The notes under the pieces: generated by a model | Databases searched by the model: none | Told to the model about the DNA's origin: nothing | The model's input: only the letters and a program-made list of their open reading frames with translations | Shown here: in pieces, positions 1 to 64,000 of the stretch | Numbering within the stretch: position 1 is the stretch's first letter | How the letters are laid out: every line of letters starts with the position of its first letter | Source: Flavobacteriales bacterium | GTDB taxonomy: Bacteria; Bacteroidota; Bacteroidia; Flavobacteriales_E; Vicingaceae | NCBI GenBank assembly: GCA_015075325.1 | Contig: JABTUP010000001.1 | Location: 124,001 to 188,000, forward strand | DNA: 64,000 nucleotides | Direction: 5' to 3' | Translations under genes and position numbers: made by a program

Positions 1-652
1 CTTCTTCTTTTACTTTTATTTGATCAATAACTACTTCAATATCGTGCGTTTTATACCTGTCTAATTGCATTCCAACTGTAACATTGGTAATTTCACCATC
101 AATACGTGCTTTTATAAAACCTTGCTTAATAATTTGCTGAAACAATTCTTTATAATGACCTTTTCTTCCTTTTACTAAAGGTGCGAGAATAATTATTTTT
201 TTATCCGAAAACTTTTCAAAAATTAAATCTATAATTTGAGCAGTTGAATATTTAACCATTAATTCGCCCGTATTATACGAATAGGCATTTGATGCACGAG
301 CAAATAATAAACGAAAGAAATCATAAACTTCGGTAATTGTTCCTACTGTCGATCTTGGATTTTTACTAATGGTTTTTTGTTCGATAGAAATTACAGGGCT
401 TAACCCGCTAATTTTATCTACTTCTGGACGCTCCATATTACCCAAAAACTGGCGAGCATAGGCAGAAAATGTTTCTAAATACCTTCGTTGACCTTCGGCA
501 TAAATGGTGTCAAATGCTAATGAAGATTTTCCGCTACCACTTAAACCTGTAATAACCACAAGTTTGTTTCGTGGAATTTTAACAGAGATGTTTTTTAGAT
601 TGTGGACTTTTGCTCCTTCAACTTCAATAAATTCTTCTTCTAAGCCCAACAT
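1..652 (-). CDS. uvrA: UvrA excinuclease ABC subunit A, N-terminal part (cut by window edge)
   Basis: Reading the minus strand from the ATG at 652 gives an open frame of 217 codons that runs off the left edge, so the C-terminus is not visible. It opens [20 protein letters not shown] and carries the first Walker A ([14 protein letters not shown], about residues 32-45), followed by [30 protein letters not shown] and [22 protein letters not shown]. These are hallmark UvrA blocks of nucleotide excision repair, where UvrA is the DNA-damage-sensing ABC ATPase. The segment after LLFAR reads [10 protein letters not shown] and lacks the CPxH-type residues found at this place in E. coli UvrA. The gene starts 6 nt after the stop of the WecA-like gene, so it looks transcribed with the polysaccharide operon. 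Confidence 0.95.
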
Positions 653-658
653 TTTTAA

Positions 659-1726
659 CTATTTTGATTTGTCTGTATTCTTGTTTGCAATGATGAACAA
701 AGTTAGAAAAACTAAAACAAAATAGCTTGAAAAAACAATGGTATAAATATGACTCCAAATTTTAAATGAAGAGATTAAATAAATTACAATAGAAGAAGAT
801 ATGATTGATATTAACACCATTATTGCAGCTACTTTCTTTTCAGTAAAGCCTAAATAAGACAAGTGATGAGTGGTATGATCTTTACCTCCTACAAATGGAG
901 ATTTTCCATTTCTAATTCTTTTAATAGATACGGTGAGTGTATCTACTATTGGTATTGTAAAAGATAAAATAGGAATAAGAAATTGACGAGAAACAGAAAA
1001 TTCTTCAGTAGTAACAGGATTCCAAAGATAATTTATACTTAATGCGGCCAATAAAATTCCAAGGTATTGGCTACCTGTATCTCCCATAAACATTTTTGAC
1101 GGATTCCAATTGAAATATAAAAAAGCAAAAAGAGTTCCTAATAATCCAATAACAACTGTCATAGAAATGGTATTGAATTCTTGGTTTGCTAACATTAAAA
1201 CGAAAATGGTAAAAGATATAATTAAGGAAACAGAAGTTGTTATTCCATCCATATTATCTAACATGTTAATAGAATTCATTAATCCAACCACCCAAATAGT
1301 AGTTAAAATGTAATTTAACCAGATTGAATCAAATACTGAAATTGATGTACCTGAGTAAATTAAAATTACAGCACATAAAATTTGAGTAATTAATTTTAAA
1401 AGTGGTTTAGTATTGTATGCATCATCAGCTAATCCCATTAAAAAGCCTAAAGAAACTGCTCCAATAACGCCAGTAAATTGAAAATCGATGGAAGACGCAC
1501 TATACGAGAAAATAAAAGGATGCAAAGTAATCGACAACAAAAAAACGATATAAAAACTTAAACCTCCTAATGCTGGTTTAACCTGTTCACTCCATCGTAT
1601 TGTTGCCTCACCTTGATTTCTAATTCCTAATGTTTTAACAAACTTTAATAGAATAGAATTAATTAAAAAAGAGAATACAATTGTTCCTGCAAAGAAAATA
1701 ATATGCTTCCAAGATAAAATTTCCAT
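659..1726 (-). CDS. WecA/TagO/MraY-family undecaprenyl-phosphate sugar-1-phosphate transferase
   Basis: A 355-residue polytopic membrane protein of the polyprenyl-phosphate N-acetylhexosamine-1-phosphate transferase family. Family signatures are in order: the aspartate pair in GLADD (residues 98-102), [11 protein letters not shown] (about 154-164), the GDTGS motif (215-219) and the cytoplasmic loop GGKDHTTHH (280-288). WecA/TagO-type enzymes move HexNAc-1-P from UDP-HexNAc to undecaprenyl phosphate, which starts glycan assembly; MraY would be expected beside mur genes, and here the neighbours are polysaccharide genes. It starts 3 nt downstream of rfbC and ends 6 nt before uvrA. The exact donor sugar cannot be read from sequence. 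Confidence 0.88.
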
Positions 1727-1729
1727 AAA

Positions 1730-2272
1730 TTAAAATGGGCTATTAAAGCTGTTAAAAAGAGGCGATTCTTTATCTTTTTCAGATAAAATAGGATTACTGA
1801 TACCCCAATCAATTTTTAAATCTTTATCACACCATAAAATACTTCCTTCTGATTCTTTGTTGTAGTTGTTGGTGCATTTGTATGAAAACAAGGTATTATC
1901 TTCAAGAGTTAAAAAACCATGTGCAAAACCAGTTGGAATATAAAGCATGGTTTTATTGTATTCAGAAAGTTCAACAACCATATGTTTACCATAAGTAGAT
2001 GATTTTTTTCTGATATCAACAGCAACATCTAACACACTACCTTTTATTACTCTAATGAGTTTACCTTGAGCAAAAGGTGGTGCTTGAAAATGCAATCCTC
2101 TTAGAACATTTTTTTGTGATAATGATTGATTATCTTGAACAAATTCAACTGTTAAACCATTTTTTTTAAAAACTTCTTTGTTGTAAGATTCGAAAAAATG
2201 ACCTCTTTCATCTTCAAATATTTTGGGTTTTATAATTAATAAACCTTCAATTTCTGTTTCTATAAACTGCAT
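1730..2272 (-). CDS. rfbC: dTDP-4-dehydrorhamnose 3,5-epimerase (RfbC/RmlC)
   Basis: A 180-residue cupin epimerase of the usual family length. Visible signatures are DERGHFFE near residue 21, QDNQSLSQKNVLRGLHFQ with the catalytic His61, GSVLDVAVDIR, the YIPTGFAHGF block and YKCTNNY carrying the conserved Tyr131. The enzyme converts dTDP-4-keto-6-deoxy-glucose to the L-lyxo isomer on the way to dTDP-L-rhamnose. rmlA, rmlB and rmlD are not in the window, so a related dTDP-6-deoxy sugar is also possible. The start codon overlaps the stop of the Wzc-like gene (TAATG arrangement at 2272), which indicates translational coupling. Confidence 0.93.
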   Translation of the reverse strand: MQFIETEIEGLLIIKPKIFEDERGHFFESYNKEVFKKNGLTVEFVQDNQSLSQKNVLRGLHFQAPPFAQGKLIRVIKGSVLDVAVDIRKKSSTYGKHMVVELSEYNKTMLYIPTGFAHGFLTLEDNTLFSYKCTNNYNKESEGSILWCDKDLKIDWGISNPILSEKDKESPLFNSFNSPF

Positions 2273-4695
2273 TAATCTTGTTTTTTATTCTTTTTTAAGA
2301 AACGTTTAATTTTACTCTCATTTCTAGTGTCATCATAATAATAGCCGTCTTTATTACCGTAACTGTAATTATAGTTATATCCGTAACTATAAAACTTATT
2401 AGTATAATCAACACCGTTCAAAATAATAGATAATTTTTTTATGCCGTTTTCTCCAATTAATTTATTCAAATTATTGATAAAGTTTTTTCTCGAATATTCG
2501 CTTTTAAACACATAAATTGGATAATCTGCTTTTTTAAGCATTTCCATAGCGTCAGAAACCAATCCAATTGGAGGATTATCTAACACCACTAAGTCATAAT
2601 CTTTTTTTAGTTCGGCAACAATATCATCTAATTTTCCACTAATAATCAACTCAGAAGGGTTTGGTGGAATGGGACCTGATGTAATAAAATCGAGATTGGT
2701 TAACTCGCTATGGTGAATACAATTCTTAATATCATCTTTATCTATTAAAATGGTACTCATTCCTTTATCATTTTTCACTCCAAAACCTGCATGAATTTTT
2801 GGTCTTCGCATATCTAAATCTAAAATAATTACTTTTTTACCCGACATAGCAATTATACCTGATAAATTTATAGTGCAGAATGTTTTTCCTTCTCCTGAAA
2901 TGGTTGATGTTATTGCCATCAATTTACTTCCTTCTGTTTTAGAAATAAACTGCATATTGGTTCTAATCGCTCTAAAAGATTCAGAAATTATGGACTTTGG
3001 ATCTTTATTTATAACCAATTGAGAAATAGGAATTTCTCTGCTATAAATCGGAACAGTTCCTAAAATACTAAGTGCAGTATTAGCATGTTTTGATATTTCA
3101 TCCATTGTAGAAATGGTATTTTTTAATACATACTTTAAAATAAGTATGATGATGCTAATTACAATTCCTAATAGAACTCCTGTAGATATTATAATTTTTC
3201 GGTTTGGAGAAAATGGTACTGTTGGAACAACTGCTTTATCTAAAATAGTATGTTGGGGCACGAATCCAGCTTCTGAAATGGAGTATTCCGTTCTCCTCTC
3301 CATGATAAGGGTAAAGAATTTTTCATCAATTGAAAGAACTCTTTGAAGACGTGCATATTCTAACTCTTTAGCAGGTACATTTAAATATTTATTTTGTATT
3401 TCATCAATTTTTCTAACAATTTCTTTTCTTCTATATTCTAATTTTTCTACTAATGAAGCTATTGATTTAAACAGAACTTCTTTCTGAATTTCAATTTGTT
3501 GGTCGTGTAATTTTAATGCCTCACTTTCTTTTGTTGATTCAGCTAAAATTCTTTGTCGTTGAAGTAATAGCTCTTGTAAATCAGTAATTAAAGCAGTTAT
3601 TCTAGCTTCGTATTCTGTTCCAGATAAAATAGGTAATAAGTTATAGACATTAATTTCTTTTATTTTCCCTTTGAGCGAATTGTTTATTTCTGTCAGAACA
3701 TTTTTCTGTAAATCAAAATCTATTAAATCGTTTTCTAATTTGTTAACCCTATCAACATACAATGAAGAAAACTTATCGATATCAGACAGTTTATTGTTTT
3801 TTTGAAATTCTTCAATACTGTTTTCAGAAAGCTTAACCTTGTTGTAATACTTATCCAACTGATCATCTAAAAACTCGATTACCTTCTTAGAACTCTTACT
3901 TCTTTCCTCGATGTCGTAAACAATATATTCATTAGCAAGAGCTGTTAACACATCTGCTGTTTTAGTTGCATTGTTATCTTGAAATGAAAGACTAATTGTT
4001 TTTGCATTTGGATTTAAAGGAAATACATTTAATCTTGTAATGTAATTATTTGTAATGTTTTCGATGTTATTAATCGTAAAATAAATGATGGTACCTTTTA
4101 TTTTTGATTGTGAGGCTTTAACTTCTTCATAACCATCTATAAAAACCTTTAAATTCAGTTTGGGTGTTTTTATTTCCTGATTATTAGCAAATTCCCCTAA
4201 AAAAGTTTCATTTTCATACAAATTAAATTTGTTGTTTGTTGTTAATTCAACAAAATAAGGAACTCCTAAAATGTTTGAATCTAAAACCTGATAGTCAACG
4301 TCAATAGGCGAATCTTTATAAAGTTCAAAAGTTAAAAATTTTCCTTTATTAAAATAACTTATTTCTAATGGCAGAGTAGCTAAGGCTCTTTTAAGAAGAA
4401 ATTTTGATTTCAGTAACTCCACATCTTTTGCTACATCGTCGTTTTCTTGAAATTTACTAACTTCTAGAACTTGGTCGGCAGTATTTTTTGAACCCACCTG
4501 CAAAATCAATTGTGATTGATAAAGTGGAACGGTATATCTTAAATAAATAAATGCAATAGTTGTAGTTATTACAATTATAGCCAAAAAGAGCAGCAGATTT
4601 CTTTTAAAAATCTGCATTAAAAGGATAATATCTAATTCTGTGTTGAAATTGGATATTGGTTCTTGATTCTGTTTGGTTATTTGTTCTTCACTCAT
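2272..4695 (-). CDS. Wzc-like polysaccharide co-polymerase with BY-kinase domain
   Basis: An 807-residue protein with a Wzz-type chain-length domain and a cytoplasmic tyrosine autokinase domain. The first membrane segment is around residues 33-52 (LLLFLAIIVITTTIAFIYL), followed by a long periplasmic coiled-coil region and a second membrane segment near 500-520 (GVLLGIVISIIILILKYVL). The kinase part has Walker A ISGEGKT (599-605), Walker A' ILDLDMRRPK (624 onward) and Walker B VVLDNPP (about 703). The C-terminus has a dense tyrosine cluster, ten Tyr between residues 764 and 787, as in autophosphorylating BY-kinases. The family controls chain length and export with a Wza partner, here the gene directly upstream. 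Confidence 0.93.
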   Translation of the reverse strand: MSEEQITKQNQEPISNFNTELDIILLMQIFKRNLLLFLAIIVITTTIAFIYLRYTVPLYQSQLILQVGSKNTADQVLEVSKFQENDDVAKDVELLKSKFLLKRALATLPLEISYFNKGKFLTFELYKDSPIDVDYQVLDSNILGVPYFVELTTNNKFNLYENETFLGEFANNQEIKTPKLNLKVFIDGYEEVKASQSKIKGTIIYFTINNIENITNNYITRLNVFPLNPNAKTISLSFQDNNATKTADVLTALANEYIVYDIEERSKSSKKVIEFLDDQLDKYYNKVKLSENSIEEFQKNNKLSDIDKFSSLYVDRVNKLENDLIDFDLQKNVLTEINNSLKGKIKEINVYNLLPILSGTEYEARITALITDLQELLLQRQRILAESTKESEALKLHDQQIEIQKEVLFKSIASLVEKLEYRRKEIVRKIDEIQNKYLNVPAKELEYARLQRVLSIDEKFFTLIMERRTEYSISEAGFVPQHTILDKAVVPTVPFSPNRKIIISTGVLLGIVISIIILILKYVLKNTISTMDEISKHANTALSILGTVPIYSREIPISQLVINKDPKSIISESFRAIRTNMQFISKTEGSKLMAITSTISGEGKTFCTINLSGIIAMSGKKVIILDLDMRRPKIHAGFGVKNDKGMSTILIDKDDIKNCIHHSELTNLDFITSGPIPPNPSELIISGKLDDIVAELKKDYDLVVLDNPPIGLVSDAMEMLKKADYPIYVFKSEYSRKNFINNLNKLIGENGIKKLSIILNGVDYTNKFYSYGYNYNYSYGNKDGYYYDDTRNESKIKRFLKKNKKQD

Positions 4696-4706
4696 GTAAA
4701 AAATTA

Positions 4707-5474
4707 CTACTTGCTTAAGTTATTAATAACAATTATTAATGTTAATGTACTAGTAATTAAACTAACTAAAGGTGCAATATCTCTAACCGCTTCGCTTAAA
4801 ACATTTCGTCTTGGCTCTACATAAATAATATCATTTGCCTGAAGAACAAAATCAGCTTCTTTTATACCTTCTAGAAATTTAAAATCAAACAAATAAACTT
4901 TTGGATTTTTTAAATCACCTCTAATCAATTTTATTTTGTGAGCTTTTGATTCTTTTGACAATCCTCCAACTGCTCCTAAGGCTTCTAAGAGGGTTGTGTT
5001 TTCATTTTTTAAAACAAACACCTGAGCTTTTGCTATTCCAGTAAATATAGTTACTCGTCTGTTTAATACTTGAATAACTGTAAAGGGTTTAATATAATAT
5101 TTTGAATATTCCTCAACTAAAAGTGCTTCTAACTCTTTAATTGTTTTTCCTTGAACATTTACTCGACCAATTACTGGAAATTTACAATTTCCATCATGTT
5201 CAACTAAATAATTTGGAGAAATAACTCCCATCATTCTATTTTCTGATGAGGATAATGCTGTTAAATCAATTAACCTTGTTCCTTCATTTGTAAATAATTG
5301 AAAATCCAGAATGTCGCTTGGTCTTATTCGGTATTCTATTGTTGAATCACCTGGATTGGTATCGTACTTAAAGTTTTTTTTTGTTCGCATCATTATGCTT
5401 GGATTTACATTACATGCAAAAACCGACCAAATCAATACAAAAGCAATAATTCCTTTAATTTTATTCTTATTCAT
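4707..5474 (-). CDS. Wza-like outer-membrane polysaccharide export lipoprotein
   Basis: A 255-residue protein with a short hydrophobic leader and a probable lipobox ending at Cys21 (WSVFAC). It has a poly_export/SLBB arrangement: YRIRPSDILDFQLF near residue 48, YLVEHDGNCKFPVIGRVNVQGKT near 90-110, EALLVEEYSKYYIKP, then a single SLBB-like segment (VFVLKNENTTLLEALGAVGG) and LQANDIIYVEPRR. A C-terminal hydrophobic stretch (LVSLITSTLTLIIVI) fits the membrane-spanning helix of Wza-type channels. It lies 11 nt upstream of the Wzc-like gene, its expected partner in the export complex. Confidence 0.9.
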   Translation of the reverse strand: MNKNKIKGIIAFVLIWSVFACNVNPSIMMRTKKNFKYDTNPGDSTIEYRIRPSDILDFQLFTNEGTRLIDLTALSSSENRMMGVISPNYLVEHDGNCKFPVIGRVNVQGKTIKELEALLVEEYSKYYIKPFTVIQVLNRRVTIFTGIAKAQVFVLKNENTTLLEALGAVGGLSKESKAHKIKLIRGDLKNPKVYLFDFKFLEGIKEADFVLQANDIIYVEPRRNVLSEAVRDIAPLVSLITSTLTLIIVINNLSK

Positions 5475-5530
5475 AATCTTCTCGTCTATAATTTAACAAA
5501 CTTATTAAAAACTTGTTTAATACAAACAAT

Positions 5531-6739
5531 TTATTTAGTGTTGTTTAATAAAGATACGTATAGCTTTTCAATATCGTTGATTAATCGTGTGTAATGAAAC
5601 TTTTCTTTTACATGGTTCCAGCCTTCTTTTCCCATGCTAATTCGTAAATCATCATCTTCAACAAGTTGATTTAATGCATTATAAAATTGCTTTAAATCGT
5701 TTGGCGGAACAATAAAACCTGTTTGGTTATTTAACACTACATTTTCTACACCTCCTACATTAGTTGTTACAATAGGTTTATTTGATGCTTGTGCTTCGAT
5801 TAAACTTACTGGAGTTCCTTCATTTAACGAAGATAAGGCGATAATATCTAGTCCAGCATTTGCCCAATCAATTTCCTTAATCCAAGATGTAAAAGTTAAA
5901 TTTGCTTTTTGGGGTTCTTTATTAAATTCAATAAAATCAAGTTTTAATTCCTTACAATAGTTGAGTAAATGTTCTTTTTCTTCTCCATCTCCAATAATAA
6001 AAGCTCGAACTTTCTTATTGGATTTTTTAGTCAATTGATTTACAGCATCAATAAATAATTGGTGATTTTTTATGGGAACTAATCGACCAATTATTCCTAT
6101 TGCTATTTCATCATCATCTAACAAATAGTGATGTCTAAATGAGCTTCTTTTTTCGGCTTGATTTTCTTGAAAACGCGACAAATCAAATCCCAAAGGAACA
6201 ACTTTAATTTTTGATGTTTTACAAATTTTGTGTTCTTCCGAAAGCTCTCTTTTTTGGATATCGCTTATGGCTATAATTGCTGATGATTTTCTGGCTAAAT
6301 ATCGTTCAATATTCTTAAAAATTGCTGTTTTTGTTTTTCCAAAATACGAATGAAAAACATGTCCATGAAAAGTATGAACAATTACTGGAACTTTACATTT
6401 TGCAGCTGCCATTCTTCCTAAAGTTCCTGCTTTTGATGCGTGAGTATGTACAATGTCAGGCTTAAATTCTTGGATAATTTTTTTGAGTTTTTGGTAAGCT
6501 ATTTTGTCTTCTTTAAAGCCAATATCTCTTCGCATTTCTGAAATAATTATGGGTTCCAAACCCAATTGATTAAGAATAAATGTTGAACTTTCTTCCGAAT
6601 CATCTTTATCGCCACCTACCAATAAAGTTTCAAAATCATCGCTTAAATATTTAGTTAAATAAGCTGCATTAAAAGTTGGTCCTCCCAAATTGAAACGATT
6701 GATGATACGTAAAACTTTTATTTTCTTTTTCTCTTTCAT
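5531..6739 (-). CDS. Glycosyltransferase family 4 (GT-B fold)
   Basis: A 402-residue retaining-type glycosyltransferase. The N-terminus has the glycine-rich loop FNLGGPTFNAAYLTKYL, then PDIVHTHASKAGTLGRMAAA and VHTFHGHVFHSYFG. The C-terminal half has IGIIGRLVPIKNHQLFIDAV and the E-x7-E motif LNEGTPVSLIEAQ (Glu307 and Glu315), followed by VTTNVGGVENVV. These motifs support GT4; the donor and acceptor are unknown. It starts 2 nt after the asnB stop and is followed by the Wza-like gene after 56 nt, so it likely adds a sugar to the lipid-linked repeat unit of the polysaccharide made by this operon. Confidence 0.92.
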   Translation of the reverse strand: MKEKKKIKVLRIINRFNLGGPTFNAAYLTKYLSDDFETLLVGGDKDDSEESSTFILNQLGLEPIIISEMRRDIGFKEDKIAYQKLKKIIQEFKPDIVHTHASKAGTLGRMAAAKCKVPVIVHTFHGHVFHSYFGKTKTAIFKNIERYLARKSSAIIAISDIQKRELSEEHKICKTSKIKVVPLGFDLSRFQENQAEKRSSFRHHYLLDDDEIAIGIIGRLVPIKNHQLFIDAVNQLTKKSNKKVRAFIIGDGEEKEHLLNYCKELKLDFIEFNKEPQKANLTFTSWIKEIDWANAGLDIIALSSLNEGTPVSLIEAQASNKPIVTTNVGGVENVVLNNQTGFIVPPNDLKQFYNALNQLVEDDDLRISMGKEGWNHVKEKFHYTRLINDIEKLYVSLLNNTK

Positions 6740-6741
6740 TC

Positions 6742-8655
6742 TTATCTACAATACTTTTTCCACCAAGTATTAAAAACAATTAGTGCCCATATAGTTGCAG
6801 CTGTGTCGTTGGGATTTTTAGAAAAAAGTTGTTTTTTCAATCGCTGAATAGCCGATAGATTAAATATTCCCTGTTCTAAAATAAACGAATCACTTAATAA
6901 ATCATTTTCGATTGTTGACCTCAACTCGTTTCTAAACCAACTCAATAGTGGTACCTCAAAGCCATGTTTTGCTCTGTTGTATAGTTCTTCTGGTAATTCA
7001 TTTTTAAAAGTATCTTGTAAAATTTTCTTTTTAATTTGTCCATTAATTTTAAATTCAACAGGTAACGAAAATGCAAAATTAACAACCCGATAATCTAAAA
7101 ATGGTGTACGAACTTCTAAGCTATTTGCCATACTCATCGAATCCACCTTTCTAAGCATATCATTCACTAAAACCATTTTAGTATCAGTGTAAAACACTTC
7201 ATTAATATCTCCATCAATGGTAATGTTTTTTAACAAGTTATTTTTTCGTTTGTGATACCTGTTTAAAAAATCGGACTCGTTAATTGGGTTGGTTATAAAT
7301 AAATCGTTGGTATGTTTTTCGTCCAAAATGGCAGCCCAAAGCCAATACCTTTCTTTGTTAGAAAGTTTTGCACCTAAGCTAAATTTATACAATTGCCGAT
7401 TAATATTGGTTAGTTTATGATTTCTTGATTTAGGTAAAATACTCCATAAGGGGTACCCCCAATTAATAAGCGATTCATTAAAACTAGGATGTCTAACCCT
7501 AAATTCGGCTGCATGTTTATTATATCCAGAAAATATTTCATCAGCTCCATCGCCCGATAAAGCAACTGATACATGTTGTTTGGTGTGTTTACATAAAATA
7601 TAAACTGCAATTGCTGAAGAATCGGCAAAAGGTTCATCGAAGTAATCTAAAATTTCATTTAAATTTTCATACAAATCATTGTTTGACAACAAAAAAGCGT
7701 GATGTTTACTGCCAATTTTTTTTGCTACAGAATTAGCATAATTCGTTTCATCAAAAAACGGTTCATCTTTGTATCCAATAGAAAACGTATTTAAATCAGG
7801 TTTATGTCGTTTTGCCAGCGTACTTATTACAGAAGAATCAATCCCTCCGCTTAAAAAAGTTCCAATAGGCACATCGGTAATTAACCGTTTTTGAACAGCA
7901 TCATCGAGTAAATTATGCAATTGTTTTTTTGCTTCTTCGTAACTTTTTGTTGTATTGGGCAAATACTCGTTTGGTTGGTAAGGAATGGTATAATAACGGT
8001 GTTCTTGAATTTTACTTAATTCATTGATGTTGGTTAACTGAATATAATGAGCAGGTTTTAGTTTTTTGATTTTTGAAAAAATAGAATTGTTCGAAGGAAT
8101 ATAGTTAAACTGAAAGTAATTAAACAAGCTCAATTTATCAATACTCTTGATAATGTTAAATTTCAAAATAGCTTTTAATTCGGAAGCAAAAATAAAAGTG
8201 GAACCGTCGAAATAATACAGCAATGGTTTTATCCCCATTCGGTCGCGAGCAATAAATAAGGAGTTATTCTGTTTATCGAAAATGGCAAATGCAAAAAAAC
8301 CGTTGAGCATTTCCAAACATTTATCGTGATGTTTGATGTATAAATACAATAATACTTCTGTATCGCTATTGGTTTTAAACGTTACACCTTGCTTTATTAA
8401 ATCTTCTTTAAGCTCTTTGAAATTAAAAATTTCACCATTAAAAACGATGGTGTATCGTTCACTGACATCAGCAAATGGTTGGTTTGCAGATTCGGAAGTG
8501 TCAATGATAGAAAGTCTAGCATGACCTAAAGCTAAGTGTTCAAAAGCTTGTGTGCTTTGATTGTCAGGGCCTCTTTTTGACAAGGTTTGTGTGGCAGCAC
8601 CTATCTTGGTAAGCTCGTCTTTATTTTGAGAAATGATTCCTACTATTCCACACAT
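6742..8655 (-). CDS. asnB: Asparagine synthetase (glutamine-hydrolysing), AsnB type
   Basis: A 637-residue class II amidotransferase. The N-terminal glutaminase starts MCGIVGI with the catalytic Cys2 exposed after Met removal and continues with KRGPDNQ, GHARLSIID, YTIVFNGEIFN and RDRMGIKPLLYY. The synthetase half has the PP-loop LSGGIDSS (268-275), SGDGADEIFSGY and RTPFLDYRVV. The length is that of the long AsnB variant common in exopolysaccharide loci, where such enzymes may amidate sugar acids; that role is an inference. It is the first gene of the minus-strand operon. A 24-bp stretch covering its start codon is repeated at 10041-10064, within a relic of a second asnB. Confidence 0.93.
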   Translation of the reverse strand: MCGIVGIISQNKDELTKIGAATQTLSKRGPDNQSTQAFEHLALGHARLSIIDTSESANQPFADVSERYTIVFNGEIFNFKELKEDLIKQGVTFKTNSDTEVLLYLYIKHHDKCLEMLNGFFAFAIFDKQNNSLFIARDRMGIKPLLYYFDGSTFIFASELKAILKFNIIKSIDKLSLFNYFQFNYIPSNNSIFSKIKKLKPAHYIQLTNINELSKIQEHRYYTIPYQPNEYLPNTTKSYEEAKKQLHNLLDDAVQKRLITDVPIGTFLSGGIDSSVISTLAKRHKPDLNTFSIGYKDEPFFDETNYANSVAKKIGSKHHAFLLSNNDLYENLNEILDYFDEPFADSSAIAVYILCKHTKQHVSVALSGDGADEIFSGYNKHAAEFRVRHPSFNESLINWGYPLWSILPKSRNHKLTNINRQLYKFSLGAKLSNKERYWLWAAILDEKHTNDLFITNPINESDFLNRYHKRKNNLLKNITIDGDINEVFYTDTKMVLVNDMLRKVDSMSMANSLEVRTPFLDYRVVNFAFSLPVEFKINGQIKKKILQDTFKNELPEELYNRAKHGFEVPLLSWFRNELRSTIENDLLSDSFILEQGIFNLSAIQRLKKQLFSKNPNDTAATIWALIVFNTWWKKYCR

Positions 8656-8698
8656 AATTGTAAATTTATAAAAAGCCTATCAATTACAACCATAAAAT

Positions 8699-8998
8699 TC
8701 AATTCTCTCTATATAATTCAACTAAATGTAAAATCTTTTTTGGAGATAAATCAAGTCCTTCTATAGAATATTTTATGGGTTTTTGATTCAACTGATGTAA
8801 AATCAAATATTTGTTCATTGAATTATCATTTTGAATATAAATGACATTTACTTCAGTATTTTTCCATAAACACAAACTTCTATTTTCAATTTTAATTCCT
8901 TGATCATTCAAACATATTTTAACTTCTTTATCCATCATTCTAGCGTATAGCATGACTATACTTAGCATAGAAGTGGCAATAAACCAAAATAAATACAC
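8699..8998 (-). CDS. Small hypothetical membrane protein
   Basis: A 99-residue frame starting at GTG (8998), with an in-frame stop four codons upstream and no earlier start; the ATG at residue 11 is an alternative. Residues 2-21 form one hydrophobic segment (YLFWFIATSMLSIVMLYARM), followed by a hydrophilic domain rich in Lys, Asn and Ile. I recognise no family. The layout (one membrane anchor plus a compact cytoplasmic domain) resembles PH-like small membrane proteins, but no diagnostic motif is visible. It sits between the GNAT gene and asnB in an accessory patch, with a 20-bp palindrome just upstream. Confidence 0.5.
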   Translation of the reverse strand: MYLFWFIATSMLSIVMLYARMMDKEVKICLNDQGIKIENRSLCLWKNTEVNVIYIQNDNSMNKYLILHQLNQKPIKYSIEGLDLSPKKILHLVELYREN

Positions 8999-9000
8999 TA

Positions 9001-9020
9001 ATATTGATTAAAATCAATAT
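9001..9020. repeat. 20-bp perfect palindrome upstream of small membrane protein
   Basis: ATATTGATT, two A bases, then AATCAATAT: two 9-bp arms that are exact reverse complements. It lies between the GNAT stop (9033) and the GTG start at 8998. The two-base centre and the AT-only composition make it a poor terminator. A dimeric-repressor operator or a weak hairpin in the mRNA leader is possible. Confidence 0.45.
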
Positions 9021-9032
9021 TTAAAAACTTTA

Positions 9033-9560
9033 TTATAAATAGCTGTTTATTTCTTTATACATCCATATTAAATCTATATAAACACCATTATATTGTTTTA
9101 TTACTTTAATTTGCCGACCTTCTTCTTTAAACCCAAGTGACTTGTATAAATTTATAGCTTTTTGATTTGATGAAAATACATTTAAAAAAACTATCTCAAC
9201 TATTTGATTTTGCGAAACCCAATTAAGCAAAAAAATTATTAATTTTCTACCAATTCCCTTGTTTTGATAATCAGGATGAACATTTATTGCAAATTCACCA
9301 ATATGTCTCTGTTTTATATGTTTCTTTGCAGAAAATTCTAATAATCCGACAATCTTATTATTCGATATTGCAACAAGCAATATCATATTGTGGGCTTTTG
9401 AGTATGATTTTATTTTTTCTTTTTCTTGTTTGACTGAATTACCATATTCTTCAATAGTTGTTATAATTTGATTAGTTGAAGATATACACAACTTTACAAA
9501 GTTATTCAGTTCAAAAGCTTCACTTTCAAAGGGTGGTCTAATAATTACTTTGTTTATCAT
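9033..9560 (-). CDS. GNAT-family N-acetyltransferase
   Basis: A GNAT acetyltransferase of about 175 residues, starting INKVIIRPPFESEAFELNN. It has the acetyl-CoA binding motif A (GEFAINVHPDYQNKGIGRKL, with the Q-x-x-G-x-G loop as QNKGIG) and the motif B segment VFLNVFSSNQKAINLYKSLGFKEEG. The substrate is unknown. I place the start at the ATG at 9560. An ATG at 9572 is in frame, but its residues MENS match the conserved NSM block of DUF86/HEPN proteins and belong to the upstream remnant. The gene is therefore fused in frame behind a broken HEPN gene, separated from it by a TAG codon at 9588-9590. Confidence 0.82.
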   Translation of the reverse strand: MINKVIIRPPFESEAFELNNFVKLCISSTNQIITTIEEYGNSVKQEKEKIKSYSKAHNMILLVAISNNKIVGLLEFSAKKHIKQRHIGEFAINVHPDYQNKGIGRKLIIFLLNWVSQNQIVEIVFLNVFSSNQKAINLYKSLGFKEEGRQIKVIKQYNGVYIDLIWMYKEINSYL

Positions 9561-9671
9561 TGAGTTTTCCATAAATTGGTCAAAATCCTAATTAACAAGA
9601 TAAGTCTCTATTTCAATAATAGCATCGTAAATATGCTGCAACCTGATTTTATCGCCCAATTTACCTCGCAT
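9558..9671 (-). pseudogene. HEPN (DUF86) toxin-like gene remnant
   Basis: From the ATG at 9671 the minus strand reads MRGKLGDKIRLQHIYDAII, then EIETYLVN, a TAG stop, and continues in the same frame as DFDQFMENSM. This is the recognisable N-terminus of DUF86/HEPN proteins, which pair with MNT nucleotidyltransferases. The start overlaps the end of the MNT gene by 11 nt, the normal arrangement of MNT-HEPN pairs. Homology stops after NSM and GNAT sequence follows. The conserved catalytic region of HEPN (R-x4-6-H) is absent, so no active toxin can be made here. The family call is from recognition of the conserved start block, not from a search. Confidence 0.75.
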
Positions 9672-9954
9672 AGATTAATTCTTTTTCGCTATCAATTATA
9701 GGCTTTATGTATTTTGACAAACCATTTGATGAAACTAAATCAACTTCTTTATTTAGAATTTTTTCCAAGTCAATTTTCATCTGAATAAATTGTAATCCAA
9801 TTTTTTGAGAGTAATCTAAATCTACTAATATATCGATATCGCTATTGCTATCGGCTTCGTTTCGAGCATAAGAGCCAAATAAGTAAGCCTTTAAAACTGG
9901 GCTAGTTTTAAAATAATCTCTTACTCGCTCTATTTTATTTGCCTCTAATTTCAT
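9661..9954 (-). CDS. MNT-type minimal nucleotidyltransferase (antitoxin-like)
   Basis: A 97-residue protein with the polymerase-beta-type nucleotidyltransferase signature: FGSYARNEADSNSDIDILVD, where Gly27-Ser28 and Asp39/Asp41 are the conserved nucleotide and metal ligands. The length and composition fit MntA-like antitoxins, which in characterised MNT-HEPN modules modify and silence the HEPN RNase. The partner HEPN gene directly downstream is truncated, so this copy appears orphaned. A strong TAACTTTG -7 box ends 4 nt before the start codon, which suggests a leaderless transcript. Confidence 0.85.
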   Translation of the reverse strand: MKLEANKIERVRDYFKTSPVLKAYLFGSYARNEADSNSDIDILVDLDYSQKIGLQFIQMKIDLEKILNKEVDLVSSNGLSKYIKPIIDSEKELIYAR

Positions 9955-9958
9955 TTTA

Positions 9959-9966
9959 CAAAGTTA
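9959..9966 (-). promoter_or_regulatory. -7 promoter box of the MNT gene (leaderless?)
   Basis: TAACTTTG on the minus strand matches the Bacteroidota TAnnTTTG -7 consensus. A TTTAG-like upstream element lies about 20 nt further upstream. The ATG at 9954 begins 4 nt after the box, so transcription should start at or inside the start codon. Confidence 0.5.
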
Positions 9967-10023
9967 CTGATTTTTGTTTTCGATTGCACTAAAGTTTTGA
10001 CTAGCAGCTTCTATGAATTGTTG

Positions 10024-10062
10024 TCAATTATTTTTTGATATAATTCCTACTATTCCACACAT
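10024..10062 (-). pseudogene. Relic of a second asnB start
   Basis: The minus strand from 10062 encodes MCGIVGIISKNN and then TGA. The first ten residues match the start of the intact AsnB at 6742-8655 except for one position, and the first 20 coding bases plus AATT upstream are identical. Later codons use different third bases, so this is more likely a leftover of a diverged paralogue than a fresh copy. It lies just upstream of the MNT promoter and marks one edge of the mosaic patch. Confidence 0.6.
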
Positions 10063-10093
10063 AATTAGTCAACAAACGGAAGCAAGTTTAAAC

Positions 10094-10130
10094 AAAAATC
10101 CCTCTATTCAACTGAATAAAGGGATTTTTT
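10094..10130. terminator. Intrinsic terminator hairpin (bidirectional)
   Basis: AAAAATCCCT and AGGGATTTTT form the outer arms, with TATTCA/GAATA pairing inside and T/A tracts on both sides. It lies between the lpdA 3' end and the asnB relic. Confidence 0.65.
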
Positions 10131-10145
10131 ATTTTGAAAATTAAC

Positions 10146-10178
10146 AAAAGCAAAGCTTTTTAAAAAAGCTTTGCTTTT
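10146..10178. terminator. Terminator hairpin downstream of lpdA
   Basis: Sixteen-base arms AAAAGCAAAGCTTTTT and AAAAAGCTTTGCTTTT around a single A. It begins 6 nt after the lpdA stop on the minus strand. The same GCAAAGCTTTT core recurs in a hairpin at 51896-51928. Confidence 0.7.
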
Positions 10179-10183
10179 ATGTG

Positions 10184-11572
10184 TTACATATGAATTACTT
10201 CACCATAAGCAGCAGCTGCAGCTTCCATCACAGCTTCACTCATTGTTGGGTGAGGGTGAACGGTTTTAATTAATTCATGTCCTGTAGTTTCTAATTTACG
10301 GATTGCTACTATTTCGGCAATCATTTCGGTTACATTATAACCAATCATGTGTCCACCTAATAATTCGCCATATTTAGCATCAAAAATAAGTTTTACAAAA
10401 CCATCTTTGTGTCCTGCAGCACTTGCTTTACCAGATGCTGAGAATGGGAATTTACCTACTTTAATTTCATATCCTTTTTCTAATGCCATTTTTTCTGTCA
10501 TACCAACAGAGGCAACTTCTGGAGAACAATAGGTACATCCAGGAATATTTCCATAATCTAATGGTTCAACATGTAATCCTGCAATTTTCTCCACACAAAT
10601 TATACCTTCGGCAGAAGCAACGTGAGCTAAAGCATGTCCTTTAGTTACATCACCAATTGCATAATATCCAGGAATATTAGTTTGATAAAAATCGTTGGTT
10701 ACAATAATGTCTTTATCTACCACAATGCCAACTTCCTCTAAACCAATGTTTTCAATATTTCTTTTAATACCAACCGCCGAAAGAACAACATCACAATCAA
10801 TGGTTTCGTCACCTTTTTTGGTTTTTACTAATACTTTGCAACCGTTTCCTTTGGTATCAACACTTTCTACCGCAGAATTAGTCATAACATTGATACCAGC
10901 TTTTTTAAACGAACGCTCCAATTGTTTAGAAACTTCTTCATCTTCTAAAGGAACAATATTTGGCAAATATTCAATAAGTGTTACTTCAACACCCATAGCA
11001 TTGTAGAAATAAGCAAATTCAGAACCTATAGCTCCCGAACCTACTACCACCATTTTTTTAGGAAGTTTTTCTAAAACCAAAGCTTCTCTGTAGCCAATAA
11101 TTTTTTTTCCGTCTTGTGGTAAATTTGGAAGAACTCTTGAACGAGCACCTGTAGCAATAATAATATGTTTTGCTTCGTATTCAGTTATTTTTTTATCGTC
11201 ACCTTCTACGGCAACTTTTTGTCCTTTTTTAAGATTTGCTGAGCCTTTAATAACATCAATTTTATTTTTTTTCATCAAAAACTGAATACCGTTACTCATT
11301 CCAGCAGCAACATCTCTACTTCTTTTAACTATTGCAGGAAAATCAGCATCTGCATTTTTAACTGTAATACCAAAATCGGCAGCGTGGTTAATGTATTCAA
11401 AAACGCTTGCACTTTTTAACAATGCTTTTGTTGGAATACAACCCCAGTTTAAACAAATACCACCTAATTCTGCTTTTTCTATTATTGCAGTTTTCAATCC
11501 TAATTGAGAAGCTCTAATTGCAGCTACATAGCCACCAGGTCCACTTCCTACAACAATTACATCGTAACTCAT
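10184..11572 (-). CDS. lpdA: Dihydrolipoyl dehydrogenase
   Basis: A 462-residue flavoprotein, the E3 component of 2-oxoacid dehydrogenase and glycine cleavage complexes, which reoxidises dihydrolipoamide with NAD+. Visible signatures: FAD-binding GSGPGGYVAAIRA (9-21), the redox disulfide GGICLNWGCIPTK (Cys40 and Cys45), the NAD-binding GSGAIGSEFAYFYNAMG, YAIGDVTKGHALAHVASAEG, and the C-terminal HPHPTMSEA with the catalytic His-Glu pair. It is monocistronic here: flanked by hairpins downstream and by a TACTTTCG -7 box upstream at 11615-11622. The E1 and E2 genes are not in the window. Confidence 0.97.
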   Translation of the reverse strand: MSYDVIVVGSGPGGYVAAIRASQLGLKTAIIEKAELGGICLNWGCIPTKALLKSASVFEYINHAADFGITVKNADADFPAIVKRSRDVAAGMSNGIQFLMKKNKIDVIKGSANLKKGQKVAVEGDDKKITEYEAKHIIIATGARSRVLPNLPQDGKKIIGYREALVLEKLPKKMVVVGSGAIGSEFAYFYNAMGVEVTLIEYLPNIVPLEDEEVSKQLERSFKKAGINVMTNSAVESVDTKGNGCKVLVKTKKGDETIDCDVVLSAVGIKRNIENIGLEEVGIVVDKDIIVTNDFYQTNIPGYYAIGDVTKGHALAHVASAEGIICVEKIAGLHVEPLDYGNIPGCTYCSPEVASVGMTEKMALEKGYEIKVGKFPFSASGKASAAGHKDGFVKLIFDAKYGELLGGHMIGYNVTEMIAEIVAIRKLETTGHELIKTVHPHPTMSEAVMEAAAAAYGEVIHM

Positions 11573-11614
11573 AGTTAATTATTTTTAAAGTTTATTAATC
11601 AAATTTATTTAATG

Positions 11615-11622
11615 CGAAAGTA
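11615..11622 (-). promoter_or_regulatory. Probable -7 box of lpdA
   Basis: TACTTTCG on the minus strand, one base off TAnnTTTG, 42 nt upstream of the lpdA start. No clear -33 element is seen. Confidence 0.4.
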
Positions 11623-11688
11623 CAATTTTAAGTTGGAAATTGAAAATTGATAAATGATAATTGAAGACTGTAAACTGAAAATTGAGGA

Positions 11689-12120
11689 CTATCTAACAAA
11701 AACCAAATCCATTTTATAAATCTTAAAGTTCTTTGTATTGTTTTTAACTAAAGTTGGATAAATTGAAAAAATGGTGTCAGCTGGTGGTATAAAATTTCCT
11801 TCTAACTTTCCATAAAATTTCCAACGGGTTGTGCCATTGGTAACAACTTTTGATTCGTTTTTTAAATTAGAGCAATTTAATGGGTCTAAACCTCCTTTAA
11901 GCAGTTGTTGTTGACCTTGGTAAAATTCAAAATCTAATACCATGTTTGGATGTTCAGCAAATTCAATATCGCAATCCAAATAAAAATCAATTTGACGGTG
12001 TTTTTCACATTTTATATTTATTACTTGAACAACATCTTTAGTTAAATCAATACGAGTAATTTCTTCTTGTGAGCAAGAAACTAAAGCTAAAATTAAAATT
12101 AGAATGCTGATGTTTTTCAT
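11689..12120 (-). CDS. Hypothetical lipoprotein
   Basis: A 143-residue protein with a lipoprotein leader: MKNISILILILALVSCSQEE, with Cys16 as the lipidated residue. The rest is a compact soluble domain with strand-like alternation (VVQVINIKCEKHRQIDFYLD, NMVLDFEFYQGQQ), suggesting a beta-rich periplasmic or surface-facing fold. I recognise no family. It lies downstream of the WbaP-type transferase gene on the same strand across a 91-nt gap filled with short degenerate repeats. Confidence 0.75.
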   Translation of the reverse strand: MKNISILILILALVSCSQEEITRIDLTKDVVQVINIKCEKHRQIDFYLDCDIEFAEHPNMVLDFEFYQGQQQLLKGGLDPLNCSNLKNESKVVTNGTTRWKFYGKLEGNFIPPADTIFSIYPTLVKNNTKNFKIYKMDLVFVR

Positions 12121-12211
12121 TGTTGATTAGCTATTTTACATTGATGGCTCAATACTTATTGCTGTGGACGTAATACTGTTTACTGAATACTGAATACTGT
12201 TTACTATTTGC

Positions 12212-13630
12212 TTATTTCCCAGCACCTTTCAAAACAATCATTACTGTATAAATTAAAATCTTAAAATCAACCAAAAGCGACATGTTTTCAATATAAATGA
12301 TGTCATATTTTAAACGCTCAATCATTTGAGTTACATTTTCTGCATATCCATATTTTACTTGTCCCCACGAGGTAATTCCTGGTCGAACTTTTAATAAATG
12401 ATAATAATGTGGAGCTTCTTTTACTATTTGGTCAATAAAAAATTGTCGTTCTGGTCGAGGTCCAACCAAGCTCATATCTCCAATTAGCACATTGTAAAAT
12501 TGAGGTATTTCATCCAATCTTACCTTACGCATAAACCTACCGAATTTGGTAATTCGCATATCTTTTTGGCTCGATAATGCAGGTCCATTTTTTTCTGCAT
12601 CTTCTGTCATCGAACGAAACTTGTATATCATAAAAGGTTTTCCATGAATTCCTATTCGTTCTTGTGAGAAGAAAGCTGGTCCTTTAGATGTTAGTTTAAC
12701 AATAATTGCAGTAATCAAATACAATGGAGAAAGTAAAATTAAAGCAAATAAAGAGGTAAATATATCTATCAATCGTTTGATGGATTGCTGCCAAGTTGGC
12801 ATTATTTCTTTTGTTATAACAATTAATGGAGTTCCAAAAATCGAAGTCATTTTTACTGAACCCGAAAGAATATCGTACATGTCTGGAATAATCTTAATGA
12901 TAACAGGAAGCCCTTCCAAAACAGTAATAATATTCCCTAAGCTTTTATGCTCAGATGATTCAATAGCGATAATTACTTCTTCAATATTGTTTTTTTCTAT
13001 GGTATTTCGTAAATCAACACAATTGCCTAAATGAGGAAGATATTCAGCTAATTTGAATATCTCATTGGCTTCATTAACGTGTGTAAATCCAACTATTTTA
13101 TTTCCTGTAGAGTAACGCTGACCGTTTAACTCTAAAAATAAATCCAACGCTTTTTGGTTTGAACCAATTATTAACGTATTAAACCCAATTTTTCTATTTT
13201 TTATTCTTTTTCCGGTGTGAGTAGTTAAAATAAAACGGCAAATTTCTGTAATTAGAAATTGTAACCCAAAAAGCGTAAAGTACAGTTTATAGTATTGTGT
13301 ATAATTGGCTATTTCGTCATCTAATACAAGAACAAAAAACAAAATTAACGAGCCTATTAAAGAAACTAACAGGGTTTGTCCAAATTCTTTTAACCTCGAT
13401 TTGCGGTATATGTTTTTGTAAGCACCAGATAAAGCATGAAGACTTACCCAAAATATCGGAATTAGAAAAAGAGCATAGTAAAAGTTTACATCAAAAACCA
13501 ATTCAATATCATAACCAAATTTTAACGGTTCAATGTATTCTTTTCGATAAACAAAAAACAATGTCCATGCAACAACTGCACTCAATACATCTAAAAAAAT
13601 GTATTTTAATGTGTGTAGTGTTTTATTCAT
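12212..13630 (-). CDS. WbaP/WcaJ-type polyprenyl-phosphate sugar-1-phosphate transferase
   Basis: A 472-residue membrane protein of the exopolysaccharide glycosylphosphotransferase family. Four or so N-terminal membrane segments lie in residues 1-130, then a Rossmann-like CoA-binding-type domain (LIIGSNQKALDLFLEL). The C-terminal catalytic domain starts KRLIDIFTSLFALILLSPLY and contains IYKFRSMTEDAEKNGP, RKVRLDEIPQFYNVLIGDMS, LVGPRPERQFF and RPGITSWGQVKYGYA. These enzymes start lipid-linked glycan synthesis. It is a different superfamily from the WecA-like enzyme at 659-1726. The start overlaps the stop of the upstream lipoprotein gene (TAATG at 13630). Confidence 0.94.
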   Translation of the reverse strand: MNKTLHTLKYIFLDVLSAVVAWTLFFVYRKEYIEPLKFGYDIELVFDVNFYYALFLIPIFWVSLHALSGAYKNIYRKSRLKEFGQTLLVSLIGSLILFFVLVLDDEIANYTQYYKLYFTLFGLQFLITEICRFILTTHTGKRIKNRKIGFNTLIIGSNQKALDLFLELNGQRYSTGNKIVGFTHVNEANEIFKLAEYLPHLGNCVDLRNTIEKNNIEEVIIAIESSEHKSLGNIITVLEGLPVIIKIIPDMYDILSGSVKMTSIFGTPLIVITKEIMPTWQQSIKRLIDIFTSLFALILLSPLYLITAIIVKLTSKGPAFFSQERIGIHGKPFMIYKFRSMTEDAEKNGPALSSQKDMRITKFGRFMRKVRLDEIPQFYNVLIGDMSLVGPRPERQFFIDQIVKEAPHYYHLLKVRPGITSWGQVKYGYAENVTQMIERLKYDIIYIENMSLLVDFKILIYTVMIVLKGAGK

Positions 13631-14460
13631 TATAGATAAACAATTTTAAGGTTATCAAACATGAATTCGGGGTAATCTAATTTTGGCTGAAATCCAAAGA
13701 AAATTTTGTATTTTGATGCGTTTGGACGTGTTCGTAATGGTTCAGAAAAATCTAAGTATATTTTTTTCCAATATTCGGTTGTATTTAGGTAAAAAATTCC
13801 AATTTGGTCGTTATCTGCAAATAAACCCACTAAAACGGGTTGATTGGTTTTAAAATTAAGTTCTAAAAATATAGGTTTATTGGTTGGTATATCAGAAAAC
13901 TCAGGAGTATAACATTCAAAAAGTGTCATTCCTGGAATTAGTGAAACTTTACCCGAATAATATCCTTCAAATGAATCGGTAGACTTATACACTACGGTAT
14001 CTGATAACGAACTGTAAGTAAAAGGTAAACTTGCCGACTCAAAATCTTCCATCCAATAAAATGTTGTTGCTGATGAATAAGTTGTTTTGGGATTTATAAT
14101 TGTTGTTTTGCTTTTTTCTAGATTAATATTTTCGGTATGAACATTATAGAAAACATACCTAGCTCTTCTTTCAGCAATTCCATTTTCTTTTATTCCAGGA
14201 TAAATATCAATCTTGTGAATGCCTTCTTTTAAAATAGGGAAACGAGCGGGCAATTCAAAAACTCCTACTAAATCATTATCGACATATATCCACGCATCGG
14301 TAATATTGTGAGAATTTGTACCTTGAGCAGCGGTTGTTGATAAAGTAAAAGGATTAATTTGGAGATAAGAAGGTATCTCTGCTTCCAACTCATCTTTAGA
14401 GCATGAATTAAAAGCAAAAAATATCGTGAATAATAAAATGTAAATTCTTACGTTGTGCAA
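13630..14460 (-). CDS. Hypothetical surface/periplasmic lipoprotein
   Basis: A 276-residue lipoprotein starting at TTG (14460); there is no in-frame ATG upstream before a stop at 14500-14502. The leader MHNVRIYILLFTIFFAFNSC has a lipobox ending at Cys20. Next comes a region resembling a PEGA-like beta domain (AWIYVDNDLVGVFELPARFPIL, GIHKIDIYPGIKENG) and a C-terminal jelly-roll-like domain (WMEDFESASLPFTY, LELNFKTNQPVLVGLF). The function is unknown. The 1-nt overlap with the WbaP-type gene implies joint expression and perhaps a role in surface glycan handling (inference). Confidence 0.78.
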   Translation of the reverse strand: MHNVRIYILLFTIFFAFNSCSKDELEAEIPSYLQINPFTLSTTAAQGTNSHNITDAWIYVDNDLVGVFELPARFPILKEGIHKIDIYPGIKENGIAERRARYVFYNVHTENINLEKSKTTIINPKTTYSSATTFYWMEDFESASLPFTYSSLSDTVVYKSTDSFEGYYSGKVSLIPGMTLFECYTPEFSDIPTNKPIFLELNFKTNQPVLVGLFADNDQIGIFYLNTTEYWKKIYLDFSEPLRTRPNASKYKIFFGFQPKLDYPEFMFDNLKIVYL

Positions 14461-14515
14461 TGTTCTAAAATATCTACCCCAAACGCGGCTTCTGATTAAT
14501 TATTGTGCAAAAATA

Positions 14516-15505
14516 TTAATCTTCTATTAAAGCCAAAGATATTTTTAATTTTTCAACGATTTTATGTGCTACATCTAAGGCATTATAGCCATCGTGTATG
14601 TTTACCAAAGGCACAGTATTATTAGTTATTGCGAGTGCAAATTGAGTTAATTCTTCTTTTATCGCATTTACTTCGTTTATTTGTGGTTTATCAAAATAAA
14701 TTTGTTTTTTTCCTTTTCCATTACCTAAATCTAAAGTAACCGAAAGCGGATCTGGTTCACCAACAACACTTTTTAGTTTTACAATTTCTGTTTGTTTATC
14801 TAAAAAATCAACTGAAATATAAGCGTCTTTCTGAAACATACGGGTTTTTCGCATGTTTTTTAATGAAATTCTACTCGCCGTTAAATTGGCTACACAACCG
14901 TTATCAAATTCTATTCGAGCATTAGCAATATCAGGCGTATCGCTTACAACAGCAACTCCACTAGCATTAATTTTTTTGATATTAGATTTTACCACACTTA
15001 GTACAATATCAATATCATGTATCATTAAATCTAACACAACCGGAACATCTGTTCCTCTTGGATTAAATTGAGCCAAACGATGTGTTTCGATAAACATTGG
15101 ATTATTGATGTACGGCAGAGCAGATGTGAATGCTGGATTAAAACGCTCAACGTGACCTACTTGTACTTTTACATTTGCCTCTTCCGACAAGTAGATGAGC
15201 TGTTTTGCTTCCTCTACAGTATTAGTAATAGGCTTTTCGATAAAAACATGTTTCGATAACTTTAATGCCTTAGATGCACAATCGAAATGAGCTAGTGTTG
15301 GTGTAACAATATCAACAGCATCAACCTTGCTAATCAATTCTTCCATATCAGCAAAGGCTTTTACCCCAAACTCCTGCTCCACTTTTTTTCGATTTTCTTC
15401 GTCTAAATCAAAAAAACCAACCAATTCAAATAAATCTATTTCTTTTAATAGCCTGATGTGAATTTTTCCTAAATGTCCGGCTCCTATTACTCCTATTTTT
15501 AACAT
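14516..15505 (-). CDS. Gfo/Idh/MocA-family oxidoreductase
   Basis: About 329 residues from the preferred ATG at 15505 (MLKIGVIGAGHLGKIHIRLL); an in-frame upstream ATG at 15523 would add six unconserved residues. The N-terminal Rossmann fold has GAGHLG, ADMEELISKVDAVDIVTPT and the family motif EKPIT (Lys in the active site). VQVGHVERFNPAF begins the C-terminal domain, and MIHDIDIVLSVV supplies the conserved Asp-His block. Family members oxidise or epimerise NAD(P)-linked sugars; the substrate is unknown. The neighbouring sugar transferase fits nucleotide-sugar metabolism. Confidence 0.92.
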   Translation of the reverse strand: MLKIGVIGAGHLGKIHIRLLKEIDLFELVGFFDLDEENRKKVEQEFGVKAFADMEELISKVDAVDIVTPTLAHFDCASKALKLSKHVFIEKPITNTVEEAKQLIYLSEEANVKVQVGHVERFNPAFTSALPYINNPMFIETHRLAQFNPRGTDVPVVLDLMIHDIDIVLSVVKSNIKKINASGVAVVSDTPDIANARIEFDNGCVANLTASRISLKNMRKTRMFQKDAYISVDFLDKQTEIVKLKSVVGEPDPLSVTLDLGNGKGKKQIYFDKPQINEVNAIKEELTQFALAITNNTVPLVNIHDGYNALDVAHKIVEKLKISLALIED

Positions 15506-15653
15506 GGTGTAGATTTTTATCAAAAGTAAATCTTTACTTCACTATTAGAATTAGCTTCAAACAATATTATTAACACGTCGATTTTAATAAGAAGCTAATA
15601 AGACTAGATAAATTTGAGTTTATCTGCTTTTCTTTGTAAAAAATTAATGAGAA

Positions 15654-16307
15654 GTGACGGACACCTACAGACATAAAGGATTAAGAAAACAATTGGCTGA
15701 AATTGTTGCTGGAAAAGGAATAACCAATTTAAAAGTATTAAAAGCCATTGAAACCATACCTCGACATTTATTTATACCCGATACGGCTTTTCATAAGTAT
15801 GCTTACGAAGACAAACCTTTTCCTATTGGCTCTGGACAAACCATTTCACAGCCATTTACTGTAGCTTTTCAAACCGAGTTATTAAACCTTAAAGAAGGTG
15901 AAAAAGTGTTGGAAATTGGAACTGGTTCGGGTTACCAAACAGCTGTGTTGCTCGAAATGGGTGTTAAAGTTTTTTCTATAGAACGACAAAAAGCATTATT
16001 CGACAGAACAAAAGATTTTTTACCAAAAATTGGCTATGGTTCAGCTAAACTTTTTTACGGAGATGGTTATGCAGGACTTCCAACTTTTGCTCCTTTCGAC
16101 AAAATTATTGTTACTGCAGGAGCTCCTTTTGTTCCCGAAGATTTATTAACTCAGCTTAAAATTGGAGGAATACTTGTAATACCTGTTGGAGAAGGAAAAG
16201 AGCAGACGATGAAAAAAATTGTGAAAATAGATGCTAACAACTTTACATCTGAAGAATTAGGCGTTTTTCGATTCGTACCATTGTTAAAGGAGAAAGGAAA
16301 AGATTAA
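15654..16307 (+). CDS. pcm: Protein-L-isoaspartate O-methyltransferase
   Basis: A 217-residue SAM-dependent methyltransferase that repairs isoaspartyl residues. Family blocks: IPRHLFIPD, the PFPIGSGQTISQPFTVAFQ segment, VLEIGTGSGYQTAVL (SAM motif I), YGDGYAGLPTFAPFDKIIVTAGAP and GGILVIPVGEG. The only usable start is GTG at 15654, since an in-frame TGA ends at 15650; the nearby ATG at 15647 is out of frame. It is read away from the Gfo/Idh/MocA gene and is followed by the RNase P RNA gene. Confidence 0.95.
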   Translation: MTDTYRHKGLRKQLAEIVAGKGITNLKVLKAIETIPRHLFIPDTAFHKYAYEDKPFPIGSGQTISQPFTVAFQTELLNLKEGEKVLEIGTGSGYQTAVLLEMGVKVFSIERQKALFDRTKDFLPKIGYGSAKLFYGDGYAGLPTFAPFDKIIVTAGAPFVPEDLLTQLKIGGILVIPVGEGKEQTMKKIVKIDANNFTSEELGVFRFVPLLKEKGKD

Positions 16308-16357
16308 AACACTTGCTATAGGAAAAACAAATAACCACATATAAAAAATAATTAACT

Positions 16358-16365
16358 TAACTTCG
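16358..16365 (+). promoter_or_regulatory. Probable -7 box of rnpB
   Basis: TAACTTCG, close to TAnnTTTG, ends 9 nt before the 5' strand of the RNase P P1 helix, a plausible distance for the promoter of a stable RNA. Confidence 0.4.
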
Positions 16366-16373
16366 CGTAGAAA

Positions 16374-16739
16374 AAGCAAATCGTTCTATCGCCTTTCGTT
16401 TTATACGAGGGGAGGAAAGTCCGGACAGCGTAGAGCATCCAACCTAGGGAAACCTAGGGTATTTGTATGTAATGTGCAAATAACAGAAAGTGCCACAGAA
16501 AACAAACTACCTCGAATTCGTTCGAGGAAAAGGTGAAAAGGCGAGGTAAGAGCTCACCGTTAGTGCAGCAATGTACTATGCATGGAAAACCTTTGGAGCT
16601 GAAAAATCAAATAAACCAAGGCTATAGGGCTGCTCGCCCAATCTTGGAGGGTAGATTGAACGAGGGCTGGTGCAAACTTGCTCCCAGATAAATGATAGAA
16701 ACCGCTTGCGGATACAGAACCCGGCTTATAGATTTGCTT
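16374..16739 (+). ncRNA. rnpB: RNase P RNA (M1 RNA)
   Basis: The catalytic RNA of RNase P, which matures tRNA 5' ends. The universally conserved GAGGAAAGTCCGGAC (CR-I) is at 16410-16424, and the matching 3' core ACAGAACCCGGCTTATAG is at 16714-16731. GCAAATC near the 5' end (16376-16382) pairs with GATTTGC at the 3' end (16731-16737) as P1. The P4 long-range pairing and the internal GTGCAGCAATG segment fit a bacterial type A RNA of about 365 nt. The ends are set from P1 pairing and may be off by a few bases. Confidence 0.95.
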
Positions 16740-16863
16740 TTTTATTTTTATATTACCTAATCCTTTTTTTTTATTGATAATAGTTAATAATTAATTGCAA
16801 TTGTTAACATATAAAAATTAAAGTGGGCAAAAAAAAATAATATCTTGCAACCATAAAATTTTT

Positions 16864-17748
16864 ATGAGATTTGCTGCTGTAGATATTGGCTCCAATGCTG
16901 TAAGGTTACTTTTTTGTGATGTTGATGTTTTTCAAAATCATAAAGATGTAAAAAAAATATCCTTAATTCGATTGCCTATTCGATTGGGAGAAGATGTTTT
17001 CTCAAAAAAGAAAATATCTGCTAAAAACGCCAACCAACTCATTAAAGCACTAAATGCATTTAAAAATTTAGTTGATATTTACGAAGTCGTTGCTTTTAGA
17101 GTTTGTGCAACCTCAGCCTTTCGTGAAGCTAAAAATGGCAAAGAAGTAATTGAAAAAGTAAAGAAGAAAACCAACATTACTATAGAAATTATTGACGGAG
17201 ATACAGAAGCTAAATTATTATTAGAAACACATGTAACAGACCGTCTTAATTCACAAGGAACTTATTTATATATTGATGTTGGCGGAGGTAGTACAGAACT
17301 TTCCATTATTTCCAAAGGAAAAGCGATACAATCAAAATCTTTTAAAATTGGTACCATTCGTTTAAAAAATAATTTGGTTTCTGAAAGCACATGGAAAGAA
17401 ATGAAAGTTTGGCTGGAAAAAATCATCAAAAAACATCAACCCGAATTAGCCATTGGAACTGGTGGAAACATTAACAAACTATACAAAATGTGTGGTTTAA
17501 AAGATTATAAACTTTTTGAGTACACCAAATTAGAAGAAATTAACCAATTTATTGAGCAACACTCTATTGAGGAACGTATACTAAAACTAGGTTTAAAACC
17601 TGATAGAGCTGATGTTATTACCCATGCCGCAAAAGTTTATTTAACGGTTTTAGCTATTGCTAAAGTTGAAAATATGTTTATCCCAAAATTGGGTTTAGCA
17701 GACGGCGTAATTTATCAACTCAGCGAAAAGAAAATGAAAAGATCTTAA
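16864..17748 (+). CDS. Ppx/GppA-family phosphatase (exopolyphosphatase)
   Basis: A 294-residue ASKHA-fold phosphatase. The phosphate-1 motif is AAVDIGSNAVRLLFCDV (residues 4-20), followed by CATSAFREAKNG and IIDGDTEAKLLL. The phosphate-2 motif is YIDVGGGSTELSII, and there is AIGTGGNINKLYKM. This is the short single-module form usual in Bacteroidota, acting on polyphosphate or pppGpp; the two activities cannot be separated by eye. It is preceded by TAATATCTTGC, a near-consensus -7 box. An 18-bp palindrome (TTGTTAAATATTTAACAA, 17750-17767) follows the stop. Confidence 0.92.
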   Translation: MRFAAVDIGSNAVRLLFCDVDVFQNHKDVKKISLIRLPIRLGEDVFSKKKISAKNANQLIKALNAFKNLVDIYEVVAFRVCATSAFREAKNGKEVIEKVKKKTNITIEIIDGDTEAKLLLETHVTDRLNSQGTYLYIDVGGGSTELSIISKGKAIQSKSFKIGTIRLKNNLVSESTWKEMKVWLEKIIKKHQPELAIGTGGNINKLYKMCGLKDYKLFEYTKLEEINQFIEQHSIEERILKLGLKPDRADVITHAAKVYLTVLAIAKVENMFIPKLGLADGVIYQLSEKKMKRS

Positions 17749-17900
17749 CTTGTTAAATATTTAACAAATCCGGTTAATTTCATGAATATTCCACCTTTTA
17801 AAACCAATACCATCAATTCATTAATTAATAACAGATTGACTTATAATTGCTTAACTCAATTTTAATCGAATTCATTATAGTTTAGATGATTTATTTTTTT

Positions 17901-17908
17901 TATTTTTG
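17901..17908 (+). promoter_or_regulatory. -7 box upstream of the PKD protein cluster
   Basis: TATTTTTG matches TAnnTTTG, with TTTAG at 17881-17885 at about the right distance for the -33 element. It lies 66 nt upstream of the start at 17974. Confidence 0.5.
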
Positions 17909-17973
17909 GTGCAACTTACCTTTACTGAAGGTAGTCTTACTCAAAATAATTGAAGAACTTAATTTTTTTATAA

Positions 17974-20673
17974 ATGAAAAAAATAATATTATTTCTAACT
18001 GTAACAATGGGTTTATTTTTAAACCAAACAAAAGCTCAAGTAACAGTAAATAACACCAATACAGTTCAATTTTACGTTCAAAATGTGTTACTCGGAGGTG
18101 GTGTAACGGTTAGTAATATTACCTACAATGGTGTTCCAGCAGGAATTGTTGATGCAAAAGTTGGTCAATTTACAGATCCAACTTCTTCAGTAGGTTTAGC
18201 AAATGGAATGATACTGGCAACTGGTGATGCCATAATAGCTCAAGGACCAAACAGTTCTGGTGGTGCAGGAAACTCTGCTGGAATTGGAACTTCTGGACAA
18301 GACCCTGACTTAAGTGCAATTACAACCAATCCATTAAACGACCAGTGTATTGTTGAATTTGATTTTGTGCCACTCGGAGATACCCTTACTTTTAATTACG
18401 TTTTTGCTTCAGAAGAATATAACGAATATGTATGTTCAGATTACAATGATGTTTTTGGTTTTTTTCTAACAGGTAATGATCCATTAGGAGGCACATATAA
18501 TGCCTATAATTTAGCTAGAGTTCCAACACCTGGTGTTCCAGGTTCATTTACAAATACTCCAGTTGCAATTAACACAATTACTCCAGGAGTTGCAGGTTCA
18601 AATGGTGATGCGGCAAATTGTTCTGCAATCGACCCAAGTTGGACTGCATATAGTATTTACCATGTTACCAATAGTTCTAACAATTATCAATATGATGGTA
18701 GAACAGTTAGTTTGCCTGTATTTGCTTTAGTTAATTGTGGTGAAACATACCACATTAAAATGGCTATTGCCGATGTTCAAGATGGTGCTTTTGATTCGGG
18801 TGTATTTTTAGAAGCTGGTAGTTTTGCATCCAACGGATCTTTAGATGCTACAACAGCAGTTGTTCCTAATGATATCATGTTGTGTTCTCAACCTTACGAA
18901 ATTACTGTTAATGCAGGACCAACCCCTCCTCCAATCAGTTTTTGGGATTTTGGCGATGGAATTGGAACTTCAAATCTTGCAAATACAACCTATACCTATG
19001 CAGATACTGGAACTTATACTGTAACTTACATCGCCTCAGATCCTTCTGCATGTGTTGAGTCTGATACTGCTTATTTTACAGTTACCATAAGAGAAAATGT
19101 TCCTTTAGATGCTCAAATCAACATTCCTCCGTACGACCCTTGTTCTCCAGGTGGTTTAACCATTGATTTCGAATTTACTGGTGCTGGAGCCGATTCTATC
19201 CATTGGAATATGGGTAATGGAACTACATTTATCGATAGTACATCTTTTCAATACACCTATACTGTTGGAGGAAGTTATGTTTTAACTTTCCAAGCATGGG
19301 ATTTTGATTGTGGTGGGTATTCTCAAATTATAGATACCGTTCATTTCAACCCTAACTACACTCAAGTTAATGCAACTCCTCCTGGTAATCAATCTTTCTG
19401 TTCTCAACCTTATTTGGTGAATTTTGATGCTGGGGCTACTCCTCCGCCTAACAACTTCTGGGATTTTGGCGATGGCGTTGGTACTTCAACCCTTGCAAAC
19501 ACTTCTTATACTTATGCCGACACTGGTATTTATAACGTAATGTATGTGGCTATCGATTCTAGCACTTGTAATATTGCTGATACTGCTTATTTTACTGTTG
19601 AATTGATTAAACCTGAAGAATTGAATGCTCAATTCGTTATTCCTCCTTACGACCCTTGCTCTCCTAGTGGTTTAACTGTTCAGCTTGATTTTACTGGAAC
19701 TGGTGCCGATTCTATTTACTGGAATATGGGTGATGGAACTTCTTTTATTAATGATACTTCTGTTACTTATACTTACAATACTCCGGGTACTTTCTTCTTA
19801 GAATTTATTGCTTTTGATTTCGATTGTAATGTTTCTGATACCATTAGAGATACTATTTTTTACAATCCTACTACAACCACTGTTACTGCGGTTGTTCCAC
19901 CTAACATTACCATTTGTGGCTCTCCTTTAACTGTTAACTTCAACTCGGGTAGCCCTGCTCCTCCTCAAAATTTCTGGGATTTTGGTGATGGTAATACTTC
20001 TACTGCTATTGACCCTGCTCACAACTATGCTACTACTGGAACTTACACTGTAATGTTTGTCGCTATCGATTCTTCTACTTGTAACATTGCTGATAGTGCA
20101 ACTTTTAGCGTTAGTTTAGCTCAAGCTCCCGATTTAAATGTTAACATCGCTTACACACCACCAGTACCATGTGAAGCAACTAATTATAAAGTGGAACTAA
20201 GTGCTATTGGTTCTGGTGCCGATTCTATCTATTGGAATATGGGCGACGGAACAACATATATTGATTCTACTTTTATTGCCTACGAATATGCTTCTGCAGG
20301 TACATACAACATCGCTGTTTCATTGTTCAACTTCTTCTGTAACAGAATTGTAACCGAAAATTTAGTAGCAGAGTTTTATGAACCTAAAGAAACTAAGGGT
20401 ATCGTTCCTAACGTATTCACTCCTAATGGCGATAATTGGAACGACAAATTGGTTTTTGTTGGTGTTGACAATACTCAAGATTTTAGTATTAAAATATTCG
20501 ACCGTTGGGGTAGAAAAAAATTCGAATCTACTGATGCTACTGACCATTGGGATGGTGAAAATGCTTCGGAAGGTACTTACTTCTACGAACTTAAATATAC
20601 CGACGTATGTAGCAATATAGAAAAACTAGTTACTGGTACAGTTACGCTACTTAGAGGCCCTAAAAAACAGTAA
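17974..20673 (+). CDS. Secreted choice-of-anchor L / PKD-repeat protein with T9SS type B sorting domain (PKD protein A)
   Basis: An 899-residue exported protein. A signal peptide (MKKIILFLTVTMGLFLNQ, then TKAQ) is followed by a domain recognised as choice-of-anchor L (GMILATGDAIIAQGPNSSGG, FVFASEEYNEYVCSDYNDVF-like block, residues ~30-300). Six PKD modules follow from about residue 310, alternating FWDFGDG and WNMGDG/WNMGNG forms spaced about 85 residues apart. The end, from about residue 808 (GIVPNVFTPNGDNWND, IKIFDRWGRKKFES), is the gliding-motility-associated C-terminal domain used for type IX secretion and surface attachment. Likely a cell-surface adhesin or matrix protein (inference). 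The 3' third is nearly identical in DNA to the two genes downstream. Confidence 0.93.
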   Translation: MKKIILFLTVTMGLFLNQTKAQVTVNNTNTVQFYVQNVLLGGGVTVSNITYNGVPAGIVDAKVGQFTDPTSSVGLANGMILATGDAIIAQGPNSSGGAGNSAGIGTSGQDPDLSAITTNPLNDQCIVEFDFVPLGDTLTFNYVFASEEYNEYVCSDYNDVFGFFLTGNDPLGGTYNAYNLARVPTPGVPGSFTNTPVAINTITPGVAGSNGDAANCSAIDPSWTAYSIYHVTNSSNNYQYDGRTVSLPVFALVNCGETYHIKMAIADVQDGAFDSGVFLEAGSFASNGSLDATTAVVPNDIMLCSQPYEITVNAGPTPPPISFWDFGDGIGTSNLANTTYTYADTGTYTVTYIASDPSACVESDTAYFTVTIRENVPLDAQINIPPYDPCSPGGLTIDFEFTGAGADSIHWNMGNGTTFIDSTSFQYTYTVGGSYVLTFQAWDFDCGGYSQIIDTVHFNPNYTQVNATPPGNQSFCSQPYLVNFDAGATPPPNNFWDFGDGVGTSTLANTSYTYADTGIYNVMYVAIDSSTCNIADTAYFTVELIKPEELNAQFVIPPYDPCSPSGLTVQLDFTGTGADSIYWNMGDGTSFINDTSVTYTYNTPGTFFLEFIAFDFDCNVSDTIRDTIFYNPTTTTVTAVVPPNITICGSPLTVNFNSGSPAPPQNFWDFGDGNTSTAIDPAHNYATTGTYTVMFVAIDSSTCNIADSATFSVSLAQAPDLNVNIAYTPPVPCEATNYKVELSAIGSGADSIYWNMGDGTTYIDSTFIAYEYASAGTYNIAVSLFNFFCNRIVTENLVAEFYEPKETKGIVPNVFTPNGDNWNDKLVFVGVDNTQDFSIKIFDRWGRKKFESTDATDHWDGENASEGTYFYELKYTDVCSNIEKLVTGTVTLLRGPKKQ

Positions 20674-20693
20674 TTTTTACTTCCTTATAAAAT

Positions 20694-20721
20694 AAGCCCT
20701 TTGAAAAATTTCAAAGGGCTT
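20694..20721. terminator. Shared cluster terminator, copy 1
   Basis: Thirteen-base arms AAGCCCTTTGAAA and TTTCAAAGGGCTT, followed by a T tract, 20 nt after the stop of PKD protein A. The same hairpin follows all four PKD genes. Confidence 0.85.
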
Positions 20722-20902
20722 ATTTTTTTATAATACACCATCAATTTTTTTATTTAGGAGATTGATGCTTGTTAAAAAATTTTAACCAAACAAGCGATGT
20801 GTTAAAAAACATAGTATTTTTATCTAAAAACAAATAAAGTTTCACTATATGACAATAAATTAATATTTTAGCTGCAACTGTTTTTATAAAAAACAAGTCT
20901 TT

Positions 20903-20915
20903 AAAAAAAAAAAAA
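20903..20915 (+). repeat. A13 homopolymer upstream of PKD protein B1
   Basis: A run of 13 A bases ends 10 nt before the start codon at 20926; a second run of eight A sits in codons 2-5. An identical tract is at 25226-25238 before the duplicate. Such runs are prone to slippage, but no evidence of variation can be seen in one sequence. Confidence 0.6.
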
Positions 20916-20925
20916 TTAAAAATTT

Positions 20926-23900
20926 ATGATAAAAAAAATTAATCTACTTACTGCATTTTTATTGGTAGTAAATGTTATTGCTTTTGCTCATAACTATAAA
21001 GAATCTGATTATCACTTCACTGAAAATAAAGGGCAGTTAGATAATAAGGTAAAATATCATGCTAAAATACATGTTGGTGATATTTTCTTTGAGAAAAATG
21101 CGTTTACTTTCGATTTATTTAACGCTGAAGATTTAGATTTAGCGTATAAAGTAAGACACGATAAAAAATCTCGTGAGCTAAATGCAAACAAACCTATTAC
21201 ACTAAGAAAAAGTGCATATAGAATGAATTTTCTTAACTCAAATCCAAATGTTTTTCTTTCTACTACTGAGAATATTGGATATGTAAAAAACTACTTTATT
21301 GGTAATGATCCTTCTAAATGGGCTTCAGATGTTGAATCGTTTGAAAGACTTACCTATCATGAAATTTACAACGGAATTAGTGCCGAAATATACACACAAG
21401 ATGATCATTTAAAATATGATTTTATTGTAAAAGCTGGTGCTAATCCTAGTGATATTGTTGTTAATTACGATGGAGTTATTAGTTTAAATCTCAACCATGG
21501 TATTTTAGAAATTAGCCTTAAAAACACTTCTGTAAAAGAACTAAAACCAATTGCATATCAATACATACAAGGAAAAAAACAGTTGATAGATTGTGAATTT
21601 GTTGTTAATGGTACCAACGTATCATTTAAATTTCCTCAAGGATATGATAACACAAAAGAATTAATAATTGACCCAACTTGGATATTCTCTACATTAACAG
21701 GTTCTACTGCCGATAACTGGGGTTTTACTGCAACTTACGATGATAGTGGCAACTTTTATGGTGGAGGTATTGCCTTTGCTTCGGGTTTTCCAACAACAAC
21801 TGGTGCATATGATGTTTCTTTTGGAGGAGTTATTGATGCAGCAATAATTAAATACAATCCTTTAGGAACTGCTAGAGTTTATGCAACTTACATCGGAGGT
21901 TCTCAAGCAGATCAACCTCATAGTTTAGTAACCAATGATTTAGGTGAATTAGTAATTTATGGTGTAACAGGATCAAACAATTTTCCAACACAAAATGCTT
22001 TCGATGCGACTTTTAATGGAGGTACTTCCGTTGCTCCAAATGCTGCGACATTCTCTAATGGGTCGGATATTTTTGTAACAAAATTAAATGCCGCAGGAAA
22101 TGGTTTAATTGGTAGTACTTATGTGGGAGGAACAGGAAACGACGGATTTTCCTTAAATACAAGTTTACAATATAACTATTCAGATGAAAATAGAGGTGAA
22201 GTTGTAATTGACAACAATGGTGATATCTATGTTGCTTCAACCACAATTTCAACAAATTTTCCAACAACACCAGGAAGCCATAAACAAACCAACTCTGGAA
22301 ATTATGATGCCGTTGTTTTTAAACTTACTCCAACATTAAACGCTCTTACATGGTCAACATATTTAGGAGGTTCTAGCGGTGATGCTGGATATTCTATTCG
22401 TGTTAATGAATCAAATAACACCATAGTAGTTTGTGGAGGAACAGTAAGTAACAACATTGGAACCACTCCTGGAGTAATTAACCCAACCTATGGTGGATCT
22501 ACCGATGGATACATTGGTGTATTTAATAATTCTAATGGTTCTTTAAATGCACTTTCATATGTTGGAACTGCTGGATATGACCAAGCTTATATTGTTGAAG
22601 TAGATAAATTTGGAAATGTATTTACAACAGGTCAAACAAAAGGTGCATATCCTGTTACTAGTGGAGTTTATAGTAATCCAGGTTCATCTCAATTTATTCA
22701 TAAAATGAATAGTTCTTTATCTTCAACTGATTTTAGTACAGTTTTTGGAAGAGGCCAGAATAGTTCTATTGACATATCTATTACAGCATTTTTGGTTGAT
22801 AATTGTAGTAATGTTTATGTTGCTGGTTGGGGAGGCGGAAGTAATAACGAAGGAACTACTTCAGGATTACCTGTTACAACTGGAGCAATAAAAAGTACAA
22901 CAGATGGTGGTGATTTTTACTTCATTGTTTTAGAAAGAGATGCTGCTAGCTTATTGTACGGAACTTTTTTTGGACATAATAGTTCGCAAGAACATGTTGA
23001 TGGTGGTACTTCCCGTTTTGACAAAAGAGGAACCATTTATCAAGGCGTATGTGCTGCTTGTGGCGGTGGAAATAATTTCCCGTCTTCTCCTGGTGCTTAT
23101 TCTAGTACAAACGGTTCTTCAAACTGTAATTTCGGTGCAATTAAAATTGGACTTGAATTCCAAGGTATAGTTGCAAATGCCGACGATCCAGGAGATGTTT
23201 TATTGTGTGGAACTCCATATAATGTCGATTTTAATGCAGGTTCAACACCACCACCTCTAACTTTCTGGGATTTTGGTGATGGAAATACGCTAGGAATTGG
23301 TAGCTTTAATACTCCAACTCATACTTATGCTGATACTGGCAGCTATACCGTTATGTATGTAGCAATTGATTCATCTTCTTGTAATATTGCTGATACTGTG
23401 TTTTTTGACGTAAGAGTTATAAACAATGGAACGCTTGATGCTCAAATCAATATTCCTCCTTATGACCCCTGTGATGATAGTTTAACTGTTCAATTCGCAT
23501 TTACAGGTAGTGGAGCTGATTCTCTTTATTGGAATATGGGTGATGGAACTATATTTATTAACGATACTCTCATCAACTATACTTATACAACAAATGGGGT
23601 TTTTCCAATTTTATTTGAGGCTTACGACTTTGCTTGTGGTGGATTTAATACAGTTCGAGACACTATTTATTTTACTCCTAACTTTACTCAGGTTAATGCT
23701 ACTCCTCCTGGTAATCAATCTTTCTGTTCTCAACCTTATTTGGTGAATTTTGATGCTGGGGCTACTCCTCCGCCTAACAACTTCTGGGATTTTGGCGATG
23801 GTGTTGGTTCTTCTATTCTTCCTAATCCACAATACACGTATGGCGATACTGGTACTTATACCGTAATGTATGTGGCTATCGATTCTAGTACTTGTAACAT

Positions 23901-24996
23901 TGCTGATACTGCTTATTTTACTGTTGAATTGATTAAACCTGAAGAATTAGATGCTCAATTCGTTATTCCTCCTTACGACCCTTGTCAACCAACATTAACC
24001 GTTCAGTTTGATTTTACTGGAACTGGTGCCGATTCTATTTACTGGAACATGGGTGATGGCACTTCTTTTATCAACAACATTTCGGTTAATTATACTTACA
24101 ACACACCGGGTGTTTATCCTGTTGAGTTTATTGCTTTCGATTTCGATTGTAATGTTTCCGATACCATTAGAGATACTATCTATTTCAATCCTACTACAAC
24201 CACTGTTACTGCGGTTGTTCCACCTAACATTACCATTTGTGGCTCTCCTTTAACTGTTAACTTCAACTCGGGTAGCCCTGCTCCTCCTCAAAATTTCTGG
24301 GATTTTGGTGATGGTAATACTTCTACTGCTATTGACCCTGCTCACAACTATGCTACTACTGGAACTTACACTGTAATGTTTGTCGCTATCGATTCTTCTA
24401 CTTGTAACATTGCTGATAGTGCAACTTTTAGCGTTAGTTTAGCTCAAGCTCCCGATTTAAATGTTAACATCGCTTACACACCACCAGTACCATGTGAAGC
24501 AACTAATTATAAAGTGGAACTAAGTGCTATTGGTTCTGGTGCCGATTCTATCTATTGGAATATGGGCGACGGAACAACATATATTGATTCTACTTTTATT
24601 GCCTACGAATATGCTTCTGCAGGTACATACAACATCGCTGTTTCATTGTTCAACTTCTTCTGTAACAGAATTGTAACCGAAAATTTAGTAGCAGAGTTTT
24701 ATGAACCTAAAGAAACTAAGGGCATTGTTCCAAACGTATTCACTCCTAATGGCGATAATTGGAACGACAAATTAGTTTTTGTTGGTGTTGACAATACTCA
24801 AGATTTTAGTATTAAAATATTCGACCGTTGGGGTAGAAAAAAATTCGAATCTACTGATGCTACAGACCATTGGGATGGTGAAAATGCCTCGGAAGGTACT
24901 TACTTCTATGAGCTTAAATATACCGACGTTTGTAGCAACATAGAAAAACTAGTTACTGGTACAGTTACGCTACTTAGAGGCCCTAAAAAACAGTAA
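20926..24996 (+). CDS. Secreted SBBP beta-propeller / PKD-repeat protein with T9SS type B sorting domain (copy B1)
   Basis: A 1356-residue exported protein. The signal peptide is within MIKKINLLTAFLLVVNVIAFA. Residues ~30-250 form a conserved N-terminal domain (FTENKGQLDNKVKYHAKI), then a beta-propeller region of SBBP-like repeats (residues ~250-740; repeated YIGGSQADQPHSL, YVGGTGNDGFSL, YLGGSSGDAGYS blocks). Six PKD modules follow (about 745-1260), again alternating WDFGDG and WNMGDG, then the gliding-motility C-terminal sorting domain (~1265-1356) ending RGPKKQ. It differs from the next gene by one residue (Ser1231 here, Ala there). Its last few hundred bases and downstream spacer match PKD protein A, which marks it as a chimera. 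Confidence 0.93.
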   Translation: MIKKINLLTAFLLVVNVIAFAHNYKESDYHFTENKGQLDNKVKYHAKIHVGDIFFEKNAFTFDLFNAEDLDLAYKVRHDKKSRELNANKPITLRKSAYRMNFLNSNPNVFLSTTENIGYVKNYFIGNDPSKWASDVESFERLTYHEIYNGISAEIYTQDDHLKYDFIVKAGANPSDIVVNYDGVISLNLNHGILEISLKNTSVKELKPIAYQYIQGKKQLIDCEFVVNGTNVSFKFPQGYDNTKELIIDPTWIFSTLTGSTADNWGFTATYDDSGNFYGGGIAFASGFPTTTGAYDVSFGGVIDAAIIKYNPLGTARVYATYIGGSQADQPHSLVTNDLGELVIYGVTGSNNFPTQNAFDATFNGGTSVAPNAATFSNGSDIFVTKLNAAGNGLIGSTYVGGTGNDGFSLNTSLQYNYSDENRGEVVIDNNGDIYVASTTISTNFPTTPGSHKQTNSGNYDAVVFKLTPTLNALTWSTYLGGSSGDAGYSIRVNESNNTIVVCGGTVSNNIGTTPGVINPTYGGSTDGYIGVFNNSNGSLNALSYVGTAGYDQAYIVEVDKFGNVFTTGQTKGAYPVTSGVYSNPGSSQFIHKMNSSLSSTDFSTVFGRGQNSSIDISITAFLVDNCSNVYVAGWGGGSNNEGTTSGLPVTTGAIKSTTDGGDFYFIVLERDAASLLYGTFFGHNSSQEHVDGGTSRFDKRGTIYQGVCAACGGGNNFPSSPGAYSSTNGSSNCNFGAIKIGLEFQGIVANADDPGDVLLCGTPYNVDFNAGSTPPPLTFWDFGDGNTLGIGSFNTPTHTYADTGSYTVMYVAIDSSSCNIADTVFFDVRVINNGTLDAQINIPPYDPCDDSLTVQFAFTGSGADSLYWNMGDGTIFINDTLINYTYTTNGVFPILFEAYDFACGGFNTVRDTIYFTPNFTQVNATPPGNQSFCSQPYLVNFDAGATPPPNNFWDFGDGVGSSILPNPQYTYGDTGTYTVMYVAIDSSTCNIADTAYFTVELIKPEELDAQFVIPPYDPCQPTLTVQFDFTGTGADSIYWNMGDGTSFINNISVNYTYNTPGVYPVEFIAFDFDCNVSDTIRDTIYFNPTTTTVTAVVPPNITICGSPLTVNFNSGSPAPPQNFWDFGDGNTSTAIDPAHNYATTGTYTVMFVAIDSSTCNIADSATFSVSLAQAPDLNVNIAYTPPVPCEATNYKVELSAIGSGADSIYWNMGDGTTYIDSTFIAYEYASAGTYNIAVSLFNFFCNRIVTENLVAEFYEPKETKGIVPNVFTPNGDNWNDKLVFVGVDNTQDFSIKIFDRWGRKKFESTDATDHWDGENASEGTYFYELKYTDVCSNIEKLVTGTVTLLRGPKKQ

Positions 24997-25016
24997 TTTT
25001 TACTTCCTTATAAAAT

Positions 25017-25044
25017 AAGCCCTTTGAAAAATTTCAAAGGGCTT
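25017..25044. terminator. Shared cluster terminator, copy 2
   Basis: The same 13-bp-arm hairpin as at 20694-20721, inside a 252-bp spacer that repeats 20674-20925 base for base as far as I compared. Confidence 0.85.
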
Positions 25045-25248
25045 ATTTTTTTATAATACACCATCAATTTTTTTATTTAGGAGATTGATGCTTGTTAAAA
25101 AATTTTAACCAAACAAGCGATGTGTTAAAAAACATAGTATTTTTATCTAAAAACAAATAAAGTTTCACTATATGACAATAAATTAATATTTTAGCTGCAA
25201 CTGTTTTTATAAAAAACAAGTCTTTAAAAAAAAAAAAATTAAAAATTT

Positions 25249-28200
25249 ATGATAAAAAAAATTAATCTACTTACTGCATTTTTATTGGTAGTAAATGTTA
25301 TTGCTTTTGCTCATAACTATAAAGAATCTGATTATCACTTCACTGAAAATAAAGGGCAGTTAGATAATAAGGTAAAATATCATGCTAAAATACATGTTGG
25401 TGATATTTTCTTTGAGAAAAATGCGTTTACTTTCGATTTATTTAACGCTGAAGATTTAGATTTAGCGTATAAAGTAAGACACGATAAAAAATCTCGTGAG
25501 CTAAATGCAAACAAACCTATTACACTAAGAAAAAGTGCATATAGAATGAATTTTCTTAACTCAAATCCAAATGTTTTTCTTTCTACTACTGAGAATATTG
25601 GATATGTAAAAAACTACTTTATTGGTAATGATCCTTCTAAATGGGCTTCAGATGTTGAATCGTTTGAAAGACTTACCTATCATGAAATTTACAACGGAAT
25701 TAGTGCCGAAATATACACACAAGATGATCATTTAAAATATGATTTTATTGTAAAAGCTGGTGCTAATCCTAGTGATATTGTTGTTAATTACGATGGAGTT
25801 ATTAGTTTAAATCTCAACCATGGTATTTTAGAAATTAGCCTTAAAAACACTTCTGTAAAAGAACTAAAACCAATTGCATATCAATACATACAAGGAAAAA
25901 AACAGTTGATAGATTGTGAATTTGTTGTTAATGGTACCAACGTATCATTTAAATTTCCTCAAGGATATGATAACACAAAAGAATTAATAATTGACCCAAC
26001 TTGGATATTCTCTACATTAACAGGTTCTACTGCCGATAACTGGGGTTTTACTGCAACTTACGATGATAGTGGCAACTTTTATGGTGGAGGTATTGCCTTT
26101 GCTTCGGGTTTTCCAACAACAACTGGTGCATATGATGTTTCTTTTGGAGGAGTTATTGATGCAGCAATAATTAAATACAATCCTTTAGGAACTGCTAGAG
26201 TTTATGCAACTTACATCGGAGGTTCTCAAGCAGATCAACCTCATAGTTTAGTAACCAATGATTTAGGTGAATTAGTAATTTATGGTGTAACAGGATCAAA
26301 CAATTTTCCAACACAAAATGCTTTCGATGCGACTTTTAATGGAGGTACTTCCGTTGCTCCAAATGCTGCGACATTCTCTAATGGGTCGGATATTTTTGTA
26401 ACAAAATTAAATGCCGCAGGAAATGGTTTAATTGGTAGTACTTATGTGGGAGGAACAGGAAACGACGGATTTTCCTTAAATACAAGTTTACAATATAACT
26501 ATTCAGATGAAAATAGAGGTGAAGTTGTAATTGACAACAATGGTGATATCTATGTTGCTTCAACCACAATTTCAACAAATTTTCCAACAACACCAGGAAG
26601 CCATAAACAAACCAACTCTGGAAATTATGATGCCGTTGTTTTTAAACTTACTCCAACATTAAACGCTCTTACATGGTCAACATATTTAGGAGGTTCTAGC
26701 GGTGATGCTGGATATTCTATTCGTGTTAATGAATCAAATAACACCATAGTAGTTTGTGGAGGAACAGTAAGTAACAACATTGGAACCACTCCTGGAGTAA
26801 TTAACCCAACCTATGGTGGATCTACCGATGGATACATTGGTGTATTTAATAATTCTAATGGTTCTTTAAATGCACTTTCATATGTTGGAACTGCTGGATA
26901 TGACCAAGCTTATATTGTTGAAGTAGATAAATTTGGAAATGTATTTACAACAGGTCAAACAAAAGGTGCATATCCTGTTACTAGTGGAGTTTATAGTAAT
27001 CCAGGTTCATCTCAATTTATTCATAAAATGAATAGTTCTTTATCTTCAACTGATTTTAGTACAGTTTTTGGAAGAGGCCAGAATAGTTCTATTGACATAT
27101 CTATTACAGCATTTTTGGTTGATAATTGTAGTAATGTTTATGTTGCTGGTTGGGGAGGCGGAAGTAATAACGAAGGAACTACTTCAGGATTACCTGTTAC
27201 AACTGGAGCAATAAAAAGTACAACAGATGGTGGTGATTTTTACTTCATTGTTTTAGAAAGAGATGCTGCTAGCTTATTGTACGGAACTTTTTTTGGACAT
27301 AATAGTTCGCAAGAACATGTTGATGGTGGTACTTCCCGTTTTGACAAAAGAGGAACCATTTATCAAGGCGTATGTGCTGCTTGTGGCGGTGGAAATAATT
27401 TCCCGTCTTCTCCTGGTGCTTATTCTAGTACAAACGGTTCTTCAAACTGTAATTTCGGTGCAATTAAAATTGGACTTGAATTCCAAGGTATAGTTGCAAA
27501 TGCCGACGATCCAGGAGATGTTTTATTGTGTGGAACTCCATATAATGTCGATTTTAATGCAGGTTCAACACCACCACCTCTAACTTTCTGGGATTTTGGT
27601 GATGGAAATACGCTAGGAATTGGTAGCTTTAATACTCCAACTCATACTTATGCTGATACTGGCAGCTATACCGTTATGTATGTAGCAATTGATTCATCTT
27701 CTTGTAATATTGCTGATACTGTGTTTTTTGACGTAAGAGTTATAAACAATGGAACGCTTGATGCTCAAATCAATATTCCTCCTTATGACCCCTGTGATGA
27801 TAGTTTAACTGTTCAATTCGCATTTACAGGTAGTGGAGCTGATTCTCTTTATTGGAATATGGGTGATGGAACTATATTTATTAACGATACTCTCATCAAC
27901 TATACTTATACAACAAATGGGGTTTTTCCAATTTTATTTGAGGCTTACGACTTTGCTTGTGGTGGATTTAATACAGTTCGAGACACTATTTATTTTACTC
28001 CTAACTTTACTCAGGTTAATGCTACTCCTCCTGGTAATCAATCTTTCTGTTCTCAACCTTATTTGGTGAATTTTGATGCTGGGGCTACTCCTCCGCCTAA
28101 CAACTTCTGGGATTTTGGCGATGGTGTTGGTTCTTCTATTCTTCCTAATCCACAATACACGTATGGCGATACTGGTACTTATACCGTAATGTATGTGGCT

Positions 28201-29319
28201 ATCGATTCTAGTACTTGTAACATTGCTGATACTGCTTATTTTACTGTTGAATTGATTAAACCTGAAGAATTAGATGCTCAATTCGTTATTCCTCCTTACG
28301 ACCCTTGTCAACCAACATTAACCGTTCAGTTTGATTTTACTGGAACTGGTGCCGATTCTATTTACTGGAACATGGGTGATGGCACTTCTTTTATCAACAA
28401 CATTTCGGTTAATTATACTTACAACACACCGGGTGTTTATCCTGTTGAGTTTATTGCTTTCGATTTCGATTGTAATGTTTCCGATACCATTAGAGATACT
28501 ATCTATTTCAATCCTACTACAACCACTGTTACTGCGGTTGTTCCACCTAACATTACCATTTGTGGCTCTCCTTTAACTGTTAACTTCAACTCGGGTAGCC
28601 CTGCTCCTCCTCAAAATTTCTGGGATTTTGGTGATGGTAATACTTCTACTGCTATTGACCCTGCTCACAACTATGCTACTACTGGAACTTACACTGTAAT
28701 GTTTGTCGCTATCGATTCTTCTACTTGTAACATTGCTGATAGTGCAACTTTTAGCGTTAGTTTAGCTCAAGCTCCCGATTTAAATGTTAACATCGCTTAC
28801 ACACCACCAGTACCATGTGAAGCAACTAATTATAAAGTGGAACTAAGTGCTATTGGTTCTGGTGCCGATTCTATCTATTGGAATATGGGCGACGGAACAA
28901 CATATATTGATTCTACTTTTATTGCCTACGAATATGCTGCTGCTGGTACATACAACATCGCTGTTTCATTGTTCAACTTCTTCTGTAACAGAATTGTAAC
29001 CGAAAATTTAGTAGCAGAGTTTTATGAACCTAAAGAAACTAAGGGCATTGTTCCAAACGTATTCACTCCTAATGGCGATAATTGGAACGACAAATTAGTT
29101 TTTGTTGGTGTTGACAATACTCAAGATTTTAGTATTAAAATATTCGACCGTTGGGGTAGAAAAAAATTCGAATCTACTGATGCTACTGACCATTGGGATG
29201 GTGAAAATGCTTCGGAAGGCACTTACTTCTACGAACTTAAATATACCGACGTTTGTAGTAACATAGAAAAACTAGTTACAGGAACGGTTACATTACTAAG
29301 AGGCCCTAAAAAACAGTAA
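25249..29319 (+). CDS. Secreted SBBP beta-propeller / PKD-repeat protein with T9SS type B sorting domain (copy B2)
   Basis: The second 1356-residue copy, with the same signal peptide, N-terminal domain, SBBP propeller, six alternating PKD modules and T9SS type B sorting domain as its neighbour. At residue 1231 it has Ala in place of Ser (GCTGCTGCTGG at 28936-28946). The final 40 bp and the downstream spacer do not match copy B1. They match the end of the 1103-residue gene instead (ACAGGAACGGTTACATTACT, then TAATAAATACACAT). This suggests copy B2 keeps the ancestral 3' end while copy B1 acquired the end of protein A. Role at the cell surface is inferred. Confidence 0.93.
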   Translation: MIKKINLLTAFLLVVNVIAFAHNYKESDYHFTENKGQLDNKVKYHAKIHVGDIFFEKNAFTFDLFNAEDLDLAYKVRHDKKSRELNANKPITLRKSAYRMNFLNSNPNVFLSTTENIGYVKNYFIGNDPSKWASDVESFERLTYHEIYNGISAEIYTQDDHLKYDFIVKAGANPSDIVVNYDGVISLNLNHGILEISLKNTSVKELKPIAYQYIQGKKQLIDCEFVVNGTNVSFKFPQGYDNTKELIIDPTWIFSTLTGSTADNWGFTATYDDSGNFYGGGIAFASGFPTTTGAYDVSFGGVIDAAIIKYNPLGTARVYATYIGGSQADQPHSLVTNDLGELVIYGVTGSNNFPTQNAFDATFNGGTSVAPNAATFSNGSDIFVTKLNAAGNGLIGSTYVGGTGNDGFSLNTSLQYNYSDENRGEVVIDNNGDIYVASTTISTNFPTTPGSHKQTNSGNYDAVVFKLTPTLNALTWSTYLGGSSGDAGYSIRVNESNNTIVVCGGTVSNNIGTTPGVINPTYGGSTDGYIGVFNNSNGSLNALSYVGTAGYDQAYIVEVDKFGNVFTTGQTKGAYPVTSGVYSNPGSSQFIHKMNSSLSSTDFSTVFGRGQNSSIDISITAFLVDNCSNVYVAGWGGGSNNEGTTSGLPVTTGAIKSTTDGGDFYFIVLERDAASLLYGTFFGHNSSQEHVDGGTSRFDKRGTIYQGVCAACGGGNNFPSSPGAYSSTNGSSNCNFGAIKIGLEFQGIVANADDPGDVLLCGTPYNVDFNAGSTPPPLTFWDFGDGNTLGIGSFNTPTHTYADTGSYTVMYVAIDSSSCNIADTVFFDVRVINNGTLDAQINIPPYDPCDDSLTVQFAFTGSGADSLYWNMGDGTIFINDTLINYTYTTNGVFPILFEAYDFACGGFNTVRDTIYFTPNFTQVNATPPGNQSFCSQPYLVNFDAGATPPPNNFWDFGDGVGSSILPNPQYTYGDTGTYTVMYVAIDSSTCNIADTAYFTVELIKPEELDAQFVIPPYDPCQPTLTVQFDFTGTGADSIYWNMGDGTSFINNISVNYTYNTPGVYPVEFIAFDFDCNVSDTIRDTIYFNPTTTTVTAVVPPNITICGSPLTVNFNSGSPAPPQNFWDFGDGNTSTAIDPAHNYATTGTYTVMFVAIDSSTCNIADSATFSVSLAQAPDLNVNIAYTPPVPCEATNYKVELSAIGSGADSIYWNMGDGTTYIDSTFIAYEYAAAGTYNIAVSLFNFFCNRIVTENLVAEFYEPKETKGIVPNVFTPNGDNWNDKLVFVGVDNTQDFSIKIFDRWGRKKFESTDATDHWDGENASEGTYFYELKYTDVCSNIEKLVTGTVTLLRGPKKQ
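25249..29319 (+). repeat. Tandem duplication unit 2
   Basis: Second copy of the duplicated gene. It matches unit 1 at an offset of 4323 bp from the start codon to about 28935. Differences then appear in patches up to the stop, and the spacer beyond the stop is unrelated to that of unit 1 apart from the terminator hairpin. Confidence 0.9.
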
Positions 29320-29342
29320 TAAATACACATTAATACATAAAT

Positions 29343-29370
29343 AAGCCCTTTGAAAAATTTCAAAGGGCTT
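29343..29370. terminator. Shared cluster terminator, copy 3
   Basis: AAGCCCTTTGAAA and TTTCAAAGGGCTT arms with a T tract, preceded by TAAATACACATTAATACATA, the spacer type also found after the 1103-residue gene. Confidence 0.85.
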
Positions 29371-29505
29371 GTTTTTTTTAACTTAAAAACCTTATATTTT
29401 TAATATTTAAACAAAAACTTAAAAATAAGAGACTTCATCTTTGAAAAAACAAACGTAACCTTTACATTAGTAAAATGTAATTTTTAATAAAACAAACAAG
29501 AAATA

Positions 29506-32500
29506 ATGAGAAAAAAAGTACACTTAATTTTAATATTTTCTTTGATAGTATTAAATACATTTTCACAACAAACGAATATTAAAAAAGATATTAATTATGA
29601 AGTTACTAAATATATTAGTAATGATAAATTAAACAAAGAAGTAAAGGAGTTTTTAGTAAAACAAATCAGAAAAACTAACTTAGTTAAGAATAGTGATAAT
29701 CACGATTTGGTTCATTTTTTCTTAGATAGATATGAAAATAGTATTAAACAAATGATAATTAGTCGATTTGAAAATCAAAAATCGATTACCCATGATGAAT
29801 TAAATAATATTATTGAAAATGAGTTCCTTCCTAAACTAGTTGATTCTTTTAATAAATATAACTTGAAATATCCAAAAACAAAAAGCTCAGTCAAAAATAA
29901 TCAAATAGATTTCATCAAATTTAAAAACAATCAAAACTTAAAAGGTGCAGGTGAACCATGTTTAAATGCTGATTTTGAAACACAAGACGCAACGGGTTGG
30001 GATTTAGCTCAAGGAGAAGTTGATGCAGCACCAACAGCACCATTTAATTACATAAATGTTACCCCAACAACTCTTGCTACTTCAACTCAACATTCTATTA
30101 TGACAGGTGCAGGAACCGATGCAATTGGTGGTTTTCCTGTAGTATTTCCAGGAGGAACCTCATCATTGATGTTGGGTGATGGAACAGGAACAAATAATAG
30201 TGCAGCAGATGCATCTCAAACATTTTTAGTTGATGCAAATTCAGCCGCTTTTAGTTACAGTTATGCAATAGTTTTAATGGACCCTGGACATACTGCAGCC
30301 GAACAGCCATATTTTAAAATAAATATGTATGATTCTTTAGGAAACACTATTCAGTGCGGTGATTATTCAGTAGTTGCGGGAGGTGGCTCTGGTGCCGACC
30401 CCGATTTTCTTCCTTTCACCTATGGGGGAGAAAATGGAGTTTATATGCCTTGGAGAACTACATTTGCTCCATTACAAGGTTATATCGGGCAAAATGTTAC
30501 AATTGAGTTTGTTGTTGGTGATTGTTCTCAAGGAGCTCACTTTGGATACGCATATATCGATGCATCTTGTTCGTCGATGGAAGTACTTGGTCCTGATACC
30601 ATTACATGTGATGGCCCTATTCAAATAACCGCTCCTCCAGGAGCAGCTAGTTACTTATGGAGCCCAACAGGAGAAACAACCCAATCAATTACAGTTACTA
30701 CACCCGGACAATATGAAGTTCAAGTAACTCCTGTAACAGGTGCTGTATGTAGCATAACATTAACTAAAGATATCTATGAATTTGTAGATACAGTAAATGC
30801 ATCGTTTAGTGCAAATCCATTAACAATTTGTACTGGAGAAACGGTTTCTTTTACTGATCAATCTACAGTTACTGGTTCAGGATTAATTTCGGCATGGGAA
30901 TGGGATTTTGATGGTGACGGTAATGTTGATAACATGAATCAAAATCCAAATTTTCAATACAATACTGCAGGTATTTATAATGTTAATTTAAATGTAATTA
31001 CTCAAGGCTGTTCTGATGATACTACTATGCAAATTATTGTTAATCAAACTCCTACTGCAAATTTTGAATCTCCTGAAGTTTGTTTAGGACTAACTTCTGT
31101 ATTTACTGATGTTTCATTAGGAACACCATCAACATGGGCTTGGGATTTTGATAACGATGGAAATGTTGATGAATCTATTCAGAATCCTACCTTTACATAC
31201 TCTTCAACAGGAACTTTTCCTGTAAAATTAACTGTAACTGATGGTGGATTTTGTTCACACGATACTATTATTAATGTTATTGTTTCTCAGAATTCAACAG
31301 CAATGTTTACCGCAACAACAGTTTGTTTAGGGGTTGCAACTAATTTTACTGATGCGTCATTAGGTGGTGTTAATACTTGGGGATGGGATTTTGATAATGA
31401 TGGTATTGTTGATAATACAACCCAAAATCCAAGTTTTACATTTGGCACAATAGGTACTTTCCCTGTTAATCTTCAAGTATCTGTTGGTAGTAACTGCCAA
31501 CATGATACCACCATTAATGTAACAGTTAACGAAAGTGCTATTGCAAATTTTAGTGCCTCAACAGTATGTTTTGGTAGTACCACAACTTTTACAGACAATT
31601 CTTCCTTAGGTGTAGATTCTTGGGAATGGGATTTTAACAATGATGGGGTAATTGATAACACTACTCAAAACCCAACTTATGTTTTCCCTTCTTCTGGTTC
31701 TTTTCCTGTTAATCTTCAAGTTTCTGTTGGAGGACAATGTTCAAATGATACCACAATAAACATTACTGTAAATAATATGGCTGTGGCTAATTTTACATTT
31801 ACACCAACATGTCAAAACGATACAACTTTAATGAATGATTTATCATCATCTGGTGTTGACACTTGGAATTGGGATTTTAATAACGATGGGGTGATAGATA
31901 ATACGAATCAAAACCCTAGCTTTATTTTTCCATCTTCAGGTTCATTTCCAGTTAATTTAGAAGTTTCATACAGTGGTAATTGTGTTCATGATACTACTAT
32001 AAATATTACTATTTCACCTAAACCATCAGCAAATTTTACATCTAGTAGCGAGTGTTTTGGAAATGCAACCAATTTTGTTGATAATTCACTTTCTAATGGA
32101 GGTATTATTACTCAATGGAATTGGGATTTTAATAATGATGGAGTGGTTGATAATACAAGTCAGAATCCTACAAATACATTAACATCTTCGGGTTCGCATC
32201 AAGTCGAATTAATTGTTACAACTAATAATGGTTGCTCAGATTCCATAATGTTGAATGTAAATGTACTTTCAAATCCAATAGCTGACTTTAATATCGAATC
32301 CAATCCTTGCGAAACTAATAATGTAACATTTTCAAATATTTCGACAAATGGTGACGGGATAATATCTTCATATTTTTGGGATATAAATAACGACGGAACA
32401 ATAGAATCAACACTTTCAAGTCCTTTATTTGATTTTAGCAATTTATCTAATGTTACAATATTTCTTGCTATTGGGGACAACAATGGATGTGTTGACACTA

Positions 32501-32817
32501 CAGTTAAAGTATTAGACATCATTAAAAATGAACTCAAGGAAAATATTGTGCCTAATATTTTTACTCCAAATGGAGATAATTGGAATGATTTATTAGTTGT
32601 TAAAGGAATTGATGACACAAAAGATTATAGCATTAAAATATTTAACCGTTGGGGAAGATTAATGTTCGAATCTAAAGACGCAACAAAATATTGGGATGGA
32701 GAAGGAGCAGATGATGGCACTTATTTTTATGAACTAAAATACACTGCCATGTGTAGTTCGGAAGAAAAATTAGTAACAGGAACGGTTACATTACTAAGAG
32801 GTCCTAAAAAACAGTAA
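29506..32817 (+). CDS. Secreted PKD-repeat protein with T9SS type B sorting domain (PKD protein C)
   Basis: An 1103-residue exported protein. The signal peptide is MRKKVHLILIFSLIVLNTFS. Residues ~25-140 are charged and probably helical (VKEFLVKQIRKTNLVKNSDN), followed by an uncharacterised region (GEPCLNADFETQDATGWDLA) resembling a carbohydrate-binding-type beta domain. An Ig-like segment (GAASYLWSPTGETTQSITVT) precedes seven PKD modules of the form WxWDFDNDGxVDNxxQNP, each about 80 residues. The C-terminal type B sorting domain starts near 1010 (NIVPNIFTPNGDNWND) and ends in the same TGTVTLLRGPKKQ as the other three proteins. The PKD modules differ from those of proteins A and B, so only the C-terminal tag and the 3' end are shared. 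Confidence 0.92.
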   Translation: MRKKVHLILIFSLIVLNTFSQQTNIKKDINYEVTKYISNDKLNKEVKEFLVKQIRKTNLVKNSDNHDLVHFFLDRYENSIKQMIISRFENQKSITHDELNNIIENEFLPKLVDSFNKYNLKYPKTKSSVKNNQIDFIKFKNNQNLKGAGEPCLNADFETQDATGWDLAQGEVDAAPTAPFNYINVTPTTLATSTQHSIMTGAGTDAIGGFPVVFPGGTSSLMLGDGTGTNNSAADASQTFLVDANSAAFSYSYAIVLMDPGHTAAEQPYFKINMYDSLGNTIQCGDYSVVAGGGSGADPDFLPFTYGGENGVYMPWRTTFAPLQGYIGQNVTIEFVVGDCSQGAHFGYAYIDASCSSMEVLGPDTITCDGPIQITAPPGAASYLWSPTGETTQSITVTTPGQYEVQVTPVTGAVCSITLTKDIYEFVDTVNASFSANPLTICTGETVSFTDQSTVTGSGLISAWEWDFDGDGNVDNMNQNPNFQYNTAGIYNVNLNVITQGCSDDTTMQIIVNQTPTANFESPEVCLGLTSVFTDVSLGTPSTWAWDFDNDGNVDESIQNPTFTYSSTGTFPVKLTVTDGGFCSHDTIINVIVSQNSTAMFTATTVCLGVATNFTDASLGGVNTWGWDFDNDGIVDNTTQNPSFTFGTIGTFPVNLQVSVGSNCQHDTTINVTVNESAIANFSASTVCFGSTTTFTDNSSLGVDSWEWDFNNDGVIDNTTQNPTYVFPSSGSFPVNLQVSVGGQCSNDTTINITVNNMAVANFTFTPTCQNDTTLMNDLSSSGVDTWNWDFNNDGVIDNTNQNPSFIFPSSGSFPVNLEVSYSGNCVHDTTINITISPKPSANFTSSSECFGNATNFVDNSLSNGGIITQWNWDFNNDGVVDNTSQNPTNTLTSSGSHQVELIVTTNNGCSDSIMLNVNVLSNPIADFNIESNPCETNNVTFSNISTNGDGIISSYFWDINNDGTIESTLSSPLFDFSNLSNVTIFLAIGDNNGCVDTTVKVLDIIKNELKENIVPNIFTPNGDNWNDLLVVKGIDDTKDYSIKIFNRWGRLMFESKDATKYWDGEGADDGTYFYELKYTAMCSSEEKLVTGTVTLLRGPKKQ

Positions 32818-32840
32818 TAAATACACATTTATACATAAAT

Positions 32841-32868
32841 AAGCCCTTTGAAAAATTTCAAAGGGCTT
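32841..32868. terminator. Shared cluster terminator, copy 4 (bidirectional)
   Basis: The same 13-bp-arm hairpin, lying between convergent genes: it follows PKD protein C on the plus strand and the MscS gene (stop at 32879) on the minus strand, with A/T tracts on both sides. Confidence 0.85.
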
Positions 32869-32878
32869 ATTTTTTTCT

Positions 32879-33937
32879 CTAATTTAATGACTTTGAATAT
32901 ATGGTTTGTGTTGGGAAAGCAAAAGATAAATTGTTTTCATTAAATCGTTTAAGAATTTCTAAACTAATTTCAGATTGAGTTAAAAAGATATCGGATTCTT
33001 TTTTAATGAAATAAATAAAAGTTATTCCAAGATTAAAATCACCAAAAGTTGTAAAACTAATAACAGTTCCTTCATCTAAGTTTGAACTTTTTTCAGAAAT
33101 ATCTTTTAATATGTCCATTGCCTTTTGCATTTCTTGTGGCGTTGTTTCATAAACTAAACCAAGATTCAATGTTATTTTCCTAGTTGGTTCTGCTGTAACA
33201 TTTTCTACAATATTTCCAATAAATAATGAGTTTGGAATAGTAACTAATCTTCCTTCAAGAGTTCTAAGCCTTGTTACTTGAAAACTAATTTCTGAAACAA
33301 AACCATCAAACCCATTTATTTTTATTCTGTCTCCAATTTTAAATGATTTTATGGTAAATACCATTACCCCTCCAAACATATTTGAAACAGTTTCTTTTGC
33401 AGCCATTGCTAAAGCTAAACCTCCAATACCCAAACCTGCTATTAAAGCTCCGACATCATAACCAGCATTGTTTAAAGCAACAATTAATCCTACCGACCAA
33501 ATAACTGCACGAAATACTTTTTGAACTATAGGTAAAACCTGATTATCTAGAGCTCCTTCCGATTTTTCTGCAAATGGAATTAAATACTCTTTAATAACAG
33601 CATCAATAAATCGAGCTACAAACCATGTAATGTTTATTACAATTAAAATATGATAAATTTTACCTAACCAACCATCTAAACTATTCGAAAAATGCAATCG
33701 TTCTAAACCAGCCCATATTCCAGCAATGGCAATTGCAAAAACAACAGGCTGCTCAAGCATATCAATTAAAATATCATCTAATCTAGATTTTGATTTTGAA
33801 GTTAGTTGTTTTAAAATTTTGTTAGTGAACCATGTAACCAATTTTCCAATTACAATTGCTCCTACAATAATTCCTAAACTAATAAACCAGTTGCTAACTG
33901 AATTTCCATAGAACTGATTGTTTAAAAATTCTTCCAT
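32879..33937 (-). CDS. MscS-family mechanosensitive ion channel
   Basis: A 352-residue membrane protein. Hydrophobic segments lie near residues 15-35, 65-85 and 100-115. The pore-lining TM3 and start of the beta domain are recognisable (ALIAGLGIGGLALAMAAKETVSNMFGG), followed by VFTIKSFKIGDRIKINGFDG and RLRTLEGRLVTIPNS. MscS-type channels open under membrane tension and release solutes on osmotic downshock. It is convergent with the PKD cluster and preceded by a TAATTTTG -7 box. Confidence 0.94.
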   Translation of the reverse strand: MEEFLNNQFYGNSVSNWFISLGIIVGAIVIGKLVTWFTNKILKQLTSKSKSRLDDILIDMLEQPVVFAIAIAGIWAGLERLHFSNSLDGWLGKIYHILIVINITWFVARFIDAVIKEYLIPFAEKSEGALDNQVLPIVQKVFRAVIWSVGLIVALNNAGYDVGALIAGLGIGGLALAMAAKETVSNMFGGVMVFTIKSFKIGDRIKINGFDGFVSEISFQVTRLRTLEGRLVTIPNSLFIGNIVENVTAEPTRKITLNLGLVYETTPQEMQKAMDILKDISEKSSNLDEGTVISFTTFGDFNLGITFIYFIKKESDIFLTQSEISLEILKRFNENNLSFAFPTQTIYSKSLN

Positions 33938-33963
33938 CTTGTTTCTTATTATTTTATTTTTTG

Positions 33964-33971
33964 CAAAATTA
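33964..33971 (-). promoter_or_regulatory. -7 box of the MscS gene
   Basis: TAATTTTG on the minus strand, an exact TAnnTTTG match, 26 nt upstream of the start codon. No clear -33 box is visible. Confidence 0.5.
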
Positions 33972-34042
33972 ATAAAACTAAACCCTTACAGCTAATTCGT
34001 TTTTTATAAGAATTTTTGAAAATTATTTCACTTCATTTTTTG

Positions 34043-34050
34043 TAAGTTTG
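34043..34050 (+). promoter_or_regulatory. -7 box of the DUF2279 gene
   Basis: TAAGTTTG, an exact TAnnTTTG match, 19 nt upstream of the TTG start at 34070; a TTTG at 34015-34018 could serve as the -33 element with slightly long spacing. Confidence 0.5.
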
Positions 34051-34069
34051 TTAAAATCCTTCTATTGCA

Positions 34070-34969
34070 TTGAAAATCAAAAAACAGATATTATTTTTCC
34101 TTTTAATTGGTTTTACTGTTTCCATTTATGCTCAAGACACATTAAACATTACCAAATTAAAAACAGTTGTTGCTACTGAAACTGTTCTTTACACAGGTAC
34201 AATGATTGGGCTGCATCAACTTTGGTACAAAAACGAACCTTCTACTTCATTTCACTACTTTAACGACAACCAGCAATGGCTGTACATGGATAAAATTGGG
34301 CATTCCATGACTTCATACTACGTAGGAAAAATTGGATATAATGCGTTGCGTTGGAGTGGTGTTAGTGAAAAAAAAAGCATTTGGTATGGTGGAACTTTAG
34401 GTCTGATGTTTTTAACATCTGTAGAAGTATTTGATGGATTCTCAAAAGAGTGGGGATTTTCTGGAGGCGACATGGCAGCAAATGTTATGGGTACAGGTTT
34501 ATTTATTAGCCAGCAATTGGGTTGGAAAGAGCAGCGAATTTTATTAAAATATTCGTTTTACCCAAGCAGTTATACCGAAAAAAGACCAAATTTGTTAGGT
34601 GAAAATTTTTTACAACAATCATTAAAAGATTACAACGGACAAACATATTGGCTGAGCGTAAATGTTGCTTCTTTTTTGAGCAATGAAACTCGTTTTCCAA
34701 AATGGTTAAATGTAGCAATCGGTTATGGTGCTGATGGAATGCTTGGAGGACGAAACAACCTATTTATTTCGAATAACAGGTATTTTGATTACTCAACTAT
34801 TAAACGCCAAAAGCAATTTTACTTCTCGTTAGATGTTGATTTAACTAGAATAAAAACCAACAATCAATTACTTGCTGGAATTTTAAATACGTTTGGATTT
34901 ATTAAATTTCCTTTTCCAGCATTGATGTTTGAAGAATCGGGTTCATTTAAACTTTTACCAATTCAATAA
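34070..34969 (+). CDS. DUF2279 (YfiM-like) exported protein
   Basis: A 299-residue protein starting at TTG. The signal peptide (KKQILFFLLIGFTVSIYAQ) precedes a DUF2279 region: YMDKIGHSMTSYYVGKIGY, EVFDGFSKEWGFSGGDMAAN and GTGLFISQQLGW. The Lys-Ile-Gly-His and Asp-Gly-Phe-Ser blocks are what I used to name the family, whose function is not established. The region after about residue 170 (FYPSSYTEKRPNLLGENFLQ) is Bacteroidota-type. It is divergent from the MscS gene. Confidence 0.8.
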   Translation: MKIKKQILFFLLIGFTVSIYAQDTLNITKLKTVVATETVLYTGTMIGLHQLWYKNEPSTSFHYFNDNQQWLYMDKIGHSMTSYYVGKIGYNALRWSGVSEKKSIWYGGTLGLMFLTSVEVFDGFSKEWGFSGGDMAANVMGTGLFISQQLGWKEQRILLKYSFYPSSYTEKRPNLLGENFLQQSLKDYNGQTYWLSVNVASFLSNETRFPKWLNVAIGYGADGMLGGRNNLFISNNRYFDYSTIKRQKQFYFSLDVDLTRIKTNNQLLAGILNTFGFIKFPFPALMFEESGSFKLLPIQ

Positions 34970-34990
34970 TATTATTCTTAAATTAGCGTA

Positions 34991-35359
34991 ATGGGAATAT
35001 GTGACTTGTTTAAAAAGGAAAAATTTGATATTGATTTCTCTGAAAAGAATTTAAATGAATTGACTATTAGAGTTGATTCAATCTGTGAGTTTTTAAATAA
35101 AAATGAAATATTCGATTATATCTATCTATTTGAGAATATTAAAGAAGCAGCAGCAAATTATGATTTTAAAAAATTTAGAGAAGCTTGCACAAATTATTCT
35201 TTAGTCGGAACTATGGATTCAATTAATGAAGGAATTTCCTCTGATTCAGTTATTGAATCGCAATTCAAAAAAGAGTATCGCGATCTATTGGATATAATTA
35301 TAAAAATGGGGTACAAACATCCTGACATTATTAAGACTTATAAATCACTTAAAAAATAA
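34991..35359 (+). CDS. Hypothetical protein
   Basis: A 122-residue soluble, probably all-helical, acidic protein (IRVDSICEFLNKNEIFDYIY, NIKEAAANYDFKKFREAC). It has no signal peptide, membrane segment or recognised motif. It starts 21 nt after the DUF2279 stop on the same strand. Codon use looks like that of its neighbours, so it is probably a real gene of unknown function. Confidence 0.6.
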   Translation: MGICDLFKKEKFDIDFSEKNLNELTIRVDSICEFLNKNEIFDYIYLFENIKEAAANYDFKKFREACTNYSLVGTMDSINEGISSDSVIESQFKKEYRDLLDIIIKMGYKHPDIIKTYKSLKK

Positions 35360-35392
35360 TTTGATTGTTAGCTTTTACTCCTAATGCCACAT

Positions 35393-35473
35393 ATTTCACT
35401 TCGCAAATCAACCTAAAATCGCACAAATAATCACGCCATTAGCGTGATTTTAATTTGCGTTAATCTGCGAAAT
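35393..35473. repeat. Large imperfect palindromic intergenic repeat
   Basis: A nested inverted structure: AATCACGC-catta-GCGTGATT at the centre (35429-35449), with AAATT-like and CGCAAAT/ATTTGCG segments further out and TTCGCA/TGCGAA at the edge. It resembles REP-like elements that recur between Bacteroidota genes. No gene is seen here. Confidence 0.6.
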
Positions 35474-35511
35474 CTGCGGCAAAAAAACTTACGGATATTT
35501 ATGATAAAAAA

Positions 35512-35541
35512 AAAAGAGACGGACAAATGTCCGTCTCTTTT
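35512..35541. terminator. Terminator of tRNA-His
   Basis: Arms AAAAGAGACGGAC and GTCCGTCTCTTTT around AAAT, directly downstream of the tRNA on the minus strand, with an A run on the plus strand that becomes a U tract. Confidence 0.8.
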
Positions 35542-35550
35542 ACATTTTAT

Positions 35551-35626
35551 GGGTGGAAGATCGGGCTCGAACCGACGACCCTCGGTACCACAAACCGATG
35601 CTCTAACCAACTGAGCTACATCCACC
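35551..35626 (-). tRNA. tRNA-His (anticodon GTG)
   Basis: On the minus strand: acceptor GGTGGATG pairing with CTTCCACC (including the extra G-1:C73 pair that marks tRNA-His, with one T-T mismatch), D-arm TAGCTCAGTTGGTTAGAGC, anticodon arm TCGGT-TTGTGGT-ACCGA with GTG in the loop, and T-arm GTCGG-TTCGAGC-CCGAT. The CCA end is not encoded. A TATATTTG -7 box lies upstream at 35639-35646. Confidence 0.94.
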
Positions 35627-35638
35627 ATTTATGGACGG

Positions 35639-35646
35639 CAAATATA
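35639..35646 (-). promoter_or_regulatory. -7 box of tRNA-His
   Basis: TATATTTG on the minus strand, an exact TAnnTTTG match, 12 nt upstream of the tRNA. A TTTAG lies about 20 nt further upstream as a possible -33 element. Confidence 0.55.
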
Positions 35647-35709
35647 CTATATTTTATTATTTACTCTAAAATATTTTGTTAAATAAATTCTTTCCAAAAC
35701 ATTGATTTC

Positions 35710-37854
35710 TTGTATATGCTTAATTTTGATATCATGAGCAACACCAAAAACACCTTATTAAACGTAGAGGGCATGACCTGCTCCAATTGTGCCTTAGGCA
35801 TTAGAAAACAGTTGGAAAAGAAAGGATTAAACGATGTTGATGTAAATTTTTCGACTGGTGAAGTACTATTTAAAAACACCATTAACCTTCCTTTAGACGA
35901 TATTAAAAATGGAATAAACAGTTTAGGTTTTAAAGTTGTAGAAAAAGAAACTATTGAGAAAAAAGGACTTTCTACCGTCGAAAAAAAGTTTTATTTCTCC
36001 TTAATTTTTACCATTCCATTGTTTCTTCACATGTTTTTTCCTCATCATTATTGGATAAACAACCCTATTGTACAATTGATTTTGTGTTTACCTGTTTTTG
36101 TTGTTGGTTTTTTGCATTTCGGAAAAAGTGCCCTCGGTTCGTTAAAAGCTATGGTGCCAAACATGGACGTTTTAATTGTTATTGGTTCAACCTCTGCTTT
36201 TATTTATAGTTTAATTGGAACCATTCAATTTTATGGAACACATGAAGCTCACAACTATTTATTTTTTGAAACGACAGCAACCATTATCACCTTAGTTTTA
36301 TTAGGAAATGTAATGGAACATCGTTCGGTAAACCAAACTACAACAGCAATTAAAGAACTTACTCAACTTCAAAAAACTGAAGCTAAAAAGGTTTTATCTG
36401 ATGGAAGCATTATTCCTATCGACTCAGCTTTGTTGTTGAAAGAAGATATTATCCTTGTTAATGAAGGCGATAAAATTGCCATAGATGGCGAAATTATTTG
36501 GGGAGAAGCAACCATCAATGAATCCATGATTACCGGAGAAAGTATTCCTGTTGAAAAAACCGTTGGAAATAAAGTGGTGGGAGGCACAATTGTAGAAAAT
36601 GGTTCTATTAAAGTTAAAACAGAACACGTTGGAACAGAAACTGTATTAGCTAAAATTATTGAATTGGTTAAATCTGCTCAACAAAATCAACCTCAAATTC
36701 AAAAATTAGGCGATAAAGTAAGTGCTATTTTTGTGCCTGTTGTGGTTGGAATTTCACTACTTACCTTTTTTGTTGCTCATTACGGATTTAATATATCGCT
36801 TCAACAATCCTTGATGCAGGCCATTGCAGTATTGGTAATTTCTTGTCCATGTGCTATGGGGTTAGCAACTCCAACAGCCGTAATGGTTGGAATTGGTAGA
36901 GCTGCAAAAAAAGGAATTTTAATAAAAGGAGGAAGTACATTAGAGCAATTTGCCAACATCAAAAACATGGTGTTTGATAAAACTGGAACGCTTACTACAG
37001 GGAATTTTAAATTACAACAAATCAAATTGTATCAAGAAATTGCTGAACAAGAAGTTATTGATTTGGTTTTCAGCATTGAAGAATACTCATCTCATCCTAT
37101 TGCAAAATCGTTGACAGTAGACTTACAAACAAAAGCAAACAGGCTAACTTTTGAAAAAATTTCTGAAGTTAAAGGTTATGGTATTGAAGCTTTTGATAAA
37201 GAAGGAAACCATTTTCAGTTGGGCTCGGCTCGATGGATAACCGATGAAAAATTAAAAAATGAACATCAAATTTATTTGCTTAAGAACAACGTTTTACTTG
37301 CTGGAATTACAATTGAAGATGAATTAAAGCACAATGTAAAATCAACCATTGAATTGCTGAAACAGCAAAACATTAACACCATTTTATTGAGTGGTGATAC
37401 TAAACAAAAATGCGAATTACTTGCAAAAGAATTGAGTATTTCAACTGTTTATAGCGAACAACTACCTCAACACAAACTTAAAATTATTGATGAATTAATC
37501 AGTAAATCGCCAACGGCAATGGTTGGTGATGGAATAAACGATGCACCTGCATTAACCAAGGCCAATGTTGGTATTTCATTGAGTAATGCCACACAAATTG
37601 CTATGCAAAGTGCCCAAATTGTTTTGCTCAATCATAAAGATTTTAGTCAGGTTTATGAGGCTTACTTAATAAGTAAACACACACTGAAAACCATTAAACA
37701 AAATTTGTTTTGGGCATTTTTTTACAATGTTTTGGCAATTCCGATTGCTGCATTTGGTTTTTTAAATCCAATGGTAGCAGCTTTAGCAATGGCTTTTTCG
37801 GATGTAATTGTAGTAGGAAATTCTATTCGATTAAAAACAAAGAAACTATCATAA
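35710..37854 (+). CDS. copA: Copper-translocating P-type ATPase (CopA-like)
   Basis: A P1B-type ATPase of up to 714 residues; the ATG at 35734 (MSNTKN) is the more likely start. One N-terminal heavy-metal-associated domain has GMTCSNC (Cys24, Cys27). Then come membrane helices, the actuator MITGESIPVEK, the CPC metal-binding motif SCPCAMGLATP (Cys379, Cys381), the phosphorylation site DKTGTLTTG (Asp423), SSHPIAKSL and GDGINDAPAL. The CPC motif fits Cu(I) export. It is transcribed toward the small exported protein 4 nt downstream. Confidence 0.93.
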   Translation: MYMLNFDIMSNTKNTLLNVEGMTCSNCALGIRKQLEKKGLNDVDVNFSTGEVLFKNTINLPLDDIKNGINSLGFKVVEKETIEKKGLSTVEKKFYFSLIFTIPLFLHMFFPHHYWINNPIVQLILCLPVFVVGFLHFGKSALGSLKAMVPNMDVLIVIGSTSAFIYSLIGTIQFYGTHEAHNYLFFETTATIITLVLLGNVMEHRSVNQTTTAIKELTQLQKTEAKKVLSDGSIIPIDSALLLKEDIILVNEGDKIAIDGEIIWGEATINESMITGESIPVEKTVGNKVVGGTIVENGSIKVKTEHVGTETVLAKIIELVKSAQQNQPQIQKLGDKVSAIFVPVVVGISLLTFFVAHYGFNISLQQSLMQAIAVLVISCPCAMGLATPTAVMVGIGRAAKKGILIKGGSTLEQFANIKNMVFDKTGTLTTGNFKLQQIKLYQEIAEQEVIDLVFSIEEYSSHPIAKSLTVDLQTKANRLTFEKISEVKGYGIEAFDKEGNHFQLGSARWITDEKLKNEHQIYLLKNNVLLAGITIEDELKHNVKSTIELLKQQNINTILLSGDTKQKCELLAKELSISTVYSEQLPQHKLKIIDELISKSPTAMVGDGINDAPALTKANVGISLSNATQIAMQSAQIVLLNHKDFSQVYEAYLISKHTLKTIKQNLFWAFFYNVLAIPIAAFGFLNPMVAALAMAFSDVIVVGNSIRLKTKKLS

Positions 37855-37858
37855 AAAT

Positions 37859-38536
37859 ATGAAATCGGTAAAATTATTTTTCATCGTATTTATACTTTTT
37901 ATTAGCTACACATTTGGTCAAGAAAAAAGCAATTGGTCGGTTGAGGCTCATGGAGGTTTTCCAATAAACATTCCGTTGCCTCTTACCATTAAACAAAGTG
38001 GTGAACCTACTATTAAACTAACTGCTCATTTTTACTCAGAGCCTTTTGTTCCTCCTGTTTATTGGGTGTATCGTTTTAGTAAATGGAAAAACAATAAAGC
38101 TTGGGAATTTGAAATGATGCATCAAAAATTGTACTTAAAAAATACTCCACCCGAAGTTGAATATTTTAGCATTACTCATGGATTTAATTTATTAATGATT
38201 AACAGAGCTTATAAATTCGATTTATTTAAAGATAAAGAGTTTATTTTTAGAATTGGAGGAGGAATAGTTTATGCTCATCCAGAAAATAGTATTAGAGGAA
38301 AAGAATTAAACCAAAAACAATCGTACTATAACCTTGGGTATTACATTAGCGGTCCAACTATTAACATTGCTTTAGCAAAACAATTTCCAATTTATCAACG
38401 GTTTTATTTAAATACTGAAGTAAAACACAACACGTCTTATGCTAAAGTTCCAGTAGTAGATGGTCACGCAACGGTTTGGCACTCAGCTTTTGAGTTTATT
38501 GCTGGGCTTGGCATTTACATTATCCATAAACCTTAA
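37859..38536 (+). CDS. Hypothetical exported (outer-membrane-like) protein
   Basis: A 225-residue protein with a signal peptide (MKSVKLFFIVFILFISYTFG, then Q). The mature part has alternating hydrophobic/polar strands rich in aromatic residues (HFYSEPFVPPVYWVYRFSKW, FEMMHQKLYLKN, FRIGGGIVYAHPENS), which suggests a small beta barrel. I recognise no family. The 4-nt gap to the copper ATPase gene suggests co-transcription, but a link to metal handling is not shown. Its last 4 bases overlap the 3' end of a convergent gene. Confidence 0.72.
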   Translation: MKSVKLFFIVFILFISYTFGQEKSNWSVEAHGGFPINIPLPLTIKQSGEPTIKLTAHFYSEPFVPPVYWVYRFSKWKNNKAWEFEMMHQKLYLKNTPPEVEYFSITHGFNLLMINRAYKFDLFKDKEFIFRIGGGIVYAHPENSIRGKELNQKQSYYNLGYYISGPTINIALAKQFPIYQRFYLNTEVKHNTSYAKVPVVDGHATVWHSAFEFIAGLGIYIIHKP

Positions 38537-38961
38537 AGATACTCTCCAACGCTTTCTCCTTCTAAAACTTGCTCAGTTAATAGAAATACTTCTTTTTTTA
38601 ATAATTTAAAGTTTTTGTAAAATGCTGCCAACTTATTTTCTAATTCTTCATGTTCTTTCTTAAACAGTTGACCATCATAAGAAAATTCATTTTCCATAAT
38701 TTCTTCAAGGTGTCTTAAATGTTGCAGCGTTTTTAACGACAAGGTATTTCTTGTTCTATTGGCAGCAAAAACTTTACTTGCAGCACCTTCAACTTCGTTT
38801 ATCAACTCATCATTGGTTAGCCAGATGTAATATTTATCAATTAACTTGTGTAAGAAACTCAATTCAAAACTATAAAATTCCAAATCAGATTTCCATTTAT
38901 CGGTAAGCACATGCAGTTCCTCCCAACTTGCATTAACTTTATTAAAACCTAAATTTTCCAT
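38533..38961 (-). CDS. Hypothetical helical protein
   Basis: A 142-residue, highly helical protein with coiled-coil character (LRHLEEIMENEF, KKEHEELENKLAAFYKNFKLLKKEV). It has no signal peptide or membrane segment. I recognise no named family. It is convergent with the upstream plus-strand gene, with a 4-nt overlap of stops at 38533-38536, and diverges from ndk. Confidence 0.7.
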   Translation of the reverse strand: MENLGFNKVNASWEELHVLTDKWKSDLEFYSFELSFLHKLIDKYYIWLTNDELINEVEGAASKVFAANRTRNTLSLKTLQHLRHLEEIMENEFSYDGQLFKKEHEELENKLAAFYKNFKLLKKEVFLLTEQVLEGESVGEYL

Positions 38962-39118
38962 ATTTGTTTTCTTTTAAATTCTTAAGCTAAGTTAAAGTCA
39001 AAAAAAACAAAATGCTATGACCTTAATCAGCCATCAAAATGATATTAATCATATCATGTAAAATGGATTTAAATAGCTTTTTTATTAATTTCGCAACCTA
39101 AATTAAAACAATATAAAA

Positions 39119-39541
39119 ATGGCAGGTAACAGAACTTTTACAATGATTAAACCAGATGCAGTTGAGAACAACTACATCGGAGGTATTTTAAAAATGATTA
39201 ATGATGCTGGATTTAAAATCGTGGCAATGAAATACACTAAATTAACCCCAGAAAAAGCTGGTGCTTTTTACGAAGTGCACAAAGAGCGTCCTTTTTACGG
39301 AGAATTAGTAAGCTACATGTCTTCAGGACCTATTGTTGCTGCGATTTTAGAAAAAGACAATGCTGTTGAAGATTTTAGAAAATTAATTGGTGCTACCAAT
39401 CCTGCTGATGCTGCTGAAGGTACTATTAGAAAAGTTTATGCTAAATCTATTCAGGCAAATGCTGTTCATGGTTCTGATAGCGATGAAAATGCTAAAATTG
39501 AAGGTAATTTTCATTTTGCTGCAAACGAAATTTTTGCTTAA
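39119..39541 (+). CDS. ndk: Nucleoside diphosphate kinase
   Basis: A 140-residue kinase that equilibrates NTP and dNTP pools using a phosphohistidine. Motifs: [17 protein letters not shown] at the start, [38 protein letters not shown], and the active-site block [12 protein letters not shown] with the catalytic His. Length is standard for the family. A TAATTTCG near-consensus -7 box lies upstream, and a strong terminator follows. Confidence 0.97.
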
Positions 39542-39577
39542 TTTTTTTTTCATTCTGAGCAAAGCGAAGAATCTAAC

Positions 39578-39610
39578 AAAAGAGGCTTATCTAGTTGATA
39601 AGCCTCTTTT
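39578..39610. terminator. Terminator between ndk and the convergent DUF2235 gene
   Basis: Arms AAAAGAGGCTTATC and GATAAGCCTCTTTT around TAGTT, with T tracts on both strands. It lies between two convergent genes and can serve both. Confidence 0.85.
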
Positions 39611-39614
39611 GTTT

Positions 39615-40640
39615 TTATTCTGTTAAATGATTCCATTGCCCCCCGTTTTCTTCGAGGTATCTTGTAAGGGCAAGAGGCTTATAATTGGTTGTTTCAAATC
39701 TGGTCTTAACACTTTGATGAATGTATGTGCCAGGCACAATTTTTCTCGCACTCAATCCCAGCATTTTATACAATAAACTTTCTTCTTTGTTTTGTTTTGC
39801 CGTTGGGTTCAGCACTACGTTTTCTATGTGTGGCTGAAATTGCAAGTTTTGTTTCTCTGCTTCTTTTTTCATCCACATCATGGGTATATCGCTCAACACA
39901 TGCCCATTTTTATCTGGAGGATAACTTCCACCAACATCAGAATGAACTCCTGCAAACCAAACCTGTTTTAAATCTACTTTCTTTTCCCAATCTTGTTGCC
40001 AAATGGTGGGTTCAAAGTCTTTTCTTTTTTCGTCGATTGATAATGCATGACGAGCTGTTTTAATAATTGAACCTATTTTATTATCGTAAAACAAATGTTT
40101 ATCTTTTATAAATCCAAAAACACTTTTTGGTAACCCTAATGCACCAACAGTATCCCAAACACCCACAAAATGGACAGGTGTTTTTTGTGCATGCGAATAT
40201 TTCGCTCTAAAAGCCTGAGAAGTTTCATCGTCGGGTTTTACCTTTGGGTTTTTATACAAAGTATAAGCTTCAGTAATTTTGTTTTCGTGCTCCTTTTTAA
40301 GAATGCTACAATTGTTTATTAAACCTGCCAAACAACGTACTGTATAAGCACCACGACTAAAACCAAACAAAAATATTTCATCACCCACATCATAATTGTG
40401 TACAATGTAGCGATAGCCATCCATAATGTTTTTATCTAAACCTGCACCAAAACCACCTCCTCCAATTTTATCGTGATAAGAACCTATACCCCAATCGTAA
40501 AAAACCGTTTGAGCCACACCTTTATCATCTACTGGCTTTATAGCTCTCGAAAATTTGAGTACATTAGTTGGAAAATCTTTTGTTAAATCTTCTTCAGGTT
40601 TATTCCATGTTCCGTCCGAACATATAATGATTCGTTTCAT
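39615..40640 (-). CDS. DUF2235 alpha/beta-hydrolase (Tle1-like phospholipase domain)
   Basis: A 341-residue protein. It opens KRIIICSDGTWNKPEEDL, a typical DUF2235 start, and has FYDWGIGSYHDKIGGGGFGAG, the nucleophile elbow FLFGFSRGAYTVRCLAGLI (GFSRGA, Ser about residue 115), VGVWDTVGALG and VWFAGVHSDVGGSYPP. The same domain occurs in type VI effectors of the Tle1 class, but no T6SS gene is near and there is no signal peptide. The substrate is unknown, with a lipid or other ester plausible. Confidence 0.88.
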   Translation of the reverse strand: MKRIIICSDGTWNKPEEDLTKDFPTNVLKFSRAIKPVDDKGVAQTVFYDWGIGSYHDKIGGGGFGAGLDKNIMDGYRYIVHNYDVGDEIFLFGFSRGAYTVRCLAGLINNCSILKKEHENKITEAYTLYKNPKVKPDDETSQAFRAKYSHAQKTPVHFVGVWDTVGALGLPKSVFGFIKDKHLFYDNKIGSIIKTARHALSIDEKRKDFEPTIWQQDWEKKVDLKQVWFAGVHSDVGGSYPPDKNGHVLSDIPMMWMKKEAEKQNLQFQPHIENVVLNPTAKQNKEESLLYKMLGLSARKIVPGTYIHQSVKTRFETTNYKPLALTRYLEENGGQWNHLTE

Positions 40641-40752
40641 TTTGTATTGTTTTTTAACCGTTTATAAAACGGATTAAAAATAAACAAAATTTCTTTTACC
40701 ATTTGGCATGTTTTTTCGTTTTACTATTCAGAAAACAATAAAACTTAAAGTC

Positions 40753-41142
40753 ATGAACATTCCGCCAAAAATTTATTTTATAAGTAATTCGGGAAACAGT
40801 TCATTGTCCGAATTCATCAATAGTAATTTATATTATGAAAGTTTCGATGTGAGTTTTAACCAACTTAAACTAGAAAACCTAAAGAAAGAAAATCCTGATA
40901 TTATTGTTTTTGATTTGTATTTTCAGGATAAACAATATGATGAAATTATTGCTGAAGTAATGGCTCATTTTGAAGGTAAACCCATTTACTTTTTAAGTCC
41001 AAAGGATAGTAATTTTAAAAAAGTAGCTCAAATTATAAATACCAAACTGCATTTATTAACCAATTTTAGTGGTGATGTAATTGGACGAATTAACAACTAC
41101 TTGAACCAAATTTACAACATAAGGCAATTAAAGGTGGGATAA
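40753..41142 (+). CDS. Hypothetical protein resembling a receiver-like domain
   Basis: About 129 residues from the ATG at 40753 (MNIPPKIYFISNSGN); an upstream in-frame ATG at 40708 would add 15 unconserved residues. The pattern KIYFISNS, then PDIIVFDLYFQD, then KPIYFLSPKDSNFKKV looks like the beta-alpha repeat of a response regulator receiver: an Asp follows the strand VFDLYF, and a Ser-Pro-Lys follows YFL. The usual acidic pair at the first strand is missing, so phosphotransfer is doubtful. No partner kinase is nearby. Confidence 0.55.
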   Translation: MNIPPKIYFISNSGNSSLSEFINSNLYYESFDVSFNQLKLENLKKENPDIIVFDLYFQDKQYDEIIAEVMAHFEGKPIYFLSPKDSNFKKVAQIINTKLHLLTNFSGDVIGRINNYLNQIYNIRQLKVG

Positions 41143-41215
41143 GCTCAATATATTCCGCGTCAAACATAGGATGCTAGTGTTCTAAATCTAAATTTCTAGC
41201 ACATTGTTGCTACTA

Positions 41216-41547
41216 CCGTCTTTGCGGGCTCGACCCGTAATCTAAAAGAGATGGCGGATCAAGTCCGCCATGACGTTGTTGGTTGCTTTTTCCCTTAACT
41301 CTCCCCTGATTAACTTCGTTAATCCTTCCCCTCTCTTTCAAGAGAGGGGTTAGGGGTGAGTTAATAAGCTCCAAAGCCCATTTTAACCGTCTTTGCGGGC
41401 TTGACCCGCAATCTCAAAAACCAAACGATTACAGATTCCGTGTCATGCACCGAATGACGTTGTTGGTTGCTTTTTTCCGTTAACTCTCCCCTGTCACGCA
41501 AGCATAACTTTCCCCTCTCTTTCAAGAGAGGGGTTAGGGGTGAGTTG
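41216..41547. repeat. Two copies of a compound palindromic repeat
   Basis: The 424-nt gap between 41143 and 41566 holds no gene. It contains two tandem copies of a compound element: a CGTCTTTGCGGGCTTGACCC-type arm, a GACGTTGTTGGTTGCTTTTT segment, TTAACTCTCCCCTG, and an arm pair CCCCTCTCTTTC/AAGAGAGGGG followed by TTAGGGGTGAGTT. Another copy is at 45111-45280, and the first arm appears as a palindrome inside the gene at 42481-42542. Confidence 0.8.
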
Positions 41548-41566
41548 AAACCCGCAATCTCCCCTA

Positions 41567-43105
41567 CTAATTCCTTAAAAAATACTTAGCATTTTGTTCA
41601 TTATAATCTTTTCGCCATTGAAGAGCGGCATCTAAATAAATGTGTTCCAAAATGGGTTTGTCGTCAGTTAATACCAATGCATCATCAAAATTAATATCCA
41701 ATTCGTAAATTAATTTATGTACTATTGGTTGAGTAGCTTTTAATTCACTTTTTCCACTCACAAACAAAAAATTTCGTTGATTTTCTTCACCTTCAGTGGC
41801 AAATAGCCTCACATCAAATTGCTCATTTAACAAGGTTTTGTAAATAGAACGAGCTGCTCTACCTCTTTTACTTTCTAAAAAACCGTAAAAATTAACCACT
41901 AAAACGCCTTCAGGATTAAGCATGTTTTTAATTTCTGCAAAAGCTTCTTTGGTCATTAAATGTACTGGAGGAGTTTCGCTGTGGTACAAATCATAAATTA
42001 CCACATCATACTTTTTATTTGTGGTTTTAATAAAATGACGGGCATCGTCAACTACCACATTCAGCTCATTTTCAATGTAAAAATATTTTTTAGCTACTTG
42101 CTCAATTCGGGCATCAATTTCAACCACATCAACATCAAACCCTTTTTGTTGTAATTGTTTGTAAAGTGTTCCTCCTCCTAAACCCAATAACAACGCTTTT
42201 TTCCCTTTACTGTAGCTTTCTAAATTGTACGTTAAAACTCCCACATAATTCCAATAACTTACGCTAGGGTTTTGCTTATCCATAATGGTTTGCGAAATGT
42301 TGTTTACCATCATTTCTCGATACGTTTTTCCGCCGCCATACATTCTATCTACCACTTTCAATTCGCCCATTATGCCGTCAGATTGGTAAATAATTTCAGT
42401 GTTCTTTTTTGATGTAAAATTATAACTCAACAAAGCTATTGCTAATAGCAAAAACATCATTTTATTGTTTCCTAACGGTACGTCATTGCGGGCTTGACCC
42501 GCCATCTGTTTATTGAGATTGCGGGTCAAGCCCGCAATGACGATAGAAGTAACCACCACCAACACCCCATAAAAATAAAGTGTTTTTTGAATACCGAAAG
42601 TGGGTAAAGTGTAAAACCCTACCAAAAATGTGGTGATAATACCACCAAAGGTTGAAACCGAATAAACCGTACCACTACTTTTACCCGACTCATCGGCTTG
42701 TTTGGTAAGGAAATTAATCAACAATGGCGATGTTGCTCCAAACATTACCAACGGAAAAAACAAAAAACTGATTAACGAAACTACTGTACCCAACAACAAA
42801 TTTAAATTGATGGTAATGGGTAAAATTTTACTGCTTATGATTGGTGTAAGTGTTAATAAACAGCCTCCAATGGTCATCATCCAAAAAATTAAATTCACGT
42901 TTTTGATTTTTGCAGACAAATAACCTCCCAAATAATAACCAACCATTAATGCTGTGAGCGTAATACCTAACACCGCAGCCCAAATATACACCGATGTACC
43001 AAAAAAAGGCGACAAAATTTTAGCACTACACAACTCCACACACATTACTGCTCCACCCTCTATAAAGGCTAAAAAAAAGAGTTGATTTTTTAGTTTTTTA
43101 TTCAT
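41567..43105 (-). CDS. Spermidine-synthase-like membrane protein (fused transporter-like/methyltransferase-like) with in-frame repeat insertion
   Basis: About 512 residues from the ATG at 43105 (MNKKLKNQLFF); an upstream GTG or ATG at 43135 is less likely. The N-terminal half has eight or so membrane segments (GGAVMCVELCSAKILSPFFG and others). The C-terminal half has a spermidine-synthase-type Rossmann fold: LLLGLGGGTLYKQLQQKG, VDVVEIDARIEQVAKKYF and DVVIYDLYHSETPP. The true substrate is unknown. Between these, residues ~188-209 (VIAGLTRNLNKQMAGQARND) are encoded by a palindromic genomic repeat at 42481-42542, inserted in frame in a loop between membrane segments. Confidence 0.85.
   Translation of the reverse strand: MNKKLKNQLFFLAFIEGGAVMCVELCSAKILSPFFGTSVYIWAAVLGITLTALMVGYYLGGYLSAKIKNVNLIFWMMTIGGCLLTLTPIISSKILPITINLNLLLGTVVSLISFLFFPLVMFGATSPLLINFLTKQADESGKSSGTVYSVSTFGGIITTFLVGFYTLPTFGIQKTLYFYGVLVVVTSIVIAGLTRNLNKQMAGQARNDVPLGNNKMMFLLLAIALLSYNFTSKKNTEIIYQSDGIMGELKVVDRMYGGGKTYREMMVNNISQTIMDKQNPSVSYWNYVGVLTYNLESYSKGKKALLLGLGGGTLYKQLQQKGFDVDVVEIDARIEQVAKKYFYIENELNVVVDDARHFIKTTNKKYDVVIYDLYHSETPPVHLMTKEAFAEIKNMLNPEGVLVVNFYGFLESKRGRAARSIYKTLLNEQFDVRLFATEGEENQRNFLFVSGKSELKATQPIVHKLIYELDINFDDALVLTDDKPILEHIYLDAALQWRKDYNEQNAKYFLRN
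42481..42542. repeat. 62-bp palindromic repeat inside a coding region
   Basis: Perfect inverted arms of 22 bases flank an 18-base centre; the arm begins CGTCATTGCGGGCTTGACCC. The same arm occurs in intergenic repeats at 41216-41547 and 45111-45280. Here it is read as protein in the minus-strand gene. Confidence 0.9.
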
Positions 43106-43306
43106 AGTTTTTTGTTTTACAATACGATAGAACAACTATTTACTTTTTTAAAATAAAACATTTTTTTATTAACATGTTAAATATCATATAAAAAGTTGGT
43201 AACTTTACCTATTAAAAAATAAGTACAAATACTTAACCCATTATAAGTGAACACCCTAAATGCAGTACCAAATCTGCTAAACCACTTAAAAATAAAATTA
43301 CAGATT

Positions 43307-43633
43307 ATGAAAATACTTTTACCTTTTTTGTTTCTTCTATTTGGATTTAGCTCATTGTATAGCCAAACAAATACCAATAAAGAAGCTGTTATTACATCTA
43401 AAGAAAACACAAGCATTAGTTCAACATTAACATATCATCCTGAAATACCTGCAGCTAACACTTATAAAGTTATTAAAAATACAACAGGACAACCTATTTC
43501 TAGTAAAATACTTGAGCAAATTAACCTGCACAGAAGATACGATGTAGATTATTTATGGAAAGTTGATAATACCATTGAAATTTTAATTTATTTTTTTAAC
43601 AAACCTACTACTATTGAACCAACCGTAGATTAA
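43307..43633 (+). CDS. Hypothetical exported protein
   Basis: A 108-residue protein from the ATG at 43307; the upstream GTG at 43247 would add 20 residues before the signal peptide and is unlikely. The leader is MKILLPFLFLLFGFSSLYSQ. The mature part is short, Thr- and Asn-rich, and ends in a segment (RRYDVDYLWKVDNTIEILIY) of unknown fold. I recognise no family. It lies 11 nt before the T9SS cargo gene and is probably transcribed with it. Confidence 0.65.
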   Translation: MKILLPFLFLLFGFSSLYSQTNTNKEAVITSKENTSISSTLTYHPEIPAANTYKVIKNTTGQPISSKILEQINLHRRYDVDYLWKVDNTIEILIYFFNKPTTIEPTVD

Positions 43634-43644
43634 TTTTTATAATT

Positions 43645-45044
43645 ATGAAAAATTACATTAAAATTATATTATCCATTATATTTTTAATATTTACTACAAA
43701 CAAAATTTTCACACAATCTTGTAGTGGGACATGGACTTCCGTCTCAAACGTGTGTCAGAATACTACAATTGGAAATGGTACTGCTGGATATATTAAAGTT
43801 TGCTTAACTACCAATAATATTCCAAGTGGTGGTGGAACAAGTTGTAGCCCTGGTGCATCTTGCGGGACTACTGGAGGCGGATGGTCACCAAGAATAAATA
43901 TTCAAACATCCGGAGGAACAACTTCAACAACATGGATTGGATCTACAGCTGAAGGAACATGCTTTTACGTTCCAGTCCAAGATGGATACGCAATAATTCA
44001 AGGTTTTTGTTTGACAGCAGGAACTGTAATTACATATGAAACTGTTGATGCGTGTGATAACAACTTATGTTCAGGAGCTACACCATGCGTACCTGTAAAT
44101 TGTAATAATTGCTCTACCTCATGTGGAACTGCTTCTGGGTTCTCATCAAATCCAACAGTTGCTCAAGTAGTTTCAGCATGTGAAACTAACCCTTTTATTC
44201 CTGCACTTCAACCAAGCACTACAAATACTTCTTGTTACGATTTTAGAGCAACAAACACTACCGTTAATTTCAATGTAATTATTACATCAAATTGTAGTGG
44301 TGGTAATGTTTCCGCATTCTCTTGGTCATTATACAATGCAACTTGCGGAGGAACAATACAAACAGGTACTTTAGCTAGTTTAACCTTTTCAGGATTAACT
44401 GTTGGTAATGATTATGTATTTTGTTATACATTTACTGTCCCTGCAACTTGTACCCATTCTCAACATTGCCCTTACTTTGTTGGAGCTACTGTTTTACCTG
44501 TTACCTTGTCAAAATTTGATGCTAAATATGATGCTGGAAAAGTAAATTTGGACTGGACGACTGAAACAGAAATAAATAATGATTATTTTACCATAGAAAG
44601 AAGTTCTGACATGGAAAATTTTGAAGTCTTAGGAATTGTAAAAGGCAATGGTAACTCTAACACAAAAATTAATTACAATTTTTATGATAAAAGCCCAATA
44701 AAAGGGACTTCCTATTACCGTTTAAAACAAACTGATTATGTGACGGAACTTATAAATACTCGAAACCTGTTTCCGTAATTATAAAATCTAAATTAGAAGA
44801 TGTTAACATTTACCCAAACCCAATTACAGGTAATGGTTTTATAGCGTTTAATTCACTAGAAGCAACTGAACAATTGATTTCTATTTATGATATAGCTGGT
44901 AGAGTTGTATATGAAAAAACGTATGCTATAAAACAAGGTGAAAACAAATTAACCTTAGAAACCACCAACTTAACCAAAGGCATGTATTTTATTCATTTAG
45001 CCGATGGTGCTGAGGGGGTAAACATTAAGTTTATTAAAGAGTAA
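43645..45044 (+). pseudogene. T9SS type A cargo protein gene split by a dinucleotide frameshift
   Basis: The first frame (43645-44778, 377 aa) has a signal peptide, a Cys-rich domain (GGGTSCSPGASCGTTGGG, NNCSTSCGT) and a domain that leads to C-terminal sorting sequences (LPVTLSKFDAKYDAGKVNLDW, SYYRLKQTDY). After TDY the frame goes wrong. The expected continuation, DGTYKYSKPVSVIIKS, then VNIYPNPITGNGFIAF, DIAGRVVYEK and GMYFIHLADG, is found in another frame through 45044. The extra TG at 44739-44742 (ATTATGTGACGG, expected ATTATGACGG) explains it. The whole protein would have about 465 residues with a type A sorting domain. As read, the product lacks it. Confidence 0.85.
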
Positions 45045-45071
45045 GTTTTAAGTTTTTTTATATAAAAAGAG

Positions 45072-45100
45072 AGCCTCACCATTTTGTGAGGCTTTTTTTA
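45072..45100 (+). terminator. Terminator after the T9SS cargo gene
   Basis: Arms AGCCTCAC and GTGAGGCT around a CATTTT loop, followed by a T tract, 28 nt after the true stop of the frameshifted gene. Confidence 0.8.
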
Positions 45101-45110
45101 TGATGTTAAT

Positions 45111-45280
45111 TTAGATTCCATGTCAAGTGCGGAATGGCTTTGTTGGTTGGTTTTCCTCTTAACTCTCCCCTGCCACGCAGAGCATAACTTCCCCTCTCTT
45201 GAAAGATAGGGGTTAGGGATGAGTTGACAAGTTCCAAAGCCCACTACCACCGTCATTGCGGGCTTGACCCGCAATCTCGC
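45111..45280. repeat. Compound palindromic repeat, third copy
   Basis: The region from 45045 to 45381 contains no gene. It has the same parts as 41216-41547 in the same order: GATTCC...GTTGGTTGGTTTTCC, TTAACTCTCCCCTGCCACGC, CCCCTCTCTTGAAAGATAGG, GGTTAGGGATGAGTT, and the CGTCATTGCGGGCTTGACCC arm. Confidence 0.8.
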
Positions 45281-45381
45281 CAATAACTTCCATCAAATAT
45301 AATCAAGAATAAATAAAATCGAATTGACTTATTGTGCACATTACCGATTTAGGAATTACATTCCCTAATTACATAAAAAAA

Positions 45382-46143
45382 CTAACAATTAATTATCAAC
45401 CCATCATAAGCAATTTCAATAAAATCGGGGAGTTCTTTAGAAACCTCATGGTGTTTTCCCATTAAATGACTTATGTGAGTTAAATAGGCTTTTTTTGGTT
45501 TAATTTTCTCAAGCAAAGCTATCGCTTCTTGTAAGTTAAAGTGCGAAATGTGTTTTTCTTTTCGAAGTGCATTTAACACAACAATTTCTGAACCTTTAAT
45601 TTTTTCTAATTCATTATCGTCAATATAATTAGCATCAGTAATGTATGTAAAATTTAGCACCCTAAAAGCTTTAACTGGCAACTTATAATGTTTAACATTT
45701 ATAGGTAAAAAGTTAATTCCCTTTACATTAAATTCTTCATTAGTAATGGTATGAAGCTTTAATTCTGGTACTCCAGGATATTTATACTCATCAAAAGCAT
45801 AATGAAATTCTCTTTTTAATGATTCCTGCACTTGTGGTGTTGCATAAACATCCATATCAGCTTGTTGCTTAAAATTAAATGCTCTTACATCATCTAGCCC
45901 TGCTATATGGTCTTTGTGCTCGTGAGTAAAAACTACAGCATCGAGTTGTTGAACTTTTTCACGAAGCATTTGTTGTCTGAAATCAGGACCTGTATCAATA
46001 ACGATGGTTTTACCCAAATGCTCAATTAACACAGAAACCCTTAACCGTTTATCTTTGCTGTCGGACGACAAACAAACTTCGCAATTGCATGCAATTACTG
46101 GTATTCCTTGAGATGTTCCTGTTCCTAAAAATGTAACTTTCAT
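45382..46143 (-). CDS. MBL-fold metallohydrolase (PhnP-like)
   Basis: A 253-residue metallo-beta-lactamase fold enzyme. The start TFLGTGTSQGIPVIACNCEVC has the GTSxGxP motif and a Cys-rich Zn-binding loop seen in PhnP-type phosphodiesterases. Metal ligands are in FTHEHKDHIAGLDDVRAF (HxHxDH), followed by FTYITDANY and LTHISHLMGKH. Physiological substrate is unknown; family members cleave cyclic phosphate diesters. The stop lies next to a repeat-rich gap. Confidence 0.9.
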   Translation of the reverse strand: MKVTFLGTGTSQGIPVIACNCEVCLSSDSKDKRLRVSVLIEHLGKTIVIDTGPDFRQQMLREKVQQLDAVVFTHEHKDHIAGLDDVRAFNFKQQADMDVYATPQVQESLKREFHYAFDEYKYPGVPELKLHTITNEEFNVKGINFLPINVKHYKLPVKAFRVLNFTYITDANYIDDNELEKIKGSEIVVLNALRKEKHISHFNLQEAIALLEKIKPKKAYLTHISHLMGKHHEVSKELPDFIEIAYDGLIINC

Positions 46144-46162
46144 TACGTTTTGTTGATATTAA

Positions 46163-46462
46163 TTAAGCAACTAATTTTATAAAATAGCTTACCACCACTA
46201 TTCCAATGTTTAAAATAAAAAAATACTTAAGCAAATTTGCTCCATGTTTAAATTTAAATACCAAATGTAAAGGCAAAAATACCAACATCAATAAAAGTGG
46301 AATTAAAGCCGGATAAAGGTAAAAACTTTCTGACAAATTACCCTTGAGCAAAGCAATAAATGAACGCTGCATTCCACAGCCCATACAGTCAATATCAAAA
46401 TACGTTTTGTATGGGCATAAAAAAAGATGGGATTCCAACCAAAATATTAACTTTTCGAACAT
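46163..46462 (-). CDS. DUF2752 membrane protein
   Basis: A 99-residue protein with two membrane segments (PALIPLLLMLVFLPLHLVF and FFILNIGIVVVSYFI). The conserved block CPYKTYFDIDCMGCGMQRSF matches the DUF2752 C-x-x-x-...-GCGxxR signature. Function unknown. It precedes the MBL gene by 19 nt on the same strand. Confidence 0.8.
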   Translation of the reverse strand: MFEKLIFWLESHLFLCPYKTYFDIDCMGCGMQRSFIALLKGNLSESFYLYPALIPLLLMLVFLPLHLVFKFKHGANLLKYFFILNIGIVVVSYFIKLVA

Positions 46463-46698
46463 TAAAAATTCTTTTTTACGAAATTAACCATTTTGTGTAA
46501 AAAATGAAGTTGATTACCACAAACCACTAACAAATTCCGTGGTTAACAACAACATCCTAATATAGTAAGTTTTAGCTAAAAGTTAACCAATAGGTTATTT
46601 ATCAGCATTTCATTAAAGGTTGTTATTCGTGATAAACGGTAACTAAAATAAAAAACAAACAAACTATTTTTGTTTATTCTATATTGAAACTGAATTAA

Positions 46699-46706
46699 TA
46701 CTTTTG
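46699..46706 (+). promoter_or_regulatory. -7 box of the TonB-dependent receptor gene
   Basis: TACTTTTG, an exact TAnnTTTG match, 21 nt upstream of the start at 46728. The rest of the 265-nt gap (46463-46727) holds no recognisable gene. Confidence 0.5.
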
Positions 46707-46727
46707 TAGCTTAAATTTTTTAAAAGA

Positions 46728-49073
46728 ATGAAGTTGAATAAAATACTTTCGGTAATTGTACTTTTAGTTGTTACAGTTACAACTTTTGCACAAGGAACCA
46801 TTCGTGGATTTGTTTACGACGAAAAATCAGGTGAACCAGTAATTTTTACTAATGTTTTTTTAAAAGGAACAACCATGGGTTCTGCTACCGATGTTAATGG
46901 TTTTTATTCAATTACAAAAGTACCTGCAGGCTCATATACTTTAATGGTAACATCATTGGGATACGACACTGCAAAGGCATCAATCACCATTAAGGGAAAT
47001 GAAATTATTAACCAAAAGTTATTTATAAAAGAAACCATGATACAAATGGCAACTTTTAACATTTCTGCCGAAAAAACCGAAGCCACTACCGAAGTTAAAA
47101 TGTCGGTTTCGAAAGTAACTCCAAAAGAAATTCAATCGATGCCGTCAATTGGTGGTGACCCCGATTTAGCTCAATACTTACAAGTTTTACCAGGGGTAAC
47201 TTTTACTGGCGACCAAGGAGGTCAGTTATACATTAGAGGCGGTTCTCCTGTTCAAAATAAAGTATTGCTTGACGGGATGATTATTTACAACCCGTTCCAC
47301 TCCATTGGTTTGTTTTCGGTATTTGATACTGATATTATGAGAAACGCCGATGTTTATACTGGTGGTTTTGGAGCACAATACGGTGGTAGAGTTTCTTCCA
47401 TTATGGACATTACCACAAGAGATGGAAATAAAAAAAGATTAAGTGGTAAAGTTTCAGCAAGTTCTTTTGGAGGCAAAGTACTCTTAGAAGGTCCGCTAAA
47501 GAAAGAGAAAAAAGTTGGTGGCGGTAGTTCATCATTTGTACTTTCAGGAAAACATTCTTACTTAGAGCAATCGTCAAAAATTTACCAATCCTATTTTAAA
47601 AGTATAAGTACAGACAATGCACGAGGAATTGATACAACAGGACTTCCTTATGGCTTTACTGATATCTATGGAAAAGTATCTTTCAACAGCGAAAATGGTA
47701 GCAAATTCAATTTATTTGGATTCAATTTTAAAGATCAGGTGAATTTTTCTGACCAATCAAAAATTTCATGGGATTCTTATGGTGGAGGCTCAAACTTTGT
47801 ATTAATTCCAGGTTCTTCAAAAACTTTAATTGAAGGTGTTTTTGCCTATTCAAAGTATAAAATTGACATGATAGAAGCCGACGGAAAACCTAGAACAAGT
47901 AATGTAGGAGGATTTAATGGAGGGATGACTTTTACTACCTTTTCGGGCGACAATGAATTTAAATACGGTTTTGATGTGTTGGGTTTAAGTACCAACTATG
48001 AATTTACAAACGCTGTTGATTTAATTATACAACAAACACAAAGCACTACAGAACTTGGTGGTTTTATGTCGTTTAGATGGAATTTAGGCAACTTTGTTTT
48101 AGAGCCTGGAGTTCGAGTTCAATATTACGCTTCACTCTCTGAACTTTCGCCCGAACCTCGTTTAGGAATGAAATACAATCTTACCGAATGGTGGAGAGTT
48201 AAAGCTGCTGCAGGAATGTACTCTCAAAACCTTATTAGTGCTAACTCCGATAGAGATATTGTAAACTTATTTTATGGTTTTATATCAGGACCAGACAATT
48301 TACAAGAAAACTTTACCAAACAAGATGGAAGTGTAGAAGAAGTAAAATCTAAACTTCAAAAAGCAAACCACGCTATTTTTGGTTTTGAGTTCGACTTAAA
48401 TCGTTCAGTTACCTTAAACACCGAAGGTTATTACAAAGCATTTACCCAATTAACCAACACCAATAGAAACAAAATTTTCCCAGATAATTCTGAATTTTCA
48501 AACATATCAGACGAATTAAAAAAAGATTACATTATTGAAACTGGAAACGCATACGGACTTGATTTTAGCTTAAAATATACCTCTACACACTTAAATGTTT
48601 GGGCAATTTATTCGTTAAGTAAAGTTAATCGTTGGGATGGCATTACCGAATACAACCCTGTTTTTGACAGAAGACACAACGTAAATCTTGTTGCGGCATA
48701 CATCTTTGGAAAAAACCTAAATTGGGAGTTTAACGCTCGATGGAATTTAGGTTCTGGATTTCCATTTACACAAACACAAGGATTTTATGAAGGCTTGAAT
48801 TTTAGTACAATTGACCAAGACCCAACTTCAGCAAATGGTAATTTAGAAATTGCTTATGCTGATTTTAATAAAGGTCGATTACCTTACTACCACCGATTAG
48901 ATTTAACTCTAAAAAGAACATTTATAATGGGTAAAAACACCGAGTTAGAATTGAATGCAAGTGTTACCAATGCTTACAACAGAGAAAATATTTTCTATTT
49001 AGATAGAGTTAGCGGAAACAAAGTGTATCAATTGCCAATACTTCCAAGTTTTGGTATGAGTTTTACTTTTTAA
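46728..49073 (+). CDS. TonB-dependent receptor with CarboxypepD-like N-domain
   Basis: A 781-residue outer-membrane receptor. The signal peptide (KILSVIVLLVVTVTTFAQ) is followed by a carboxypeptidase-regulatory-like domain (residues ~22-110, GFVYDEKSGEPVIFTNVFLK) and the plug domain (GDPDLAQYLQVLPGVTFTGD, QLYIRGGSPVQNKVLLDGM). The remaining 500 residues form the beta barrel, ending in ILPSFGMSFTF with the terminal Phe used for barrel assembly. No SusD partner is adjacent, so the substrate is unknown. A single gene with its own promoter. Confidence 0.93.
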   Translation: MKLNKILSVIVLLVVTVTTFAQGTIRGFVYDEKSGEPVIFTNVFLKGTTMGSATDVNGFYSITKVPAGSYTLMVTSLGYDTAKASITIKGNEIINQKLFIKETMIQMATFNISAEKTEATTEVKMSVSKVTPKEIQSMPSIGGDPDLAQYLQVLPGVTFTGDQGGQLYIRGGSPVQNKVLLDGMIIYNPFHSIGLFSVFDTDIMRNADVYTGGFGAQYGGRVSSIMDITTRDGNKKRLSGKVSASSFGGKVLLEGPLKKEKKVGGGSSSFVLSGKHSYLEQSSKIYQSYFKSISTDNARGIDTTGLPYGFTDIYGKVSFNSENGSKFNLFGFNFKDQVNFSDQSKISWDSYGGGSNFVLIPGSSKTLIEGVFAYSKYKIDMIEADGKPRTSNVGGFNGGMTFTTFSGDNEFKYGFDVLGLSTNYEFTNAVDLIIQQTQSTTELGGFMSFRWNLGNFVLEPGVRVQYYASLSELSPEPRLGMKYNLTEWWRVKAAAGMYSQNLISANSDRDIVNLFYGFISGPDNLQENFTKQDGSVEEVKSKLQKANHAIFGFEFDLNRSVTLNTEGYYKAFTQLTNTNRNKIFPDNSEFSNISDELKKDYIIETGNAYGLDFSLKYTSTHLNVWAIYSLSKVNRWDGITEYNPVFDRRHNVNLVAAYIFGKNLNWEFNARWNLGSGFPFTQTQGFYEGLNFSTIDQDPTSANGNLEIAYADFNKGRLPYYHRLDLTLKRTFIMGKNTELELNASVTNAYNRENIFYLDRVSGNKVYQLPILPSFGMSFTF

Positions 49074-49115
49074 AATAAAATTGCAACAGAGCTTTATAAA
49101 TTAAAAATAAAGTAG

Positions 49116-49123
49116 TAAGTTTG
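49116..49123 (+). promoter_or_regulatory. -7 box of rplU
   Basis: TAAGTTTG, an exact TAnnTTTG match, 30 nt upstream of the rplU start. Confidence 0.5.
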
Positions 49124-49153
49124 CCACCTTTAAAAATTAATAAATTATAAAAA

Positions 49154-49573
49154 ATGTACGCAATAGTTGAAATAGCAGGGCAACAATTTAAAGTTGAAAA
49201 AGACCAACGACTTTTTGTACATCGTTTAGAAGACAAAGAAGGTGCTAAAATCACTTTCGATAAAGTTCTTTTAATTGATAACGATGGCAAAGTAAACGTA
49301 GGCGCCCCAGTTGTAGCAGGTGCTAGTGTTACCGCAAAGGTACTAGAACACCTTAAAGGCGACAAAGTGCTTGTCTTTAAAAAGAAAAGAAGAAAAGGTT
49401 ACCAAAAAGAAAATGGTCACCGTCAGTATTTAACTCAAATTCAAATTGAGGGAATTTCTGAAAAAGGTGCAGCTAAAAAAGCTGAAACCAAAACTGAAGT
49501 TAGCGAAGAAGCAGCTCCTGTAAAAAAGGCTGCAGCTCCAAAAGCTAAAAAAGAAACCAAAACAGAAGAATAA
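49154..49573 (+). CDS. rplU: 50S ribosomal protein L21
   Basis: A 139-residue ribosomal protein. [19 protein letters not shown] at the start and [21 protein letters not shown] near residue 75-95 are L21 signatures. The core ends near residue 105; the remaining ~35 residues are an Ala/Lys/Glu-rich tail ([20 protein letters not shown]), common in Bacteroidota L21. rpmA follows after 84 nt, as usual. Confidence 0.97.
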
Positions 49574-49595
49574 CTAAATTAGTTCCGAGTTCAAA

Positions 49596-49628
49596 GTTTC
49601 GAGTTCAAAGTATTTATCAACTCGAAAC
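49596..49628. repeat. Inverted repeat in the rplU-rpmA spacer
   Basis: GTTTCGAGTT (49596-49605) and AACTCGAAAC (49619-49628) are exact inverted copies in a spacer with repeated GAGTTCAAAG blocks. Possibly a weak hairpin; it lacks a T tract. Confidence 0.5.
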
Positions 49629-49657
49629 ATGAAACCCGAAACCAAAAACTAAAAAAT

Positions 49658-49921
49658 ATGGCACATAAGAAAGGAGCTGGTAGTTCGAAAAACGGTAGAG
49701 AATCAGAAAGTAAGCGTTTAGGCGTTAAAATTTTTGGTGGACAAGCTGCTATCGCAGGAAATATTATTGTTCGTCAAAGAGGAACAAAACATCATCCTGG
49801 TGTAAATGTTGGTATTGGAAAAGACCATACATTATTTGCATTAGTTGATGGTATCGTTTCTTTCCGTAAGAAAAAAGATAACAGATCGTATGTTTCGGTT
49901 GATCCAATCACTGAAGCGTAA
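49658..49921 (+). CDS. rpmA: 50S ribosomal protein L27
   Basis: An 87-residue protein. [20 protein letters not shown] at the N-terminus and [21 protein letters not shown] are L27 signatures. L27 reaches the peptidyl transferase centre with its N-terminus, which here begins directly with the MAHKKG form and needs no propeptide cleavage beyond Met removal. Confidence 0.98.
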
Positions 49922-49940
49922 GTTTATACAAAATAGTTAT

Positions 49941-49983
49941 AAAAACTCCTGTATCTATAAACTTATAGATGCAGGAGTTTTTT
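49941..49983 (+). terminator. Terminator after rpmA
   Basis: Arms AAAAACTCCTG and CAGGAGTTTTTT with inner pairing ATCTATAA/TTATAGAT and a T tract downstream. Confidence 0.85.
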
Positions 49984-50060
49984 GTTTATTTCAATTCGTA
50001 AAAAGTATCTTTTTATCTAACAAACTTTTAACTTTACAAACATTTAACTTTTAACTCAAC

Positions 50061-51332
50061 ATGTTACAAACAGCATTTATCAGAGAAAATACTAGTCTAG
50101 TTATTGAACGATTAAAGAAAAGAAACATTGATGCAACAGCTACTGTAAACAGCATTATTGTTTTAGACGATAAACGTAAAAAAACTCAACAAGAACTTGA
50201 TGCCTTGCTTGCAGAAAGTAATCAATTAGCAAAACAAATTGGCGATTTATTTAAAAACGGAAAAACCGACGAAGCAAACCAACTTAAAGATAGAACCGCC
50301 GAGATTAAAGAACAATCAGCCGTTCTAAAAGAAGAACAAAATACCATAACAAACGAACTACAACAATTGTTGTACACGCTACCCAATTTACCAAATGAAC
50401 TAGTTCCAAACGGAAAATCAGCCGAGGATAATTTAAATGTTTACGAAAACAATGCTATTCCTAAACTACCTGCAAACGCACTTCCTCATTGGGAATTAGC
50501 AAAAAAATACAACCTTATTGATTTTGAATTGGGTGTGAAAATTAGTGGTGCAGGTTTTCCTGTTTACAAAGGAAAAGGAGCTCAATTACAACGTGCGTTA
50601 ATTACCTTTTTCTTAGACCAAGCTATTGCTGCTGGATATGATGAAATAATGCCTCCGTTAATGGTAAATGAAGCTTCTGGATATGGAACAGGTCAGTTGC
50701 CTGATAAAGAAGGACAAATGTATTACATGCCTGCTGATGACCTGTATATGATTCCAACAGCAGAAGTTCCTATTACCAACATTTACCGTGATGTTATTTT
50801 AAAAGAAAGTGATTTCCCAATTAAAAATGTGGGATATACACCCTGTTTTAGACGTGAGGCTGGGTCTTATGGTAAAGATGTAAGAGGTTTAAACCGATTA
50901 CACCAGTTTGATAAAGTAGAAATTGTTCAAATTCAACATCCTGATAAATCATACCAAACATTAGACGAAATGGTAGAGCATGTTAAAGGCTTATTAAACC
51001 AATTGGAGCTTCCTTACCGAATTTTACGTTTGTGTGGTGGCGATATGGGATTTACTTCTGCCTTAACTTACGATATGGAGGTTTTTTCGGCGGCTCAAGA
51101 AAAATGGCTAGAAGTAAGCTCTATTTCAAACTTTGAAACTTTCCAAGCCAATCGTTTAAAATGCAGATACAAAGATAGCGAAGGAAAAACTCAATTGGTT
51201 CATACCTTAAATGGTAGTGCATTAGCATTACCACGAATTTTGGCTTCTATTTTAGAAAACAACCAAACCGAAACTGGCATAAAAGTTCCGAAATGTTTGG
51301 TTCCTTATACCAAATTTGATTTTATAAGCTAA
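50061..51332 (+). CDS. serS: Seryl-tRNA synthetase
   Basis: A 423-residue class II synthetase. The N-terminal coiled-coil tRNA-binding arm spans about residues 28-105 (DDKRKKTQQELDALLAESNQ). Motif 2 is in PCFRREAGSYGKDVRGLNRLHQF and motif 3 in LNGSALALPRILASILEN; the ELGVKISGAGFPVYKG block precedes motif 1. Length is standard. It charges tRNA-Ser, including the tRNA-Ser(GCT) gene 3.3 kb downstream. The downstream lipoprotein gene starts 2 nt after its stop. Confidence 0.98.
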   Translation: MLQTAFIRENTSLVIERLKKRNIDATATVNSIIVLDDKRKKTQQELDALLAESNQLAKQIGDLFKNGKTDEANQLKDRTAEIKEQSAVLKEEQNTITNELQQLLYTLPNLPNELVPNGKSAEDNLNVYENNAIPKLPANALPHWELAKKYNLIDFELGVKISGAGFPVYKGKGAQLQRALITFFLDQAIAAGYDEIMPPLMVNEASGYGTGQLPDKEGQMYYMPADDLYMIPTAEVPITNIYRDVILKESDFPIKNVGYTPCFRREAGSYGKDVRGLNRLHQFDKVEIVQIQHPDKSYQTLDEMVEHVKGLLNQLELPYRILRLCGGDMGFTSALTYDMEVFSAAQEKWLEVSSISNFETFQANRLKCRYKDSEGKTQLVHTLNGSALALPRILASILENNQTETGIKVPKCLVPYTKFDFIS

Positions 51333-51334
51333 CC

Positions 51335-51892
51335 ATGAAATTAAAGTTGTCGGTTTTACTCGTTGCAGTTTCAATTGTTTTTGCGTGTAAAAACAATCGA
51401 GAAGAAAACACAATAAAAATTGACCAGCTTATTTATCTTCATCAACAAATCGAAAACAAGTTTATGGATATTGATTCTGTAAACTTGTTTTTAGTTTATA
51501 CCAAAATGACAAATGACCTCAAGGAAATCCATTATTTTACCGATTCCATGGATGTAGAAACCGTAAATAAAATAACCCAAGCATACCAACACTTGGCAAC
51601 ATTCACTGAAGCAACCCAACAATTTCCCATTATTTCAACCGAATTAATACATTCCAAAAAACAACTCAACAACTTTAAACAAGATGTTTCGTTTGGTTTA
51701 ATTGAAACAGCAAAATTTCACGACATTTACAACGAAGAACAACAAATTTTACTTAATTTAAACGATATTTTGGATTCTACTTTTTCCAACATACATTCAA
51801 AAATGATTGAAACCGAAAACAATTACCCTATTGTAGATTCTATTGTAGAGCATTTTAAACAAATAAAAATAACCAACTCCGTTAACCAATAG
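51335..51892 (+). CDS. Hypothetical lipoprotein
   Basis: A 185-residue lipoprotein. KLKLSVLLVAVSIVFAC puts the lipidated Cys at residue 18. The rest is helical and hydrophilic with no recognised motif (DQLIYLHQQIENKFMDIDS, TEATQQFPIISTELIHSKKQ). It starts 2 nt after serS and is followed by a strong hairpin and the TPR protein. The neighbours suggest an envelope role, but none can be stated. Confidence 0.75.
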   Translation: MKLKLSVLLVAVSIVFACKNNREENTIKIDQLIYLHQQIENKFMDIDSVNLFLVYTKMTNDLKEIHYFTDSMDVETVNKITQAYQHLATFTEATQQFPIISTELIHSKKQLNNFKQDVSFGLIETAKFHDIYNEEQQILLNLNDILDSTFSNIHSKMIETENNYPIVDSIVEHFKQIKITNSVNQ

Positions 51893-51895
51893 TAG

Positions 51896-51928
51896 AGAAG
51901 CAAAGCTTTTTTTAAAAGCTTTGCTTCT
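51896..51928. terminator. Strong hairpin between lipoprotein and TPR protein genes
   Basis: Fifteen-base arms AGAAGCAAAGCTTTT and AAAAGCTTTGCTTCT around TTT. It begins 4 nt after the lipoprotein stop and ends 13 nt before the ATG at 51942, so a promoter of the next gene would have to overlap it or the TPR gene depends on read-through. Its core is the same as the lpdA hairpin at 10146-10178. Confidence 0.7.
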
Positions 51929-51941
51929 AGTAAGAAAAGAA

Positions 51942-53810
51942 ATGAAAAACACCATCTACATATTAATCTCTTTTTTGATAATTACCTTATCTAATACTTC
52001 GATTTTGGCTCAAAACAACTCCGATGAAGAATTGGCTAACCAATACTTTTACAACAAAGAGTTTGATAAAGCGGTAATCTATTACGAAAAGTTGTTTAAT
52101 AAATCTCACAATCAAACTCATTACCTTAAATTACTAGATTGTTTTGTGGCATTGGAAGAATATAAAAATGCCGAGAAATTAATCAAAAACCAACAAAGAA
52201 AGCATCCTTACGAACTAAACTACAATGTCGATTTAGCTTATTTATACAATGTTTCTGGCAAACCAAATGATGCTAAACAACTTAGCGAAAAAACCATAAA
52301 ACAACTTAGCCCAAATCAACAACAAGTAATTAGTTTAGCTCAAGCATTTCAATTTAGAAAAGAAAACGATTACGCTATTCAAACCTATTTACAAGGTAGA
52401 AAATTGTTAAAAGACATGTTTCCGTTCAATTTTGAGTTGGCTCAATTGTACAGCAATAGTGGAAAAACAGTGCAAATGCTAAATGAATATCTTGACATAT
52501 TAGTGGTGCAAGAATCGTATATTCAAAGCGTACAAAATGCTCTTCAAACCAATTTATCTGACGATGATAAAGGAACAAAAAAAGATTTACTTAAAACTTT
52601 GTTGTTAAAATACATTCAAACTCACCCCGACCGAAAAGTGTTTTCTGAAATGTTGATTTGGGTGTACATTCAAGAAGAAAATTATTTGGGAGCTTTTACA
52701 CAAGCAAAGGCATTAGACAAACGATTTAAAGAATACGGCGATAGATTAATGGCATTAGGACATTTAAGTACCGAAAACAAAGATTACGAAACTGCCATAA
52801 AATGCTATCAATACGTTATCAGTAAAGGATTAGATAGTTACTACTACGTGAGTGCAAAAATGGAATTGGTAAATGTTTACACTAAAAAAATAACATCAAC
52901 CAACAATTTCACCGCTACCGATTTAGCGGAACTCGAAAGAAGTTATCAATCAAGTATTAACGAACTAGGAAAAAGTGTTTCTACCACTCCATTATTGAGA
53001 GGTTATGCCAATTTCCAGTCGTTTTACCTGCACCAACCCGAAAATGCCATTTCCCTATTAAACGAAGTATTGGTTATGCCAGGAATAAGTGCTCACGAAA
53101 TTGCACAAACCAAAATTGAATTGGCTGATGTTTACCTATTTGTAGGTGAAATTTGGGAAGCATCACTACTCTATTCGCAAGTAGAAAAAGCTTACAAATA
53201 CGACCAATTGGGTGAAACCGCAAAGTTTAAAAATGCAAAAATTTCGTTTTACACTGGCGATTTTGCTTGGTCGAAAGCCCAACTTGATGTATTGAAAGCT
53301 TCAACCTCCAAACTAATTGCTAATGATGCCATGCAACTTTCATTATTAATTACCGACAACATTGGCATTGATACCAACGAAGCTCCTCTTTTGCTATTTG
53401 CTAAAGCCGATTTATTGAGCTACCAAAACAAAAACGATGAAGCCATAAAACTACTCGATTCGTTAAAAAATGAATTTTCGTATCATTCCATTAACGATGA
53501 TGTGTTGTTTAAACGATTTCAGATTAACTACAAACAGCAACAATTTGATGCTGCATTAGAAAATCTAAACGAAATAATTACAAACTACCCTACCGATTTA
53601 TTGGGCGACGATGCGGTATACAATACCGCTCTAATCTACGATAATAACAAAAACGACCCCAATAAGGCAGCTGAGTTTTACAAAAAACTATTATTTGATT
53701 ATAAAGATAGTGTGTATGGGGTTGATGCTCGTAAACGTTACCGCGAAATAAATGGCGACATTAAAATCATCAAAATTGAAAATGATGTATTGGAATTTGA
53801 AGCAAATTGA
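51942..53810 (+). CDS. Exported tetratricopeptide-repeat protein
   Basis: A 622-residue protein starting at the ATG at 51942; an upstream frame start at 51921 lies inside the hairpin. The signal peptide (KNTIYILISFLIITLSNTS) is followed by many TPR-like helices over the full length (YYEKLFNKSHNQTHYLKLLD, NPDDA-like turns, DAALENLNEIITNYPTDLLG near the end). TPR proteins are scaffolds for protein complexes; partners are unknown. It runs into the next gene with a 1-nt gap. Confidence 0.82.
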   Translation: MKNTIYILISFLIITLSNTSILAQNNSDEELANQYFYNKEFDKAVIYYEKLFNKSHNQTHYLKLLDCFVALEEYKNAEKLIKNQQRKHPYELNYNVDLAYLYNVSGKPNDAKQLSEKTIKQLSPNQQQVISLAQAFQFRKENDYAIQTYLQGRKLLKDMFPFNFELAQLYSNSGKTVQMLNEYLDILVVQESYIQSVQNALQTNLSDDDKGTKKDLLKTLLLKYIQTHPDRKVFSEMLIWVYIQEENYLGAFTQAKALDKRFKEYGDRLMALGHLSTENKDYETAIKCYQYVISKGLDSYYYVSAKMELVNVYTKKITSTNNFTATDLAELERSYQSSINELGKSVSTTPLLRGYANFQSFYLHQPENAISLLNEVLVMPGISAHEIAQTKIELADVYLFVGEIWEASLLYSQVEKAYKYDQLGETAKFKNAKISFYTGDFAWSKAQLDVLKASTSKLIANDAMQLSLLITDNIGIDTNEAPLLLFAKADLLSYQNKNDEAIKLLDSLKNEFSYHSINDDVLFKRFQINYKQQQFDAALENLNEIITNYPTDLLGDDAVYNTALIYDNNKNDPNKAAEFYKKLLFDYKDSVYGVDARKRYREINGDIKIIKIENDVLEFEAN

Positions 53811-53811
53811 T

Positions 53812-54525
53812 ATGAGAACAATAAAATATCTCTATTTCTTATTCTTTTGTTTATTTCTTGCCTTCTATTCTTCAGCTCAAGAAAAGAATGATACTTCTTC
53901 AAAAATTAATGAAGTATATACTACTTATTGGGGAATAAAAAACAACAAGCCCTATCCGTTAGACACTGACTTTACTGTTAAATTTCAGAATAATAAGATT
54001 TTAGTTATTGAAAACTTTTACAATAAAAACTCAGGTGAAAAAACACCAATAATGGATATTTATAATCTCTTCTCAATAAGATTTAATGGTGACTATTATT
54101 ATCACATGGGTAATTATCGAGAGAAAACCAAAGATAGAGTTTTTGTAAAGTTTGATTTGATTGGAGATTATTGTGTATTTGTAATTGCACCTTCTGACTT
54201 AAAACTTGACTCAACTCATCAGTATAACGATAGACCAAATATTACAAATGAAGTTGCAACTGGATTTTTCGCTGCTGGTCTTATGGGAGGATTTTTTGTT
54301 TATATGATTCAAGATTTTAATCAAGCAAATGAACCTTATTTTATTAATGATCAAAATGAGAAAGTAAATCTATATTACATTGACACGAAAAAGTCAACAA
54401 ATTATAAAAGAATGAACTATAATAAATTCAAAAAGGTCTTTTATCAAGAAACTGATTTACATCAAAAGATGAGAAAAAATGAACTTAATGTAAAGGAAGT
54501 TATTGAACTCTTTAGAAAAAAATAA
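53812..54525 (+). CDS. Hypothetical exported protein
   Basis: A 237-residue protein from the ATG at 53812; an in-frame ATG at 53752 lies inside the TPR gene and before the signal peptide, so it is unlikely. The leader is RTIKYLYFLFFCLFLAFYSS, ending AQ. The body contains a glycine-rich hydrophobic segment near residue 160 (GFFAAGLMGGFFVYMIQDF), perhaps a membrane span. I recognise no family. Confidence 0.65.
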   Translation: MRTIKYLYFLFFCLFLAFYSSAQEKNDTSSKINEVYTTYWGIKNNKPYPLDTDFTVKFQNNKILVIENFYNKNSGEKTPIMDIYNLFSIRFNGDYYYHMGNYREKTKDRVFVKFDLIGDYCVFVIAPSDLKLDSTHQYNDRPNITNEVATGFFAAGLMGGFFVYMIQDFNQANEPYFINDQNEKVNLYYIDTKKSTNYKRMNYNKFKKVFYQETDLHQKMRKNELNVKEVIELFRKK

Positions 54526-54571
54526 TCGCTAAAAAAACCACTATTTTATTTTCTCTTTAGAATATGATTGT

Positions 54572-54579
54572 TACTTTTG
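54572..54579 (+). promoter_or_regulatory. -7 box of tRNA-Ser
   Basis: TACTTTTG, an exact TAnnTTTG match, 18 nt upstream of the tRNA. TTTTCTCTTTAG upstream is a weak -33 candidate. Confidence 0.5.
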
Positions 54580-54597
54580 CCTTCCGTTAAAAGAATT

Positions 54598-54687
54598 GGA
54601 GGAATGGGTGAGTGGCTGAAACCACCAGTTTGCTAAACTGACGTACGGGAAACTGTACCGCGGGTTCGAATCCCGCTTCCTCCGCCA
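54598..54687 (+). tRNA. tRNA-Ser (anticodon GCT)
   Basis: Acceptor GGAGGAA pairs with TTCCTCC; the anticodon arm CAGTT-TGCTAA-ACTG has GCT; the long variable arm TACGGGAAACTGTA is typical of tRNA-Ser; the T-arm is CGGG-TTCGAAT-CCCG, and CCA is encoded at the 3' end. The family seen is Ser by its variable arm and anticodon. Confidence 0.96.
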
Positions 54688-54690
54688 GTA

Positions 54691-54720
54691 AAAAAAGCTA
54701 CGTTATACGTGGCTTTTTTT
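54691..54720 (+). terminator. Terminator of tRNA-Ser
   Basis: AAAAAAGC and GCTTTTTTT arms with TACG/CGTG-type inner pairing, ending in a T tract, 3 nt after the tRNA. Confidence 0.75.
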
Positions 54721-54789
54721 ATTGCTAATAATTTAACACTGCTTGTATATTTCCATTCAACAATTTATAAATCATTCTTTTTAAGTTTA

Positions 54790-55809
54790 ACGTGAGTTCG
54801 ATATAAGATTAACCGATTCTTTGAAGTTTATCAATATTAATGTTTGGTTTAGTAGGATAAAAAGAATAAGCAATAAGACCTGATATCAGATTGATTATGA
54901 AGTTGTTAAAACTTCTGTGTCTAGTGTGTTCAATTTGGCACTGGTTCTTTAAGATGTCATTAACACTTTCAACAACAGCTCTTTTTCTTAACAATATTTT
55001 ATCGTAAATATTCATTAAAGCGTTTTTCATATTCTTTTTTATCTTGGTAACAAGATGGATTCCATCCACAAAAAGTTGTTCGAATAAATCCTGTCCCAAA
55101 TATCCTCTGTCGGCAAATATTTTTCCAAAAACTTTATTGTGAAATGCTTTATCTTTCAATGGCTGCCTATCATCCACATTGCCTTTTGTGATTAAAAAAT
55201 CAATTATTTCACCTCGTTCATTAATGATAATGTGAAGTTTAAAACCAAAGAACCATCCCATTGAACCCTTACCTTTTTCTGCAATATTTTTAAATACTTT
55301 GTTTTGATGTTCTCTTTTTGGATGACATACTTTAATCAACGTAGAATCCATAAAAGAAATACCTGAACACTTACCTAAACAACGCATTTGAAGAAACAGA
55401 ACCATCGGTACAATAGCTTTTTGCTGTAGTTCTACAAACCGATTGTAGGAAACTGTTTCTGGAAACTCGCTTTTCATGTATTTGCATACATGATTGATGT
55501 AGAAGTGTTTTAGACAACGGTAGCCTTTTAAATGAAACAGAAGCATAATTGTTATTATCTCACTTTGAGACATTCGACACTTTTTGTTACGTTTTTTTGT
55601 TGATGAACCTTCTTCTATTGAATGTTCATCTATGGTTTTGTTTAATTCTTTACAAAAATCGTCTATTAAACAGAAAATTTCAATAACTTTATCTTTGGAT
55701 TCCATAAGCAGAATTATTAGTTATATATTTGATTTTGAACCAGTTAAATATACTAATCTTTCTGCTTATTTTCTATTTTTTTTCTCATTTTTTTATATCG
55801 AACTCACGT
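54790..55809 (-). mobile_element. Insertion sequence of the IS982 family, 1020 bp
   Basis: A complete element. Its terminal inverted repeats are ACGTGAGTTCGATATAA (17 bp): 54790-54806 on the left and the reverse complement ending at 55809 on the right. An 8-bp target duplication, TAAGTTTA, flanks it (54782-54789 and 55810-55817). One gene covers most of it. The AC-start ends, the length and the duplication fit IS982. The insertion is recent, since ends and duplication are intact. It sits between tRNA-Ser and the nqrF 3' end. Confidence 0.92.
54809..55705 (-). CDS. IS982-family transposase
   Basis: A 298-residue DDE transposase. SQSEIITIMLLFHLKGYRCL and YNRFVELQQKAIVPMVLFLQ are typical of the family. 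The catalytic triad is visible: Asp in FMDSTLIKV, Asp in FADRGYLGQD and Glu in KRAVVESVNDILK. It is full length and uninterrupted, so the element could be active. Confidence 0.92.
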   Translation of the reverse strand: MESKDKVIEIFCLIDDFCKELNKTIDEHSIEEGSSTKKRNKKCRMSQSEIITIMLLFHLKGYRCLKHFYINHVCKYMKSEFPETVSYNRFVELQQKAIVPMVLFLQMRCLGKCSGISFMDSTLIKVCHPKREHQNKVFKNIAEKGKGSMGWFFGFKLHIIINERGEIIDFLITKGNVDDRQPLKDKAFHNKVFGKIFADRGYLGQDLFEQLFVDGIHLVTKIKKNMKNALMNIYDKILLRKRAVVESVNDILKNQCQIEHTRHRSFNNFIINLISGLIAYSFYPTKPNINIDKLQRIG

Positions 55810-55863
55810 TAAGTTTAAGGTAAAATATTGAGCAAGGTATAAATTTAGTAACAGCGAATAAAT

Positions 55864-55893
55864 AAAAAAGCTCAACAGTTGTTGAGCTTTTTT
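55864..55893. terminator. Terminator downstream of nqrF
   Basis: Arms AAAAAAGCTCAAC and GTTGAGCTTTTTT around an AGTT centre. It ends the nqr operon on the minus strand. Confidence 0.85.
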
Positions 55894-55912
55894 ATTTATC
55901 TTCTGATTTGGA

Positions 55913-57208
55913 TTATCCACCAAAATCATCAAAACGCACATTTTCTTTTGGAACACCCCATTCGTCGCACATTTTAACAACTGCGTTGTTCATCATTGGC
56001 GGTCCACAGAAATAAAATTCAATATCTTCAGGAGATTCATGTTTACTTAAATATTGATCAATAACTACTTGGTGAACAAATCCAACAAATCCATCACCTT
56101 CATCCTGCATATCTTTCATCACCTTCCAGTTGTCCGATTCTAATGGTTCAGATAATACTAAGTAAAATTTAAAGTTTGGAAAGTCTTTTTCTAAATCCCT
56201 AAAATAATGGATATAGAACAATTCTCCTTTAGAACGACCACCATACCAATAAGTAACTTTACGACCTGTTTTTAAGGTTTTAAATAATTCGTATAAGTGA
56301 GAACGCATAGGAGCCATTCCAGCACCACCACCTATGTAAAGCATCTCTGCATCAGATTCGTTAATAAAGAACTCACCATAGGGTCCTGAAATTTTAGCTT
56401 TATCACCCACTTTTAAATTAAAGATGTATGAAGAAGCAACTCCAGGATTTACATCCATCCAACCGTTTTTAGCTCTATCCCATGGTGGAGTAGCCACACG
56501 TACATTTAACATAATTCGTCTTCCTTCAGCAGGATAAGAAGCCATTGAATAAGCTCTAACCACTTCTTCATCGTTTTTCATCACTAAAGGCCATAGGTTA
56601 AATTTATCCCAATCTTTTCTAAATTTATCTGGTTCACCCGGATGGTCTTGAGGATGAGCTGTAATATCCATTTCAGAATACTTAACTGTACAAGCTGGTA
56701 TTTTAATTTGAATATATCCACCTGCTTTATAGTTCATATCTTCTGGAATCTCCACTATAAATTCTTTAATAAAAGTTGCAACGTTGTAATTAGAAACAAC
56801 AGTAGCTTCCCATTCTTTAATACCCAATATTTCATCATGAATATGAATATCCATGTCTTCTTTCACTTTTACTTGACAGCCTAGACGATAGTTTTCTGCA
56901 ATCTCTTTTCTAGAAAAGTTAGGAATTTCTGTTGGAAGTATGCTTCCACCACCGCTATTAACTTGGCAAACACATTGCAAGCAAGTGCCACCACCACCAC
57001 ATGCTGATGGTAAAAATATTCCAGAATTTCCAAGGGTTGAAAGTAAAGTACCTCCACCATCTACTTCAATTACTTTATCGTGATTTATAGTAATTTTAAT
57101 TTTGCCCGATGGCATTAATTTCGCTTTGGCAAAAAGTAAAACACTTACTAATGCTAATACAACAATTAAAAAAACTACAATGGTTATAATTATTACACTT
57201 GTATCCAT
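55913..57208 (-). CDS. nqrF: Na+-translocating NADH:quinone reductase subunit F
   Basis: A 431-residue subunit that accepts electrons from NADH and passes them through FAD and a [2Fe-2S] cluster. One N-terminal membrane helix (IIITIVVFLIVVLALVSVLL) is followed by the ferredoxin domain with LPSACGGGGTCLQCVCQ and a later Cys (YRLGCQVKV). The flavin domain has VVRAYSMASYP and IGGGAGMAPMRSHLYE; the NADH part ends in EFYFCGPPMMNNAVV and VRFDDFGG. It is the last gene of the operon, 10 nt after nqrE. Confidence 0.97.
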   Translation of the reverse strand: MDTSVIIITIVVFLIVVLALVSVLLFAKAKLMPSGKIKITINHDKVIEVDGGGTLLSTLGNSGIFLPSACGGGGTCLQCVCQVNSGGGSILPTEIPNFSRKEIAENYRLGCQVKVKEDMDIHIHDEILGIKEWEATVVSNYNVATFIKEFIVEIPEDMNYKAGGYIQIKIPACTVKYSEMDITAHPQDHPGEPDKFRKDWDKFNLWPLVMKNDEEVVRAYSMASYPAEGRRIMLNVRVATPPWDRAKNGWMDVNPGVASSYIFNLKVGDKAKISGPYGEFFINESDAEMLYIGGGAGMAPMRSHLYELFKTLKTGRKVTYWYGGRSKGELFYIHYFRDLEKDFPNFKFYLVLSEPLESDNWKVMKDMQDEGDGFVGFVHQVVIDQYLSKHESPEDIEFYFCGPPMMNNAVVKMCDEWGVPKENVRFDDFGG

Positions 57209-57218
57209 ATATCAAATA

Positions 57219-57833
57219 TTAAAGTTCGAAACCTAAAAATCCTAAAAATGCCAATCCCATTAAACCTGTTAAAATAAAGGCCATCCCAACTCCTTTGAGT
57301 GGAGCAGGTATATGTGAATAACTTATTTTTTCTCTAATAGCAGCAATTAAAACAATAGCCAAAAACCAACCAAAACCAGAGCCTACTCCATAAACAGTAG
57401 CTTCACCTACATTAGAAAATTGTTTTTGTTGCATAAATAATGATGCACCTAAAATTGCACAGTTAACTGCAATAAGAGGTAAAAAAATACCTAAAGCTCC
57501 ATACAAAGCTGGAGAGAATTTTTCTACTAGCATTTCTACTAATTGTACTATAGATGCAATTACAGCAATAAACATAATAAAACTCAAGAAACTCAAATCT
57601 ACATCAGCATATTCGCTTCCTAACCAAGTTAAAGCACCTTCTTTTAATACATAGGTTTCCAATAAAAAATTTACTGGAACAGTAACCAACAATACAAATA
57701 TTACTGCTGCACCAAGACCTACGGCTGTTTTAACAGATTTTGATACTGCTAAGTATGAACACATTCCTAAAAAGAACGTGAAAATCATGTTTTCTATGAA
57801 AGCACTTTTTATAAATAAACTAACTAATTCCAT
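57219..57833 (-). CDS. nqrE: Na+-translocating NADH:quinone reductase subunit E
   Basis: A 204-residue membrane subunit of the sodium pump with six hydrophobic segments. It starts [20 protein letters not shown] and has the conserved [40 protein letters not shown] and [16 protein letters not shown] blocks. NqrD and NqrE are homologous and form the membrane core that carries an iron centre between them. It is 21 nt downstream of nqrD. Confidence 0.96.
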
Positions 57834-57854
57834 TTTTTTTAGTTTTAAAACTTA

Positions 57855-58517
57855 TTATTCACCAATTAATTGAGGATTTCTTGATTTCTGAACCCAAATA
57901 TATATTGCTACAATAAACAATGATGATGGGGGCAACAACATTAAGCCATTATTCATATAACCTAACTCAAAAAATGCATCAGGAAGTAATTCTAATTTTC
58001 CTAAACCAGGTATTGATAACGAACCCGAACCAAATAGCTCTTTAAAAAACGCTACAACAATTAAAACTAGACCATATCCTAAACCGTTTCCTAAACCATC
58101 TAAAGCTGATTCCCAAGGCTTGTTACCTAAAGCAAACGCCTCTAAACGTCCCATAATAATACAGTTAGTGATAATTAAACCAACAAAAACCGAAAGTGAT
58201 TTTGAGACATCATATACGTATGCTTTCAATATCTGGTCAACACAGATAACTAAAAATGCAACTACAACAAGTTCCACAATAATTCTAATTCTACTTGGAA
58301 TAATGTTTCTCATTAATGATATTACCACGTTGCCAAGAACTGTTACAGCAGTAACTGCAATAGACATGATAAGGGCATTGTCCATTTGAACTGTTACAGC
58401 TAATGCAGAACAGATTCCCAATACTTGAATAGTAACAGGGTTAATGGTATTTAATGGCTCTGTAATTAATTTTCTATTTTTCTTTGAAAATAGAGATTCT
58501 TTTTTTGCTTCGCTCAT
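57855..58517 (-). CDS. nqrD: Na+-translocating NADH:quinone reductase subunit D
   Basis: A 220-residue membrane subunit with about six helices. Conserved parts are NPVTIQVLGICSALAVTVQM, IVELVVVAFLVICVDQILKA, VFVGLIITNCIIMGRLEAFA and DGLGNGLGYGLVLIVVAFFK. The Cys residues in LGICSALAV and TNCIIMG correspond to those at the NqrD-NqrE iron site. It lies 28 nt downstream of nqrC. Confidence 0.96.
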   Translation of the reverse strand: MSEAKKESLFSKKNRKLITEPLNTINPVTIQVLGICSALAVTVQMDNALIMSIAVTAVTVLGNVVISLMRNIIPSRIRIIVELVVVAFLVICVDQILKAYVYDVSKSLSVFVGLIITNCIIMGRLEAFALGNKPWESALDGLGNGLGYGLVLIVVAFFKELFGSGSLSIPGLGKLELLPDAFFELGYMNNGLMLLPPSSLFIVAIYIWVQKSRNPQLIGE

Positions 58518-58545
58518 AATTTAGTTTATTAACGTTTTGCGATTG

Positions 58546-59445
58546 TTATTTTATAGAATCAGTTGTACTAACAAGCGTTGAATCTGTTGTTGTAGTATCA
58601 ATGATTACTTCTTCTTTTGTTTCATTTGCTGAAAATTCAGGGTGTCCTTTAAAAAAATTGTAGTAAACTACTAAATTTCTTTTTAACATTTCCTGAACAC
58701 CAACACCAGTAAATGTTGCTCCACTAATACCATCAACTTGGTGTTCGTTTAATACAGCTCCTGGTTTTAAAACATCAACTGATGTAAATTCATTATCGTT
58801 AGCTATAAACTTTCCGATGTATTGATCCTGAAACCAATCTTCTTTAATCTTAGAACCTAAACCTGGTGTTTCACCTTTATGATCGAATACTGAACCATTA
58901 ATTGTTTTAAAATCTGATTTTATTGAAACATATCCCCAAATATCATCCCATAACCCTTTTCCACTAGCAGATAATATATAGTATTTTTCTCCTTTGTTTT
59001 CACACACAAATATTGGGAAATGAATGTCTTTCGATTTTTTTAATTCTTCAATCAATAAATCAGGATTTCCTTTTGTCTTATTCATTATTGGTTTAATGAA
59101 TTTTGAGTATTCTTTTCTTAAATCAATATTAAATGCATCTAATTTATCTTTAGAATCAATTGGGTCATTAACTGATTTGTCACTTAGAATTTCACCATTG
59201 TAATTAATCGTTAATCTTCTTGTAATATAAGTATTAAAAACTTTACCTGCTTCGTCTCTTGAAATTCCATCAGTTTCTGAAATACCAATAGCTTGTAAGA
59301 TATTTTGCATTTTCTCATTATCAACATTAGCTTGTTGAACAGGTTTTAAACTCATTGAAACAAAAGCCAATAAGCCTCCAACTATCACTACCATTATAAT
59401 AGCAAAAGTTATTGTATATCCATTACTTTCTCTGTTAATAGCCAT
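58546..59445 (-). CDS. nqrC: Na+-translocating NADH:quinone reductase subunit C
   Basis: A 299-residue subunit with one N-terminal membrane helix (FAIIMVVIVGGLLAFVSMSL) and a periplasmic FMN domain. The covalent FMN site is VDGISGATFTGVGVQ, where the Thr in SGAT carries FMN. GETPGLGSKIKEDWFQDQYI is also conserved. After about residue 275 a Thr/Asp/Ser-rich tail (DTTTTDSTLVSTTDSIK) extends beyond the usual end. It overlaps closely with nqrB (2-nt gap). Confidence 0.96.
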   Translation of the reverse strand: MAINRESNGYTITFAIIMVVIVGGLLAFVSMSLKPVQQANVDNEKMQNILQAIGISETDGISRDEAGKVFNTYITRRLTINYNGEILSDKSVNDPIDSKDKLDAFNIDLRKEYSKFIKPIMNKTKGNPDLLIEELKKSKDIHFPIFVCENKGEKYYILSASGKGLWDDIWGYVSIKSDFKTINGSVFDHKGETPGLGSKIKEDWFQDQYIGKFIANDNEFTSVDVLKPGAVLNEHQVDGISGATFTGVGVQEMLKRNLVVYYNFFKGHPEFSANETKEEVIIDTTTTDSTLVSTTDSIK

Positions 59446-59447
59446 AA

Positions 59448-60614
59448 TTATGCAGTTTTAACTCTTTTTAATCTTTTCTTAATATTTGCAGATACCACCA
59501 TGTTGTCAATTAATGGTGCAAACACATTACCTAAAAGTATTGCCAACATTACACCTTCTGGATATGCTGGATTAGCAACTCTTATTAAAATTGCCATCAT
59601 ACCAATGAATAAACCGTAGATAATTTTACCAGTATTTGTTTGTGATGCTGTAACAGGATCCGTAGCCATAAAAACAGCACCAAAAGCAAAACCTCCTAAT
59701 AACAAATGATGTAAAGCTGGAACTTGAGAATATACTGAAGTTCCAAAACTATTAAACATTAATCCAGTTAAAAAACCACCCACACACATCGATAACATTA
59801 TTCTTAAACTTCCAATTCCTGTAACAATCAAAATTAACGCTCCTAATCCTATTGCAATTACTGAGGTTTCACCAATTGAACCTGGTATAAATCCAATAAT
59901 CGAATCCATTATACTAGGTATGGCATTAACTCCTCCTTCTACTGCATTGCCAAGTGGTGTTGCTCCTGAGAAACCATCAACAGCTTTGCCATCACCTAAA
60001 CTAATCCAAACTTGGTCGCCCGACATTTTGGTTGGATATGCAAAGAATAAAAATGCTCGTGCTACTAAAGCTACGTTTACTACATTCATACCTGTTCCAC
60101 CAAACACCTCTTTACCTATTACAACAGCAAAAGCAGTAGCAACAGCAACCATCCACAGCGGAACATCTACAGGCATAATCAAAGGGATAAGCATACCCGA
60201 AACTAAAAATCCTTCTTGAATTGGGTGACGATTGATTGCTGCAAAAACAAATTCAATTCCTAATCCAACTGCATAAGAAACTATAACAATTGGCAACACT
60301 TGAATTGCTCCATAAATAAACTTGTCCCAAAACATCGAACAAACATTATCACCTAAAGCAACTTCGCCAATTGCTAAAAAGTGTTGATGTCCAACATTAT
60401 AAATACCAAACAATAGAGATGGTATTAATGCCATTACAACCATTGACATGGTTCTTTTCAAATCTATTCCATCTCTAATATGAACGCCATTATGGTTGGT
60501 ATGACCTGGCACAAATAGAAACGTATACATACCGTCCCAAACCGCATGAGCCAAAGGAAATTTTCCGTCGGCTTTCGGTTTTATTTTTTGCATAAAATTG
60601 TCTAATGCTTTCAT
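59448..60614 (-). CDS. nqrB: Na+-translocating NADH:quinone reductase subunit B
   Basis: A 388-residue membrane subunit with about ten helices. GVHIRDGIDLKRTMSMVVMA is the typical N-terminal block. DGFSGATPLGNAVEG contains the Thr that binds FMN covalently. ATDPVTASQTNTGKIIYGLF and RVANPAYPEGVMLAILLGN are further family blocks. NqrB also carries riboflavin and the quinone site. A 73-nt gap with short degenerate repeats separates it from nqrA. Confidence 0.97.
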   Translation of the reverse strand: MKALDNFMQKIKPKADGKFPLAHAVWDGMYTFLFVPGHTNHNGVHIRDGIDLKRTMSMVVMALIPSLLFGIYNVGHQHFLAIGEVALGDNVCSMFWDKFIYGAIQVLPIVIVSYAVGLGIEFVFAAINRHPIQEGFLVSGMLIPLIMPVDVPLWMVAVATAFAVVIGKEVFGGTGMNVVNVALVARAFLFFAYPTKMSGDQVWISLGDGKAVDGFSGATPLGNAVEGGVNAIPSIMDSIIGFIPGSIGETSVIAIGLGALILIVTGIGSLRIMLSMCVGGFLTGLMFNSFGTSVYSQVPALHHLLLGGFAFGAVFMATDPVTASQTNTGKIIYGLFIGMMAILIRVANPAYPEGVMLAILLGNVFAPLIDNMVVSANIKKRLKRVKTA

Positions 60615-60687
60615 TATTTTTTTGTTTCTTGTTGATAGTTATTATGTTTCTTGTTTTTGTTGACTGAAAACTTTGAACTGTCAACTA

Positions 60688-62037
60688 TTAACTACATTCT
60701 TTTTTAACTAAATTTAATGCTTCTCTTACTATTTTTTGAGTTTCAATTTTTGAAGTACAAGCATATTCGCATAAAGCAAAGTCTTCTGGTGCAACTTCAT
60801 AAATACCCAACTGCTCCATTTTATCAATATCTTCGGTAATCATAGCTTTTACTAAATAAACTGGATAAATATCCATTGGGAAAACTTTCTCGTATTCACC
60901 AGTAACTACAAAAGCTCGTTCTTCACCATTCATATTGGTGTTTAAATCATATTCTTTATTTGGATTTAACCATGAAAAAAATGTTCTTGACAAACTAAAT
61001 TTATCGAAACCTGGAGCTACCCAACCAAAAAATTGATTGTTTCCTCCTTCTGGAATTACAGATAGTTGATAATCATAAAAACCTAAATGTCCGTTTTCAG
61101 TGATTTGTTTTCCTGTTAATGGATTTCCACTGATGAATCGACCACCTTCCTCAACATTTCCTTTAACAATATCAGAAATATTTGCTCCTAATATTGTTCT
61201 TACGTATTTTGGAGATTTTACTTTTGACCCAGCAAATGCGATGGTTCTTGATGCATCAAATTTTCCTTCTTTAAATAATTTTCCGATGGTTAATACGTCT
61301 AATGAACGTAAAACCCACACCACTTCACCTTTGTTTACAGGACATAAATGATGTGCTTGAATACCTACATTTCCTGCAGGATGTGGACCAACTACTTTAT
61401 TTATTTGAACATTTTTAGCATTTGCATAAGCTTCATCAGCATTATCATTGCCATTAATGTTTAAATGTACTTTTCCGTCGGTTAATTTTGCTAAAGCATT
61501 TAAACCCATTTGAAAAATATCTCCTTGACCATGAACAATAAAGCCATAATCTGGAGCTAATGGTGCAGTATCTAATGCTGAAATAATAATTGCCTTTGGT
61601 TTGTCATTAGGATTTGCAATAACGTCGTATGGTCTTTGACGAACCAATGGCCAAACACCACTTTTTAACAAATTATCTAAGATTTCCTCTCTTGACAAAG
61701 TAGATGGATCTGCTTGTTTAAACGATTCGTAAGCATTTTGCCCATCGGCTTTAACCTTTACCTCAACAATTCTACGTTTTTCAGCTCGGTTAATTTCAAC
61801 TACTTCACCACTAATTGGAGAAGTAAACAAAATTTTCTCGTTTTCTTTATCAAAAAACAATGGAGAACCAGCTTTAACCTTATCGCCAACTTTTACCATA
61901 AGTTTAGGTATTAAAGTTGGAAAATCACTCGGTCTTAAAACTATTTCAGAAACATTTACAGGATTAGTGTACAACTTTTCGGCAACACCTTTAAGCTTGA
62001 TGTTAGCTCCTTTTCGAATTTTTATTTCTTTTGACAT
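60688..62037 (-). CDS. nqrA: Na+-translocating NADH:quinone reductase subunit A
   Basis: A 449-residue cytoplasmic subunit that helps bind ubiquinone or menaquinone. KEIKIRKGANIKLKGVAEK at the start, PLFFDKENEKILFTSPISGE, QRPYDVIANPNDKPKAIIIS and GPHPAGNVGIQAHHLCPVNK are family blocks. It has the biotinyl-lipoyl-like N-terminal fold of NqrA and RnfC. It is the first gene of the operon, with a promoter 27 nt upstream. Confidence 0.96.
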   Translation of the reverse strand: MSKEIKIRKGANIKLKGVAEKLYTNPVNVSEIVLRPSDFPTLIPKLMVKVGDKVKAGSPLFFDKENEKILFTSPISGEVVEINRAEKRRIVEVKVKADGQNAYESFKQADPSTLSREEILDNLLKSGVWPLVRQRPYDVIANPNDKPKAIIISALDTAPLAPDYGFIVHGQGDIFQMGLNALAKLTDGKVHLNINGNDNADEAYANAKNVQINKVVGPHPAGNVGIQAHHLCPVNKGEVVWVLRSLDVLTIGKLFKEGKFDASRTIAFAGSKVKSPKYVRTILGANISDIVKGNVEEGGRFISGNPLTGKQITENGHLGFYDYQLSVIPEGGNNQFFGWVAPGFDKFSLSRTFFSWLNPNKEYDLNTNMNGEERAFVVTGEYEKVFPMDIYPVYLVKAMITEDIDKMEQLGIYEVAPEDFALCEYACTSKIETQKIVREALNLVKKECS

Positions 62038-62063
62038 GTGTCAGTTTTTATAAAATCTGGGAA

Positions 62064-62093
62064 CAAAATTATAAAATAGAAATTGGTAAGCAA
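62064..62093 (-). promoter_or_regulatory. nqr operon promoter
   Basis: On the minus strand TTG (62091-62093) is followed about 19 nt later by TAATTTTG (62064-62071), an exact -7 match. It lies in the 145-nt divergent spacer shared with the T9SS plug gene, whose own -7-like box is TAATTTTA at 62155-62162. Confidence 0.6.
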
Positions 62094-62182
62094 CTTTTTT
62101 GGCATAATTTTAATAGAAATTATTCAAGACACAATAAACCATCGCTAAAAGTGCTAATTTTACAGATAAAAAATACCATAAA

Positions 62183-63541
62183 GTGCTAAAAAAATCAATC
62201 AATTTCCATTCGTTTTTCATGTGTTTTATAACATGTTTTTTTTGTTTAAAATCAACTTTTGCTTCTTCTTTTCAACAAACCACAAAAAGTGATAGCGTTA
62301 ACGATTATGTTGAATCAAATTACCTCCGCTTCGACGATTATACTTACCATAATAAAATAAAATCGGTACAGTTTTTTAATACAAAAAACGTCATGAGTTA
62401 TCCGATTATGAGTTTAGATGGAGGAGATAAACTTAAATTGATGTTTGACGATTTAGATATCGATTTAAAATACTACCACTACACCCTTATACATTGCAAT
62501 GCCAATTGGCAACCTTCCGACCTGGTTCAAAAACAATATTTAGCAGGAAATTTTGATGATGAAATTAGAAATTACAAGTATTCTATGAATAGTGGAATTC
62601 AGTACATTAATTACAGTGTTGAATTTCCAAATGAATTTATTACACCTCTGGTAAGTGGAAACTACATTTTAAAGGTTTACAATGGCTATAATAGTGATGA
62701 AGTGGTAATAACCCGTCGTTTTATGGTGGTAAACAACAAAGTAGAAATAAAACCTACTGTAAAAGAAGCCACTAACGTTACCGAGCGTTTTGCTCGACAA
62801 GAAGTTGATTTTACAGTGAATCATCAAAACACACCTATATTAAATCCTTACGATAACATTAAAGTGGTATTAATGCAAAATTACCGTTGGGACAATGCTA
62901 TTACGGGGTTAGTCCCAAGATACATTAATGGCTCATTGCTCGATTACAATTACGAAGAAGAAAATGTTTTTGACGGTACTAACGAATTTAGAAACTTCGA
63001 TATCAAATCATTAATATCACAAACCATTAACATTAAACAAATTCAATACAACGAAAAAGATAAATTGCTTCATGTTTACATCAACGATGATGAAAATAGG
63101 TCGTTTAAACGCTACCTCTCTATGCCCGATTTAAACGGAAATTACTTGATTAAAAAAGATGAAAGTTTAACTGATAGTGATATTGAAGCGACTTATGTAA
63201 AAGTTCATTTTTCGCTAAAACAATACCCTGCATTAAAAGAAGGCAACGTGTATGTTTTTGGAAAACTGACCGACTGGAAGTTTAAAGATGAATTTAAAAT
63301 GAAATACGACACGCTAAACAATGTTTACGAAGCCGATGTACTACTAAAACAAGGCTACTACAACTACATGTATTGCGTGGTAAAAGATGGTGCAAAAAAC
63401 AAAGGCGATTTAACCCAATACGAAGGCACTTATTTTGAAACCGAAAACGATTACACCATTTTGGTTTATTACCGAAACCCTGTTTTGTATTACGATGAAT
63501 TGATTGGAATACAAACGTTTAATTCGATTAGAAGAAATTAA
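62183..63541 (+). CDS. Type IX secretion system plug protein (DUF5103)
   Basis: A 452-residue protein starting at GTG (62183), which gives the signal sequence LKKSINFHSFFMCFITCFFC; the ATG at residue 13 is an alternative. DUF5103 blocks are visible: YPIMSLDGGDKLKLMFDDLD, YYHYTLIHCNANWQPSDLVQ, GNFDDEIRNYKYSMNSGIQY, YSVEFPNEFITPLVSGNYIL and VYVFGKLTDWKFKDEFKMKY. In the characterised T9SS, the plug closes the periplasmic side of the outer-membrane translocon when it is not exporting. The gene is read away from nqrA. Confidence 0.9.
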   Translation: MLKKSINFHSFFMCFITCFFCLKSTFASSFQQTTKSDSVNDYVESNYLRFDDYTYHNKIKSVQFFNTKNVMSYPIMSLDGGDKLKLMFDDLDIDLKYYHYTLIHCNANWQPSDLVQKQYLAGNFDDEIRNYKYSMNSGIQYINYSVEFPNEFITPLVSGNYILKVYNGYNSDEVVITRRFMVVNNKVEIKPTVKEATNVTERFARQEVDFTVNHQNTPILNPYDNIKVVLMQNYRWDNAITGLVPRYINGSLLDYNYEEENVFDGTNEFRNFDIKSLISQTINIKQIQYNEKDKLLHVYINDDENRSFKRYLSMPDLNGNYLIKKDESLTDSDIEATYVKVHFSLKQYPALKEGNVYVFGKLTDWKFKDEFKMKYDTLNNVYEADVLLKQGYYNYMYCVVKDGAKNKGDLTQYEGTYFETENDYTILVYYRNPVLYYDELIGIQTFNSIRRN

Positions 63542-63563
63542 AAAATTATAAAATAAAATTTCT

Positions 63564-64000
63564 ATGACTACCGTTAAAAACACTAAAATCAATCTAATAT
63601 TTTATACTTTAATTTGTTCTTGTATATTATTTTTCATAAGTATTCTTGTTGAAATTTTTGGTGAAGGGGCAATAGATAATTCAGGTCCAAAAATTATATT
63701 CGGTCTTTTTTTAATGTTTGGACCTGGTGCAATATTCCTATTACTCCTTTTTATCTTTTACATAAATATTCAAAAGACTAAAATATTTAATTTATTACTA
63801 TTCTTTTTATTGAGTGGGTTAACTTATATTTTTATAGCATTTTATGCTAGTAAAAATCCTGAAATTAAATCATTATTAGCATTAACTGGTGCAATCTTAT
63901 TATTGTCTCTGTTAAAATATCTTATTCAAAAAAAAATATCATTATTTTCTATTATTCTTTCAGCCTTTATTGCCTATATATCATTCTTACCAAAAGTAGG
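63564..64000 (+). CDS. Multi-pass membrane protein, 5' part (cut by window edge)
   Basis: An open frame from the ATG at 63564 runs 145 codons to the right edge without a stop. At least four hydrophobic segments are visible (LIFYTLICSCILFFISIL, IIFGLFLMFGPGAIFLLLL, LLLFFLLSGLTYIFIAFY and LLALTGAILLLSLLKYLI). No conserved motif is recognised, so the family cannot be stated. It begins 22 nt after the plug protein stop, suggesting joint transcription. Confidence 0.65.
   Translation, partial: MTTVKNTKINLIFYTLICSCILFFISILVEIFGEGAIDNSGPKIIFGLFLMFGPGAIFLLLLFIFYINIQKTKIFNLLLFFLLSGLTYIFIAFYASKNPEIKSLLALTGAILLLSLLKYLIQKKISLFSIILSAFIAYISFLPKV

Follow-up and report, generated by a model that had tools for sequence, protein, structure and literature searches.

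How did a bacterial genome come to contain two adjacent, almost identical copies of a large gene, the first of which ends like the gene upstream of it? This question is raised by the window analysed here, i.e. a stretch of 64,000 nt (G000:C1:124001-188000) from a 3.3 Mb draft genome of 62 contigs, designated G000. For the genus comparison four genomes were used (G000-G003), and one genome of another genus (G034) was added.

According to the list of open reading frames, the window contains four genes in succession on the + strand, A, B1, B2, and C. Gene A (17974..20673; 899 aa) matches NF038133, PF18911, PF13585, and TIGR04131, and its product consists of a choice-of-anchor L head, PKD repeats, and a CHU_C / T9SS type B sorting tail. 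Gene B1 (20926..24996; 1356 aa) matches PF25778, PF06739, PF18911, and PF13585, i.e. a DUF7948 start, an SBBP match, PKD repeats, and a CHU_C tail. Gene B2 (25249..29319; also 1356 aa) differs from B1 at 14 of 4071 nt. Gene C (29506..32817; 1103 aa) encodes PKD repeats and a CHU_C tail, and its downstream neighbour is a convergent MscS-like gene. The CHU_C / TIGR04131 C-terminal domain was above the cut-off in the three genes scanned (A, B1, and C). By their domains, all four products belong to the PKD proteins and carry T9SS type B tails, and secretion by the T9SS is predicted.

The spacer between A and B1 (20674..20925, 252 bp) comprises a putative terminator hairpin of A followed by the upstream region of B, and its 3′ part is kept in the alignment with the pre-B spacer of G003. 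The hairpin is a 32-mer (20690..20721, + strand), an almost perfect palindrome. It has four copies in the whole G000 genome, each at one of the four cluster ends (the others are at 25013-25044, 29339-29370, and 32837-32868). Within the upstream region, the 18-bp element TATTTTAGCTGCAACTGT (20864..20881, + strand; second copy at 25187-25204) is also kept before B in the G003 alignment, and it is a candidate promoter or 5′-UTR of B. A sigma-70 promoter scan yielded 38 sites versus 41.0 expected and was thus uninformative.

A sequence-only reading of the window had proposed that B1 is a chimera of a B head and an A tail, produced by unequal crossing-over. The identities on which it was based were confirmed. 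The spacer 20674-20925 has the same sequence as the spacer 24997-25248, and the two lie in the two copies of a duplicated run of 3999 identical bp (20617..24615, + strand, equal to 24940-28938) that extends from the end of the tail across the spacer and the B head. The identity of more than 500 bp between A and B1 (19863-20394 and 24186-24717, 532 bp) was found to be slightly longer, namely 537 bp (19863..20399 in A and 24186..24722 in B1, both + strand). The end of B2 is indeed unlike that of B1, with 12 differences from 24864 to 24975 followed by a different spacer. Chance can be excluded as the origin of the A/B1 block, because the similarity of A and B is only about 86-91% in stretches of 300 nt just upstream of it or running into it. 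B2 is likewise identical to A over 19863-20292 (430 bp, identical in all three genes), so that A and B had this block in common either before the crossover or independently of it.

The distance between the tails of A and B1 and that between the tails of B1 and B2 is 4323 bp in each case, to the base and in a gap-free register, and this offset persists without gaps from 19672 across the tail and up to 28938. The repeat unit is thus the distance from the A tail to the B tail, as demanded by tandem duplication through unequal crossing-over. Because the two spacings are equal and gap-free, the order A-spacer-B1-spacer-B2 is best explained by unequal homologous recombination involving the 3′ ends of the A and B genes, and this part of the earlier proposal stands; its single breakpoint fails (see below). 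Tandem duplication through the tails, with B1 ending like A, is thus well supported by the sequence comparisons.

We therefore favour, with a probability of roughly three in four, the explanation that A, B, and C have homologous 3′ ends which recombine with one another, that an unequal exchange between an A tail and a B tail duplicated B, and that separate conversions generated a mosaic in the tails and probably the C-like end of B2. The recombining unit would comprise the last PKD part, the CHU_C sorting domain, the stop codon, and the putative terminator, and neighbouring genes would pair through these tails. We infer that the A tail on one sister chromosome recombined with the B tail on the other, which would double the segment from the A end through the spacer to B and yield A-B1-B2-C. 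The duplicated interval includes the upstream region of B, so that each B copy has its own upstream region and putative terminator.

At the protein level, the notion of a chimera does not hold. The last 125 encoded residues are the same in A, B1, and B2, and S1231A is the sole residue difference between the B1 and B2 proteins. The chimera seen in the DNA is therefore silent, i.e. a gene-dosage duplication. The outcome would be a second B gene encoding nearly the same protein and no new protein, and a benefit, if any, would likely be one of dosage.

A long identical repeat in a draft of 62 contigs could also be an assembly artefact. We regard this as very improbable, since the window is free of N, B1 and B2 differ in their ends and neighbours, and a contig of 279 kb runs through the region.

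The position of the crossover was addressed with the sites that vary among the three tails. Between 20293 and 20652 (A coordinates) there are 20 such sites, 19 of them silent, and the deviating base is found in A at 6, in B1 at 4, and in B2 at 10 sites. A-odd, B1-odd, and B2-odd sites occur in mixed order in a mosaic zone (20293..20616 in A, 24616-24939 in B1, and 28939-29262 in B2, all + strand). Upstream of this zone B1 equals B2, and downstream of it B1 equals A. Clustering of the site classes within the zone is modest, as the number of runs was equally low in 484 of 20000 shuffles. The 217 bp directly downstream of the 537-bp block (20400-20616) contain 10 silent differences between A and B1; B1 agrees with B2 at six of these and has a private base at the other four. 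The 10 differences represent older variation, because they are crowded into 217 bp with an identical run on either side (537 and 3999 bp). Their origin by uniform point mutation was rejected (probability about 9e-12).

The earlier claim that one event inside the 19863-20394 block suffices is contradicted by these 10 downstream sites. A single crossover in this block with no further event would explain the identity of the spacer and of the tail end as well as the equal spacing, but it would demand 10 silent mutations in 217 bp and none in the surrounding 4.5 kb or so, and the end of B2 is C-like. It is thus scarcely credible. A breakpoint scan revealed 10-12 discordant sites for positions 19863-20403 and a minimum of 8 at 20452-20574, 20608-20613, or 20617-20634. 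At least eight discordant sites are hence found wherever one clean ancestry switch is placed within the homologous stretch.

A crossover in the 19863-20399 block could be combined with a later conversion of B1 by B2 over 20400-20616. The longest three-way identity (19863-20292, 430 bp) would have been the best substrate, and the B2-odd sites 20293 and 20298 would require no extra event. Against this, ten sites are discordant unless the conversion is added, the four B1-private sites are still without a donor, and a crossover at 20617-20634 requires no conversion from B2 to B1 at all. We consider this variant possible, with the odds somewhat against it. Under the favoured explanation of unequal exchange plus separate conversions, the variable sites place the crossover within the shared tail, from 19863 to about 20634, and no finer. 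Separate short conversions, before or after the crossover, would have generated the mosaic zone 20293-20616 and probably brought the end of C onto B2. Conversion would thus copy short tracts, and occasional unequal crossing-over would double the interval between two tails. We infer the timing and direction of each conversion tract from these patterns.

No donor of the four B1-private alleles was found among the tails of the G000 genome. A search of G000 with the A-tail DNA (E <= 0.001) returned eight matches, of which four were A, B1, B2, and C, the only tails; the remaining four were palindromic hairpins on the opposite strand.

The end of B2 resembles that of C. At the B2-odd coding sites from 20574 (A coordinates) onward, C has the base of B2 in 8 of 8 cases; the B2-private sites 20293 and 20298 are not accounted for by C. 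Between positions -29 and +60, counted from the end of the stop codon, 86 of 90 bases are the same in B2 and C. Agreement falls to 8/30 beyond +60, and it is 19-23/30 in the four windows before -29. In the B2-C spacer (29320..29505), the first ~60 bp match the 3′ flank of C and not that of A: the post-stop windows of C agree with B2 at 29/30 and 28/30 positions, versus 9-11/30 for A. The C-like tract (29259..29378, + strand) thus covers the last ~60 bp of the ORF, the stop codon, and the putative terminator. Exact runs shared by B2 and C within the coding tail are short (26 nt).

The end of B2 with its putative terminator is therefore probably a conversion tract from C rather than the parental B end. 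Conversion in the reverse direction (B2 to C), or descent of the B and C ends from one ancestral sequence, would also be compatible with the similarity. G003 has its own hairpin, a different 30-mer, at two places only, before B and after C, both in its cluster, and its pre-C spacer contains no copy. This absence mildly favours C as the donor.

Gene order and copy number were compared in the relatives. A heads were found at E <= 1e-60 in three of the four genus genomes (G000, G002, and G003), and close B heads in G002 (73%) and G003 (80%). No A head was detected in G001 at this threshold, and the most similar B-like head of this genome reaches 45%. G002 has a single B adjoining A; the order is B-A, and the pair is flanked by valS and an MscS-like gene (L101 8306-16245). 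The last 185 nt of its A and B differ at one position. The flanks of this pair correspond to those around A..C in G003, where valS lies upstream of A with one intervening ORF and an MscS-like gene lies downstream of C.

In G003, the final 127 bp are common to the contigs of A and B, and the initial 127 bp to those of B and C. The three contigs (L048, L102, and L103) break at 127 bp of tail sequence common to the A and B genes, and no contig for the tail node itself was found in the assembly. The shared contig ends are probably the result of an assembly graph with k=127 that was broken at the shared repeat. The arrangement in G003 is consistent with A-B-C and identical A/B tails, and an array of B genes is possible, as the shared tail flanks the B contig on both sides.

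This observation bears on an alternative in which the two B genes form an old tandem array whose identity over about 4 kb is maintained by gene conversion. Conversion appears to be active at the locus, and the B contig of G003 with the shared tail on both sides would fit, but G002 has only one B next to A, and 3999 identical bp that include a non-coding spacer are more simply explained by a recent duplication. We regard an old array as unlikely, and we retain a recent duplication of B by exchange between the tails. In G034, a B-like gene begins 183 bp downstream of A and is cut off by the contig end. Because A lies directly upstream of a B-like start in this genome of another genus, A-B is probably the ancestral order, from which B-A in G002 would be derived. 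A duplication followed by a loss via the shared tails would produce the latter order, and is its likely origin.

Similarity of heads follows the gene, whereas similarity of tails follows the genome. Among the three genus members with both A and B, the heads are 63-71% identical for A-A and 60-73% for B-B at the amino acid level, and A heads and B heads have only short or weak matches to one another. Over 35 codons, the tails of A and B are 99% identical in G002, 100% in G003, where the tail is a collapsed assembly node that could mask near-identity, and 90-95% in G000. Orthologous tails of different genus genomes are 64-78% identical over 35 codons. The tails within a genome are thus closer than orthologous tails in 3 of the 3 genomes that hold both A and B.

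The hairpins are also genome-specific. No near-matching form of the 32-mer of G000 was found in G001-G003, and the 30-mer of G003 was not found in G000 or G002.

Exact sharing within the last 300 nt was used as a further measure. Pair identities from a gapped aligner were set aside, as this aligner gives about 0.75 for unrelated DNA. The cluster pairs share 175 nt in G002 and 89, 167, and 26 nt in G000, versus at most 17 nt in 12 adjacent T9SS-tailed pairs at other loci that served as controls. The idea that tail sharing is a general trait of T9SS gene arrays is thus unsupported by the 12 adjacent pairs checked. When 30 of the 42 tail matches of G000 were compared (435 pairs), the longest exact run outside the A/B cluster was 33 nt. 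This run belongs to two other T9SS tails of G000 (L018 and L026).

The 3′ ends of A and B therefore appear, by these comparisons, to evolve in concert by conversion. The sharing of tails by A and B is not the single outcome of the crossover in G000, as it recurs in G002 and G003. A broader interpretation is tentative: the sorting tail and terminator might be a portable 3′ cassette in the genus, recurrent conversion keeping neighbours on one sorting sequence, and the same cassette driving the duplication of B in G000 and the change from A-B to B-A in G002. If this were true, unrelated heads would share a single evolving tail.

Concerted evolution of bacterial duplicates by gene conversion is well known for tufA/tufB and for the rRNA operons. 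These systems and the release factor genes resemble the present locus in that conversion acts between paralogous stretches of one genome. They differ in that here only the 3′ end and the terminator appear to be homogenised and the heads are unrelated. That bacterial paralogues undergo gene conversion and unequal crossing-over is well established (PMC4530459, PMC12046097), and the release factor study describes concerted evolution of duplicated bacterial genes through gene conversion (PMC4530459). In Porphyromonas gingivalis, rearrangements of gingipain/haemagglutinin domains occur in T9SS cargo genes (PMC5266723), and T9SS cargo, modular repeats, and recombination are common to both cases. According to that report, the variation is found between strains and in catalytic/adhesin domains, in contrast to the silent homogenisation of sorting tails and the whole-gene tandem duplication proposed here. 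Repeat-associated conversion and duplication have been described for M. tuberculosis (PMC12046097). The likeness lies in gene conversion plus duplication in a bacterial genome; that work concerns other genes and has outbreak-level evidence, whereas the present study is a comparison of genomes. No description of concerted evolution confined to T9SS sorting tails was found in the open-licence literature searched.

The locus is a clear example, in bacteria, of otherwise unrelated genes that evolve in concert at their 3′ ends only, i.e. in the secretion signal and terminator. It illustrates how cargo genes can be duplicated, and perhaps brought into a new order, through shared 3′ ends. Phylogenies based on tails would lead to wrong orthology, and short-read assemblies can break precisely at shared tails, as in G003. 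Elsewhere in G000, at G000:C45:132778-133956, another gene has a C-like head (49% at the amino acid level), and the C-like gene of G002 likewise lies apart from its A/B pair.

Follow-up and report, generated by a model that had tools for sequence, protein, structure and literature searches.

How did two nearly identical genes for a large, presumably cell-surface, protein come to stand head to tail in this bacterial DNA, and are their neighbours involved in the process? The window, that is, the whole stretch of 64,000 nucleotides that we analysed, lies in a 279-kb contig and contains no N. Between genes for a phosphatase and for a channel protein, it carries a row of genes that we call A to D. 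Genes B and C are the two copies of what we call gene 2, and gene 1 denotes the counterpart of gene A in two related genomes, G002 and G003; a further genome, G001, also serves for comparison. The genes and elements of the array and its flanks are as follows.

16864-17748, plus strand: Ppx/GppA phosphatase (PF02541), left flank; the G001 ortholog is 80% identical and syntenic.
17974-20673, plus strand: gene A, 899 amino acids, with a choice-of-anchor-L domain (NF038133), PKD repeats (PF18911) and a T9SS type-B C-terminal domain (CTD; PF13585/TIGR04131).
20674-20925, plus strand: spacer A-B, 252 bp, with a terminator and the conserved promoter-like block TTAATATTTTAGCTGCAACTG; equal to 24997-25248.
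20689-20726, plus strand: terminator-like palindrome after gene A; the same palindrome follows genes B (25012-25049), C (29339-29374) and D (32837-32872).
20926-24996, plus strand: gene B, 1356 amino acids, with DUF7948, a beta-propeller, PKD and a T9SS type-B CTD; the 3' end is a hybrid, C-like and then A-like.
24997-25248, plus strand: spacer B-C, 252 bp, identical to spacer A-B.
25249-29319, plus strand: gene C, 1356 amino acids, with the substitution S1231A; second copy of gene 2.
29506-32817, plus strand: gene D, 1103 amino acids, with PKD repeats and a T9SS type-B CTD.
32879-33937, minus strand: MscS-like channel (PF00924), right flank; syntenic in G001 and G002 and, by position, in G003.

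A search of the array proteins against Pfam and NCBIfam returned PKD, DUF7948, SBBP and CHU_C together with weak unrelated matches, and no Hop/Bab model. The CHU_C/TIGR04131 domain stands at the extreme C-terminus and scores above the curated cut-offs in A, B and D; in gene C, the protein sequence of this domain is that of gene B. The gene-2 protein has a hydrophobic N-terminus, where a helix of residues 2-20 is predicted in the structure model, and the N-terminal 755 residues of gene B have a confident predicted fold (pLDDT 85.6). Within this model, residues 254-744 find their best fold match in the propeller of CylK (PDB 7fh6), an SBBP-type beta-propeller, with a Z of 38 and an rmsd of 2.2-2.4 A over about 386 residues at 20% identity. 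This modelled likeness supports the presence of an SBBP-type beta-propeller in the gene-2 protein. CylK is an alkylating enzyme, but the likeness concerns the propeller fold and not the enzyme activity.

The start codons of genes B and C lie 4323 bp apart, and the two proteins differ at a single residue, 1231, which is Ser in B and Ala in C. When the window was compared with itself at an offset of 4323, a run of 3999 bp matched without a mismatch (20617-24615 = 24940-28938), and it includes the identical 252-bp spacers. Thus, the near-perfect 4.3-kb tandem duplication that the earlier note had described, with proteins one residue apart and identical DNA across the spacer, is present in the assembly. 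The limits given there for the duplicated unit hold in part. That is, the spacing of 4323 bp stands, but the unit does not start at 20926: the exact repeat begins before the start of gene B, inside the 3' end of the coding region of the upstream gene A, and the near-identity extends back to 19863 (98.7% over 19863-20616). On the other side, the sequence 3' of gene C is unrelated to the spacer 3' of gene B (37% over 252 bp) except for the common terminator palindrome. Tandem Repeats Finder, the period limit of which is 500, reported nothing at a period of 4323 bp.

The base-by-base comparison of the units also showed that their divergence is not equal throughout. Fourteen of the 4071 coding positions differ between B and C, 13 of them synonymously, and all 14 fall in 24616-24975 within the last 381 nt, in the C-terminal region. 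If differences were evenly spread, the probability of this placement would be (381/4071)^14, or about 4e-15. The N-terminal 740 amino acids of B and C are identical, with a dS of 0. The claim that the duplication is fresh is supported by the 3999 bp with 0 differences.

Genes A, B and C are near-identical at their 3' ends, whereas in their 5' parts A encodes a different protein from the one that B and C share. A three-way comparison in register gave the following features.

19863-20399, plus strand: homogenised PKD tract in gene A; equal to 24186-24722 in B and, except at 2 sites, to 28509-29045 in C.
20617-24939, plus strand: repeat unit 1 (4323 bp), which comprises the end of the gene A CTD, the spacer and gene B to the junction (offset-4323 comparison).
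24864-24912, plus strand: four synonymous B-private sites, at which A equals C and B differs (three-way site table).
24940-24956, plus strand: recombination interval, as inferred, between the last position at which A differs from both B and C (24939) and the first of the continuous stretch in which B equals A and not C (24957).
24940-29262, plus strand: repeat unit 2 (4323 bp; offset-4323 comparison).
29278-29319, plus strand: last 42 nt of gene C, D-like, with 1 difference from gene D as against 7 in A and B.

Positions at which A stands apart from B and C alike occur as far as 20616/24939. From 20634/24957 onward, gene B equals A and not C, through the stop codon and the entire 252-bp spacer. 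Gene B is therefore a gene 2 that ends like A and has behind it the spacer from downstream of A; this is the product expected if A and gene 2 crossed over unequally in their 3' ends. This switch from C-like to A-like sequence inside the CTD of gene B agrees with the earlier suggestion that recombination is at work at this locus. We note that the membership of A and D in the recombining array, and the position of the junction inside the T9SS signal, had been overlooked there.

Tandem amplification dependent on RecA proceeds by unequal crossover between direct repeats; it leaves a hybrid junction and an unstable copy number. The window likewise contains a head-to-tail unit, at the junction of which two homologous end segments are joined in a hybrid, and an unstable copy number is to be expected. 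The difference lies in the seeding homology: in the array, it comes from the secretion-signal ends of two different genes and not from an IS element or an rRNA operon.

Taken comprehensively, we think it probable that the tandem duplication is recent and was seeded by recombination through the common PKD/T9SS-signal ends, in an array that is under concerted evolution of its 3' ends and that may serve a reversible dosage function. Genes A to D would be neighbouring T9SS type-B surface-protein genes, the 3' ends of which (the last PKD unit and the secretion signal, to the stop codon) are homogenised by homologous recombination. In the ancestral state, one gene 2 would have stood between A and D. 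Because the 3' ends of A and gene 2 are similar, sister chromosomes may then have paired out of register there, and the resulting unequal crossover would have produced the order A, gene 2 with the hybrid end, gene 2, D, with its 4323-bp tandem duplication. The 3999-bp direct repeats would make further gain or loss of copies easy, and small conversion tracts would go on patching the 3' ends.

A single clean crossover leaves several sites unaccounted for, namely the B-private sites at 24864-24912, two C-private sites (28939/28944), and sites left of the junction at which A equals B. To explain them, one has to assume additional conversion events or a donor that has been lost. The B-private, C-private and D-like patches are likely to be small conversion tracts, perhaps from lost copies, and the donor of the B-private patch in particular may be such a copy. 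Gene D was considered as the sole donor of the four B-private sites and was rejected, since it matches at 2 of the 4.

These tracts bear on an alternative, in which the duplication of B and C is older and the bodies of the two genes have been overwritten repeatedly by gene conversion. Conversion tracts are clearly present, and the 3' ends of B and C differ by a dS of about 0.23 over 98 codons, as against none in the N-terminal 740 codons. Conversion would, however, have to be confined to the 4-kb body and the two spacers and to spare the last 381 bp, whereas a new unequal crossover accounts more simply for the A-like end of gene B and for its spacer of the A type. We therefore consider an older duplication unlikely.

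A duplication read from an assembly may also be produced by the assembly, either by a loop of the assembly graph at the repeated 3' ends or by the merging of two strains, so that a single gene 2 is shown twice. The corresponding locus of G003 shows how this could happen, because the assembly breaks there at 127-bp repeats. In G003, gene 1, gene 2 and D lie on separate contigs. The contigs that carry gene 1 (C6) and gene 2 (C65) have their last 127 bp exactly in common, and C65 and C66, the latter of which runs into gene D and MscS, have their first 127 bp exactly in common, to 2 bp past the stop codon of the preceding gene. The missing common PKD/CTD segment was found on none of the other contigs of G003. 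The locus is readable as gene1-X-(gene2-X)n-D, that is, as a loop with variable n; an assembly graph built with k=127 would look like this if the 3' ends had been collapsed into one (X). Thus, G003 independently points to the same homogenisation of 3' ends, and this homogenisation explains why such genes stand at contig breaks in an assembly of the short-read type. Since 3'-end repeats break assemblies, counts of the copies of such genes in metagenome-assembled genomes are probably too low.

The assembly of the window behaves otherwise. Comparison of k-mers among 79 of its contig ends gave no end-to-end or prefix overlaps, unlike G003, and is informative only by that contrast. The same assembly also crosses three identical 1026-bp IS copies with unique flanks, which shows a resolving power of at least 1 kb for repeats; a 4-kb tandem exceeds what these controls prove, and the exact copy number is unreadable from the assembly alone. 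Against a plain chimera of A and C, the 3' end of gene B has its four variants that are absent from both, and these private variants show that a 3' end of the B type exists in the sample. Together with the absence of N from the window, these points make an artefact or a strain mixture, in our judgement, distinctly unlikely.

It can also be imagined that the duplication arose non-homologously or through microhomology and that the 3' end of gene B was converted by A afterwards. Conversion between members of the array is visible, so that a history of two steps is possible. No separate breakpoint is visible, however, and a crossover within the homologous CTD explains the hybrid end as well as the duplicated spacer; we regard the two-step history as quite improbable.

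What might the second copy do? The core of the terminator palindrome occurs 4 times in the genome, each time in this array (after A to D), and the block TTAATATTTTAGCTGCAACTG before gene 2 has a conserved counterpart in G003 and a partly conserved one in G002. To judge from its sequence, the block looks like a promoter; a scan for sigma-70-type promoters gave hits no more numerous than those in shuffled sequence. Because both copies have the promoter-like block, B and C are probably both transcribed. A higher dosage from two copies is plausible, since each copy has a terminator of its own on one side and, on the other, a spacer that contains this conserved block. The function would then be a reversible change in the dosage of a large propeller/PKD protein of the cell surface.

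Antigenic variation, which the earlier note had offered as another role, fits the data poorly. A selected system with copies that act as donors would be in keeping with surface proteins that have recombining ends and with the sharp contrast between distinct 5' and common 3' parts. But recombination between B and C, which are one protein except for one residue, yields no variety, and what different genes exchange is their PKD/secretion-signal end and not the N-terminal part. Silent or partial gene-2 cassettes were not found elsewhere in the genome, where the nearest other relatives are 44-46% identical. Such a system is, in our opinion, very improbable.

The reading of 3'-end concerted evolution can be examined across genomes. 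At the same site, G001 has a single unrelated T9SS gene between Ppx and MscS, and G002 has gene 2 and then gene 1, in that order. The N-termini of gene 2 are 80% identical to the ortholog in G003 and 73% to that in G002, and those of gene 1 are 70% and 66% identical, respectively. Between species, the N-terminal dS is 1.2-1.8 for gene 2 and 1.5-1.8 for gene 1. The 3' ends behave differently: their dS is 0.08-0.28 within the window genome (0.08-0.11 for A against B and C over the last 290 codons) and 0.08-0.40 for the pairs of all genomes, whereas it is saturated between species. The value of 0.40 belongs to the CTDs of gene 1 and gene 2 in G002, which are 90% identical in nucleotides. In a tree of CTD DNA, A, B and C of the window (98/97) and the two genes of G002 (100/100) cluster by genome, and trees in which the CTDs were grouped by orthology were rejected by the AU test. 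These results indicate that the 5' parts follow species descent and that the 3' ends have been homogenised within G002, as the contig ends point to in G003. The hybrid end of gene B is a single, fixed instance of a chimeric gene. The CTD of gene D groups with its G003 ortholog in the protein tree, and D is less involved in the homogenisation than A, B and C.

We surveyed 16 adjacent pairs of type-B genes at the 11 loci that have such pairs, with unrelated pairs as the background (99th percentile, 0.66 nucleotide identity). Pairs in the window, in G002 and at two further loci, L119 and L106, exceeded this percentile, and the remaining pairs did not. A general homogenisation of adjacent type-B CTDs is thus rejected, with 4 of 11 loci above the background; homogenisation of 3' ends recurs without being universal. 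An adjacent pair of DUF7948 proteins in G038 showed no 3' homogenisation. At L119, on a distant contig, two neighbouring T9SS genes have 829 bp exactly identical near their 3' ends, and a single mismatch lies 32 nt upstream of where the stop codon ends. Their sequences are unrelated directly past the stop and clearly diverged upstream of the common segment.

It is known that type-B CTDs are recognised by specific PorP/SprF shuttles and that orphans with similar CTDs share one (PMC12618676), and selection on the protein for one common shuttle might by itself keep CTDs alike without exchange of DNA; it would leave synonymous divergence unlowered, against a dS of 0.08-0.28 within the genome and above 1.2 between species, and it does not fit the 829 bp of exact identity at L119, so that its probability is close to negligible. 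Of the 13 PorP/SprF shuttle genes in the genome, 0 lie on the contig of the array, and therefore the array proteins count as orphan type-B substrates, as that study uses the term. As there, several substrates with a type-B CTD (TIGR04131) and no linked PorP/SprF gene have CTDs that are alike. The CTDs of the orphans described are more than 44% identical, whereas those of the array are 100% identical among A, B and C and 70% for D, and their genes are clustered. The type-B CTDs of the array would probably share one unlinked shuttle. Homogenisation at the level of DNA is in this way tied to a need at the level of protein, because type-B signals must match a specific shuttle.

The scars in the sequence give a concrete example from Bacteroidota of how families of giant surface proteins expand by recombination through a common secretion-signal end. 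As a tentative and rather doubtful extension, the type-B signal segment and the last PKD repeat may form a standing recombination handle in many lineages of Bacteroidota, kept alike by gene conversion between neighbouring cargo genes. If so, whole passenger genes could be multiplied or deleted, or could acquire the same shuttle-specific signal by fusion. In the literature, as far as our incomplete coverage reached, we found no description of T9SS genes that evolve in concert, cross over unequally or are duplicated in tandem.

The closest likeness that we found is to the outer-membrane adhesin paralogs babA/babB and homA/homB of Helicobacter pylori. According to the review PMC3960876, which cites Pride and Blaser 2002, the 5' and middle parts of these genes follow descent between strains, whereas their 3' segments resemble each other inside one genome. 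The two systems have in common that 3' ends evolve in concert and that surface-protein loci undergo gene conversion and changes of copy number. The array resembles bab/hom at the level of DNA, and its proteins lie outside the Hop/Bab family. The proteins of the two systems are unrelated, and the common end in the array is a T9SS type-B signal with PKD repeats. The array genes are also adjacent, and what their recombination has visibly produced is not an allele switch but a tandem duplication whose junction is hybrid.

In the stretch 24864-24912 of the window, copy B of the tandemly duplicated gene carries four synonymous differences that are private to it. These are absent from both the neighbouring gene A and the twin copy C, and D matches at only half of them. 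The four sites may have been left behind by a donor copy that has since been lost, or may stem from another strain.

In the related genome G002, the PKD region of the gene 2 ortholog (L141:12581-14506) is an expanded tandem array, the units of which are about 520 bp long and 71-80% identical. This expansion accounts for a protein of 1705 aa in place of 1356 aa.

On a distant contig, two T9SS type-B genes lie side by side (L119:7280-12822) and have an 829-bp exact stretch in common near their 3' ends. This contig is labelled Saccharospirillaceae, and T9SS type-B genes are typical of Bacteroidota; the taxonomic label of its bin looks doubtful.

Other features were as follows.

Window 2272-8655 (-), exopolysaccharide-type cluster with a Wzc-like tyrosine kinase and an asparagine-synthase-like amidotransferase
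Window ~54.8-55.8 kb, IS element with a DDE_Tnp_1 transposase (ORF 54809-55705, -)
G000:C1:44838-45144 (contig positions, outside the window), rve integrase-core matches split over two overlapping frames

The split rve matches are perhaps a decayed or frameshifted transposase. The IS element has three copies genome-wide that are identical or nearly so across 1026 bp (two of the three on the window's contig), and two further copies at 89%.
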